36,566 nt of DNA, from the NCBI GenBank assembly GCA_016180425.1, contig JACPBF010000017.1, positions 1 to 36,566 of the forward strand, read 5' to 3'. How positions within the stretch are numbered: position 1 is the stretch's first letter; each line of letters starts with the position of its first letter. Positions 1 to 36,566 of the stretch are shown one piece after another. The stretch comes from Elusimicrobiota bacterium (GTDB lineage Bacteria; Elusimicrobiota; Elusimicrobia; 2-02-FULL-39-32). The notes under the pieces were generated by a model. The model was not told where the DNA came from and ran no database searches. It worked only from the letters and a program-made list of their open reading frames with translations. The translations under genes and the position numbers were made by a program.

Positions 1-1
1 T

Positions 2-3000
2 CAGGCTACAGGCGGGATGGATCCAAATGAAATTACACCAGAAGAAGCTGGAGTGGATGGTACTCTCTCGGTATTGACTGAGGCGATTGTCCGCATCCAG
101 GCTAAACTTCGTTCTCAAAACATTCATCAGGATTCTAACAAGCAAGGAATAAAAGAGCGTGAAGAAGCGTTTCAAAAGATTGGTAATCCACAAATTTTCA
201 AACCAAAATCGCCTATATATAGGGAAGAGGTGTCTTATAAAGAAAGAGAATACCAAGTCTTTAGCGCAGACAATGAGGATGAGAAACTAAGCAAGAGACT
301 TTTGAATGATCCTCAAGGCGAGTTAGAGGCGGAAGAGATATTAGATGGGGCAAAGAATGTATGGTCTGGGCAGATGAAGGATCCATTTACAGGGGAAGTT
401 GGTCAAACTTTTGCGGTTGGGGAGAAACCAGAAAATGTTTTAGCGCAAGTTGCTAAAAGAATAAGAGTCACTTTGAATAATAGTACCAAGGATAAAAGTA
501 GCAAGATAATAAAATTTATAAAAAGAGTTCTTGAGCGCAATGAAATAAAAGCTGCTGCTTGGATTTTTGGCGTTCCTTTATCTCTGATAGCTTATCATGG
601 CATTCATGGGAATACATGGCTTGCCACAAGCTGGGCAATTGGAGCAGTTCTATTTTTGGTTTCCAGCGCTTTTATTTCTCTTTTGATCTTAGTTATTTTT
701 GGCAGAAGATCGGAATTTATACATCTAATAATTATCAGCAGGCTGCCTCAAGCTCTTCAAAGAATTTGGTACCGCATTACCATTCCGGTCTATCCTATAG
801 AGATTTCCGGTTTAAGATTTGTTCGTCTTAAAGTAAATCAGCCAAAAGCGAAAGTATTGGTTATTGAGCCTCTTAGCCTAGAGATTATCTCTGAACTTAA
901 CCGCCGTTTTGGCGATATGGATATTGATCTCTTGGATATAAGGTCTGAACTTGTAAAAGAAGGAGAGAGTTGGAAGCCGGGGATACATGGAAAACTTTTA
1001 GAATTGGTCAAAAGCCAGCATTATGATTACGTAGTAGGCTATATCAATGAAAACTATGATGAAGATTTTTTTCGCGAGGCAAAATTAAAGGGGCTCATCC
1101 TTTTTTCAACAGCCATTCATCACATTGATCTGGATGCAGCCACAAAATATGGCACAGTGGTTACTAATGCTCCTGGCCCAACCACCATTCCTGTTGCTGA
1201 AGGGCTCATCGCTTTTTTTCTGGATGTGATTTTTTCCAATAAAGTACAGACTAAAAAGTCTAAAGGTTATACCCGCTTAAGCGAACTTAAAAGCGACCCA
1301 GAAAATTCTTTGGTAATTGCTCAGGCGCTTTGGTATTCGCTCATGCGTAATGTATTGAAACTAGAAGAGATGTTTAAGTTTGGAGCGAGCGACAAATATG
1401 TGCGCGTTGGCGTGGGAGAGGAAGCAACTGTTTATCATGGAAAGATCGGACAGAGCGTATATGATGAAAGCTCGCCAACCATTGGCATTATTGGTTTAGA
1501 TGAGGTGGGTTTGAAATTGGCTGAAATCGCCATGGCTCATGAGCCAGCCATTATTTATGTTTTGCAAGATGAGCTCAATGGCGCAAAACTCTTAAGACTA
1601 AATTCATATAAGGAAATCCTAGAACAGACATCTACAACAGAACGTTTGGCAATTCGAATCCAGCCGGTGAGCCTTTCTGAACTCTTAAAACATTCATCTT
1701 ATGTTTTGCGGACTCCTGCGGGAGTTCAAAGGATGAAAGGTTCCCGCATGAAAATAGCTAGTGATGCAAATCAAATTTTTATAAAAGATTTGGATGAGCT
1801 TATTCATTTGACAAGTCCAATAACAGTAGGGGTTCTAGGTCTTGGACGTATTGGCGAGGCGAGCGCGCAAAGATTTATTTCCTTGGGCGCGAATCTCCTG
1901 ATTCAGCAAAGAGATCCTGGCAGACAAGAATATATAGAAAAACGAGAGCGCCTTGCTCAGCTTGCAGAGGTAGTTGGAGGAAGGCTCAATCGTTCCATTG
2001 ACGTGCAATATGTTGACAAAGAAATTTTTTTAAGAGCAAGCAATGTAATTTCTCTTTCTCCTCCTAAAAAAACAAATGAAACAGTAGGGTGGGTGAATAG
2101 AGAGGGTTTAGAAATTTTTGGGGAATTGGCGCAAGGGAGTTTAAGAGCAATTATCAGCATAACCAAAGATGTGGTGGATGAAACAGCCATGATTACCTAT
2201 TTAAATCTTCATCCTGAGGTGGAGTATCGTACAGATGTTGCCAGTGATGAAGAAAAAGGAGGTTTTTTTAAGCGTTTTATAGATCCCAAAGGGAATCGGC
2301 TTAAGAATGCGAAGGTTTCAGGTCATACCAGCGCAGCTCATGGAGGAAGTAAAAAAGCTAAACAAAGAATTGCATTTAACAATAATTTAAGGCAGCTTAT
2401 GATAAATAAGAGGCCGGCAAATCAGTTAAATGATATGAGATTGGATAGTTCTGGCGTTACTTTTTTGGATCAGACTTCAGAGGCTATAGCTCATGCGCAA
2501 GGGCCAGCTTCAATAGCAGCAGCGCCGCCAGCTTCACAAATCCAAAATTCTCATGCACAAGCGCCTCTTGCTCAAACTCAAATCCCAGCTCCTGCAACGC
2601 AATCACCTTCTCCTCAAATTACAGCGCCTCCTATCCCTGCAGGAACGCCTACTGTAGTTACTTCTCATGGCCCTATGGGTCAACTTGCCAAGACAGCAGC
2701 AGAAATGATAGAGGCTGCATTCATAACTTATTATGAAAAATTCTTTACCATTACTGCCAGAGCCAAGCGCCGTTTTGATCAGATGGATTGGGAGAACTTG
2801 CTTCAAGATGTGGAGGAAAGATTAGGTCTTTATAATAATACTTTGAATGATTTAGAGAATAGTTTGAGGGCTCTTCTTAAAAATAAACTACGAGATATCC
2901 CAATGTGGATAGAGATTCAAGGTCTATATTCTGGAAATCTGATTGACAATAGAATTTTGGGAGCAAATCCATATGTCATTGGAATGGTATTTTGTAACTC

Positions 3001-6000
3001 AATTGCAAAAAGAATTTTTGGCCCGGAAGCAGATGTCTTTGAATATACGTTTGAGGAAGATTTTGAAAACAGAACTTTAGAAACAAACGAATCTTTCCTC
3101 TACTCCATGTATCGCAATCGCCTGCCTATGGAATATATTCTTACAGACATCTTGGTTAAGCTTGAATTTAGTAAACCTTTAAGAGATATTCGTAAGGATA
3201 TTAGAAGGGCTGTGTCTAATATAGATTCTGAACTTGCAAAATTAGGTCTTACTCAGGATCATATTAATGAGATTGAAGTTGTTAAAGCGCCATTTTTCCG
3301 CAACCGCGACTGTTACGTGATTGGGAGGATCACTACAGATACCGGATTTTTGCCATTCGCTTTGTTTTTAAAGAACACAAAGCAGGGAATCGTATTGAGC
3401 AAAGTTTTGTTAAATGCGGATGACATCTATAGGCTTTTCAGCTCTACCCGGGCAAATTTTCATGTTCTTTTTTACTATCCTTTGGAACTGGTCACTTTTT
3501 TAATAACCATGATACCCAGAGATCCTGTCTCTATTTACGCATCTTTAGGATTTTATGAATTTGCTGAGCAGCTTCTCTACAAAAAGACGATGAATGAACT
3601 GGCTGAAGGGAATAAAGTTTTTCAAATTGCTGAAGGGTTGCCTGGAAGAGCCATGGTGGTTATCACTCTTCCTGGATTTCCTTATGTGCTTAAAATCATG
3701 AAAGATGTTTTTGAAGGAGGCGCAGCTCTTACTAGAAACGAAGTGGTAGAAAAATATCGTGAGGTGAGTGTGGATCCAATGGGACGCATGTTAAACACAT
3801 TTACATTTGATACCCGTCTTCCTAAGAGATATTTTCATCCTGATCTTCTAGCTTTATTAAAAGAGAGCGCTAAAGAGTCTGTAAGAACCGAGGGAGATTA
3901 TCTTCATATACAACATTCTTTTGTTCAAAGAAAGATCACGCCCTTAAATCTATTTTTAGATCGTGAAGGTAGGAGCTCTCTTGCGCAGCGAGTTGCGCTG
4001 GATTTTGGCAAAACATTGGAGGACATACTTGCAGAGCAGGGGAAATTCCCCAAAGCATCCTTGGGAGACTTTGGCGTGACGGATGACCATCGAGTTCTTT
4101 TTTATGGTTTTGATAAAATTGTTCCGCTTACCTCTGTCACTTTTGATGATCTGCAAAATCTTTTATCTCTTATTCCCCAACAGTTCCATGACCCATTAAG
4201 ATCCAGACATCCTAAATTGTATGATCCAGATTATTTTCGCGAACTTCTGGAAAAGGCATCTCGTCCTAAAAAGAAAAGAAGCGGTTCAGGAAAAATAGTA
4301 ACAGGGATTGCTGTGGGTTTGGTTTCTTTTGGGCTTTTGTTTTCTAAAGATAGCGTGGCTTTAACTCCAGGATTTATCGCATCCCTGTCATTGGATACTG
4401 TTATCGGCTTAGCTCTGCTTGCTGCGCTTTTTCTGATTTCCACAAGGCCAATTCGATCCTATTTAGAAGGTAAGAGAATACATATCTGGCTTAAATTTAT
4501 TCTTAGCTATTCATTGCTTGGCTTTTTGGCATATCTGCTTTATGGTTCTAATCTAAATTTCATTCAGATTCCCTTTTTCTCTTTATTAGCCAATATTTTG
4601 TTGTTTGGATTTTTTACCACTCTTTCAGATTTACTGGGGCAGTGGATGTCAGGGAGAAAAATCAACATTAAACAAACTTTACATGCATTTCCGGCAGGAT
4701 TGTTTATGGGCGCGGTTACTGCTGTTGGTTTTGCCTTACTTAACAATTATTTCCCAAAAGATTCTTCCTTACCTTATTTGCTTTTGGCAATGATTCGGGT
4801 GGTTGGCGCAATGGTAGTGGTACGGGCAAGAACCTTTATTTACGCCCGGTTGGTAGAGAAGATGAGTGCCTCTCAGCAATCTGAAAAAAAATGGGATTTG
4901 AAAGAAATCATTAAAGCCTGGTTTAAAAGCCCGAGCCAGGATAAACAGTTCGAATCATTTTGGATGACACGCATCCCTTCATTTATTAAGAATTTCATCA
5001 TTCAGATGTTTGTTCCTGAGGGAATGTCTGTGGCTGCCGAGGGGGTTGCCACGCAATTTTTTGCGTTATTTTATAGCTGGTCAGTCAATAAAGATTGGTA
5101 TCTGGATAAATCCCTGCGTTGGCAGAAGTGGCGTGAGGAGAAGCCTTTCATAAAGAACCCAGCATTAAATGTAGTTTTTGTAAGGGCTTATCTTATTTTT
5201 TATCCGGTTCTCTATCTTATTTTTATGATCAGTTCCTTTGCCTTTAAGGGTTTTATTCAGCAAAGAAAGAGGTTTAATGAGGGTATTTTAGCGATTGAAG
5301 ATTTAATCAATCGGGGTGAATACAATAGAGCAACACTTATAGCTCAAAGATTGTTGATCTATCCCTATTCACCTAAACAGAGTTATCTGCTTTCCAAAAT
5401 TTTTGCTGAAATCGGGTTGAATGAAAGCAGGAAAAGGGTTAACTCTTCCTTTACATTTATGCAGTCTTTGGTGCTGGCCCGTCAATACTTGGACAAGAAA
5501 TATCCAAAGCAACATGTTTCAATTTTTGGTCAGGAAGAATTTGAATTTTTGTTAAGGGGTATGATTCAAGCTGGACATAACGATGTGCTATTTAAAATTT
5601 TAGCTGAAGAAGAAGATAGACAAAAAGAGTCAGACGATCCTACCCGTTATGAAATTTATGCTCAGATGGCAGCGGAATATTACCGCATGGGCGGTCAACA
5701 AGATAAATTGGACCTCTCATTTTCAAAAGCTGTGAGGCTTGCGAACAAAACTGATTTAGAAAATTCTCATCAATATATCATAGAAAAGCTCGAAGAAGCG
5801 GGGATAACGGCTGATGTATTTATTTATTTGTTTGGATTCGTTCCTAAGGAGGATGGATCAAGAGCTTTGACATCAGTCCGTTTTGGAGAAGCCTATTATA
5901 AGTTGGCATCAGATCAAAATAGCGAAGAATATTTTGCAAAAGCTGAAAAGATGTTTGAGTTAGCAGAGGAAACCGCAGATCAAATCAGGGATGATGATTT

Positions 6001-9000
6001 GAGATCAAAACTCTATGATCTTATTTCAGCCGCTCTCTTGAGCATCCATAGTTTAGAAGAGGCGAAAGAGACACTTTTTAAAGCTCGCAAACAGATCGCT
6101 CCATCTCAATCTTCTACTCATTCAGGCAGACAAAAGCAGGAGACTGAATTTATTGCTAATACAAGGGAAATAATGGATGAGACTGGATTTATTAATAAGG
6201 TAAGAGAAAATGTGGATGAAACCGAATCTTTTTCCCTGCGCATGCTGAATGAGGCAAGGCGCGTTTCTTTGAAAAGGTCAAAAAAATATCTGGATGGTTT
6301 TATTAAGCCCGCTCAACCCCACTATAAACAGATGTTGGATAGTCATGAGAGGAAGTTAAATTCAGTGCAGAGGATGTTTGCTAATTACCGCAAAGCATTT
6401 TTGCGAGGTTTGACACATTCATTAAAAATTCCAATGTTTCTTTCGCTTGGGATGGCGGGCGGTATAAGTGGAGGCGGTGCGGGCAGAGACTCAGAGCTTA
6501 AAAATATAAAGCTGCCTTTATGGAAAAAATTTGTCATTTCCTATCTCATACTAGGATTTTCTATTGGTCTTTTGTATGGTTCTGGTTTAGAGAAGATTAA
6601 GGATCCTATTCTCTCACCAATCCTTAATATTGTTTTGTTCGCTTTATTTACTGTTCTGAATGATATTCTTGCTCAGTGGATCACGGGCAGGAAGTTTCAA
6701 TTAAAACAGACTTTATCCATGATCCCTATAGGAATATTGTTTGGGATATATATGTTTATTGGTTTTTGGATGATTAATTTTTTTATGTCTGCAAATGCTC
6801 CTTATCCATACATTGTTGTGGCAATAGTGAGGATTCTTGCTCATTGGGGATTGGGATATGGACAGGTCACAATCTATGCATTTTTTGTGGGCAAGTCGAA
6901 AAGTGTAAGTGAGGGCCCATTGAGTCGTCAAAAAAGTGATGAAGCATTTCTCATGGCCAGGATTCCTGGATTTATTAACATCTATATCATCCAAATGCTT
7001 TTGCCAACTAATGTTTCTATAGCGGCAGAAGGAATCACAAGCCAACTTTTTAGATTGTTCTACGCGTGGGCAGCCAATAAGGATGGTTTTATCATTCAAT
7101 CTGAAAGGTGGGGTAAATATCGTAAAAATCCATTATTTCTTATTTTCTTCCCTGTAATTATTTTTATATTTTTTCCATTTGATTTTATTAGAAGTCGGAT
7201 TGCTTATAATCATAATAGGAAAGGTGAAAAAAATAAGGAGTCTTCAACAAAAGAAGTTCTAGAAAAAATATTGGCGGTTGAAAAACCAAAACGCCACTTA
7301 ACATTGGAATTCTACCGTTATGTAATGACATTAATTAGAGGCTCTATAGCGGAAGATTTAAGAGAGCATATAGGCAAGCAGGCAGGGGAAAGAGATCAAT
7401 TGCATCGTTTTATAAGAGAGAAAAATATTTTAAAAGCATTTGATGATGTAGTAAAGGAAATTAAATCTGAACACAGAGAGATGCGGAAAAGGGGTTTTGC
7501 ATTGATTGACTCATCTGACGTCCCCAGGGAAGATCCAAGATTTGTAGAGAGTGTGGCTCAGAATATCTACAATCTTGACCTTGCTGAAAGAATCGTATGC
7601 GCGTTTCTTTTATTTAGAATCATGCGGTTCTATTTTCAAATTGCTTATGAAGATAACGATAAAGATAGTCCAACATTTTATTCGTGGCTCAAGCAACTTA
7701 GGGATGAGATAGAACAAAAAGGCATGGATTCATTGATAGAATACGCCCAATCTCAATATTCCATGAGTCCTGAGGAGCTTTCTCGTTTGGAAAGTGCTAT
7801 GAAGTATCGTTTAGATTTTTATTTTCAGAAAATTGACGGCATTTATGAATCTTATTGGAGAAAGAGTAAATCTCCCGCAGCTCTTACATGGGATGTAGCG
7901 GATTTAATTTTTAATATACAGATTAAGAATATCCTTTATTTAAAGCAGAGTAAATTTTTTGAACCCTACTACAAATCTTTCGGATTAGTTTATGCTGATC
8001 GGACGATTGCGCAATTCGATCAGGAGAAATGGAAACCAACGGCCGCTAGACGAAAACCCACACGGAGTTTCCTTACAGTTCTCCTCACTGCTCCACTAGG
8101 AATTTTGGGCGGATTGGGAATGGCGGGCGGGGCTACTGTCGTGCCAGTAATTAGAGAAGAACCGCATGATCTCCTTATGGGATCTGGCGGCGGCGTTTTA
8201 AAAGCAAGGCGCAGTTTACTCAGCCAATGGCTGAAGGAAAAAATGAGATTTACTGATGAACAGATCGATTGGTATGAAACAAGGATCGCTCATTTTGAAG
8301 CCTGGCCCCAAGGGATATTGGTTAGCGCTATTCACGGCATTTTAATCTTGTTGATCTATAGCGCTTTTGGGGTTTCTATTGATCACCCATCCATTGTTGA
8401 TCTTTTAAGCGCGTCTGCAATCCATTTAATTCTTCAATCAATTTTTGGGGGACTGCTTGCGGAATTTTTAATTAAAATGCATGAAAAAGTTGGCAAAAAT
8501 GTAGGACGGGGTCCGCCTGAATCCCATTTTATGGCATCTTCCTACTCCTTTGTTGTTTATGCGATTGTTTTATGTTTTTATTTTCTCACTCCCTATTTTC
8601 CAGACAGTATATCTATAGTTATTCTTATTAATTTTCTCAGTTATACGATTGCAGATGAAATTCATCATATTTTCTGGAATTTATATCATCCCAGCGGCCA
8701 GCGCCGCAGTTTAATCCCTCTGAACCCTATAGAATCACAAAGAGCGATTTTAAGTTTAAGCCGATCTTTTGTAACAGATGTAAAAGCAAAGCTGATAGCT
8801 AAAGGGTTGGATGATTTGGCAAATGAATTCCAATCCCTTATATTAGAGCTTCATCCTTTTATTAAGGTTAGCGCTAAACATGGCAGATACAGGCTGGTGA
8901 ATGAGGAAAAGGTAGAACGTTTTCTTTATATTACAAAACAAGCAGGCTTTAATCTGGATATTAACGGTTTTATATGGGCAGAACTTTTATATCACTATTT

Positions 9001-12000
9001 CGAGTCTTATAACCTTTTAAGTTTGGGAGGAGGATACACAAACATTGTTTTTACCACACAATATCAGGTTCGAGATTTTTTTGAGAAGATGAGTAAAGAG
9101 TTCGGACTTGAACTACCCACAGATTACGAGGATAAGCGGTTGGTTCCCTTGACCATGCAGCTTTATGTAAAGTTTTGGCTGCAAAGAATAGTCCCTGGAC
9201 TTGATCCAAAGGTTTTTGGTTTTCATATTTTTGAAGGATTTGGAGAAAAAATTGTGCGTGCCTTAGACGGCACATTGCTCTGGCAGATAGAGTATTTCTT
9301 AAGCCTTTTAACTCCGGGAGAAAGATACGCAACTGGTTATGCTCATAATTTAAAAGAAGGAAAAGAAAAAAGTGTTGAGGAAGTTCGAAAAATGATTCTC
9401 AATCGGCTTAAGATAAAAGATGAGTCGCCTGAAACCGAATTTGAAAGAATGAAAGAAGCGTACGCTAAATATAAAAAAAGTTCATATGGATTTCCCATAT
9501 TAGTTACTTTGCCCAAAGCAGGAGAAGAAAAAGTAGGAATAGAGCCGATTTCGCATAAGAAGCTAAATAAGATGAGTCAAATCAATGGCGCGGTCAATAT
9601 TCATGATGATTTTGAGATCAGTAAAGATGCTATAGGTCCAGTTGAAAAGTTCGATGAAATTAGGGAACAAATCATTAGTAAAATTCTCTCAGCGGATCGT
9701 TTGGGGTTTAAGGGAATAGTTTTTGATAAAACGTGGATTCAAGAAATGGAAATTAAGGTTTATCAAGATATCGCAAATATTATTATTGATGTTCTAAGAG
9801 AGATGGCAAGTCAAAAAAGTCTTCAGTCTTTGGAAAAGGTTGCGATCGTTTTACCTGAAAAAGTCGAGGATGTTGTAGCTCATCAGAATGCCCGAGATAT
9901 GCCCTCAACGGTGTCATTATTTCCAGAAGATTTAAAAAATGGCGATATTGTCCATATTCAAAGCCCATTTAACTATTTAGAGAGAGCTGTACTTTTTGAA
10001 GAACCTGCATTAGAAAATGGTTTTACCGCTTCTCTGCTTCCCATCCATCATTGGTCAGACGATCTGTTTGGTTTTTTAGCATCTAAACGTTATCTTGATA
10101 AGAGGCAGGTATCATCTCTTGTGGCATATCCTGTCTCCTCTTTAGTTCGATATGGGCTTCGCATTGAAAGGGAGACAGTTCAAGAAGATGATTATTTAAT
10201 CAAAGTAGGGCAGAAGTTCTTAGTTACTCATGATGATATCCCTTATTCAGCTACAGTCATTGGAATCATGCACAGGCATTTTATTTTTATTTTGAACGCG
10301 CCTTTGAATGAAAAGGTTGAAAATCTGGGCGGCTATGCGATGTATATGTATATTGAAAATGCAGAGGAATTGGTTAAAAAGGGAGAGTGGGAACTTATTG
10401 AAGAGTGGAGTAAAGAAGATGTTCGTGGCGTGGGTGGGATCATTCCTTTTGTTAAAGATCCGATCGTAGGAATGCTTGAAAAGCTCTTTCCAAAAATCGC
10501 TAAGGAACGTTTAGAAAAGATTTACAATGTAGGAATTGCGTTTATAGCAGATAACTTATTTGCATTTAGAGTTGGTGGTTTAATCCCTTTGGCGCTTGCC
10601 TTGCTAATGAGCGGAAATTTAGATTTTGCTTTCAGGGTTGCTTATATTTTTACTTGGCCTGCGCTAACTTTGCTGCATTCATCTGTACTTAACCTAAGGC
10701 TTGGCTCTCGCGCGCCTCCGCCAGAGAACATTTGGTTAGCTGCATTGATCAGCATGATTAATCTTTCCCTTTTATTTTTTCCTCTTTCCACTTCAGACTT
10801 AATCGCCTTCTCATTTCTTTCTCATTTCCTAGTGAATTTAACCGCATCACTCTTAGGAGAAATGAAGCAGATGAGAGGAATAGTTAGTGCGGCCCGGCAG
10901 ATTTTTTATGGTGTTCTTCCCATTTTATCCAAGCTAAAGCTATTAATGCAAACACTAAAATTGACAATCCGGTTATCATATTACTTTTCACCCCCTGACG
11001 ATGGAGATATAGCTATCGAAAATACACTAAATGACAGTCCTAAAATAACGACTAGGAATTTAGTCAAAACATTATTGGCTGTCCAAAATATTTTTTCATC
11101 CATTATTTTAACTATAACACAACACCCCAATAGAGTCAAGGTAACATTAAAGAGAAGGAATTTCCTTACCATTCTTCTCACTGCCCCTTTAGGTCTTATG
11201 GGTGGGATGGGGATGGCAGGGGGATTGGGTGGACTAGGAGGGAGGAATAAGAAGCAGAAGGTAGTAGATCAGGTAAAGAGGGAAATTCAGAAAAAAGATT
11301 TTGAGAAAGCAGTTAGAAGCGCTGAAAAATTTGATCCGCAGTTTATTTTAGACCCAGATTTTCTTTTTTTGGTAAAAGCAGTCATAGAAGCTGGCATGGT
11401 TGAAACTCTTTATAAAGTTGCTGGGCAGGATCATTCAGAAAATCAATTTAAAAATTATGTGGCAATTGGAAAGGAATTGTTTGAGAGACAGAAGGAATCT
11501 AATGCCACATTAGCTTTTATTCTTGCTGGAAAAACAGCTAAAAAAGCAGAAGATTTTCTTTTTATTGTTGAAAATTTATTGGAAGTTGAAAGAATTCAAT
11601 TCGCTTACTCTTTTGCGCAAAAAATTAATTTTTTATCTCCTTTGCGGAATCAAGCTTTTGTAAAAATCGCTCTTGCCTTTAGAAAAAAAGGGGAGAGGGA
11701 AAAGGCAAAAGAAACTGTTTTTAAAGCAAGAGCGCCAAAAGAAATTGTTGCGGAGGATGCCAAACCAATCTTAGCTGCCAGTCCTAAACAAGAATCCCTG
11801 ACCTTTCAAGATTATTTGAATGCGATTTTATCAATCACTAAGGATCTAAGAAGAAAAGTTATTCAAATTTCTGGGTTAGATATTGAAAAAAGAAAATTGG
11901 CCCTTGCGCTTTTGGAAGAAGGAGCCATTGTGATCGTCTCTGACCCGGACGGGAAAAATATACAGCTTTTGTATGACGGATTAGATGCAGAAAAAAGGAA

Positions 12001-15000
12001 AGAGGTTGATCAGAGACTATTTACTTTTAGAGGCAGAGGAGTTTATTCCTTTAAAGACTTTCCAGACACACAAGGAAGTTTAAAAAGGCTGATGCGTCCG
12101 GGTTTAAGAACCAAGCTAGGGATTCCTGGTATTGATATTTTTGTAACGGATAAGATAGATAACAATTTGATCCTAAAACTTCAAAAAGCAAAGGTAGAGC
12201 AGTTGATTGTTCCTCTAGTTTTAGAAGATGGATCTATAAAAGAGCTTAAAAGTTATAGTGTTGCTGACTTGCCAGTTGTCGCTAATAGTCAAAGCGCTTC
12301 ACAAACTCAAGCCAAAGCCAAAGCAACTTTATCATTTATAACTGAAATATCTAAACAATTAGCTCAGATTGTGAAAATGACAGGAGTTGAGGTGGAAAAA
12401 GCTTTATGGGATCTGGCTCATCAAATTCGGACTGAAGATAATACAATTGCTCTAGAAAATCATGATTTAAGCCCAGTTTTAAATGCGATTTATAAAGGCG
12501 GTATTGAAGATCAATTAATTCCGCCTATTGTAGTTGTCAATCAGCAGGGTGAACCTATTGGAACCATTAAGGATGGGGATAGAGCAATATTTATTAATTT
12601 TAGAACAGATCGAGCAAAACCAATCACCTACGCGCTTACTCCTGCCGCAGGCTATGAAGGGCTTGAAGGTGGATTAGTAAGTAATTTTCCTAAACCCAAA
12701 GTTCATTTTGTAACCATGACAAATTATGATGATGCTTTTGTCGAACATGTGCAAGTAGCATTTGAACCAGCGCCGTTTGGCAAAACCTATTCTGAAATTA
12801 TTGCGGCTCATGGTTATAAAGAGGTTCGATTCATGGAATCTGAAAAATGGCGCGCTGGAACCTGGTTTTTAGATGGACGAAGAAACATAGTGGATCAGTT
12901 GGGAATTGATGTGCGTGTAGTCCCTTCACCTAAAAAAGCTTCTTATGTGGAAGTGCCTGAGATGAGCGCAGTTGCATTAACTGATGAAGTCATATCTGTG
13001 ATTGAAAATGATCCTTCTGTTACTGATATTTTTGTTAATTATGCCAATCCAGACATGGTCTCTCATGCCTTTGCTCAAGTAAATCCAAAAGGAGATTTTG
13101 ACGCTGTAGTAAAAGCGATACAGGTTGTAGATGAACAGTTAGGAAGGTTGGTGGAAGCAGCTTTGCAAAAGGGGTGGGTGATTGCAATCACAGCGGATCA
13201 TGGAAACGCAGAAGAGCTCTATGATAAAGAAGGAAATCCCATGCCCGGGCATAGTACAAACAAAGTTCCATTTATTTTGTTGAGTCACAATGATTGGGAG
13301 CTTAGAAATATTGATTTTATAGAGGATGGATCATTATCTAATATCGCTCCTACTCTTTTAGAATTGCGTGGAATAGCTGCTCCTAAGGAAATGACAAGCG
13401 ATAGCCTTATTTTTTCCCATGTAGATTCTGATCCTAGTAGAAAAATAATGCGCATTGTTTTGGATGGATGGGGTTTAAGCAAGCAAAAAAAAGGAAACGC
13501 GATTGCGCGCGCTGGGGAATTAACAAAACTGAATATGGATCATTGGTTGACAAGCCAAACTTCAGGACCTGGCAGGTGGTTAGATAGGTATCCACACACT
13601 GCTTTAAATGCTTCTAGTGTAGAGGCAGGTTATCCTATGGGCGTTGCAGGAACTACAGAGTTTGGTCATGTAAATTTAGATGGAGGAAGACATTTACAAT
13701 CTGATCTTACTTTAATCAATCAGGCTTTAGAAGATGGATCTTTTGCAAAGAATATGGCGTTGCTCAACAGCATGTTTGAGGCTTTACAGAATGAAACCTC
13801 TCTTCACCTGATGGGTCTTGTTTCGCATGGATCAAAGGGAGATATCCATGCTTCTATGGAGCATCTTTTTATGCTTTTAAGAATGGCAAAAGCAGTTGGT
13901 CTTAAAAAAGATCAGGTAAAAATTCATGTTTTTACAGATGGCCGAGATTCTGGCCCGCAATCCGCAGTTCAGTTTATTAAATTATTGCAAATTGTGTTAG
14001 ATGATTTAGATCTGGGGATGATAGTAGATGTTATGGGACGAGGCTGGGCCATGGATAGGGATAATCGTTGGCTGCGGATTAGTTCTGCTTATGATGCTAT
14101 GGTCGGCGGCATTGGCGCGATCTATGTTCAAGAATCTTTTACAGACCCTTCAATAACAGCTCCTAAAAAAGAAAAAAGCGCAAACTGGATTGAAAAATTA
14201 GGACAGTTTAGCAAAGTGATTTTACTGGCAATGGTGGTTCAGGCAGCTTCTGCCTGTTTTGATTCTTCTGTCTCTAAATCTCAAGCCAATCCTATCAGTC
14301 GTCCTGGAGCTATAGCAGCGCCCCAACTTACTCCAAAGCCACAAACTCCTATAGCCACACCCTCTCTTCCCATAGGAATAGATGTCCTTGTCTCTGAAGC
14401 TGCTCGCGCAGAAGCCCGGGCAAATATTGAAAATGGTTTAAAGGGAACTGTGACGGCTGAGAAACGAAAAGTTCTGGAAGATTTAATGCAAAAAATTGAG
14501 GCGCGCATTGCAGAATTTACTAACACAAAAACCGGGCTCCCTTTGGACACAACTAAAAAATTGGATAAGACTACTACTAGTAATATTGGTAAATTTATTG
14601 AATTAGTAAGCGTTGCTGAAAAATTAGAAAGAAAAATTCCTTTTAAAGATGGGTTAACTCATCAGGATGTTGTCTTGTTAGGGCTTAAAAGTTTAGAGTC
14701 TGCAACAGATAACTGTCAGTGCGATGGTTTTACTCCCACACACCTTTATCATGATAACCCTTCTAAGCTCGATCCAAACTCAGATATTTCCTATCTGGAT
14801 CAAGGAAATTTAATCCCTGGAATGGAATCAGCCAGAATGGTTTTTAATGGGAATGCAGAAACTGCGCGGATCGCTTCTAAAATTTTAAATGGGATGAATT
14901 ACAAACTTCTTCTTAGGGACGATACGACCAGATGGGCTTTAAAAGATTATCTTTTAGGAGGTGGAGCAAAGTTCCTTGGCCCGGGAAAAGTTTCTTATAT

Positions 15001-18000
15001 TAGGGATTGGGGGCTGAGAGGTCATACAGATAACTTTTGGCTCTTTATAGGCGCGGTTGGAACTGAAAACGAAGCGCATAGAATTTTGCCTCAATATCTT
15101 TTTGCTAAAGATAGAGAGGGGGATGAAACATTTGAACTTGTTCCTGGTTTTCCTGTAGTGGCGATTCCAGCAGATGTGGATGATAAAAGACGGAAACAAA
15201 ATGGATTTTACCATCGCAATTATGATGACGGAGCTTTATTCTCAAGAGCCATGCCAACTTTAGATACAGTTGGTTCTTCTTATGATGCGCTGGCTCTTTC
15301 TGAATTTATTGCCCAGATCGCTTTTGCCTATACTCGCGGCTATCGTTGGGTTGGGATCAGCGCTGCAGCAGATTCAAGCGGGGTGGAGTACAATGGTTAT
15401 GGTAATACAGACCTTCGCGAATCCGCTCCCCATTCATCTGCAATGCTATTGGGCAGGAATCTTAAGCTGGATAATTTAATAATTGAAAATTTAATGCGCT
15501 ACCCAACTTTTGAAGGAGTTCCTACGGATGCGGTTAATAATGGCACAGGCGAGTATGCGCGCCAACAAACTCTTTGGGACATGATGCTTTTATATTTGGC
15601 TGTTGCCAACTATCTTTATGAGGATACTCCAAGAAATCTGATCATGCAAAGCCCAACCATTAAAAATGTTCAAGCTCGCGCTCCGGAATATTTTTCAGCT
15701 TCGAACCCAGAAAGATTAAAAGAGTTAGCGGATAAAAAAGTAAAAGATCTATTAGATTTTATTGAGCGACAAAAATTTTCTAGCCTTAAAAGTTCAGCAG
15801 CTCCTTCCTTTGGTGTGAGTACTCTTTTAACTAGAAGAAGCAATAGCGCAAAAATGAGATGGGGGTTGACTGCCAGCCTGAAAACTTTTCTTATTTTTGG
15901 TTTCACAGGGGTTCTAGCTTTTGTTTCAATTGTAGATAAGGCGATGGCGGAAACAGGTAAAGCGCTAGATCCTCAAGTGGTAAACAATACAGCTGGATAT
16001 TTATCTTTAAATTCTATTCTTTTACCATTAGCAATCATAGTTTTAGCAGGCGCATTAGTTGGATTTTTAATTTATTTAGCCCGCAGACAAAAGAGGAGTA
16101 GGAGTACTAGTTTGCTTGGGTTTCAAGGAATAAAGACTTTTGTTCGTACCTCTAGGTATGGTTTAGAGGGGCAAACTGAATTGAGCATGGAAGATCAACA
16201 ACTCTTAAAACAAGGAGCGGATCAGCCTGATTTTGATAAGAACAGCCCCTTAGATGCTTTTGAAAAGCCTGCGGATGTTACTAGAGAGGATTTTTCCGCT
16301 GCAGGGTCCTTCTTAAGAGTTGTTCAGCTTTTTGGCAGAGGACATTTAAAAGATCGTGATCCACCTGCTATATGGCCTACCCGTCCAAAGGACAATTTCG
16401 ATTCCCGAGCTCCTCCTAGTGACCCAACAATTGTTTCGGATGCCAATGCTCTACCTGAAAGCCAGCAGTTTGTTGCACAAGAGGCTCCAGCCTCAAATTC
16501 CGATTTTAATCTTCTATCCAAAGGTCAAGAGTTTTCTCAAACATTTTCCCCAAATCCAGTTTCTCCGCCTAAACTCAATAAAGATGAAACTAGAGCTATC
16601 TTCCGAAAAATATACATTCATCTGGATGGAATTGGTTTGGCTTCCACCATTGCTGAATTTCATAAAAATAATATCTTTAAAATTTTGTCTGAAAAAGACG
16701 GCATTTCCATGCAAGAAATAACTGATTATTTGTTGAAACAGGGTAAAGTAGAAAAAGTGAATAAAGGTCACATGCATGCCGCAATGGTATTGTTAGAAAT
16801 GCAAGGGTGGTTAAAGCGCAAAGGGAAATCCGCTTCTGATTCCATGCAATTTTATTTAACTCCTCAAGGGAAAATCGCTTTGGATCGTGTTGAGCCCTAT
16901 AAAGAAGTTACAGATTTTGTTCCAGTTTTAGCTCGAATGAAAGAGTTTTTGTTTGATTCAAAAACCCCATTAATCATCAATCAATTTAGTTTTCAGGAAC
17001 TTGTGAAAAAATCACAAAGGCAGTGGGATATTCTACAGGGAAAACCTGATCCTCAAGATAAAACGGATGAAGTCAATCTTCGTATTGCAGATCATTTGAG
17101 AGGATTTTTAATCGGTCCTGTAATGGTCGCGCTAAAAGACGCTAAAGTATTTGAGAAATTCCATCCATTAACGCATTCTTTGGACTTAACAAAAATTGGA
17201 GGTAATCTGTTTAATTTAAGGTCTGCGTTTGATCTTTTAGAGCAAGAGGGATGGGCAGTTCGAAACGGCAATGTGGTTACATTAACCCGCAAAGGAATGT
17301 TTGCTGCTGAAAAAGCCTGGACTTATGGGGTCACGGTTTCTTATTTGCCAATGTTTAGCCGTCAAGGAGAATTATTTTTTGGTGAACATCCAGAAAAAGT
17401 ATTTGAACGGGATGCAAACAACATTGAAACCCATTTAAACCGCCCCATGAATTTATCTGCCTGCACAGCTATACATGACAGGTACTTTAAGGAATTAACT
17501 AACAACCTTAAAGAGATTTATGACAATAGTGATTTTGAGCTCCAGCCATCTTACATTCAAGATACAGGCGGCGGGGATGGTTCACTTCTTTTGCATATGC
17601 ATGAGTATATTTTAAACAATACTGAACGCGGACGGCTGATGAAACAAGAATTGGCTGAGACCGGTAAGATAGAAAAATATAAAATCAGTCTGATTGATGT
17701 GGATATAAATCCTGAATCTTTGGAGATTGCTCACCAGGTATTAAATAGAGAGGGAATTCCAAACTTAGTTTTTGAAGGTACTGTCAATGATCCTAGAGCG
17801 ATTGCTCAAGAATTAGTCATGCGCGGTATTCCTTTGAATAAAATTCTTCATGTCCATTCTTTTGTGGATCATAACCGGGATTATCAAACTCCCAAAGAGG
17901 ATTGGAGCTTAAGAATCACTTTCGCTGATGCTGCCTTTGTGGATAAGGTTACTGGCCGGACGATTTCTAACGAAGAATTACAGCAAAATTTAGTTGAACA

Positions 18001-18850
18001 TTTTAGAGATTGGGGAGTACTGATTAATGAATTTGGATTGCTCATGATTGAGTCGCATGTTTTGCCTGCTAGTTATGTGGCGGAACATCCAGGTGAAACG
18101 CTTAGCATCCCATTTTATGCAACTCATGCGTATTCTGGTCAATTCACCCCTGAGTTAAAAATTAGCAACGAGGCTTTATTAGAAAACGGTTTAATCTTGA
18201 AAAAACAGAGCCTCTTCCCAAGTGAAGGAACTCCAACTATTTCAGTCAGCCGTATTGTTTCTCTAAAATCTAGTCCGTTAGGAACAGATGAATCTCACAG
18301 TTCTCTAATAGAGAATAGCGATCATGTTCTTACCTTAGATTTTAGTAAGGATGAGAACATTAAAGCTCAGGCAGAATCTTATCTTATGCAAATTCGCTCA
18401 ACTAGAGTTCCAGAACTGCTAAAGACTGTTTTAATCTTTAATGTTTCTTTTGAAAAATTAGACCCAGAGTTATTCAAGTTTGAGCAGGAACTGCTTTCTT
18501 TGGTTCTGGAGAACAAAATTACCATGGAAGAATTTTATGCGGTCAGGCCAAATTGGATTGTGACTTCGCGGGAGGAGATGAATGGTTCTGGCATTATTTT
18601 GGCTGAATCTGGAAAAGTTGCAACTGAACTTTTCCATACTTGGGTTTGGGCTCAAGCTCAAAACATGGGCTGGCAGCTAAGCCATAACTTTGCTCTTTCT
18701 ATTGTGACGCAAGATGCCAATCTATGGCAGTCCACAGAGAACAGGTTTATTCAAATTTTCCAGATATTAACCAACGGAACCATTCTGCCAATGAGCCCAG
18801 AATTAGAACAGGAAGAAAGAGAAAAAAGCGTATCCTCCATTAGTTCCTAA
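2..18850 (+). CDS. Giant multidomain membrane protein, 5'-partial (at least 6,277 aa)
   Basis: A single open frame runs from the left edge to TAA at 18848-18850. The first ATG (17) has no Shine-Dalgarno (SD) sequence and the codons before it (from 2) are also open, so the real start is upstream of the window. Residue numbers below count from that ATG. Domain order: unknown helical region with a membrane pair (about 180-230); degenerate 2-hydroxyacid dehydrogenase (277-815); Pro/Ala/Gln-rich linker (825-888); AceK-like (890-1415); Mpv17-like membrane module (1488-1695); TPR-like (1750-2050); second Mpv17-like module (2165-2358); helical and membrane regions of unknown family (2400-3710); second TPR-like region (3750-3920); Rossmann-like remnant (3930-4100); permuted phosphoglycerate mutase (4144-4712); glucoamylase-like (4830-5245); signal-like segment plus anchor (5280-5365); methyltransferase (5515-6085); C-terminal domain (6102-6277). 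The many membrane segments place it in an envelope membrane. Function of the whole is unknown; no frameshift was seen. Confidence 0.9.
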   Translation, partial: QATGGMDPNEITPEEAGVDGTLSVLTEAIVRIQAKLRSQNIHQDSNKQGIKEREEAFQKIGNPQIFKPKSPIYREEVSYKEREYQVFSADNEDEKLSKRLLNDPQGELEAEEILDGAKNVWSGQMKDPFTGEVGQTFAVGEKPENVLAQVAKRIRVTLNNSTKDKSSKIIKFIKRVLERNEIKAAAWIFGVPLSLIAYHGIHGNTWLATSWAIGAVLFLVSSAFISLLILVIFGRRSEFIHLIIISRLPQALQRIWYRITIPVYPIEISGLRFVRLKVNQPKAKVLVIEPLSLEIISELNRRFGDMDIDLLDIRSELVKEGESWKPGIHGKLLELVKSQHYDYVVGYINENYDEDFFREAKLKGLILFSTAIHHIDLDAATKYGTVVTNAPGPTTIPVAEGLIAFFLDVIFSNKVQTKKSKGYTRLSELKSDPENSLVIAQALWYSLMRNVLKLEEMFKFGASDKYVRVGVGEEATVYHGKIGQSVYDESSPTIGIIGLDEVGLKLAEIAMAHEPAIIYVLQDELNGAKLLRLNSYKEILEQTSTTERLAIRIQPVSLSELLKHSSYVLRTPAGVQRMKGSRMKIASDANQIFIKDLDELIHLTSPITVGVLGLGRIGEASAQRFISLGANLLIQQRDPGRQEYIEKRERLAQLAEVVGGRLNRSIDVQYVDKEIFLRASNVISLSPPKKTNETVGWVNREGLEIFGELAQGSLRAIISITKDVVDETAMITYLNLHPEVEYRTDVASDEEKGGFFKRFIDPKGNRLKNAKVSGHTSAAHGGSKKAKQRIAFNNNLRQLMINKRPANQLNDMRLDSSGVTFLDQTSEAIAHAQGPASIAAAPPASQIQNSHAQAPLAQTQIPAPATQSPSPQITAPPIPAGTPTVVTSHGPMGQLAKTAAEMIEAAFITYYEKFFTITARAKRRFDQMDWENLLQDVEERLGLYNNTLNDLENSLRALLKNKLRDIPMWIEIQGLYSGNLIDNRILGANPYVIGMVFCNSIAKRIFGPEADVFEYTFEEDFENRTLETNESFLYSMYRNRLPMEYILTDILVKLEFSKPLRDIRKDIRRAVSNIDSELAKLGLTQDHINEIEVVKAPFFRNRDCYVIGRITTDTGFLPFALFLKNTKQGIVLSKVLLNADDIYRLFSSTRANFHVLFYYPLELVTFLITMIPRDPVSIYASLGFYEFAEQLLYKKTMNELAEGNKVFQIAEGLPGRAMVVITLPGFPYVLKIMKDVFEGGAALTRNEVVEKYREVSVDPMGRMLNTFTFDTRLPKRYFHPDLLALLKESAKESVRTEGDYLHIQHSFVQRKITPLNLFLDREGRSSLAQRVALDFGKTLEDILAEQGKFPKASLGDFGVTDDHRVLFYGFDKIVPLTSVTFDDLQNLLSLIPQQFHDPLRSRHPKLYDPDYFRELLEKASRPKKKRSGSGKIVTGIAVGLVSFGLLFSKDSVALTPGFIASLSLDTVIGLALLAALFLISTRPIRSYLEGKRIHIWLKFILSYSLLGFLAYLLYGSNLNFIQIPFFSLLANILLFGFFTTLSDLLGQWMSGRKINIKQTLHAFPAGLFMGAVTAVGFALLNNYFPKDSSLPYLLLAMIRVVGAMVVVRARTFIYARLVEKMSASQQSEKKWDLKEIIKAWFKSPSQDKQFESFWMTRIPSFIKNFIIQMFVPEGMSVAAEGVATQFFALFYSWSVNKDWYLDKSLRWQKWREEKPFIKNPALNVVFVRAYLIFYPVLYLIFMISSFAFKGFIQQRKRFNEGILAIEDLINRGEYNRATLIAQRLLIYPYSPKQSYLLSKIFAEIGLNESRKRVNSSFTFMQSLVLARQYLDKKYPKQHVSIFGQEEFEFLLRGMIQAGHNDVLFKILAEEEDRQKESDDPTRYEIYAQMAAEYYRMGGQQDKLDLSFSKAVRLANKTDLENSHQYIIEKLEEAGITADVFIYLFGFVPKEDGSRALTSVRFGEAYYKLASDQNSEEYFAKAEKMFELAEETADQIRDDDLRSKLYDLISAALLSIHSLEEAKETLFKARKQIAPSQSSTHSGRQKQETEFIANTREIMDETGFINKVRENVDETESFSLRMLNEARRVSLKRSKKYLDGFIKPAQPHYKQMLDSHERKLNSVQRMFANYRKAFLRGLTHSLKIPMFLSLGMAGGISGGGAGRDSELKNIKLPLWKKFVISYLILGFSIGLLYGSGLEKIKDPILSPILNIVLFALFTVLNDILAQWITGRKFQLKQTLSMIPIGILFGIYMFIGFWMINFFMSANAPYPYIVVAIVRILAHWGLGYGQVTIYAFFVGKSKSVSEGPLSRQKSDEAFLMARIPGFINIYIIQMLLPTNVSIAAEGITSQLFRLFYAWAANKDGFIIQSERWGKYRKNPLFLIFFPVIIFIFFPFDFIRSRIAYNHNRKGEKNKESSTKEVLEKILAVEKPKRHLTLEFYRYVMTLIRGSIAEDLREHIGKQAGERDQLHRFIREKNILKAFDDVVKEIKSEHREMRKRGFALIDSSDVPREDPRFVESVAQNIYNLDLAERIVCAFLLFRIMRFYFQIAYEDNDKDSPTFYSWLKQLRDEIEQKGMDSLIEYAQSQYSMSPEELSRLESAMKYRLDFYFQKIDGIYESYWRKSKSPAALTWDVADLIFNIQIKNILYLKQSKFFEPYYKSFGLVYADRTIAQFDQEKWKPTAARRKPTRSFLTVLLTAPLGILGGLGMAGGATVVPVIREEPHDLLMGSGGGVLKARRSLLSQWLKEKMRFTDEQIDWYETRIAHFEAWPQGILVSAIHGILILLIYSAFGVSIDHPSIVDLLSASAIHLILQSIFGGLLAEFLIKMHEKVGKNVGRGPPESHFMASSYSFVVYAIVLCFYFLTPYFPDSISIVILINFLSYTIADEIHHIFWNLYHPSGQRRSLIPLNPIESQRAILSLSRSFVTDVKAKLIAKGLDDLANEFQSLILELHPFIKVSAKHGRYRLVNEEKVERFLYITKQAGFNLDINGFIWAELLYHYFESYNLLSLGGGYTNIVFTTQYQVRDFFEKMSKEFGLELPTDYEDKRLVPLTMQLYVKFWLQRIVPGLDPKVFGFHIFEGFGEKIVRALDGTLLWQIEYFLSLLTPGERYATGYAHNLKEGKEKSVEEVRKMILNRLKIKDESPETEFERMKEAYAKYKKSSYGFPILVTLPKAGEEKVGIEPISHKKLNKMSQINGAVNIHDDFEISKDAIGPVEKFDEIREQIISKILSADRLGFKGIVFDKTWIQEMEIKVYQDIANIIIDVLREMASQKSLQSLEKVAIVLPEKVEDVVAHQNARDMPSTVSLFPEDLKNGDIVHIQSPFNYLERAVLFEEPALENGFTASLLPIHHWSDDLFGFLASKRYLDKRQVSSLVAYPVSSLVRYGLRIERETVQEDDYLIKVGQKFLVTHDDIPYSATVIGIMHRHFIFILNAPLNEKVENLGGYAMYMYIENAEELVKKGEWELIEEWSKEDVRGVGGIIPFVKDPIVGMLEKLFPKIAKERLEKIYNVGIAFIADNLFAFRVGGLIPLALALLMSGNLDFAFRVAYIFTWPALTLLHSSVLNLRLGSRAPPPENIWLAALISMINLSLLFFPLSTSDLIAFSFLSHFLVNLTASLLGEMKQMRGIVSAARQIFYGVLPILSKLKLLMQTLKLTIRLSYYFSPPDDGDIAIENTLNDSPKITTRNLVKTLLAVQNIFSSIILTITQHPNRVKVTLKRRNFLTILLTAPLGLMGGMGMAGGLGGLGGRNKKQKVVDQVKREIQKKDFEKAVRSAEKFDPQFILDPDFLFLVKAVIEAGMVETLYKVAGQDHSENQFKNYVAIGKELFERQKESNATLAFILAGKTAKKAEDFLFIVENLLEVERIQFAYSFAQKINFLSPLRNQAFVKIALAFRKKGEREKAKETVFKARAPKEIVAEDAKPILAASPKQESLTFQDYLNAILSITKDLRRKVIQISGLDIEKRKLALALLEEGAIVIVSDPDGKNIQLLYDGLDAEKRKEVDQRLFTFRGRGVYSFKDFPDTQGSLKRLMRPGLRTKLGIPGIDIFVTDKIDNNLILKLQKAKVEQLIVPLVLEDGSIKELKSYSVADLPVVANSQSASQTQAKAKATLSFITEISKQLAQIVKMTGVEVEKALWDLAHQIRTEDNTIALENHDLSPVLNAIYKGGIEDQLIPPIVVVNQQGEPIGTIKDGDRAIFINFRTDRAKPITYALTPAAGYEGLEGGLVSNFPKPKVHFVTMTNYDDAFVEHVQVAFEPAPFGKTYSEIIAAHGYKEVRFMESEKWRAGTWFLDGRRNIVDQLGIDVRVVPSPKKASYVEVPEMSAVALTDEVISVIENDPSVTDIFVNYANPDMVSHAFAQVNPKGDFDAVVKAIQVVDEQLGRLVEAALQKGWVIAITADHGNAEELYDKEGNPMPGHSTNKVPFILLSHNDWELRNIDFIEDGSLSNIAPTLLELRGIAAPKEMTSDSLIFSHVDSDPSRKIMRIVLDGWGLSKQKKGNAIARAGELTKLNMDHWLTSQTSGPGRWLDRYPHTALNASSVEAGYPMGVAGTTEFGHVNLDGGRHLQSDLTLINQALEDGSFAKNMALLNSMFEALQNETSLHLMGLVSHGSKGDIHASMEHLFMLLRMAKAVGLKKDQVKIHVFTDGRDSGPQSAVQFIKLLQIVLDDLDLGMIVDVMGRGWAMDRDNRWLRISSAYDAMVGGIGAIYVQESFTDPSITAPKKEKSANWIEKLGQFSKVILLAMVVQAASACFDSSVSKSQANPISRPGAIAAPQLTPKPQTPIATPSLPIGIDVLVSEAARAEARANIENGLKGTVTAEKRKVLEDLMQKIEARIAEFTNTKTGLPLDTTKKLDKTTTSNIGKFIELVSVAEKLERKIPFKDGLTHQDVVLLGLKSLESATDNCQCDGFTPTHLYHDNPSKLDPNSDISYLDQGNLIPGMESARMVFNGNAETARIASKILNGMNYKLLLRDDTTRWALKDYLLGGGAKFLGPGKVSYIRDWGLRGHTDNFWLFIGAVGTENEAHRILPQYLFAKDREGDETFELVPGFPVVAIPADVDDKRRKQNGFYHRNYDDGALFSRAMPTLDTVGSSYDALALSEFIAQIAFAYTRGYRWVGISAAADSSGVEYNGYGNTDLRESAPHSSAMLLGRNLKLDNLIIENLMRYPTFEGVPTDAVNNGTGEYARQQTLWDMMLLYLAVANYLYEDTPRNLIMQSPTIKNVQARAPEYFSASNPERLKELADKKVKDLLDFIERQKFSSLKSSAAPSFGVSTLLTRRSNSAKMRWGLTASLKTFLIFGFTGVLAFVSIVDKAMAETGKALDPQVVNNTAGYLSLNSILLPLAIIVLAGALVGFLIYLARRQKRSRSTSLLGFQGIKTFVRTSRYGLEGQTELSMEDQQLLKQGADQPDFDKNSPLDAFEKPADVTREDFSAAGSFLRVVQLFGRGHLKDRDPPAIWPTRPKDNFDSRAPPSDPTIVSDANALPESQQFVAQEAPASNSDFNLLSKGQEFSQTFSPNPVSPPKLNKDETRAIFRKIYIHLDGIGLASTIAEFHKNNIFKILSEKDGISMQEITDYLLKQGKVEKVNKGHMHAAMVLLEMQGWLKRKGKSASDSMQFYLTPQGKIALDRVEPYKEVTDFVPVLARMKEFLFDSKTPLIINQFSFQELVKKSQRQWDILQGKPDPQDKTDEVNLRIADHLRGFLIGPVMVALKDAKVFEKFHPLTHSLDLTKIGGNLFNLRSAFDLLEQEGWAVRNGNVVTLTRKGMFAAEKAWTYGVTVSYLPMFSRQGELFFGEHPEKVFERDANNIETHLNRPMNLSACTAIHDRYFKELTNNLKEIYDNSDFELQPSYIQDTGGGDGSLLLHMHEYILNNTERGRLMKQELAETGKIEKYKISLIDVDINPESLEIAHQVLNREGIPNLVFEGTVNDPRAIAQELVMRGIPLNKILHVHSFVDHNRDYQTPKEDWSLRITFADAAFVDKVTGRTISNEELQQNLVEHFRDWGVLINEFGLLMIESHVLPASYVAEHPGETLSIPFYATHAYSGQFTPELKISNEALLENGLILKKQSLFPSEGTPTISVSRIVSLKSSPLGTDESHSSLIENSDHVLTLDFSKDENIKAQAESYLMQIRSTRVPELLKTVLIFNVSFEKLDPELFKFEQELLSLVLENKITMEEFYAVRPNWIVTSREEMNGSGIILAESGKVATELFHTWVWAQAQNMGWQLSHNFALSIVTQDANLWQSTENRFIQIFQILTNGTILPMSPELEQEEREKSVSSISS
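846..2460 (+). other. Domain: degenerate D-2-hydroxyacid dehydrogenase (SerA-like) with doubled Rossmann motif
   Basis: Residues about 277-815 of the giant protein follow the SerA/2-hacid_dh pattern: a NAPGPTTIPVAEG segment matching the family's NAPG.NT..VAE, a canonical nucleotide-binding GLGRIG (608-613), and a C-terminal SGHTSAAHGGS (His770) matching the catalytic-His TPH..AST segment. A second, weaker Rossmann motif, GLDEVG (493-498), precedes the canonical one, giving two tandem nucleotide-fold starts with an insertion between them. The Arg usually found at the N-terminal substrate site is Leu/Phe in 'GLILFSTAIHHIDL', and the Arg of the usual 'ARG..VDE' is missing in 'SITKDVVDETA'. Known family chemistry (NAD-dependent oxidation of 3-phosphoglycerate) is therefore doubtful here; it may only bind nucleotide. 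Confidence in fold is good, in activity low. Confidence 0.7.
2480..2684 (+). other. Low-complexity Pro/Ala/Gln/Ser linker
   Basis: Residues about 822-889 are almost only A, P, Q, S, T, H and I (for example APPASQIQNSHAQAPLAQTQ). It separates the dehydrogenase-like region from the AceK-like domain and looks like a flexible interdomain linker, possibly protease-accessible. Confidence 0.75.
2685..4260 (+). other. Domain: AceK-like (isocitrate dehydrogenase kinase/phosphatase), probably catalytically altered
   Basis: Residues about 890-1415 align over nearly the whole of E. coli AceK as I remember it. Landmarks: RRFDQMDWENL near the start (AceK QRFEQADW), GRAMVVITLPGFPYVLKIMK (AceK GMVMLVFTLPGF.RVFKVIK, containing the ATP-binding Lys; here Lys1226/1229), DPMGRM (AceK DRVGRM), QRKITPLNLFLD (AceK ERRMVPLNIWLE) and FGVTDDHRVLFYGFDKI (AceK FGVTRHGRVVFYDYDEI). 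About 525 aa against about 578 in AceK; the missing part is mostly near the C-terminus. The AceK segment 'PGDMLFKNFGV' is 'PKASLGDFGV' here, so the catalytic Asp (D457, remembered numbering) is lost, Asn462 is Asp1351, and Asp475 is Gly1364; Asp477 is kept (Asp1366). The AceK identity is strong; the normal glyoxylate-bypass role is unlikely. No isocitrate dehydrogenase or glyoxylate genes lie nearby. Confidence 0.88.
4280..5110 (+). other. Domain: polytopic membrane module copy 1 (Mpv17/PMP22-like)
   Basis: A TM pair (about 1425-1475) is followed by residues about 1488-1695 with several hydrophobic helices. The segment LSDLLGQWMSGRKINIKQTL resembles the Mpv17 'GD.I.Q......D..RT' signature, and the tail with IKNFIIQMFVPE... 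FYSWSVNKD resembles the Mpv17 end (NFYLVP... WNSYLSWK). Mpv17-family proteins are small four-helix channels, best known in eukaryotes. The family assignment is tentative, but the membrane topology and the duplication (see copy 2) are plainly visible. Confidence 0.6.
5260..6120 (+). other. Domain: TPR-like helical repeat region 1
   Basis: Residues about 1748-2050 are a run of amphipathic helix pairs with TPR-like spacing: 'EDLINRGEYNRATLIAQRLL', 'YAQMAAEYYRMGGQQDKLDL', 'AKAEKMFELAEETADQ', ending in LEEAKETLFKARKQIAPS. That ending recurs as REKAKETVFKARAPKE in the second TPR-like region (11270-11760), so the two are probably duplicates. Likely a protein-interaction scaffold. Confidence 0.6.
6510..7100 (+). 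other. Domain: polytopic membrane module copy 2 (Mpv17/PMP22-like)
   Basis: Residues about 2165-2358 repeat module 1 in order: ISYLILGF...LLYGSGL, LNDILAQWITGRKFQLKQTL, YIVVAIVRILAHW, and MARIPGFINIYIIQMLLPTN... LFYAWAANKD. By eye the copies share roughly 40% of residues in the core. A glycine-rich GMAGGISGGGAG stretch lies just before it. The duplication unit appears to be TPR plus glycine motif plus membrane module. Confidence 0.6.
7200..12440 (+). other. Unassigned helical, membrane and Rossmann-like central region of the giant protein
   Basis: I recognise no family from 7200 to 11260. Visible parts: soluble helical region (7200-8040); Tat-like/Gly-rich segment (8050-8135); three or four TM helices (about 8300-8670); a soluble region (8700-10500) with mixed alpha/beta character; another TM cluster (10530-10900); a second Tat-like/Gly-rich segment (11145-11245). 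TPR-like region 2 (11270-11760) follows, then a Rossmann-like stretch (11800-12300) with 'EEGAIVIVSDPDG' and 'GIDIFVTDKID' strands and no complete glycine motif. Confidence 0.5.
12440..14155 (+). other. Domain: circularly permuted cofactor-independent phosphoglycerate mutase (GpmI-like)
   Basis: Both halves of iPGM are present in swapped order. First (12440-13430) comes the normally C-terminal half: INFRTDRAK (Arg4196, Arg4199), SEKW with Lys, PEMSA, NYANPDMVSH (Asp4346, His4350), TADHGNAE (Asp4394, His4395) and PGHSTN (His4412). Then (13448-14150) comes the normally N-terminal half: MRIVLDGWG, GNAI, GHVNLDGGR, HLMGLVSHG...DIHAS, FTDGRD and AMDRDNRW. The halves join directly through 'SRKI', so old C- and N-termini are fused and new termini lie in the transferase domain. 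Known iPGM metal and phosphate ligands are nearly all kept, but the nucleophilic Ser of GNSEVGH is Thr4547 (GTTEFGH). Thr acts as nucleophile in other alkaline-phosphatase-superfamily enzymes, so activity (perhaps altered) is possible. Family identity is strong. Confidence 0.92.
14205..14262 (+). other. Internal lipoprotein-signal-like segment (lipobox at Cys4747)
   Basis: After the mutase, Lys is followed by a hydrophobic core and a lipobox-like end: VILLAMVVQAASAC, then FDSSVSKSQ and a Pro-rich linker. This is the form of a Sec/lipoprotein (SPase II) signal, but it sits about 4,730 residues into the chain. It could simply be a transmembrane helix. Confidence 0.5.
14490..15750 (+). other. 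Domain: glucoamylase/DUF3131-like (alpha/alpha)6 carbohydrate-active domain
   Basis: Residues about 4825-5245 begin TKTGLPLDT...TTTSNIGKFIEL, like the 'TGLP.D......TSPTNIG' start of DUF3131 and related glucoamylase-like families, followed by YLDQGNLIPGMESAR (family: TVDSGNL). Later come 'FSRAMPTLDTVGSSYDALAL', 'RWVGISAAADS' (family WG.S.S), an 'APHSSAMLL' segment and 'GEYARQQTLWDMMLLYLAVA'. Related enzymes act on beta-1,2-glucans or other polysaccharides. It follows a lipobox-like segment, so an extracytoplasmic carbohydrate role is plausible. Substrate and catalytic acids are not assigned. Confidence 0.6.
15854..16110 (+). other. Internal Sec-signal-like segment followed by a TM anchor
   Basis: MRWGLTASLKTFLIFGF...VDKAMAETGK has a basic n-region, hydrophobic core and an A-M-A|E SPase I-type motif (Ala5311). 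About 20 residues later a second helix, LLPLAIIVLAGALVGFLIYL, is followed by a basic stop-transfer stretch (ARRQKRSRS). Without cleavage this is a simple helical hairpin. Confidence 0.55.
16560..18270 (+). other. Domain: SAM-dependent methyltransferase with winged-helix-like N-terminal part
   Basis: Residues about 5515-6085. The N-terminal part has winged-helix-like helices (FKILSEKDGISMQEITDYLL, VLLEMQGWLKRKG ... YLTPQGKIALD) repeated in weaker form around 17090-17310. The core has SAM motif I as DTGGGDGSLLLHM (from Asp5849), an acidic strand end LIDVDINPESLEIAHQVL, a 'GTVNDP' segment, and LHVHSFVDHNRDY (His5945). These resemble the class I C-methyltransferases associated with bacterial polyketide synthases (AprA-type) as I remember them. 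No PKS genes are nearby, so the substrate is unknown. Confidence 0.65.
18320..18850 (+). other. Shared C-terminal domain (copy in giant protein 1)
   Basis: Residues 6102-6277. It starts DHVLTLDFS, has WIVTSREEM in the middle and ends with an 'ALSIVTQDANLWQST' strand/helix and 'TNGTILPMSPELEQ'. The second giant protein ends with a matching series (DHILEFHLS, YLITRDEIE, LDIFTDQMIFKENW, PTRIVPISSQMGEL) of nearly the same length. The terminal position in both suggests a sorting, anchoring or assembly domain; no known family recognised. Confidence 0.65.
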
Positions 18851-18965
18851 ACCTTGTCCTAACTTTCCTGACCTTCATAAGCGCCAATCCTATTTTCATA
18901 AGTGCAATATTCGGGTTTAAGTTTTAGATAAATCATTTTTATTCGAGAGGGGAAATTTCTAAAAT
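18851..18965. other. Intergenic region between giant gene 1 and the toxin gene
   Basis: No gene. TTCATAAGYGC occurs twice (18874-18884 and 18895-18905), 21 bp apart. TCTAAAAT-TT-ATTTTAGA at 18958-18975 is a perfect AT-only-stem inverted repeat overlapping the toxin stop codon; it may be a weak bidirectional terminator between the convergent genes. Confidence 0.35.
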
Positions 18966-19451
18966 TTATTTTAGACTTTTGAGAAATTTACTATAGGTAG
19001 GAGCATCAATCCAGAGATTAAATTTTTCTACCAGAAGATCTGCTAGCTCAATTATTTTTTCCTTTGAGCGAATTTTTTTAGATGCTGCAAGGTTTAGCAA
19101 TCCTAAGGTTCCTAATGTTAACAAACCGCGTGTGGCAAGAATATTGCGAAGAAATTTGTCATCTGCTAACACCACTGTAGGATGGATTGAATGAGCCAGC
19201 TCAAATACAGACCAATCTGCAAGACTCCCTGCTCCTTTTAAGGGGGGCTGGATTTTGACTGGTTTAACCTTCCAGAGTTTTAATTCGTCTTTTAAGTAGA
19301 TTTTTTCTTCTTCGCTGAGAGTTGAATCCAAAACCTCATGATAAACAATTGAAGGAATATAATAAGGACCTTTAAAAAGATCTTTTATAAGACTCAATTC
19401 CTCAATCTTACTTAAGAAAATAAGAGGAGAAGCATCGGAAATAACGCTCAT
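18966..19451 (-). CDS. PIN-domain toxin, DUF3368 family
   Basis: A 161-aa protein starting MSVISDASPLIFLSK, the typical beginning of DUF3368 PIN nucleases. Conserved acidic residues sit at Asp6, Glu39 (IPSIVYHEV), Asp79 (SLADWS) and Asp97/98 (VVLADDKFLR), consistent with a metal-dependent RNase active site. The later GLLTLGTLGLLNLA helix is also typical of the family. It lies 7 nt downstream of a UPF0175-like antitoxin in the same direction, so the two form a toxin-antitoxin operon. No strong SD is seen, which fits translation coupled to the antitoxin. Length is normal for the family. Confidence 0.88.
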   Translation of the reverse strand: MSVISDASPLIFLSKIEELSLIKDLFKGPYYIPSIVYHEVLDSTLSEEEKIYLKDELKLWKVKPVKIQPPLKGAGSLADWSVFELAHSIHPTVVLADDKFLRNILATRGLLTLGTLGLLNLAASKKIRSKEKIIELADLLVEKFNLWIDAPTYSKFLKSLK

Positions 19452-19458
19452 CTATAAA

Positions 19459-19770
19459 TTAAAAAGATGTTCTTATTGTTTCCAAGTCTTTTTCGAATTC
19501 TTGAGAATCGTAATGGATCTTTCCACCTTGTCGCCCTAACTCTGACAAGAATTCCCAAACTGTTACGCCCATCAATTCTGCGGCTTTGGATAGGCTTGCC
19601 TTACCTTGGCTATAGGCTTTAATCGCGCTATTTTTTCTATAAGTTTCCATTCCCAGTCGCACAAGTTTGCGGATTATAGAAGATCTGTCTTCACCTTCCA
19701 ACTGAGCAAGAAGGCTCACCATTTTTGACTCCGCTGGATCTAGGCGCGCTGAGGCAACCTCGTTTTTCAT
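19459..19770 (-). CDS. UPF0175-family antitoxin
   Basis: A 103-aa protein from ATG at 19770, chosen because GGAGGT lies 5 nt upstream; an upstream ATG at 19827 would add 19 residues and start inside the -10 region of the promoter. The N-terminal part (ARLDPAESKMVSLLAQLEG.. SSIIRKLVRLGMETY) looks like a ribbon-helix-helix DNA-binding segment. The C-terminal part (YSQGKASLSKAAELMGVTVWEFLSEL) is the hallmark UPF0175 helix-turn-helix-like region. UPF0175 proteins typically pair with DUF3368 PIN toxins, exactly the next gene. It probably neutralises the toxin and represses its own promoter. Confidence 0.88.
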   Translation of the reverse strand: MKNEVASARLDPAESKMVSLLAQLEGEDRSSIIRKLVRLGMETYRKNSAIKAYSQGKASLSKAAELMGVTVWEFLSELGRQGGKIHYDSQEFEKDLETIRTSF

Positions 19771-19792
19771 TATTGACCTCCGTTTACAGAAT

Positions 19793-19841
19793 ACAGAATC
19801 TGTATACATAAGAGTATAGCAGGGCAACTTGATTCCGTCAA
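19793..19841 (-). promoter_or_regulatory. Promoter and operator of the toxin-antitoxin operon
   Basis: On the minus strand TTGACG (19836-19841) and TATACT (19813-19818) are separated by 17 nt, a near-consensus sigma-70-type promoter. Between the -10 box and the SD lies an 11-nt palindrome ACAGAATCTGT (19793-19803), overlapped by a second palindrome TGTATACA (19801-19808) and preceded by a direct repeat of TACAGAA. This is a good place for autorepression by the antitoxin. Confidence 0.75.
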
Positions 19842-19908
19842 GTGAAACTTTTCATTTTTGTCACAAAAAATTTACAAAAAGTTTAAGACAAAAATACCCT
19901 TCTTAAGA

Positions 19909-19920
19909 TATACTTTACCT
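19909..19920 (+). promoter_or_regulatory. -10 box of a likely leaderless promoter (response regulator)
   Basis: TATACT at 19909-19914 is followed by 6 nt and then ATG, so transcription should begin at or next to the start codon. A weak -35 (AGACAA, 19886-19891) is 17 nt upstream. Confidence 0.5.
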
Positions 19921-20289
19921 ATGAATATTTTAGTTGTAGATGATGAAAATCAAATCACTTCACTTTTCCAAGACTATCTGGAGTTGTGCGGGGCTTATAA
20001 GGTCTCTACTGCTTCTAGCGGTCAGGAAGCATTGGGTGAGATTAAAAAAAGAAAACCAGACCTGATTATTTTGGATCAGGTGATGCCTGGTTTAAGCGGG
20101 GTGGAAGTTGTGGATGAACTAAAGAAGAATTCTAATACTCGCCATATTCCCATTATTATTTTTTCTGCTTCAGAATCAGCTACTGATGAAGAGAAAAAGG
20201 ATCTTGGCATATTGGATTTTCTGCCAAAACCAATTGATTTTACAAAGCTCAATCAGATTTTAGAAGAAGTAAAAAACACAAAGAACTAG
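19921..20289 (+). CDS. Stand-alone response regulator receiver protein (CheY-like)
   Basis: A 122-aa single receiver domain from ATG 19921 (MNILVVDDE). An in-frame ATG at 19858 would add 21 residues unlike any receiver N-terminus and would lie upstream of the likely -10 box. Acidic pocket Asp7/Asp8, phosphoacceptor Asp52 (LIILDQVMPG), switch Ser82 (FSAS) and Lys103 (PKP) are all present, so it should be phosphorylatable. There is no output domain and no histidine kinase in the window, so it probably acts by protein contact or is a phosphorelay intermediate. No SD is present; TATACT ends 6 nt before the ATG, suggesting a leaderless mRNA. Confidence 0.92.
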   Translation: MNILVVDDENQITSLFQDYLELCGAYKVSTASSGQEALGEIKKRKPDLIILDQVMPGLSGVEVVDELKKNSNTRHIPIIIFSASESATDEEKKDLGILDFLPKPIDFTKLNQILEEVKNTKN

Positions 20290-20421
20290 AATCTAAAGGA
20301 TTGTGAGCAGTCACTGTTATTGCAACAGGCTTTTTAAACTAAAGAGTTGCTTTAGCGCCTTGAACTAAAATCAAAATAAACAGATTTCTTTAGAACCCTA
20401 GGAATTAGCTAAAATGTATAA
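20290..20421 (+). promoter_or_regulatory. Intergenic region with possible leaderless promoter of the glycosyltransferase
   Basis: No gene is seen. TAAAAT at 20410-20415 lies exactly 6 nt before ATG 20422, the same geometry as the response-regulator promoter. No good SD or -35 box is visible, and no convincing terminator hairpin after the response regulator. Confidence 0.35.
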
Positions 20422-22527
20422 ATGTTTTCTCTCTACTGGTCACTTCCCTGCGCTTTCCTATTCTTACTAGCTCAATCTAAGTCATTTCTTTTTTTTATCC
20501 TTTCTAATCCCCTTTCCTTTAATTTAAATTCAGTTTTACAACTTTTTTCTCATAGTATAGATATAGGATCTGTTCTTTTTCTTTTTTTAGGTTTTTCTTT
20601 TTATGGGGAACTGTGCTTTAAGAAACGAGTCCAATTTGAAAACAATCTGGAAAGATTCCTTTTTACCTCTCTTATAGGAGAGGCTCTGGTTGCTGTTTTT
20701 ATTCTTTTTTTTGGTATTTTAGGTTTTTTTTCTCCTTGGTTTTTTTGGACTCTCTTTTTTTTCCTGCTTCTTGGAGCTTTTTTCAAAAGACAGATATTGA
20801 TTGAGGCTGTTTCCTATTTTTTTAAAAACATTAAGCGCAAAGTCACTTTGTTAGAATTTCTGCTTTTTGCCATTCTTAGCGCAGCGCTTTTAAGAGGATT
20901 GATTGCAAGCGGAGCCCTTCCCACAGATTGGGATTCCCTTGCCTACCATCTTGCATTCCCAAAATTATTTTTAGAAGAGGGAAGATTTTTTAGGATACCA
21001 TGGGCAATGAATGCGCATTACCCGCTGAATACAGAGATGATTTATACTTTTATTTTAGCCATGAGAGGGGATTTAGCCTGCCACTGGCTCAATTTTTTTC
21101 ATGCCATTTTACTTTTAGCTTTAATCGCTTATTTAGTTAGAGTTTATTTTATTCATTTTTTACAAAATTCTTCTATAAAGAGCTCTAATTCTATCAGGTC
21201 AACACTAGAAAGCTATTCTAGCTCCCATTTTTTAGCGGCGCTTCTTGCAGTCGCAATTTTTTCTGTGCAGCCTGTTTTTCAAAGAGACCTTGGCAATGCA
21301 TCTACAGATTTTCCAGTTGCTTTTGCCTGTATGCTTTCATTTTTCGCTATGATTAAAGCTCAAACCTTAGAAGATAGGAGGATCTCTAACTCATGGTTAT
21401 TTTTAGCAGGCATCTGTTCCGGCATAGCTATGTGCATCAAACTTACTGGTATTTGGTTCGTCTTATCTTTATTGACCTATAACCTATTTTGTTTTCGTTC
21501 GAGTTCATCTTTTTTATCATATCTCTTTGGAACCATTTTATTTGGCTTTCCTTGGTATCTAAAAAATTTTATTGTTACAGGGAATCCCATTTGGCCTTAT
21601 CTTGGGGAATGGTTTTGGGCAAGCCCAATAGAGATTGATGCCTGGCAGAGGATGAGGCTTTCCGTTACTGAAGGGGTGGAGAAGAATTTTTTTAATTGGA
21701 TCACAATTCCTTTTCAGATGATTTTTAAAAATAAAGCGTTTTCTTATGATTCTCATTATTTGTTAATTCCATTTTTAATGATTTTATCTCTTAAATTTTC
21801 ACTTCTTCGTTCTTTTACCCGCATAGAAAAGAGTCTCTTATTTATTTTTATTTTATTTTCAACTTTTTGGTTTTGGTCATATCAGAGTTGGCGCTATCTT
21901 CTGCCACTGGCTGGTTTTATAGCGCTTTTAATTGCAGTCTGGTCAGAGGAGCTATTTCAATTAAAAAAATGGAAAGGAATTGTAGGAGGAATCCTTATTT
22001 TTTCCTTTGTTCCCATTGCCCAACTCTCCATTAATAATGAAGCATTTATATTTTTTAACTTAAAATCTAAAAGTTTTCCGCATGTTTCAGCAAAACAAAG
22101 ATATTTGGAATTTTCATTAGGCGCTCCCTATAAACTCTCTGAGGTTGCCAATGAAATCTTGCCTAAGAACGCAAAAGTCCTTTTTTTTAGAGATGTGCGG
22201 GGGTATTATTTAAATAGAAGTTATGCGTGGGGGGATCCGCTGAATCCTGGAGTTTTTTCTTACACCGAGTTAAAGAATAGCTTTGAACTTTACCAGAAGC
22301 TAAAAAGTTTAGGTTTTACTCATATCCTTTACAATCCAACCATAGGAAATTATAAGGGAGATTTATCTTATTATGCCCGTTCTAATCAGATGATGGAAGA
22401 AGTTCTTAAAAATTATTGTCTGCCTATTTTTCAATATCATGGCATGGGAATATTTGAAATTAATCCGGAACATTCAGTTGCAGGGGGATCAGGGGATGGG
22501 GTGGAGCGCCATCTCCCCTTCTTTTAA
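20422..22527 (+). CDS. Polytopic membrane glycosyltransferase, GT39/ArnT-like (GT-C fold)
   Basis: A 701-aa protein with about a dozen hydrophobic helices in its first 550 residues and a soluble C-terminal part. The first large extracytoplasmic loop has PTDWDSLAYHLAFPKLFLEEG, typical of dolichyl/undecaprenyl-phosphate-sugar-dependent GT-C transferases, whose catalytic Asp lies in this loop. Later 'FGFPWYLKNFIVTGNPIWPY' is also typical of the family. It likely transfers a lipid-linked sugar to a surface polymer or protein at the inner membrane; donor and acceptor cannot be told from sequence. Its last 39 nt overlap the 3' end of the convergent mtaB gene. Confidence 0.8.
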   Translation: MFSLYWSLPCAFLFLLAQSKSFLFFILSNPLSFNLNSVLQLFSHSIDIGSVLFLFLGFSFYGELCFKKRVQFENNLERFLFTSLIGEALVAVFILFFGILGFFSPWFFWTLFFFLLLGAFFKRQILIEAVSYFFKNIKRKVTLLEFLLFAILSAALLRGLIASGALPTDWDSLAYHLAFPKLFLEEGRFFRIPWAMNAHYPLNTEMIYTFILAMRGDLACHWLNFFHAILLLALIAYLVRVYFIHFLQNSSIKSSNSIRSTLESYSSSHFLAALLAVAIFSVQPVFQRDLGNASTDFPVAFACMLSFFAMIKAQTLEDRRISNSWLFLAGICSGIAMCIKLTGIWFVLSLLTYNLFCFRSSSSFLSYLFGTILFGFPWYLKNFIVTGNPIWPYLGEWFWASPIEIDAWQRMRLSVTEGVEKNFFNWITIPFQMIFKNKAFSYDSHYLLIPFLMILSLKFSLLRSFTRIEKSLLFIFILFSTFWFWSYQSWRYLLPLAGFIALLIAVWSEELFQLKKWKGIVGGILIFSFVPIAQLSINNEAFIFFNLKSKSFPHVSAKQRYLEFSLGAPYKLSEVANEILPKNAKVLFFRDVRGYYLNRSYAWGDPLNPGVFSYTELKNSFELYQKLKSLGFTHILYNPTIGNYKGDLSYYARSNQMMEEVLKNYCLPIFQYHGMGIFEINPEHSVAGGSGDGVERHLPFF

Positions 22528-23712
22528 CTTTAAAGGCGGGGGAATACGGATGCCGTTATCTGTAAAACCGCCGTCAGATTCTGCAAGAACCATTCTACTT
22601 TGTCCTGCAAAGCGGTTTTGAAATTCTTTTCTCAAATTTTTATCTAATTCCAATAAAATCTGAACTCGTTTTTGGAGTGTGTCAGGAGCATTATGCTCTT
22701 TTAATTTTAGAGCGGATGTTCCAGGCCTGTCAGAAAAGGGAAATACGTGCAGACCATTAAAATGTTTTTCTATAAAGCTATAGGTGTTTTGGAAATTTTC
22801 TTCCTTTTCTTCTGGAAAACCAACAATCACATCTGTAGTGAGACCAACATCTGGCAAGAATTTTTTAATTTCAAGAATTTTTTCAGAGAAAAATTTAGAA
22901 TCGTACCATCGCCCCATTCTTTTTAGGATAAAATCATCGCCGGATTGTAAGGGCAAATGAAAATGTCTGCAAATTTTCTTATCACTTTGCGCTAACTCTA
23001 AGAGTTCTTTTGTCACTTCTGTAATTTCTAAGGAAGAGAGCCGAATCCGATAATTTCCATTTAAGCTCAACAGTTCTTTTAAAAGAGCCGCTAGATTTCC
23101 ATGAATTTTGCTCACCCTTCCTCCACTAGAGTTAAGTCCATAACTGCCCAAACGAATGCCAGTGAGCACAATTTCTTTATAGCCTTGATTCAAGAGAGCC
23201 TGAACCTCATTTTTAATTTCATCTATAGAACGACTTTCCATTTTAGGCCTGACTTTAGGGATGATGCAATAGGTGCAAGTCGCATCACAACCATCTTGTA
23301 CTTTCACAAAGGCTCTGGTGTGTCCATTAAAGAGTGTTAGGAGAGCGCTGTGGGGCGCTAAGAGAGAGCAGCCAGTAAGCGCTTCTGGGATCATCTCTTT
23401 TTCTTGATTGGAAAAGAGTTCAATTCTTGAAGAAATTTTTTTAATTTCATTCGGGTTTCTGGTTGCATAGCAGCCTGTAACCACAATTCTTGCTTTTTTA
23501 TTTTGGCGAAGAGCTTTACGCACAAATTGGCGGCATTTTCTATCCGCTTCACTAGTTACAGAACAGGAATTAATAATGCAAAGGTCGGAATGGGCTAGTT
23601 CTTGGGTGGTCTTGTAGCCTAATTGAAAAAGTTTTTCTCGAAGAGCTTCAGTTTCATATTGGTTTACTTTACAGCCAAAGGTATGGAAATAGACTGTTTC
23701 CAGAGTGGTCAT
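22489..23712 (-). CDS. mtaB: tRNA (N6-threonylcarbamoyladenosine(37)-C2)-methylthiotransferase MtaB
   Basis: A 407-aa radical-SAM methylthiotransferase. The start FHTFGCKVNQYETEALRE is the MtaB (rather than MiaB or RimO) signature. Three Cys of the UPF0004 domain (Cys14, Cys50, Cys81) bind the auxiliary cluster, and CDATCTYC (Cys142, Cys146, Cys149) binds the radical-SAM cluster. It adds a methylthio group to t6A37 of ANN-decoding tRNAs. The C-terminal TRAM domain is cut short (GFTDNGIRI and only about 20 residues after), giving about 20-40 residues less than usual, and this end overlaps the convergent glycosyltransferase gene. No SD is seen. It lies 79 nt downstream of the surface operon and could be its last gene. 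Confidence 0.93.
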   Translation of the reverse strand: MTTLETVYFHTFGCKVNQYETEALREKLFQLGYKTTQELAHSDLCIINSCSVTSEADRKCRQFVRKALRQNKKARIVVTGCYATRNPNEIKKISSRIELFSNQEKEMIPEALTGCSLLAPHSALLTLFNGHTRAFVKVQDGCDATCTYCIIPKVRPKMESRSIDEIKNEVQALLNQGYKEIVLTGIRLGSYGLNSSGGRVSKIHGNLAALLKELLSLNGNYRIRLSSLEITEVTKELLELAQSDKKICRHFHLPLQSGDDFILKRMGRWYDSKFFSEKILEIKKFLPDVGLTTDVIVGFPEEKEENFQNTYSFIEKHFNGLHVFPFSDRPGTSALKLKEHNAPDTLQKRVQILLELDKNLRKEFQNRFAGQSRMVLAESDGGFTDNGIRIPPPLKLKEGEMALHPIP

Positions 23713-23791
23713 TATTTTTTAGAAAATTTTAGAAAAAAAGTCATTCCAAAGAGAGCCAGCTAAGGGAAAATAACACTTTTGGATGAAATTT

Positions 23792-24730
23792 TTAGAAGCT
23801 GATTCCAACAGTGGCGCGATGGGATCCCGCGGTCTTTTCAACCTGTAAAGGGAACATAAATCCATAGTCAACAATTATAGAAAATTTCTCAGTTAGCTGC
23901 TTACGATAGCCAGCTCCAAAACCAATTTGGGACAGGTCAGAACCTGATCTTATAAAAACAGTTTCCTTTGCCAGAGAGATTTCAGCGCCAAAATGAGGAA
24001 CAATTTCATTGGAACGTAAAGAGATGTCCAAAGGGAATACGTTATTTTTCCATTGATAGGCCAACCCTAAAACCATTTCTTTAGGCAGTCTGTCCGTCTC
24101 TTTATAACCGATATTGGGTTGATTTAGAGATTTTAAGGAGAGGGCTACAGAAAGATTAGGGAATATGTCTGGTTCAGGGATTGAATAAAAGTGCAAATCA
24201 AAAGTGGTTGCATTTTGAATCCGTCCCTCTTTAAAAACCGGATCTCCAATGGTTCTTTCATCCATCACAAATCTGCGCATCAAATATCGAATGGAAACTC
24301 CAGCGCTTAAAGTTCCATTCCATTCACCTAAATAAGAGGTTAGGTCATGTGAGTATCCTGTGACAATGGTATCTTCCCTATAGATGTTTTGAGCGCCAAA
24401 ACTACCCCACCCTATTGCTAGAGAATGGCCGGTTCCTAAAGGTTGGAGATAACTAAATTGACTTAAACTTAAAGATACCTCATCTAATCCCGCAAAAAGC
24501 CGCGCATAACTAAAATTCGCCTGTTTGCTTTGAGTTTTATTTGTAGCAGCCATGTTGTAAAAAACTCCTGTAGCGTCATTGGAAATGGCATGAAAAGCTC
24601 CTGCTAAAGCTCCTACCCTGGCAGACCAATAATTTTCCTCAAATGCCGCTTGCGCAAGAGAAGAAAAAGAAATAAAAGCTAAGAGAATATAAATTCCTAT
24701 TTTTATTATATAACCATTTATATTTTTCAT
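23792..24730 (-). CDS. PorV/UPF0164-type outer-membrane beta-barrel protein
   Basis: A 312-aa protein with a signal peptide (YIIKIGIYILLAFISFSSLAQ, cleavage near AQA|AF) and then the typical PorV/UPF0164 opening: ARVGALAGAFHAISNDATGVFYNMAA. Alternating beta strands run to a C-terminal Phe (TVGISF), as expected for a BamA-inserted barrel. In the type IX secretion system PorV carries cargo with C-terminal sorting domains at the outer membrane. Here the preceding gene encodes a protein with a CHU_C/FlgD-like C-terminal domain, and its stop overlaps this start as ATGA (4-nt overlap), so the two are likely translationally coupled partners. No other T9SS genes are in the window. Confidence 0.8.
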   Translation of the reverse strand: MKNINGYIIKIGIYILLAFISFSSLAQAAFEENYWSARVGALAGAFHAISNDATGVFYNMAATNKTQSKQANFSYARLFAGLDEVSLSLSQFSYLQPLGTGHSLAIGWGSFGAQNIYREDTIVTGYSHDLTSYLGEWNGTLSAGVSIRYLMRRFVMDERTIGDPVFKEGRIQNATTFDLHFYSIPEPDIFPNLSVALSLKSLNQPNIGYKETDRLPKEMVLGLAYQWKNNVFPLDISLRSNEIVPHFGAEISLAKETVFIRSGSDLSQIGFGAGYRKQLTEKFSIIVDYGFMFPLQVEKTAGSHRATVGISF

Positions 24731-26307
24731 TTTGCCACTCCAATTGTGCCCGAGACCAGTGTTTCACCGGTTTTTATTTGGTAGAGATAAACACCGCTTT
24801 GCGCAGTTTCTCCACTGTCATTTTTTCCGTCCCAGATATTATTATTTTCTATTTTTTTTATCCTTTTTCCAGAGCTATTATAAATATTAATTTCAAATTG
24901 TCCGGATACCCCAAATTGCGCGAAATCATTGATGCCGTCCCCATTGGGCGTAATAATTTTTTCTTTTGTTCTAATTTCATCCGTTTTACTCTCTCCAGCG
25001 GGCAATAATCCATAGATGCTAAAATGGGAGACCTCGCCTGTCACTGTATTCGTGTTTTCATCCACCTTGCCTCCTAAGTTTCTCCAAGAAAATCCGTCGT
25101 ACCAAAATAAGCGCAACTCTTTTTCGTTTAAATTAGTTCCATCTACAATGCCGTCTTGGTCTGAATCTGAATAATTTAATTTCATGGTGATCGGGCGATT
25201 AAATATTGTTCCTTCTGGCCCAAACTCAAAACTATTCACCGCAACTTGTCCGTTCATGGAGGGAAGGGCTTGAGCGTTTAATTTTTTTGCAGAAATTTTT
25301 ATTTCATTTCGAATGCTTCCTGCTGGAAAAATAAGTTCTGTGGCATTGCCGCTGGAATCCCCTTCCTGCACTCTAAATTTTCCGCCGCTAGAGCTGATAG
25401 AGTCAGTTACAGGGCTAAACTCATTCAAGATTTCCAGTTTTATTGGCACTTGAATATTCCCCAGTGAAGTTTTATTAAAACCGTCATCTCCCACAATATA
25501 GTATTCTATCTCTCCTTCTTTGAGTTCTTGTTTGGCAAATGTGATCTGGGCAAGATACTCAAAAGGATTTTGGATATTTTGTGTTAAGGTCATAGGACGA
25601 GATTTAAAATCCGATTCCTCCTTATATTTATAGAATAGAGTGGCTGATTTAATTTGAGTATCATCTTCTAATTTTGCTTTAAAGCTGATCGTTTCATTGG
25701 CAAAGAACGCTTTTTTATTTTGTTGGATTTGGCTCACCCTAGGGGCTTTGGTGTCAGGGGCTAAATTAATCACTTCAAAAATAATTTTAGTTTTATATTT
25801 GCCTGGGGCGCTTTTGCCGTTAGGGATCTTGGTGCCAAGATAAAGGTACGTGGTTCCATTGGAATTAATCTTTACAGAAGTGGTTTCTTTTTTTCTTTGG
25901 GTAAAGTCCTTATTATTTTTGTCCTCAATAGTTTTCCATGAACTTTCTGTTTCTTCTGTAAGTGTGAAATCTTGAGCTTGTGTTGAAGGAAAATCTAGCC
26001 AATAGAGAGGGACTCTGGTTTTTAGCGTGCTGCTTAAGATTAGACCGCTGCGGTCTAAATCTTTTTCTCCTTGCCAATCGCTATTATCCGTGTAAATATG
26101 GATCTCTTTATACTCCATGTCTTGGTAAATAAGTTTATGATACTGTTTCGCCAGCCAATGGGTTTTATTTGTGCGAACTCGTCCAAAGTCAATGATAGAG
26201 GACAATTGATTGTCTCCAACATTGCGTAGTTCAACTTCTAAAGAGTATCCAAGAGCGCTCTTTGCCAAGGCCATTCCCAGTATAAAAGCAACTTTTAGAA
26301 AGTTCAT
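24727..26307 (-). CDS. Large secreted protein with CHU_C/FlgD-like C-terminal domain
   Basis: The preferred start is ATG 26307 (MNFLKVAFILGMALAKSALG, a clear signal peptide, with GGAG about 6 nt upstream), giving 526 aa. An alternative ATG at 26361 abuts the upstream stop (TAGATG), also has an SD-like AAGGA, and would add 18 residues. A beta-rich middle includes an Ig-like section with 'DDTQIKSATLFYKY' and a ZU5-like section (FPAGSIRNEIKISAKKL ... HFSIYGLLP) with a DSDQDGIVDG calcium-binding-like loop. The last 75 residues (TPNGDGINDFAQFGVSG ... WDGKNDSGETAQSGVYLYQI) are the FlgD-Ig/CHU_C fold used as a sorting domain for type IX secretion in Bacteroidota. It is likely exported and possibly surface-attached through the PorV-like neighbour. 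Confidence 0.75.
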   Translation of the reverse strand: MNFLKVAFILGMALAKSALGYSLEVELRNVGDNQLSSIIDFGRVRTNKTHWLAKQYHKLIYQDMEYKEIHIYTDNSDWQGEKDLDRSGLILSSTLKTRVPLYWLDFPSTQAQDFTLTEETESSWKTIEDKNNKDFTQRKKETTSVKINSNGTTYLYLGTKIPNGKSAPGKYKTKIIFEVINLAPDTKAPRVSQIQQNKKAFFANETISFKAKLEDDTQIKSATLFYKYKEESDFKSRPMTLTQNIQNPFEYLAQITFAKQELKEGEIEYYIVGDDGFNKTSLGNIQVPIKLEILNEFSPVTDSISSSGGKFRVQEGDSSGNATELIFPAGSIRNEIKISAKKLNAQALPSMNGQVAVNSFEFGPEGTIFNRPITMKLNYSDSDQDGIVDGTNLNEKELRLFWYDGFSWRNLGGKVDENTNTVTGEVSHFSIYGLLPAGESKTDEIRTKEKIITPNGDGINDFAQFGVSGQFEINIYNSSGKRIKKIENNNIWDGKNDSGETAQSGVYLYQIKTGETLVSGTIGVAK

Positions 26308-26361
26308 ATTTTCTCCAGTTCTTTGCTTTATCTCACTTGGTTTTTTAGAGTGTGCAATCAT

Positions 26362-27168
26362 CTAATTTTCCTTAAATTTCCCCATTAGCTTTTCTTCAAG
26401 GGTCTGATCACTTAAAATGATTTTAAATCCTTTCTTGTCCATTTGGATTTTATCTTCCATATCTTTATAAAAAAGTTTTAAAGTTCCTGAATCCAAAGAG
26501 TAATTTTTTTCTAAGGGAAATTCCGCAGTAAAGTTTATCTCTTCTTCAGGATTAATCTCATTGATCTTTGGATCTAGAACTTTGGAATCTAACTCACCCA
26601 TTAAATTGCGAATTTCAACAATTAACTTTGGCTTAATTCTTATATTCCCTTCGTTTTTTATTGCGCCATGAAGCAAAATGGATTTGTAATTTTTTTTAGC
26701 TTCTACTTTAGTTAATTTTGCTTTTACTTTTTCAGTTCCTTTGATGCGCAAGGTTAAAGGATGAAGATAACGAATCTCCATAAAAGGTTCTAATGGGTTT
26801 TCAGTTCTAATCATTACAATGCCCAGAAGTTCTCCTTTAGCTTTTTTAGGGACTTTGCAGGTTAGCTGGATCGTTTTACTTTCTTCTTGGTTAAGGGTGA
26901 ACTTTTTTTGAGAAAATTTAACCCATTTTTTCCTATTCATTTTTTCATCCGAGCTGCAAGGCAAAAAATGGAAAGTAACTTTCACTCTCTTTTGGTTTGT
27001 ATTTTTCAAAACCATCTGACTTTTTATTTTTTTTCCAACTTCTGCTTCTAAAGTAAAATGTTGCGGAGATATTTCTAGGGCAACAATGCCATCCGCCAGC
27101 GGCAGTGAAAAAGCGCTTAAGAGTAGAAGGAGCTGCCATTTAAAAATTTTCTTAAAATATTTTTTCAT
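26362..27168 (-). CDS. Secreted Ig-fold, pilus-chaperone-like protein
   Basis: A 268-aa protein with signal peptide (WQLLLLLSAFSLPLADG). It continues as an immunoglobulin-like domain: LEISPQHFTLEAEVGKK, then KNTNQKRVKVTF, then 'KWVKFSQKKFTLNQEESKTIQLTCKVPKKAKGELLGIVMI'-type strands (quoted in part), which is the layout of periplasmic fimbrial chaperones and DUF916-like domains. A second beta domain follows (KNEGNIRIKPKLIVEIRN). There is no usher gene in the window. Its ATG overlaps the preceding stop by 4 nt, so it belongs to the same operon. Family assignment is moderate. Confidence 0.6.
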   Translation of the reverse strand: MKKYFKKIFKWQLLLLLSAFSLPLADGIVALEISPQHFTLEAEVGKKIKSQMVLKNTNQKRVKVTFHFLPCSSDEKMNRKKWVKFSQKKFTLNQEESKTIQLTCKVPKKAKGELLGIVMIRTENPLEPFMEIRYLHPLTLRIKGTEKVKAKLTKVEAKKNYKSILLHGAIKNEGNIRIKPKLIVEIRNLMGELDSKVLDPKINEINPEEEINFTAEFPLEKNYSLDSGTLKLFYKDMEDKIQMDKKGFKIILSDQTLEEKLMGKFKEN

Positions 27169-28124
27169 TTTGAGAGAGTCTCCAGATTGATTCTAAACAA
27201 GATTCCTGAACTTATCCCTTCCCCAAGATCGTCAGGTGAAACCCGTAAGAGGTACTGATATTTTTTTCCATAGAATTTTTCCTTTTTTGGCAGTTTTAAA
27301 CTTATTTTTATTTTTTTAGATTTCCCGGCTTTAATTTTTATTTTATTTGGTTTAATACTAATTTCTGTTTCTTTGCTTCCCCATTCCATGCCTTCAGGCG
27401 GTTCCATGCCCAATGAGCTTCCATCCACAACTTCTATTTTAAATTTTTTGTTTTCAGAGCCAAAATTAATAATCTTAAGCGATCCTTTACTATTTTTAAG
27501 AGCTTTAATTTTTTTGCCAAGGAGCGTTTTTTTAAGAGTTGCCATCCCCGGATCCAATTTGAAACCCATATAGGAGCTTCCCTGCGTGAAATTTTCAGGG
27601 TTATTTTTCTTTTCCGCAATGGTCAGCAATAACCTGCTTTTAGTGCCTATCCCCATGCCAAACCCCCCGCCTTTTTTTGCCACTCTTGACCAAAGATAAA
27701 CAATGAATTTTCTCCCTAATAAAGCGTTTTCATTGGGTATGGTTATAGTTACGTTCGAATGGATCACTGTGCTTCCCTTTGTCTCAAAAATATTCGGGTT
27801 CACATGGATCCATTCCAAATCTGGAATATTTTCAAATCCCTCTTTTTTTTCATTTTCTTCCGGCAGAACTGGATCTAATTTTAAAATAACTTCTGAACTC
27901 CCTTCATAAACCACTTCCAGAGGAAATTGCAGTAGGGTGGTTAGGTTGTAAGTTGTTCCTGGTTGTAAATGTCTTAATAAAAGTTCACCCATATTTGAGC
28001 TTAAGCGCTCTCCTGCCTTAAGAGGCTGGAAATTAAAGCTAAAGAAAAAGATGAATAAAATAGTAATTTTCATTGTCTGTTTTTTAATCCATTTTTCAAG
28101 GTAAGCGCATAAATGTTTTTTCAT
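27165..28124 (-). CDS. Secreted two-domain beta-sandwich protein of the surface operon
   Basis: A 319-aa protein. The start at 28124 has an AAGGTGAG SD 7 nt upstream; an alternative ATG at 28073 (MKITILFIFFFSFNFQPLKAG) has none but gives a more compact signal peptide. A first beta domain is followed by a second with strands 'SKGSLKIINFG...KKFKIEVVDG' and 'KIKAGKSKKIKISLKLPKK', typical of Ig-like or chaperone-like domains, rich in Lys. No family recognised with certainty. Its stop overlaps the next start (ATGA). It probably works with the other Ig-type proteins in export or assembly of the operon's first product. Confidence 0.6.
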   Translation of the reverse strand: MKKHLCAYLEKWIKKQTMKITILFIFFFSFNFQPLKAGERLSSNMGELLLRHLQPGTTYNLTTLLQFPLEVVYEGSSEVILKLDPVLPEENEKKEGFENIPDLEWIHVNPNIFETKGSTVIHSNVTITIPNENALLGRKFIVYLWSRVAKKGGGFGMGIGTKSRLLLTIAEKKNNPENFTQGSSYMGFKLDPGMATLKKTLLGKKIKALKNSKGSLKIINFGSENKKFKIEVVDGSSLGMEPPEGMEWGSKETEISIKPNKIKIKAGKSKKIKISLKLPKKEKFYGKKYQYLLRVSPDDLGEGISSGILFRINLETLSK

Positions 28125-28167
28125 TTAAGCGCTCACCTTGAATCGTTTTGTTCCTTTAAAAGGCTCC

Positions 28168-28737
28168 TCATGGAACTACGACCGCGGATACATTGACTTC
28201 TGCTCTTGCGCTGCCAGTGCCAGAAGCTGGAGCATCTAACTTAATAAAGAGATTTCTCTCTTCATTGGGTTGAACATTGTTCCCTTTGACTCCATCTGTT
28301 AAATGGGTTTCAGTGTCATTGAAGAATTTTGTATTGGTGCTGGTGTCGTAGCTTGTGGTCAAGATATCGTTGTCCTGGAATTCAGTAACAGCTGGGGTCA
28401 CATCCCATTGGTGCCAAATCGCGGATAAACGATATTGATTTGCTCCTGGCAGAGTGATCACAGGCGTCCAGTTCCCGGTTGTGCCGGCTATTTTAATGGT
28501 AAAGTGCTCTGCGTCGCTTCCATCATTTTTATAAATAGCCCGGTCAGTGACTTTACTTGCTCCCGGAGCCACTCTTATATTTAAGGCAGCATCGCTCAGC
28601 CTTGCAACTGACACATTTTGCAGTGTCATTATTACTTCCACAGATACATTGTCTGCTCCAAAGGCAAAGCCTGAAACTAACAGGGCTATGGCTGTGGCTA
28701 GCTTAAAGGCAAGTACCTTATTTATTGTTTTACTCAT
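28168..28737 (-). CDS. Small secreted surface/pilin-like beta protein
   Basis: A 189-aa protein with a strong signal peptide (AFKLATAIALLVSGFAFG|AD) and the best ribosome site in the window (AAGGAGG, 6 nt before ATG), placed first in the operon and so probably abundant. The mature part (about 160 aa, no Cys) is beta-rich, with 'NVSVARLSDAALNIRVAPG', Trp residues at WTPV and WHQW, and a C-terminus ending in AEVNVSAVVVP. The company of chaperone-like proteins suggests a structural surface subunit, but there is no pilin family motif I can name. Confidence 0.6.
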   Translation of the reverse strand: MSKTINKVLAFKLATAIALLVSGFAFGADNVSVEVIMTLQNVSVARLSDAALNIRVAPGASKVTDRAIYKNDGSDAEHFTIKIAGTTGNWTPVITLPGANQYRLSAIWHQWDVTPAVTEFQDNDILTTSYDTSTNTKFFNDTETHLTDGVKGNNVQPNEERNLFIKLDAPASGTGSARAEVNVSAVVVP

Positions 28738-28810
28738 GATTTTCCTCCTTATAATTAGTCAGATTTCTCGACGAACCTTAAGGTTCATTGAGAAAATCTC
28801 TACTATAAGG
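28738..28810 (-). promoter_or_regulatory. Promoter -10 and 5'-UTR stem-loop of the surface operon
   Basis: On the minus strand TATAGT (28802-28807) is a good -10 with only a weak -35. The transcript would start close to an imperfect palindrome at 28761-28799 (arms AGATTTCTCGACGAACCTT and its near complement, with the centre CCTTAAGG). A hairpin at the 5' end would stabilise the mRNA; as DNA it could also be an operator. The SD follows 20 nt later. Confidence 0.45.
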
Positions 28811-28878
28811 TTACCCCAAAGACTAAAACTATTCTTAAACAAACTGTAAACTTTTTGTAACACTTTTGTATTTTTTCA

Positions 28879-28908
28879 GGATTTTAATGGATTTTAAGGG
28901 GTTTTAAG
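28879..28908. repeat. Three 10-bp phased direct repeats
   Basis: GGATTTTAAT, GGATTTTAAG and GGGTTTTAAG follow one another without gaps, placing TTTTAA once per helical turn. They lie between the divergent surface-operon and giant-gene promoters. This could bend the DNA or bind a regulator cooperatively. Confidence 0.55.
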
Positions 28909-28994
28909 GGTTATTTCTGCCTAGATTGACTATTTTCTTGCCTGGATCATTCATAAGCTTAAATTTTTCAAAAAAAAATTCTTTTTTCCCGCCC

Positions 28995-29022
28995 TTGACA
29001 TTTACTAATTTCCTGTTAAACT
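28995..29022 (+). promoter_or_regulatory. Promoter of the second giant gene
   Basis: A perfect TTGACA (28995-29000), 16-nt spacer, and an extended -10 (TG-T-TAAACT, 29014-29022). Predicted start near 29029, just before the inverted repeat. Confidence 0.55.
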
Positions 29023-29036
29023 TCTATTAGTATTGA

Positions 29037-29065
29037 ACGCGTAAGAATCTAACATTCTTACGCGT
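29037..29065 (+). promoter_or_regulatory. Perfect 12-bp inverted repeat (hairpin or operator)
   Basis: ACGCGTAAGAAT, a 5-nt loop (CTAAC), then the exact complement ATTCTTACGCGT, followed by GTTCTTTT. Placed about 8 nt after the predicted transcription start. It may be an operator, a 5'-stabilising hairpin or an attenuator; the following T-run is broken by a C, so terminator function is uncertain. Confidence 0.7.
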
Positions 29066-29145
29066 GTTCTTTTAAAGGTCAAAGAGTCACAATCACTCGG
29101 TCCATCCTAAAAGTTTTCTTCTAATTTAAGACTTGTAGGAGAAAG

Positions 29146-29172
29146 ATGGGCAGAGATCACATAACTCGATAA
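29146..29172 (+). CDS. Possible 8-codon leader peptide
   Basis: AGGAG (29137-29141) precedes ATG 29146 by 4 nt and the frame reads MGRDHITR then TAA at 29170-29172. It ends inside the 5' arm of the riboswitch, so its translation would interfere with the closing stem. Short and unsupported by comparison; could be chance. Confidence 0.3.
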   Translation: MGRDHITR

Positions 29173-29300
29173 AGGCAACTTCTGGTAGACACCAGAAGGC
29201 GCAAAGCTCAAAAGCCAAACCTACGATCTTAATGAAGCAGAAGTTTTCCTGCATTTTAAGATTTTGGTAGGGAAGCTGGTTTGAGTTACCGAAGGTTATG
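29160..29300 (+). ncRNA. Cyclic-di-GMP riboswitch, class I (GEMM-I)
   Basis: The region has the GEMM-I order: GGCAA (29174-29178), a P2 hairpin with 8-bp stem and AGAC loop (29179-29198), GCGCAAAGC (29199-29207, consensus GACGCAAAGC), AAACCTAC (29217-29224), a long P3 hairpin, GGTAGGGAAGC (29266-29276, consensus GGUAGGUAGC) and GTTACCGA (29285-29292, consensus GGUUACCGA). CTCAAA (29207-29212) pairs with TTTGAG (29280-29285), replacing the equivalent helix in the Vc2 aptamer. The G before CAA that distinguishes c-di-GMP from cGAMP binders is G. The outer stem pairs CATAAC (29160-29165) with GTTATG (29295-29300), which contains the start codon of the downstream gene, implying translational repression when ligand is bound. 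Confidence 0.87.
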
Positions 29301-32300
29301 ATAAAAAATAGTTCTCATCATCGTCATTCATTTTGGCTACGTCATACTTCGTTATGTATGGCCGTAGTCTTTTTTTATGTACAGGTAGGTTATGGAGTTA
29401 TAGAGCCTTTGGCTCAGACTCAAAAAGAGAAGAAGTACGCAAAACTGTGGCAAGAAAGAAAAGAAGCAGCGAATAAACTAAACAGCAAAGATCATCACAG
29501 CCAACAGCTACTCAAACAGGAATCAGACCCAACAGTATCTCTACCAAAACAAACTGAAGGACTCCTATCCCAACTCCCGTTTCTAGAGACAAACTTTTTA
29601 ACAAACTCCTTTCCTCAAACCCAAGAGTTTGGCAGGGATTTCCCTGTAGTATCCCCTAGTGAACTTGAAGTAGGGAAATTATCTCCTTCTCAATCTAAAA
29701 CTCTAGGTTCATGGCTGAAGGCGCTCCCTCCAAGTTATGCATCTTTAAGAGACCTCTATATCCCGCCCAACTGGCAGCCTCAAGATTTGATGGTGTTTCA
29801 TATCCAAGATGCTCATGAAAACTTTGAAGCTCAAAAGAATATCGCCAGGATCATTGAACTTCTTGCAGAAGCTAGGATTGATAATTCAGGTTTTAGGGTT
29901 CGTGCTCCCACCAAATCATCTGGGAATGATCTAAACGGACATCAGAATCAGAGGCACCAACTGCGAATGGTAGTTGGCTTAGAAGGAGCGTCTGGCCCTA
30001 TGAACTTTGAGCCTTACCAAACATTTCCAGAGCCAGGAATTACAAAAGAGATAGCAGACTACTTTTTAAAAGAATCGTTTATTAGTGGGGCAGAATATGC
30101 GGGAATGACTTTGAATTTAAACAGGGGGTTTGGGAATCGGGTTATAAAGAACTTACAACTAGATTCGATCTTTGAGAAAGAAACTTTCGGTAAATTACCC
30201 GAACCTCCTGTATTGTTCTGGGGAATAGAGAGTAAAGAACCGTATCTAGATCATATTAGAGCTTACAAGGACTCTATTCCTTTACAGCAAAAAGCAAAAG
30301 AGATACATCAAGTGCTTTTGTCTTCAGTTAACCAGATCAAAGCAACCGTATTCAACCCTAAACTTAAAACTTTAGATGAGAAGATAACCCGCTACAATAA
30401 AGGAGAGATCAAATTAGGAGATTACATTAAATTCCTATTTCAACTACAGCCAAAAGTTTCTAGCCATTACCCAAACCTTCGTCAATTCTTAGATGCCTTA
30501 TCTTTAGAAGAATCCCTTGACTATGAGAAAGTAGAAGAGGAGAGAAGAAAATTAACTAAAGAACTCACAGAAAAACTACCAAAAATCGAACTCAATAACT
30601 TAGCAGCCGCCAGTGTCTCTTACCGTTTAAAAACAATCACTCACGGCTCTTTCTACCAATATCTCAAAGATTTATGTTTTGCCTATGGAGTAGGTTTATC
30701 CCAATATCCAGATATGGACAAATATATCCGCTATGTTTTGACCAGTGAGAAGATCGTGTCTGATCATCTGTTTGATGAGATCAATCTCCTAGAGAGAAAG
30801 GGATTAGAATCGAACATCAGAAACAGGGATGAAAAAAAGCTGATCCAGATATCTAGAGATTTAACTTTAATAGAAAAGCTGATCAAATACGAGCTTAGCC
30901 CTATGGAATGGGAAGAGTATGCCAATAGAAAAGAGGAAATTCGCAAGGTTCAAGAGAGAATCAAGGAGTTTACTAAAAAAAATATTGACAGCATTCAAAA
31001 TAAAACAGCTGAGTTCGCACATAAAGAAATTGAACAGAAACAAGAACTCTTAAATTATATTCATGCTTTTGAGAAGTTCAACCAAGCAGCTATTAAAAGG
31101 GATGGACTGCTGGTAGGTAACCTTCTCAGTAAGGTTAAAGAAACAAAGTCTGGTTCTACCCTAATAGGGATCATGGTTACAGGAGGGTTCCATACTGCTG
31201 GCATTACACGGCTGTTAAAAGATAAGAAGACGGCATATGTTGTATTGTCGCCAAGAATAGGAGAAGTTAAAGGGTCAGGTTCCGAATATTTGGATGTTTT
31301 CACTAGAGATAAAACCCAGCTTGAAAAACTCTTCACTGGAGAACGGATCACTCTTAAATCTCCTCTCCCCACTGCTCTATATCAGGCTGGGGAAGAAATC
31401 CCTACTCAAACCTATGTGGTGGAACGAATGTTTACCCTGTTTGCCTCTGGAAGGTTAGTCAAGAAAGCTCTACAGCAGTTCTCTCATCTTACACGAGAAA
31501 ATAAAAAGCAAGTAGAGAAGGATCTTTTAAGTTGGATGGAGAGTATAAAAAAGGAGAAAGGGTTTACAACCATTGATGGGATTACCATTAAAAAGATTGA
31601 GGAATTTAGGAAATCCGATGGAACCATAGAGAAGCTGACAGTTAGAATTAGTCTTTATGGGAATGTGAATGGGGAGAGAAAAGAGAGTAAGGTGGCTTTG
31701 GAGATCAGAACTGAATGGTCAGCGCCCGCAAAGGATGATTCAAAGGGAACTGAAGGATTTAAAGTTCCAACGAAAGAGCAGAATCGTCAAAATCTTGCAA
31801 ATAAAATCAGTGAACTGAAGTTTGAAAATGAAATCTTCACAATTTATGTTCCCCAGAGTGATTTTATAGAGAGAGCGCTGGATGCCATCAAAAATCAGCT
31901 AGGATTAGTTTCTAAAATTGTCAAAAAGAACGCGGATCGTAAGATATTCCTCCAACTGCCAAATATACCTATGAAAATAATACCTCATATAACCAAGATA
32001 GCAGCCATTCTATTAGGAATTAAAATAGTCACACTAGCTGCGCCTGCTTTTGCAGCTGGAACAGGAGCTGATATCGTTACTTCTGTAGCGAATTTATTTC
32101 TAAATGTCTCTGTTACTTTTGCCTTCATCATGCTTTCTATTCCGCTCATTTTCATGCCAATACTCGATCAGTTAAAGGAGCAGGAGTTAGACCAGAAAAT
32201 GTTTAGTTCTTGGAAGCAAAGAATCAGAACTCTTGAAGAAAGACTGCCTAAAGAAGAATCAGTATTACTATCTGTGATGATGTTAGCGGGGACATTAATC

Positions 32301-35300
32301 TTCTTTTATTTTATTTCTTATATCAATAATGTACAACTGCCATTATTTAATCCAGAGCTAGTTGATCCCTACTTAATTGAATATAATTTCTCCCTCTTTG
32401 AAAAATTCGTTGGAACCTTTGCTTCAGAAAATCAAATAAATTTTTATTTTTTTAGGTATAAAGCATTGCAAATGTTCACTGGTTTATTTTATCTTTTTTT
32501 AGGAGCATCCATAGTAAACGCAACCATAAATCTTACCCATGCTGTTTCCTATTGGATAGAAAGAATTCATTATAAGCTCTTTGCGCAAGAGATTGCAGCG
32601 AAAAATGATCCAATAGCTAGAAAATTAAGATTAACTAAAGTCCCCATTAACCCTCCAAAGAGAAGTCGGGAACGTCGTATCCCTTTACGTAACACGGTTT
32701 GGCTTCAATCTGGCGGCTATACTATAAAATGTTGGGTTGCAAAGACAGGAGAAAATGAGCAAGTGTTTTATCGCCAATATGATGCAATGAGTGGAAACCC
32801 TCTGTCAGATTCTAAAGCAGTAATATTCCAAGGAACTAACTATCCCCCTACTTTTACAGTAGTTCCTCATATAGAAAATCTAGGTATTTTTAATGGGGAT
32901 TATGATACCCATCTAAAACATTTTAAAATCTCAATGGAACATCTTAAGTCCGGTTCATTCGCATTCAAGTTATACGATTATGAATCTGGAGTTACTGTGG
33001 TGCAAGATAGAAAAATAGAAAAGGAATCCACGGTCACAGAAATAAAAAAAGAGGTAAGCAACGTCATTATAGAAACTAATGATCCATTGAAATCACAAGA
33101 AGACGGTGAGGAAGAGATAAAAAGAATTTTACAGAGTGGAGAGATTCCATTAGATCAAATTTGGTCAGCTATAGGAGATGGGGACAGTTTTGGGGATACC
33201 AATAAGGTGGATAGCAAAGATTTGATTGGCACATTAGGGAAACCTGATTCAACTCGGGTTCTTTTCTCTAATAGGACGCACCGATCTATTTACAAAGAAT
33301 TAAGAATAGTGATGCAAGAGAAAGCGCAAGAGGATGGAGGAGTGGTATATCGCTATGTGGGCGGAGATGAGTTCATGCCAGTTTTTACAGGAACAAGAGA
33401 AGAGGTTAAAGAGAAGTTAGATGGGCTTGTAAAACATGTGAATGAATATTTTAAAGGTAAATATGCGATCTTTAGGATCAGTGGGGATAATCTTTCAAAG
33501 CAGCAGATCAATAGTTTAAAGAGAATGAAAGGATCATTGGTGTTAGCTAGACATGGGAAGGGTTATAACATTTTATTTGAGAGAAATGGGGAGATAGAGA
33601 GTAATTTAGAGGCTTTATTTAAAGGAAGAGAAGGGATTGAGGTAGCTCCTATAGACATAGAAACAGAGCTAAGAGGGTTAATCACTATTTCTATTGGAGC
33701 TGTTTCTGCAGAACAGGTGTTGGAGTATATTGTGAGTCAGAGTGCGAAAGAGAAAGTTAGAAAGGAAGAGAAAAAAATGAGGGCTCAAGGATCAACCAAT
33801 GATCAAATTCATGCAATGGAAAAGAGGATAAAACAAGAGATTAGGATGGAATGGATTACAATAAAAAATGGTCAAGAAGTGATTCAGCAAGAAAAGTTAG
33901 ATGAGTTCTATCTATGGAGCATTAGGATCGCAAATGATATGTTAAAAAAAGCAAAGGAGGAAGATGAGAAGAGAGTAAAGGGAAAAGGGAGGAATAGAGC
34001 CGAATTGCCAACAACTCTTAAAGAAAATATTACAGATTATTTAGAAAAAATACATAAACCAATCACTCCAGCTAAGATTCAGGAATTACAGGAGAAGTTA
34101 AAGAAACATAAGGATCAAGAAGGAAACAAGGGAGATGGATTAGATGGATTAACAGGAGCAGAGTTGTATGAGGTGTTTAGAGGTAAAGTATCTAAATCAG
34201 ATTATGGCAATCTCATGTTAGTTGCCATGTTGAATTGGGGTTTAGGTCAGAAACGAGCATTCCATGAGTTGCAGGATATAGTTGGGTATCTTTCTGGGAA
34301 CGAAGCGATTAAATTATTGTTTGACCAAATTCAATCTACTTTGCAAGAGATAGAGAATCTGCAAGGAATAAAAGAAGGAGAAGAATTCTATTTATCTCGC
34401 GGTCCTCCAGACAAGGCATATACCTATAGCACGAATGTAAGTTTGCGTGGTCCACCAGAGCTGTTTGAGAGACTTAAGTTCTTGGTAAAGGAATTAGAAG
34501 AAAAACTGAATGAGAAATTTAAAAAGGAGTTAGAGGAACTAAAAGAGCAAGAAAATTTTAAAGAGAAGTTTCCAGATTTTGATCAGTTACGCATTCAGTT
34601 AGTAATTTATGATGTATCGTTAGATGAGTTAAAAAAGCTTAAAGAGAGAAGCCCAGAATTAGCCAAGAGGCTGCAGAATGGGTTTCAAGCCATAGATTTA
34701 ATGGGTGGGTTAGTAGATTCTGCTTCAGTAATAGGGATGGATAGAATTAAAGAGGTATTGGATGTAAGGGAAATTAAGATAGAGGGCTATAAAGATATTT
34801 TGGTATTAGGGCTGCCATATAAGGATGGGAATCTAGATTTAAGAAGAATTGAGAAGTTATTAGAGTTGTATGAAGAAGCAGAACAAAAGATCGCAGAAGA
34901 AGCTTATGAGAATCTATTAGTAAGTCGAGGAATAGATCCAAAGAGCAGGGTGAATCCATTTAAAGGGAAAAGAGCGATTGAAGTTGCAACAAAACCAGAA
35001 ACTAAAAAGGAAGAAGTTTCTAAAGGGATTATAAAAAGAACAATAGATTTAGTAGTGAAAGAAGAAGGAACTTCTATGGTTGAATATGGGATTCTAACAA
35101 GTTTAGCTGCGTTAGGAGCAATAGTTTTATCTTTGTTTGTTCCTTTGATAACTCCTATGGTAGTTGCATTAACGACTATATTAGGATATCCAATCACAAC
35201 TAAAGATGAGAAGGTGGGACGGAACAAGAAGGGAAGATATTGGAGCAAGGATAAAGAGGGAGAGATCCCTATAGGAGCAAAAGTGGGTATAAAGGAAAAT

Positions 35301-36395
35301 TTTCAAGAACAATTAAAGAAAAAAGTCCCTTTCCATATTTTACCTGAAATAGAGAAACTAGATTTAAATGAGTTAAATGAAATTGAGAAAGCATTAAGAC
35401 TAGAACTAGACAATGATCAAGTAAAACAGATGTTAAGAGCTATTCATTTATTAACATACGCTGAACTGTTTGAAGGCGATTTTAAAGAGAAAGATGAACC
35501 AATAGGGGAACTATCAGATTTGTCAAAAGTGATTGGGTATCTTTCTTTAGGAGAGCTAAAGAGTGTTGTCCAGAGATTTAAAGAACTCTATAAAGAAGAT
35601 CGTAAAAAGGCAGAACAGTCCTTTGGAGTTTTTGCAGAGAGATTGTTTAGGCTTGGAGGAGAGTTCAGCTATGCTAATGACTATGCAAGAGACAGCTCTG
35701 AAAAATATTTTGAAGAATTGTGGCAATCCTATTTAGGTTTAAGAGTGATATTAGCTCCTCAACAAAAACTCTCTCAAACAAAACTTAAGCAAATGAAACA
35801 AACAGCATTAACTGCCTATCATCATGGAGCTGGAATGAGCGGGAAGTTTAAATCCCAACCATTCCCGGACCAAATCCCTCAAGACCATATCCTAGAGTTC
35901 CATCTATCTAGCCTAGATGGGAATGGAATCCAATCTCTGGTAGAACAGATTAAAAAACAGTTTGTAAAAGAAGAAAGAAACATAATTTTAATTTCTACCC
36001 ATAAAGAGGATATTACAGAAGAATCATTGATTTTTGCTTTAAATGGATTAGGTATAAATCAAGATATGTTACAAGCTTTATTTCCTTTTGGATTAGGGGA
36101 ATATTTAATTACAAGGGATGAAATAGAGAAGAAGCAGCTCATAGACCCAAGAATAGAGATTGAGCCTGATGGTTTATATGAGATCGTGTTGGAAAAAGTC
36201 AGAGCAATTCATGGAACACAAATTACAGAGGTTACACTAGATATTTTTACAGATCAGATGATCTTTAAAGAGAATTGGAAAGAAGGATTGAAGATTACTT
36301 TAAATTTCCTGATCTCTCCTACTCGAATTGTCCCAATCAGCTCGCAGATGGGAGAACTCTTTAAAGCAAGAGAACTATTGGCGCTACAACAGTAA
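29298..36395 (+). CDS. Second giant protein: signal peptide, ChaN/TraB-like region, membrane region, GGDEF, Flp-like prepilin segment, shared C-terminal domain
   Basis: A 2,365-aa protein. ATG 29298 is chosen because a signal-peptide-like N-terminus follows (SLCMAVVFFYVQVGYG) and the riboswitch ends on this codon; GAAGG is only 2 nt upstream, so its ribosome site is poor or unusual (next in-frame ATG 29358). Residues about 150-710 contain HIQDAHENFEAQKNI (from His167), VVGLEGASGPM, LFWGIESKEPY and VTGGFHTAGITRLLKDKK..YVVLSP, reminiscent of ChaN/TraB-type folds (weak). A membrane region (about 895-1110) has an AAPAFAAG site. A beta domain of unknown type follows, then a divergent GGDEF domain (1288-1570), a Lys/Glu-rich helical region, a Flp-like prepilin segment (1922-1970), more helices, and the shared C-terminal domain (2196-2365). 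Function unknown; c-di-GMP control of an envelope protein is the likeliest theme. Confidence 0.9.
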   Translation: MIKNSSHHRHSFWLRHTSLCMAVVFFYVQVGYGVIEPLAQTQKEKKYAKLWQERKEAANKLNSKDHHSQQLLKQESDPTVSLPKQTEGLLSQLPFLETNFLTNSFPQTQEFGRDFPVVSPSELEVGKLSPSQSKTLGSWLKALPPSYASLRDLYIPPNWQPQDLMVFHIQDAHENFEAQKNIARIIELLAEARIDNSGFRVRAPTKSSGNDLNGHQNQRHQLRMVVGLEGASGPMNFEPYQTFPEPGITKEIADYFLKESFISGAEYAGMTLNLNRGFGNRVIKNLQLDSIFEKETFGKLPEPPVLFWGIESKEPYLDHIRAYKDSIPLQQKAKEIHQVLLSSVNQIKATVFNPKLKTLDEKITRYNKGEIKLGDYIKFLFQLQPKVSSHYPNLRQFLDALSLEESLDYEKVEEERRKLTKELTEKLPKIELNNLAAASVSYRLKTITHGSFYQYLKDLCFAYGVGLSQYPDMDKYIRYVLTSEKIVSDHLFDEINLLERKGLESNIRNRDEKKLIQISRDLTLIEKLIKYELSPMEWEEYANRKEEIRKVQERIKEFTKKNIDSIQNKTAEFAHKEIEQKQELLNYIHAFEKFNQAAIKRDGLLVGNLLSKVKETKSGSTLIGIMVTGGFHTAGITRLLKDKKTAYVVLSPRIGEVKGSGSEYLDVFTRDKTQLEKLFTGERITLKSPLPTALYQAGEEIPTQTYVVERMFTLFASGRLVKKALQQFSHLTRENKKQVEKDLLSWMESIKKEKGFTTIDGITIKKIEEFRKSDGTIEKLTVRISLYGNVNGERKESKVALEIRTEWSAPAKDDSKGTEGFKVPTKEQNRQNLANKISELKFENEIFTIYVPQSDFIERALDAIKNQLGLVSKIVKKNADRKIFLQLPNIPMKIIPHITKIAAILLGIKIVTLAAPAFAAGTGADIVTSVANLFLNVSVTFAFIMLSIPLIFMPILDQLKEQELDQKMFSSWKQRIRTLEERLPKEESVLLSVMMLAGTLIFFYFISYINNVQLPLFNPELVDPYLIEYNFSLFEKFVGTFASENQINFYFFRYKALQMFTGLFYLFLGASIVNATINLTHAVSYWIERIHYKLFAQEIAAKNDPIARKLRLTKVPINPPKRSRERRIPLRNTVWLQSGGYTIKCWVAKTGENEQVFYRQYDAMSGNPLSDSKAVIFQGTNYPPTFTVVPHIENLGIFNGDYDTHLKHFKISMEHLKSGSFAFKLYDYESGVTVVQDRKIEKESTVTEIKKEVSNVIIETNDPLKSQEDGEEEIKRILQSGEIPLDQIWSAIGDGDSFGDTNKVDSKDLIGTLGKPDSTRVLFSNRTHRSIYKELRIVMQEKAQEDGGVVYRYVGGDEFMPVFTGTREEVKEKLDGLVKHVNEYFKGKYAIFRISGDNLSKQQINSLKRMKGSLVLARHGKGYNILFERNGEIESNLEALFKGREGIEVAPIDIETELRGLITISIGAVSAEQVLEYIVSQSAKEKVRKEEKKMRAQGSTNDQIHAMEKRIKQEIRMEWITIKNGQEVIQQEKLDEFYLWSIRIANDMLKKAKEEDEKRVKGKGRNRAELPTTLKENITDYLEKIHKPITPAKIQELQEKLKKHKDQEGNKGDGLDGLTGAELYEVFRGKVSKSDYGNLMLVAMLNWGLGQKRAFHELQDIVGYLSGNEAIKLLFDQIQSTLQEIENLQGIKEGEEFYLSRGPPDKAYTYSTNVSLRGPPELFERLKFLVKELEEKLNEKFKKELEELKEQENFKEKFPDFDQLRIQLVIYDVSLDELKKLKERSPELAKRLQNGFQAIDLMGGLVDSASVIGMDRIKEVLDVREIKIEGYKDILVLGLPYKDGNLDLRRIEKLLELYEEAEQKIAEEAYENLLVSRGIDPKSRVNPFKGKRAIEVATKPETKKEEVSKGIIKRTIDLVVKEEGTSMVEYGILTSLAALGAIVLSLFVPLITPMVVALTTILGYPITTKDEKVGRNKKGRYWSKDKEGEIPIGAKVGIKENFQEQLKKKVPFHILPEIEKLDLNELNEIEKALRLELDNDQVKQMLRAIHLLTYAELFEGDFKEKDEPIGELSDLSKVIGYLSLGELKSVVQRFKELYKEDRKKAEQSFGVFAERLFRLGGEFSYANDYARDSSEKYFEELWQSYLGLRVILAPQQKLSQTKLKQMKQTALTAYHHGAGMSGKFKSQPFPDQIPQDHILEFHLSSLDGNGIQSLVEQIKKQFVKEERNIILISTHKEDITEESLIFALNGLGINQDMLQALFPFGLGEYLITRDEIEKKQLIDPRIEIEPDGLYEIVLEKVRAIHGTQITEVTLDIFTDQMIFKENWKEGLKITLNFLISPTRIVPISSQMGELFKARELLALQQ
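31960..32620 (+). other. Membrane region with internal signal-peptide-like segment
   Basis: IIPHITKIAAILLGIKIVTLAAPAFAAG has a basic/hydrophobic build ending in an A-F-A|A SPase I-type motif near residues 915-922. At least three more hydrophobic helices follow (VSVTFAFIMLSIPLIFMPIL; LLSVMMLAGTLIFFYFISYI; FTGLFYLFLGASIVNATINL), so this is the main membrane part of the protein. Confidence 0.6.
33160..34010 (+). other. Domain: divergent GGDEF (diguanylate cyclase-like)
   Basis: Residues about 1288-1570. DGDSFGDTN (Asp1294, Asp1296, Phe1298, Asp1300, Asn1302) matches the family's D.D.FK..ND; YVGGDEFMPV carries an intact GGDEF (1355-1359); ITISIGAVSAEQ matches the 'vTiSiGva' strand; and ANDMLKKAKEEDEKRVKGKG matches the 'AD.ALY.AK..GRN' helix. 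An insertion of about 80 residues lies between GGDEF and TISIG, and the GH..GD segment after the first motif is degenerate. It could synthesise or merely bind nucleotide. The gene's leader carries a c-di-GMP aptamer. Confidence 0.82.
35061..35190 (+). other. Embedded Flp/Tad-type prepilin-like segment
   Basis: EEG|TSMVEYGILTSLAALG (Gly1924, Glu1929, Tyr1930) reproduces the Flp prepilin pattern: Gly at -1, Glu at +5, Tyr at +6, EYG and then a hydrophobic helix. The preceding residues are basic (IKRTIDLVVK). In true Flp pilins this is a 50-70 aa protein; here it lies more than 1,900 residues into a giant protein. A second hydrophobic stretch (ITPMVVALTTILGYP) follows. Confidence 0.75.
35883..36395 (+). 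other. Shared C-terminal domain (copy in giant protein 2)
   Basis: Residues 2196-2365 match the last 176 residues of the first giant protein in order and spacing (DHILEFHLS / DHVLTLDFS; YLITRDEIE / WIVTSREEM; TRIVPISSQMGEL / GTILPMSPELEQE). A few small gaps are needed in the first third. Confidence 0.65.
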
Positions 36396-36566
36396 CTGTT
36401 CACCTCTCTAATTCAATTTAATCTTTTCACACAGCAGGTCTGCAAATAAACGAGTTTACGCTGCCTGATCTACAGATTTCTTGCCTTTTAAATTAAGTTC
36501 AAGCAGTTCCAGCCCATTGATGATGGAAGTGTTTTTCTTTAACTCTTTTAAGATTAGCCAATATAT
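36396..36566 (-). CDS. Possible 3' end of a gene entering from the right edge (36456-36566)
   Basis: On the minus strand a frame is open from the window edge to TAA at 36456-36458 and reads ...LKELKKNTSIINGLELLELN..., with a plausible helical C-terminus (KGKKSVDQAA). Only 36 residues are visible, so neither reality nor family can be judged. From 36396 to 36455 nothing recognisable is seen between it and the giant gene. Confidence 0.3.

Follow-up and report, generated by a model that had tools for sequence, protein, structure and literature searches.

Can a textbook glycolytic enzyme be circularly permuted in nature, and what would such an enzyme do inside a giant protein? One locus in the 2.6 Mb genome of an uncultured Elusimicrobiota bacterium raises this question. 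Our window, i.e., the whole stretch of 36,566 nucleotides that was analysed (G000:C34:1-36566), is occupied over half its length by a single reading frame, and an original prediction made from the letters alone had placed within it an iPGM-type phosphoglycerate mutase with swapped halves and a threonine instead of the nucleophilic serine. We have analysed the order of this domain, its recurrence in other genomes, its active site and its possible role.

Domain order within a giant reading frame

The giant frame combines several enzyme-like domains with hydrophobic clusters and diverged internal repeats. The features of the window that matter here are the following:

2 to 18850, plus strand: giant open reading frame of 6282 codons in the window, with the 5' end truncated by the contig start
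992 to 2251, plus strand: D-2-hydroxyacid dehydrogenase-like region (Pfam PF00389/PF02826; glyoxylate reductase-like pieces among PDB sequences)
2699 to 4162, plus strand: region like AceK, the isocitrate dehydrogenase kinase/phosphatase (Pfam PF20423/PF06315; aligns to 3eps 9-517)
10553 to 11116, plus strand: hydrophobic, putatively transmembrane segments clustered upstream of the permuted domain (frame residues 3518-3705)
12440 to 14155, plus strand: circularly permuted iPGM domain, 572-aa translation (phmmer, Pfam, NCBIfam)
12482 to 13414, plus strand: old C-terminal part, 1ejj 221-510 (fragment residues 15-325)
13415 to 13441, plus strand: nine-residue link between the old C- and N-termini (fragment residues 326-334)
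13442 to 14125, plus strand: old N-terminal part, 1ejj 5-213 (fragment residues 335-562)
13655 to 13657, plus strand: Thr codon aligned with the 1ejj Ser62 nucleophile position
14216 to 14272, plus strand: hydrophobic segment directly downstream of the permuted domain, with a borderline score of 1.78 (frame residues 4739-4757)
16607 to 18226, plus strand: AprA-type N domain, winged helix and methyltransferase domain (Pfam PF23526/PF23589/PF23525)

The predicted giant membrane-protein setting is borne out by the length of the frame and by 23 hydrophobic segments in a simple Kyte-Doolittle scan. Its counterpart in a second Elusimicrobiota genome (G001, 92% identical) is complete inside its contig and has 8021 codons between stops. 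Proteins of more than 5000 amino acids are described as enriched in Elusimicrobiota (PMC11573180). Among the other domains, the dehydrogenase-like region has a long stretch separating its catalytic from its NAD-binding matches, and the region at 16607 to 18226 matches AprA methyltransferase 1 (6b39, E 8.2e-49). Of 340 Elusimicrobiota genomes, two have AceK above the cut-off, both times inside these giant frames. In the alignment of the AceK-like region, E. coli FPGDMLFKNFG is paired with FPKASL-GDFG, so that the region seems to be without what we take to be the catalytic Asp, and the kinase site looks degenerate.

The proteins of the window and G001 are colinear apart from G001-only blocks beside diverged hydrophobic-module repeats (window positions ca. 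6377-6436 and 8096-8107 versus G001 residues 2962-3409 and 3988-4498), and one of these blocks includes a partial malate synthase match. Elsewhere in the window, positions 29298-36395 hold a 2365-aa ORF with no Pfam family above the cut-off and a strong GC skew near 33-35 kb, and a 544-aa ORF at 24730-26361 (minus strand) carries a CHU_C type IX secretion signal match at its C-terminus.

The order of the domain is indeed swapped, with the C-terminal half first, in all three types of comparison. Against the iPGM of G. stearothermophilus (1ejj), phmmer gave two pieces in swapped order (E 1.9e-100), and Pfam iPGM_N matched with its positions 132-217 at 12455-12733 and its positions 1-131 at 13715-14122. 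The NCBIfam model for iPGM, TIGR01307, reached 411.5 bits in two stretches and passed its cut-off of 330.65, and the model for the apgM subfamily, TIGR00306, stayed at 21.2 bits with a cut-off of 320. The link between the old termini, which had been described as very short, comprises nine residues. Canonical iPGMs run from the N-terminal part of the phosphatase lobe through the phosphotransferase lobe to the C-terminal part of the phosphatase lobe, an order that this domain does not follow. We take Pfam iPGM_N, which is broken between positions 131 and 132, to be the phosphotransferase lobe; since the break thus lies inside that lobe, the domain matches suggest an inverted nesting. The phosphotransferase lobe sits inside the phosphatase lobe in ordinary iPGMs, and in the permuted form the phosphatase lobe would sit inside the phosphotransferase lobe.

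Recurrence and origin of the permuted order

Among the Elusimicrobiota, the same swapped order is present in G001 (92% identical), in G005 (44% identical, with Thr kept) and, in degenerate form, in G028. A protein search of 60 genomes including the window's own matched 26; one match ran across the join in its own genome, G001, G005 and G028, and the other places among the matches listed were halves only. With a four-row profile, 180 of 340 Elusimicrobiota genomes were matched, and only these four span the join among the matches listed (to about E 5e-47). BLASTP of the fetched loci gave canonical order outside the four. The permuted domain is under purifying selection, with a dN/dS between window and G001 of 0.158, next to 0.126 for the methyltransferase, 0.185 for the dehydrogenase-like region, 0.197 for the AceK-like region, and 0.282 and 0.328 in two other stretches beside the domain.

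In G028, the giant protein is encoded by a 7856-codon frame (L037, L038) with matches to Glucosamine_iso, RNB and part of A_deaminase besides the degenerate permuted iPGM. When the A_deaminase stretch was itself checked for a permutation, all 5 of its PDB sequence matches were phosphoglycerate mutases. Near the permuted domain of G028 the scan flagged no hydrophobic segment, so membrane embedding is not general.

Beyond this phylum, stand-alone permuted iPGMs are encoded in eight genomes (G379, G381, G395, G396, G397, G442, G445 and G613), and the statement that iPGM has one fixed order in the known family members is not supported. These forms first emerged from a set of 392 genomes built around G334, which is a distant member of the Elusimicrobiota; this set reached into other phyla. 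Single matches across the join came from G379 (567-codon frame; 532 codons from its ATG) and G381 (535-codon frame; 533 codons from its ATG), and the permuted form is present in 2 of the 4 genomes examined of the G381 phylum and in all 3 of the G379 phylum. In 386 genomes around G381, a set overlapping the earlier ones, there were at least nine single-span places (the eight stand-alone genes plus G569) among the best three candidates per genome and the matches listed to about E 5e-72. G442, G445, G613 and G569 belong neither to Elusimicrobiota nor to the phylum of G379 or that of G381, because these last two account for three and four genomes. The distribution of the permuted form is patchy, and in family f129 a permuted match was seen in G442 only, of three genomes, among the matches listed. 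The loci are:

L090:6327-7922, L091:1820-3418, L093, L117, L118, L128, L129 and L130: stand-alone permuted iPGMs
L153:5785-10197, minus strand: degenerate permuted iPGM of G569 in a 1471-codon frame

The eight stand-alone frames measure 527-652 codons from stop to stop, and the G397 frame is truncated by a contig end. All stand-alone forms have GRRGE(RPE) in place of the canonical DGRD stretch, so the position of Asp154 is Gly in 8 of 8, and the link is short in all 13 permuted forms (tails of 5-10 residues). On TIGR01307, the proteins of G381 and G379 score 486.7 and 456.6 bits; both pass the cut-off, and routine annotation would therefore name them ordinary iPGMs.

Several observations concern the surroundings of these genes. 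The G569 frame has, by eye, a hydrophobic stretch in its N-terminal region. No common partner emerged from the neighbour ORFs of six stand-alone genes and of G569 (nine proteins scanned, including the G569 frame itself). At the G445 locus (L155:1-3325), a pyruvate phosphate dikinase-like frame and a PF03618 kinase/pyrophosphorylase lie near the permuted gene. In G379, a short match covering 28 positions at the end of the permuted profile (G379:C90:46526-46609, in a 68-codon frame ca. 1.7 kb from the stand-alone gene) may be a fragment of a second copy.

Other sequence collections were searched as well. Contigs of named genomes gave one Spirochaetales gene in canonical order. In viral contigs, queries A1 and A11 retrieved no relative, while query A2 and one canonical protein found eight and four loci; those that were checked showed canonical order or too little sequence, and no permuted order was seen among them. 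Phage and plasmid collections yielded 22 and 44 matching records, and all of the matches listed (8, 8, 10 and 10) were two-piece, as with canonical order.

A swapped order could in principle be created by faulty assembly or by a spurious frame, and it is true that the gene extends past the contig start. Such an artefact has next to no probability given the uninterrupted frame, the low dN/dS of the domain and, above all, the swapped order in 12 other genomes, which rules out misassembly, the objection to which the original prediction had seen itself exposed.

To place the permuted forms among their relatives, their rows were rearranged into canonical order before trees were built. A single branch separates the 13 permuted rows from 36 canonical ones (98/97, and 98% of 200 bootstrap trees). 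G028 and G569 sit on long branches. The letter composition is unusual in G028, G379, G395, G442 and one canonical row. With the seam columns removed and G028 and G569 omitted, the split of 11 permuted against 36 canonical rows was recovered with 100/94 and in 100% of the bootstrap trees. As the tree is unrooted and includes a sample of canonical iPGMs, one side of this branch is not by itself a clade.

The original prediction had proposed an origin of the permutation through tandem duplication and trimming of the ends. That it arose separately inside the giant gene, by such changes to a canonical iPGM, we consider quite unlikely; this concerns the origin and not the function. In its favour, a tree without the stand-alone rows groups window, G001 and G005 (100/100) and requires two order changes, because G028 (branch of 7.68) is not placed with these three. 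Against separate origins, the stand-alone forms fall together with those in giant proteins, both with all rows and in the trimmed alignment without the degenerate ones, and the link is short throughout. The permutation is thus a property of a wider group and not an accident of this giant gene, and these trees favour a single origin that would be older than the giant gene.

Active site and predicted fold

The residues that the original prediction had named in the active site are all present, with numbering five below that of the open frame: Thr4547, counted from the ATG at nt 17, is frame residue 4552 when counted from nt 2. The positions of H123, R153, D154, R185, R191, R261, R264, E335 and K336 (1ejj numbering), which we take to be substrate residues, are kept in the domain. 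Likewise kept are the metal ligands D12, D403, H407, D444, H445 and H462, and roles have been described for the equivalent C. elegans residues (PMC5382265).

The substitution at the nucleophile position stands out from the canonical family as had been claimed. We compiled 46 canonical rows by requiring LxDGxG, DHG and a length of at most 700 aa, removing copies and leaving the nucleophile position unconditioned, and all 46 have Ser at this position. So do all rows of a second canonical set (36 rows, 15 from the first set and 21 new ones under the same filters) and all 8 stand-alone permuted rows. Thr is found in the window, G001 and G005, and Asp in G028. A threonine nucleophile is natural in NPP and in Sphingomonas SPAP, which share with the domain as predicted here both this residue and a two-metal site (PMC3145672). 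In E. coli alkaline phosphatase, the change from Ser to Thr lowers kcat ca. 4000-fold (PMC11677397) and has been described as not tolerated (PMC3145672).

The claim of a near-complete active site holds up, too: besides the nucleophile, the window and G005 each retain all 15 active-site residues, G381 and G379 14 of 15, and G028 and G569 5 of 15. Across 98 near-invariant columns of the 36 canonical rows, the window keeps 75, G005 70, G381 70, G379 74, G028 48 and G569 54. The contrast of 15/15 with 5/15 points to selective retention of the active site in the lineage of the window and to its loss in G028 and G569.

These two members look dead and are both part of large proteins, which makes a non-catalytic role conceivable for the window's domain as well, i.e., a structural or binding function within the giant protein. 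We regard this reading as unlikely. The loss of most active-site residues in G028 and G569 speaks for it, as does the AceK-like region of the same protein, which looks degenerate if we have assigned its residue role correctly. On the other side stands the complete set of 15 residues in two proteins as distant as the window and G005, compared with 5 in the apparently dead ones.

Structure prediction makes it plausible that the rearranged chain is still foldable, as had been proposed. An AlphaFold model from 16 rows had a mean pLDDT of 69.1 and a pTM of 0.70, with parts below 50 that include residues 255-277 and 357-406, the latter with the nucleophile. A second model from 14 rows had a mean pLDDT of 65.0 and a pTM of 0.65; its alignment covers the join region and reaches residue ca. 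465, blocks of 82-91 surround the join at residues 301-340, and residues 1-40 and 533-572 are below 50. Alignments that mixed both canonical halves, in which the C-terminal tail was misaligned, were left out of folding. With the first model, all 22 Foldseek matches at E ≤0.001 were phosphoglycerate mutases, and VIA aligned its residues 8-326 to 1o99 with a Z of 14.1 and an rmsd of 2.8 over 278 residues, a match that speaks for residues 8-326 only as structural aligners follow chain order. Together with the dN/dS of the domain, these two moderate models speak for a foldable domain, which would most likely form one two-lobed, two-metal enzyme.

Cellular role and known relatives

What else these genomes encode bears on whether the domain serves glycolysis. 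The window's own genome has no second iPGM_N match, encodes an enolase, and shows one match to the gpmA-type model TIGR01258, which is below the cut-off. It also has a match to PF10143 (apgM-type) in a 405-codon frame, and this family, which may cover enzymes besides mutases, is matched in 11 of the 12 other genomes with the permuted form, the exception being G028. We found no canonical iPGM in G379, G381, G395, G396 and G397 (all matches seen) and none among the matches listed for G442, G445, G613 and G569. As 12 of 13 genomes have an apgM-type enzyme, the domain probably does not act as the housekeeping mutase, and glycolysis would be served by the apgM-type enzyme encoded elsewhere in the genome. 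As the cell's sole phosphoglycerate mutase the domain was rejected as a default assumption, given the PF10143 enzyme.

It could still be a working mutase for the 2PG/3PG step, perhaps at the membrane. In its favour, the checked substrate and metal residues are all kept save for the exchange of Ser by Thr, and the genome is without another iPGM_N match. We judge it unlikely, as apgM-type enzymes are present in its own genome, G001 and G005, and as none of the 46 canonical rows has Thr in place of Ser.

What we consider the most credible explanation, and hold with moderate confidence, is that the domain belongs to an unrecognised clade of permuted iPGMs, was captured by the giant protein and is still a metal-dependent phosphoryl-transfer enzyme. 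The members of this clade would be iPGM-type enzymes, circularly permuted and part of the alkaline phosphatase superfamily, that are free-standing in other bacteria, and a giant membrane protein of one Elusimicrobiota lineage would have captured one of them. This domain would most likely catalyse phosphoryl transfer or hydrolysis through a phospho-Thr intermediate, as in natural Thr-type relatives, and would have a specialised role.

In its likeness to known enzymes the domain is closest to GpmI (TIGR01307; 1ejj/1o98), with which it shares both lobes, all checked metal and substrate residues and a profile score above the cut-off. It differs from GpmI in its swapped halves, the probable inverted nesting, the putative Thr nucleophile and its embedding in a giant protein. 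With the stand-alone permuted iPGMs it has the order, the region of the break, the short link and the side of the branch in common, whereas these are of ordinary size, have a Ser nucleophile and carry GRRGE for DGRD. NPP and SPAP, to our knowledge, are without the phosphotransferase lobe of iPGM. A natural circular permutation that leaves the active-site loop in place has been described for another mutase, the alpha-D-phosphohexomutase PGM3, but this enzyme belongs to a different superfamily and has ca. 60 residues of domain 1 moved (PMC5570346). The giant-protein survey (PMC11573180) deals with giants of Elusimicrobiota and other bacteria, and its main text makes no mention of permutation. 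In the open-licence literature, we found no earlier description of a permuted iPGM; papers that came up there concerned PGM1 paralogues, barley and SGNH hydrolases.

More broadly, we think there is a reasonable case for a permuted clade of bacteria that arose once and long ago and occurs, besides Elusimicrobiota, in three or more lineages of phylum rank. It would have moved to new phosphoryl-transfer chemistry, with Asp154 replaced by Gly in the stand-alone forms and Ser by Thr in the giant-protein form. Members of it would have become part of giant or large proteins in no fewer than two phyla, and its proteins would carry the annotation of an ordinary phosphoglycerate mutase. A glycolytic enzyme from the textbooks that is permuted in nature allows a test of whether the closing of two lobes depends on which lobe bears the chain ends, and its Thr and Gly substitutions offer natural variants with which shifts among mutase, phosphatase and other reactions of the alkaline phosphatase superfamily can be studied. 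These results also suggest that profile annotation hides permutations, so that a phosphoglycerate mutase may be ascribed to genomes in which the protein has another activity. They also provide a case in which an enzyme domain within a giant protein of bacteria is traceable to free-standing relatives.

Follow-up and report, generated by a model that had tools for sequence, protein, structure and literature searches.

The window (the whole stretch of DNA analysed, 36,566 nucleotides of contig JACPBF010000017.1 of an Elusimicrobiota bacterium) carries near its right end a large gene preceded by a structured RNA. The features needed below are the following.

28995-29022, + strand: promoter-like TTGACA-16-TAAACT from a consensus scan, with TG before the -10; transcription would start at ~29029
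29037-29065, + strand: 12-bp hairpin in the 5' leader with a T-rich tail, GTTCTTTT (z -6.25)
29160-29165, + strand: P1 5' strand, CATAAC (sequence, fold and cross-locus covariation)
29164-29293, + strand: c-di-GMP-I (GEMM-I, RF01051) aptamer with an enlarged P3 (40 bits, cut-off 35)
29179-29198, + strand: P2, 8 bp (29179-29186 / 29191-29198), with the loop AGAC instead of GNRA
29213-29219, + strand: AGCCAAA in P3, complementary over 7 bp to TTTGGCT at 29332-29338 (terminator 5' arm)
29295-29300, + strand: P1 3' strand, GTTATG, including the start codon 29298-29300 (sequence, fold and covariation)
29298-36395, + strand: regulated gene, 2365 aa, with a signal-peptide-like N-terminal segment
29335-29376, + strand: predicted intrinsic terminator, stem 29335-29347 / 29356-29361 + 29363-29369, then TTTTTTT at 29370-29376
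29358-29360, + strand: second in-frame ATG (Met21) within the terminator 3' arm, an alternative start
33000-33790, + strand: divergent GGDEF-like domain (GDGDSFGDTN at aa 1293, GGDEF at aa 1355)

Large Elusimicrobiota proteins that share the first ~820 residues of the 2365-aa protein form a family. The relatives were recovered from contigs with an alignment as the query, while a single-protein query matched nothing. In the window's family of genomes at least 10 family members are directly preceded by a riboswitch, and the open frames of riboswitch-controlled relatives extend up to 13,472 aa. The first-pass annotation had described the regulated gene as giant; at 2365 aa it is large, but small beside these relatives. 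A study of huge proteins reportedly mentions Elusimicrobiota. The protein also contains a Flp-pilin-like stretch, EEGTSMVEYGILTSLAALGAIVLSLF (aa 1922-1960, ~35060-35170 in the window). A second very large frame of at least 6277 aa, open at the contig start, occupies the beginning of the window (17-18850). In a divergent cluster on the minus strand (22489-28737), positions 22489-23712 encode a radical SAM / UPF0004 protein, and a CHU_C type IX secretion signal domain lies at 24727-26361.

Upstream of the aptamer, the promoter-like element is weak, as three such matches were found when 1.9 are expected in shuffles. The 29037-29065 hairpin lies just past the predicted transcription start and has a conserved counterpart immediately ahead of the aptamer in the relative G001 C10. 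At 29137-29172 an AGGAG precedes a small open frame, ATG GGC AGA GAT CAC ATA ACT CGA TAA, which ends within the conserved GATAAAGG of the aptamer, spans the P1 5' strand and occurs in paralogue C41b as well. This short upstream ORF (29146-29172), with its strong Shine-Dalgarno sequence, was set aside as a regulator, since paralogue C32 has ATA in place of its ATG and G001 C10 lacks the ORF.

Identity of the aptamer

Recognition of a GEMM-I aptamer in the first-pass annotation was borne out by Rfam. The cmscan match to RF01051 on the forward strand covered the full model (1-87) with an E value of 1.4e-4, and its 40 bits exceed the gathering cut-off of 35 bits. No other Rfam family scored above cut-off within the window. 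The cmscan alignment preserves the consensus blocks of the ligand pocket (GGCAA, GCGCAAAG and ACCGAA), and the binding-core blocks AAAGGCAA, GCGCAAAG and ACCGAA align to the conserved core of the model. By our own reading, a G in this core would be the equivalent of G20 of Vc2, the role of which has been described (PMC9262584). The minimum free energy (MFE) fold of 29158-29310 holds P1, P2 and the enlarged P3 at -47.6 kcal/mol (z -4.97), a value equalled by 0 of 200 shuffles, and the 8-bp P2 noticed earlier is paired as had been proposed.

A GNRA tetraloop on P2 with a receptor in P3 is usual for c-di-GMP-I aptamers, as an accessory rather than a defining feature. The P2 loop of the window aptamer (29187-29190) is AGAC and its receptor is degenerate; GAAA is retained in paralogues C41b, C32 and G001 C10. 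The window aptamer may therefore be weaker than its paralogues. It also has the lowest score among the ten c-di-GMP-I aptamers of the genome. The aptamer is nonetheless almost certainly real, and by alignment and predicted fold the RNA before the large gene is a c-di-GMP-I riboswitch, with binding of c-di-GMP predicted. Four recognisable canonical GGDEF genes elsewhere in the genome make c-di-GMP a plausible ligand. Among the 341 Elusimicrobiota genomes searched, 139 possess c-di-GMP-I aptamers, and a literature search found no paper on Elusimicrobia c-di-GMP riboswitches. Several Elusimicrobiota genomes have tandem c-di-GMP-I aptamers, at most a few hundred nucleotides apart (L039; G325 C11, G323 C40, G327 C6).

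The start codon within P1

CATAAC at 29160-29165 is exactly complementary to GTTATG at 29295-29300, the last three nucleotides of which are the ATG. This closing stem had been noticed at the outset; it appears in the MFE fold and covaries over six loci (the window; G000 C41b, C32 and C19; G001 C10; G004 C132), in all of which the ATG lies exactly 4 nt past the CCRAA of the aptamer. With the six homologous loci in one common P1 register, 77.8% of the cells are paired, as compared with 24-39% in slid registers. Three pairs are altered on both sides, and the covariation score was matched by 1 of 500 shuffles in this small sample, three rows of which share upstream sequence by descent. The compensatory variants are CATAAC/GTTATG, ATCACA/TGTGAT and CTCAT/ATGAG. 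Support from this comparison for a P1 that includes the ATG appears good, not overwhelming, and we consider it very likely that P1 includes the AUG in vivo.

The pairing is clear mainly within the window's family. G049 C2, which belongs to another family, has its own version of P1 (ATAGT/ACTAT). In other families the start codon adjoins the aptamer, yet its pairing with P1 is often poor, so that AUG capture is no general rule.

The first-pass annotation held that the start codon rather than a Shine-Dalgarno sequence is hidden. Indeed, no Shine-Dalgarno sequence stands at normal distance before the 29298 ATG, which would make the AUG itself the thing to hide. The anti-Shine-Dalgarno end of the 16S rRNA is intact in the genome, and inspection by eye of six window genes found clear Shine-Dalgarno sequences in some. 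Close to its 3' end the 16S rRNA gene is split by ~0.8 kb (L152 ~3010-3820) with a homing-endonuclease-like frame, and the anti-Shine-Dalgarno sequence lies beyond the insert.

A predicted terminator in the signal-peptide codons

A second RNA structure lies ~75 nt downstream of the aptamer, within codons 13-27, where the hydrophobic stretch of the signal peptide is encoded. It consists of the 5' arm GGCTACGTCATAC, an 8-nt loop and the 3' arm GTATGG-C-CGTAGTC, forming 13 bp, and is a stable hairpin (-15.5 to -16.7 kcal/mol, z -5.85) with a U-tract (U7) directly after it, as in an intrinsic terminator. As a null model, codons were shuffled among synonymous positions, with the protein and codon use kept. 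The window terminator was equalled by 3 of 150 such shuffles (p ~0.03), those of G004 C132, G000 C19 and G049 C2 by 0, 1 and 0 of 150, respectively. Sister locus C32 has a weak in-gene hairpin of -6.5 kcal/mol, and 44 of 150 shuffles were as good. The stems vary from 13 bp in the window to 15 bp in G004 C132 (-18.3 kcal/mol) and a different stem in C19 (-14.0 to -15.5 kcal/mol), and their register differs among loci. A clear and independent example of a predicted in-gene terminator comes from G049 C2 (-21.7 kcal/mol, z -8, within signal-peptide codons).

The U-tract is read as protein. The residues VFFY are written GTC TTT TTT TAT in all six short-spacing family genes, and the equivalent is written TTC TTT TAT/TAC in all five long-spacing relatives, whose terminator is in the leader. 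At least one relative without an aptamer (G001 C11) also has the T7 codons; they could be inherited, and alone they are no proof of a terminator. We predict that the window terminator probably works.

Predicted in-gene terminators across the Elusimicrobiota

We classified 157 Elusimicrobiota c-di-GMP-I loci. The start codon lies 0-9 nt after the aptamer in 66 of them (a few of these starts are probably mis-assigned, e.g. G000 C41a, with a likely start at +98), and a terminator lies between aptamer and start codon in 36 of the 157. At a threshold of -9 kcal/mol or lower, 35 of the 66 short-spacing loci have an in-gene terminator, as compared with 9.3 expected and a maximum of 16 in 100 synonymous shuffles. 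At -15 kcal/mol the count is 21 of 66 (3.3 expected, maximum 8). After removal of similar sequences, 25 of 51 loci retain one (7.5 expected, maximum 12). About half of the short-spacing loci show no in-gene terminator. These predictions indicate that the in-gene terminator arrangement recurs across the Elusimicrobiota. The predicted terminator inside the codons of the signal peptide, together with its repeated occurrence in this phylum, is the more interesting feature.

Proposed mechanism of the switch

Then, how might the aptamer and the terminator work together? P1 of c-di-GMP-I riboswitches is known to be stabilised by the ligand, and Cd1 of C. difficile turns expression OFF in response to c-di-GMP (PMC9262584). 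In the long-spacing paralogues C10 and C21, whose start codons lie far from the aptamer, the leader terminator has a 5' arm that complements aptamer sequence (CTACAAGACT/AGTCTTGTAG and GCAAAGCTA/TAGCTTTGC, respectively). Bound ligand would free the terminator, so these paralogues appear to be OFF switches by design. As P1 holds the AUG, the OFF direction would also apply to the short-spacing genes, and ligand likely turns expression off. The direction proposed in the first-pass annotation, in which ligand shuts translation, is thus probable; the in-gene terminator had been missed, and the pure translational control it favoured is not what we favour.

The best explanation, which we hold by a modest preference, is an OFF switch in which c-di-GMP would fold P1, hide the AUG and let the in-gene terminator stop transcription. 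At high c-di-GMP, the aptamer and P1 would form and the AUG would be inaccessible. No ribosome would then follow behind the RNA polymerase, and the in-gene terminator would end transcription after ~26 codons. At low c-di-GMP, P1 would open, and either a ribosome initiating at the AUG or pairing of the aptamer with the terminator 5' arm would block the terminator hairpin. With the hairpin prevented, the full gene would be transcribed and translated.

Of these two ways to block the hairpin, direct pairing has AGCCAAA/TTTGGCT as the only candidate antiterminator found in the window, and it appears weak. No strong antiterminator was found there, the aptamer-terminator duplex ranking 48 of 55 relative to other loci, and the truncated window transcript keeps the aptamer in its predicted fold. 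Both observations favour the ribosome-coupled version for the window, for which, as against direct antitermination, the chances may be about even.

In a purely translational OFF switch, P1 would cover the AUG, and the coding-region hairpin would not act as a terminator. The covarying P1-ATG pairing suits such a switch, as does an AUG left as the target to hide where no Shine-Dalgarno sequence stands at normal distance, and riboswitches are known to act by concealing the start codon (PMC7266159). However, the window hairpin with its U7, rarely equalled in synonymous shuffles, and the surplus of in-gene terminators throughout the phylum argue against it. Given the terminator signature in the first 27 codons, control of transcription, alone or coupled to translation, is no less likely than translational control alone, and we regard a purely translational switch as unlikely.

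A conventional attenuator would have an aptamer strand act as a direct antiterminator against the terminator 5' arm, the P1-AUG pairing being incidental to a start at the aptamer edge. The long-spacing paralogues have this design, the MFE folds of the close paralogues C41b and C32 pair the aptamer 3' strand strongly with the terminator region, and the window offers its 7-bp complement. That pairing is weak in the window, however, and the conserved 4-nt spacing and the compensatory changes in P1 would be left unexplained, so that a direct attenuator has only a small chance of being the answer.

Should translation start at Met21 (29358) or later, the terminator would lie in the leader, as in S. 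meliloti metA, where a downstream AUG2 is the precedent (PMC9373788). Met is conserved at this position in all paralogues compared. However, W.R.TS.GMA, the sequence leading up to it, is similar to that of paralogues in which the start follows a leader terminator, which favours the first AUG. Moreover, Met21 is part of the terminator stem, and a protein starting there would lack a charged n-region. A start at Met21 is improbable, and we favour initiation at the first AUG, 29298, from these comparisons. A decayed or constitutive element that no longer switches would fit the low aptamer score, the AGAC loop and the degenerate receptor, but is quite improbable given the intact pocket blocks, the retained P1 and the strong fold.

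The GGDEF-like domain

The first-pass annotation assigned a GGDEF domain to the protein and proposed a feedback loop on c-di-GMP. The GGDEF motif (aa 1355) and the upstream DxD metal site (aa 1293) are present. In a seven-sequence alignment they are conserved as D-x-D and G-G/A-D-E, the relatives having GGDEF, GADEF or GADEI. However, Pfam GGDEF (PF00990) did not match the domain, even when it was searched in pieces, and the assignment was overstated. In hhalign the motif and the metal Asp fall in register with real GGDEF domains at a probability of only 2.35%, and the single-sequence structure prediction is poor (pLDDT 49.7). A search of nine genomes of the family found homologues in the genus alone; all of them belong to large frames under riboswitch control, apart from one located at the edge of a contig. 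With the motif residues present, the Pfam miss and the homologues in riboswitch-controlled genes, feedback through this domain is an attractive but unproven possibility, which had been claimed too strongly.

Discussion

The c-di-GMP-I riboswitch is already known, and what is new here is the predicted expression platform, with a terminator inside the gene and the AUG in P1. The initial observation of the aptamer and its closing stem is confirmed; its interpretation is supported in part. More tentatively, and as a reading less likely than not, the short-spacing loci may share a distinct Elusimicrobiota platform, in which the start lies at the 3' edge of the aptamer, a ligand-controlled terminator lies in the signal-peptide codons and ribosome entry at the AUG decides if the polymerase reads through that terminator. 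Phe-rich codons would supply the U-tract, and genes for very large secreted proteins would be shut off after ~26 codons. Riboswitch terminators are usually sought between aptamer and start codon. If they often lie inside signal-peptide codons, annotation would miss them and class such riboswitches as translational. One stretch of DNA would be protein sequence and regulatory RNA simultaneously, a cheap means for a poorly cultured phylum to avoid transcribing genes for proteins of thousands of residues.

Among known systems, C. difficile Cd1, of the c-di-GMP-I OFF type, shares with the window the aptamer, the ligand-stabilised P1 and, in the paralogues, the terminator-based OFF design. In the window, unlike Cd1, the terminator is inside the coding region, the start codon is in P1, P3 is enlarged and the P2 loop is non-GNRA. 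Translational riboswitches that hide the ribosome-binding site or start codon (PMC7266159) likewise place the start codon in a ligand-stabilised helix, whereas the arrangement in the window does without a Shine-Dalgarno sequence and has a predicted terminator further on, within the gene. The SAM-II riboswitch of S. meliloti metA has the same order of riboswitch, AUG1, intrinsic terminator and in-frame AUG2. However, its aptamer is different, its AUG2 past the terminator is the true start, and its terminator is not predicted to respond to ligand (PMC9373788). Bacillus thuringiensis Bc1 combines control of transcription and translation and also draws the start codon into structure with ligand, but its terminators precede the start codon and belong to a leader that reaches up to 220 bp (PMC11218506).

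Follow-up and report, generated by a model that had tools for sequence, protein, structure and literature searches.

We analysed a window of 36,566 nucleotides (the whole stretch of DNA under study) from the genome of an Elusimicrobiota bacterium, here called G000 (2.6 Mb, 98% complete; C-numbers denote its contigs), together with its congener Elusimicrobia bacterium RIFCSPLOWO2_02_FULL_39_32 (G001). These are the genus's two genomes, with a completeness of 96–98%. The window carries a giant ORF, P0001, which is composed of the following parts:

29298–36395, + strand: giant ORF P0001, 2365 aa, open throughout; paralogues exist
29349–29405, + strand: N-terminal hydrophobic helix, residues 18–36, followed by an LWxERRxAxxEL-type stretch common to the genus's giants
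29415–31367, + strand: N-terminal domain, about residues 40–690, common to most giants examined in both genomes at 25–48% identity
31998–32537, + strand: four predicted membrane helices, residues 901–1080 (Kyte-Doolittle only)
33021–34260, + strand: region with the GGDEF-like motif YRYVGGDEF, residues 1242–1654 (by eye)
35061–35090, + strand: Flp-type prepilin motif EEG/TSMVEYG, residues 1922–1931; the slash marks the predicted scissile bond, between the codons ending at 35069 and starting at 35070
35079–35195, + strand: hydrophobic stretch, residues 1928–1966, most probably a tight hairpin of two helices that turns near VPLITP
35196–35270, + strand: K/R-rich flank after the hairpin, residues 1967–1991, 8 K/R in 25
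35196–36392, + strand: C-terminal domain, residues 1967–2365, common to C19, C16, C32 and C18 (2781 aa) of G000 and to G001 giants
36381–36392, + strand: C-terminal tail ALQQ, of a kind common to many giants

The GGDEF-like region was unsupported by Pfam, by PDB sequences and by Foldseek, which returned nothing below E 0.03. AlphaFold gave a pLDDT of 49.5 for this region and of 39 for residues 1868–2365, where the model is unreliable, and we therefore claim no fold for the parts of P0001. At the place of the GGDEF-like motif the paralogues display a degenerate GEGADEI. A profile of the N-terminal domain matched nothing convincing among PDB sequences; its motifs HIQDAHEN and GGFHT are reminiscent of Tiki/ChaN, a relationship for which no claim is made. 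Nearly all giants of G000 and G001 share this head, consisting of a signal-like helix, the LWxERRxAxxEL stretch and an unassigned domain of ~650 residues, while their middles and ends are variable. Many giants with unrelated ends have similar tails (ALQQ, AIQQ, IAQQA, IEFQA, IHINA, INLIKFQA), which suggests a shared C-terminal signal.

A sequence-only reading had placed a prepilin pattern near residue 1924, and this could be confirmed: Gly1924 (codon 35067–35069) occupies position -1, T1925 +1, E1929 +5 and Y1930 +6, with 38 uncharged residues after +6. The segment thus has the Gly-1, Glu+5, Tyr/Phe+6 and hydrophobic helix of an Flp-type site; it is not a short free-standing gene, being embedded at residue 1924 of 2365, so that 1924 residues precede the bond. 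The same reading had called it an exact match to the Flp/Tad pattern, which is true for the key residues and too strong for the whole Flp family. The Pfam search it had proposed (Flp_Fap, PF04964; cut-off 32.2 bits) left the segment below the cut-off, with 10.7–11.4 bits (E 0.29–0.5) for three versions of the window fragment and no match for full-length P0001. With scores this far below the cut-off, one protein alone proves little. The lack of an Flp profile hit holds for Pfam alone, and profiles built from relatives do recover the site: a leave-one-out profile of the 20 other embedded segments found it at E 3e-6, and after four paralogues were also removed it was still found at E 4e-4, above every non-member in a set of 41 giant ORFs. 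A profile built from 8 Elusimicrobiota Flp pilins of the free-standing kind missed it (E 41), with five embedded sites topping its list at E < 0.01, the window's not among them. Taking both profiles into account, the window copy is a divergent member of the group.

In an alignment of P0001 with three paralogues, EEGTSMVEYGI was the most conserved 11-mer of 1121 windows, tied with EGTSMVEYGIL, while the C-terminal halves are otherwise 29% identical. These paralogues were first found through the motif, which favours such a result, and a separate search was consequently performed with the C-terminal domain alone, leaving the motif out. It yielded ten ORFs in G000 and G001, six of which carry an Flp-type site directly before the domain (C34, C19, C16, C32, C18 (2781 aa) and the 13472-aa ORF of G001 C16). 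Of the other four, G001 C10 (2033 aa) shows Pro at -1 of a class I-like helix, two (C10 and the ORF corresponding to it in G001) carry an ordinary signal-peptide-like segment, and one contains only other helices. Matches to the C-terminal domain in G002, G003 and G004 showed no prepilin-type site, and a match in G010 (A4), release-factor-like by eye, was discarded as chance.

We consider it highly probable that the giant P0001 truly contains a prepilin module of Flp origin, as part of a genus-wide pattern. Loose matches of G-x4-E before a helix do arise by chance, two of them in nine ORFs of at least 900 aa from stretches chosen for other reasons (42,088 residues, in which no such site was found) and several in other ORFs. 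That the window's motif is merely a chance resemblance before a hydrophobic helix is nevertheless almost certainly wrong, given the leave-one-out E-value, the profile and Pfam significance of other sites and the conservation of the 11-mer.

Where the earlier reading had seen a single site, its Flp-type segment in a giant stood; what it did not foresee is that this is one of 36 internal prepilin-type sites, of two prepilin classes (21 Flp-type and 15 GFTLxE-type), in 23 ORFs of 1047–13472 aa, with 19 sites in 13 ORFs of G000 and 17 in 10 ORFs of G001. The Flp_Fap search of G000 at E <= 10 gave 7 matches, of which one exceeded the cut-off (C6, 33.8 bits) and 5 coincide with G-x4-E sites of ORFs 1047–5918 aa long; among these 5, the ORFs of C19, C32 and C16 are paralogues of P0001 with their parts in the same order. 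A six-segment profile extended this to 12 matches in G000 (ORFs of 1047–5918 aa) and 10 in G001 (2586–13472 aa), one weak G001 match having been discarded. From N_methyl searches, type IVa-like sites were also found inside giants, and three embedded copies pass the Pfam cut-off. Up to five sites occur in one protein of 10747 aa, five candidate sites being the maximum per giant; the deepest Flp segment lies up to 13053 residues into its giant, and several sites follow Ser/Gly/Pro-rich stretches.

Embedding of this kind was confined to the two genomes among those searched. The embedded Flp profile, built from the 21 Flp-type segments and run on 340 Elusimicrobiota genomes (E <= 0.001), matched 21 places in giants of 1047 aa or more, which are its own source sites and belong without exception to G000 and G001; its 18 further places, in 18 other genomes, are all free-standing ORFs of 59–85 aa. 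The embedded GFTLxE profile, built from 13 sites and run on 117 genomes, likewise found 15 places in giants of G000 and G001 only, its other matches lying in ORFs of 68–728 aa. Weak N_methyl matches in two large ORFs, one of G010 (6078 aa) and one of G011 (2472 aa), were rejected, as on reading they have no G-x4-E site ahead of a helix. Viral contigs yielded no relative.

Frameshifts in a few giants (the C-terminal end in C14, the N-terminal end in C19) could be taken to indicate assembly chimaeras or decayed gene fusions. We regard this as extremely unlikely, since related giants with the same modules occur in two separate genomes and frames of up to 40 kb are open, with no stops inside the matches. 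Internal translation starts would offer another way out, the sites then belonging to nested pilin-like genes that use the giant's frame and stop, have a short leader and need no cleavage of the giant. Some of the 36 sites do have an ATG 4–40 codons before them, and four have a start with a Shine-Dalgarno-like stretch; the other 32, the window's included, have no such start, and most lack any ATG in this range, which renders this explanation very unlikely.

Across the 36 sites, Gly-1 is retained in all and Glu+5 in 35; of the 21 Flp-type sites, 20 have Glu+5 and 15 an aromatic residue (Tyr or Phe) at +6. With the -1 and +5 columns left unscored, the top 34 sites still showed Gly-1 in 34 of 34, Glu+5 in 33 and Asp in one before the score dropped, a result that is support rather than proof because the training set was gathered partly with Gly-1 and Glu+5. 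Between the top sites and the drop sits a decayed Flp-type copy, LDQSA/QGMVAYGMMIAGLAG, with Ala at both positions, at residue 757 of the 4433-aa giant of G001 C25 (L050). Of all residue pairs at spacings of 2–8 before hydrophobic segments, Gly-x4-Glu was the most over-represented, with 47 occurrences against 14.4 expected, counting overlapping positions in the 41 giant ORFs (187,183 residues), many of which were picked by motif. Cleavage by PilD would be the likeliest reason for keeping both residues, a proposal for which we see a roughly even chance.

A second hydrophobic segment follows within 110 residues at 27 of the 36 sites. The region after this segment is denser in K/R than the loop at 25 of these 27 and equally dense at two, with 12 K/R in the loops as opposed to 104 after the segment. 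Other sites, that of the window among them, are followed by 28–38 residues without charge, and the central part of this run often contains NPxG or a proline. We read hydropathy and charge pattern as those of a membrane hairpin with both ends inside. The C42 giant of G000 matches the G001 C25 giant on both sides of a block of ~90 residues that holds the helix pair and is missing from C42, a natural experiment that agrees with the hairpin reading. With its N-terminus outside and the hairpin in place, P0001 would have 37 K/R inside and 6 outside. Speaking against this topology, the N-terminus of many giants resembles a Sec signal peptide, and crude helix counts differ in parity among giants: in the paralogues C32 and C19 no helix lies between N-terminus and module, so that the site would be on the wrong side if the N-terminus is exported. 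Judging topology from the N-terminal signal alone was dropped, since N-terminal charges differ between groups of giants.

As to the processing machinery, G000 contains a single complete prepilin peptidase ORF with A24_N and Peptidase_A24 domains and the sequence GLGDIKL, which we take to be a prepilin peptidase motif. It adjoins a PilC-type T2SSF ORF and an N_methyl pilin gene. A search of the genome for tadV/pilD had been suggested from the sequence, and it was answered in part, by this PilD-type peptidase beside type IV pilus-type genes; a TadV-type partner system was not found. TadB/TadC and free-standing Flp pilins were not found in the genus either, G000 and G001 each having a single two-domain PilC-type T2SSF ORF, although at 96–98% completeness TadB/TadC may be absent through gaps. 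Genomes of other families of the class hold additional T2SSF ORFs. Tad platforms are described, in the accessible text of the source, as consisting of TadB and TadC with one T2SSF domain each (PMC6668835). The accessible portions of other reports state that Glu5 neutralises the N-terminal amine of the adjacent pilin and that efficient assembly depends on it, Asp at position 5 of a minor pilin being only slightly worse than Glu (PMC5207764), that prepilin peptidases are promiscuous (PMC12075869) and that the prepilin-like peptidase FlaK seems to recognise the transmembrane helix (PMC4985597). Since Glu5 pairs with an N-terminal amine, this role needs a cleaved N-terminus.

Observed at this point are the sequence, its recurrence, the retention of Gly-1 and Glu+5, the hairpin-like hydropathy and the presence of PilD, with no TadB/TadC found; from these we infer topology, cleavage and the fate of the pieces. 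The best reading, whose probability we judge to fall just short of even, is that of internal Flp-derived hairpin modules, probably with the N-terminal side inside, which are cut by PilD. In each module, a charged stretch resembling a leader would be followed by Gly-1, Glu+5 and the helix with which a membrane hairpin begins. The hairpin would be inserted with both ends cytoplasmic; the bond after Gly-1 would then lie on the cytoplasmic side, just as it does in genuine prepilins, and the single PilD of the genome could cut there and split the giant at each module. What precedes the cut would be freed from that anchor, and what follows it would remain in the membrane with a pilin-like N-terminus bearing a free amine and Glu5. 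Known prepilin signals stand at the N-termini of proteins, and we know of no prepilin peptidase that cuts after a leader of hundreds of residues.

The sequence-only reading had left a choice between a pilin segment gained as an anchor and cleavage that releases the C-terminal part. An embedded Flp-type segment with an intact site and a membrane-fit helix is indeed present. Release of the C-terminal part (441 residues) is unlikely because the hydrophobic helix lies on the C-terminal side of the cut, and it is the N-terminal part of 1924 residues that would be freed from this anchor. A more far-reaching version, in which PilD would cut the giants at many Flp- and GFTLxE-type sites as a polyprotein system into membrane-anchored pieces with pilin N-termini, perhaps entering type IV filaments, is conceivable, and we are rather doubtful of it.

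To compare the sister species, 12 site pairs between G000 and G001 were inspected by eye through their flanks. The site is kept in seven: C6, both sites of C18 (2571 aa), with Glu replaced by Asp at one of them, the group of C16, C19 and C32 taken as a single case, two sites of the 6934-aa giant and one of the 9975-aa giant. In the other five, one of the two species lacks the site, has something else in its place or carries a damaged copy. Gly-1 is kept in C5, while its partner has an ordinary signal-peptide-like segment without Glu5; the segment is missing in the partner of C14; the whole hairpin cassette of G001 C25 is absent from C42; the C-terminal copy of C14 is frameshifted; and in G001 the partner of C18c shows Pro at -1. 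This makes the module both mobile and dispensable. The frameshift of C14 lies at the C-terminal end of its 5489-aa giant (L091 1-2400), where relatives have a prepilin site; another frameshift splits the C19 paralogue (L010 6153-11812) into ORFs of 305 and 1604 aa.

Presence or absence as a cassette, as in C42 and G001 C25, would be expected if captured pilin helices serve as uncleaved anchors or hairpins that spread by recombination between giants. PilD would then leave the sites uncut, either because the leader is a folded domain of the giant or because the site is on the wrong side. This explanation, which we take seriously and hold to be somewhat less than evenly probable, also gains from the ordinary signal or membrane segments that replace the module in homologues, from the many other internal hydrophobic segments of the giants (492 in the 41 ORFs) and from parity counts that clash with an N-in site in several giants. 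However, an anchor could do without Gly-1 and without a charged Glu where its helix begins, yet both persist across widely differing helices of two classes, the decayed helix at residue 757 in G001 C25 being a single case.

Leaders of type IVa prepilins are normally short and N-terminal. Type IVa prepilins and pseudopilins (N_methyl, PF07963) share the G/FTLxE site and hydrophobic helix with the giants, which have up to five such sites in 10747 aa. The helix of the Flp/Fap pilins (Tad, T4c; PF04964), of the form KxEDG/QAxxEYGLI, is the same, and the profiles cross-recognise; these pilins differ in being free-standing and short (59–85 aa in other Elusimicrobiota) and in working with TadB/TadC, whereas the segments described here are embedded and usually followed by a second helix. 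Large minor pilins, such as KilN4-type Tad tips, GspK and PilB/PilC of S. sanguinis, resemble the putative C-terminal product in carrying a large domain downstream of a pilin N-terminus, but, according to the accessible text on them, their pilin helix is at the protein N-terminus and not after 1924 residues (PMC12075869, PMC5207764). Elusimicrobiota are reported to be rich in huge proteins, and the giant ORFs reported for Omnitrophota and Elusimicrobiota are likewise multi-helix; the accessible parts of these papers describe helices, adhesin domains and surface roles, and contain no internal prepilin sites (PMC10066038, PMC11573180, PMC12057145). A search of a literature collection with few subscription journals and no preprints found nothing of the kind for internal prepilin sites or such polyproteins. 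The prepilin-type sites in giants suggest that a pilus-processing enzyme may cut giants into pieces, an idea open to direct testing, since the enzyme is known, the bonds are predicted exactly and a single residue can serve as control.

Elsewhere in the window, a giant of 6277 aa (17-18850) displays by eye a lipobox-like segment, VVQAASACFDSS, and a signal-peptidase-like site, DKAMAETG, as well as repeated FLTxLLTAPLGxxGGxGMAGG segments and phosphoglycerate-mutase-like halves in reversed order. Two small neighbouring ORFs at 18966-19827 on the - strand resemble, again by eye, a toxin–antitoxin pair with a toxin of the PIN type.
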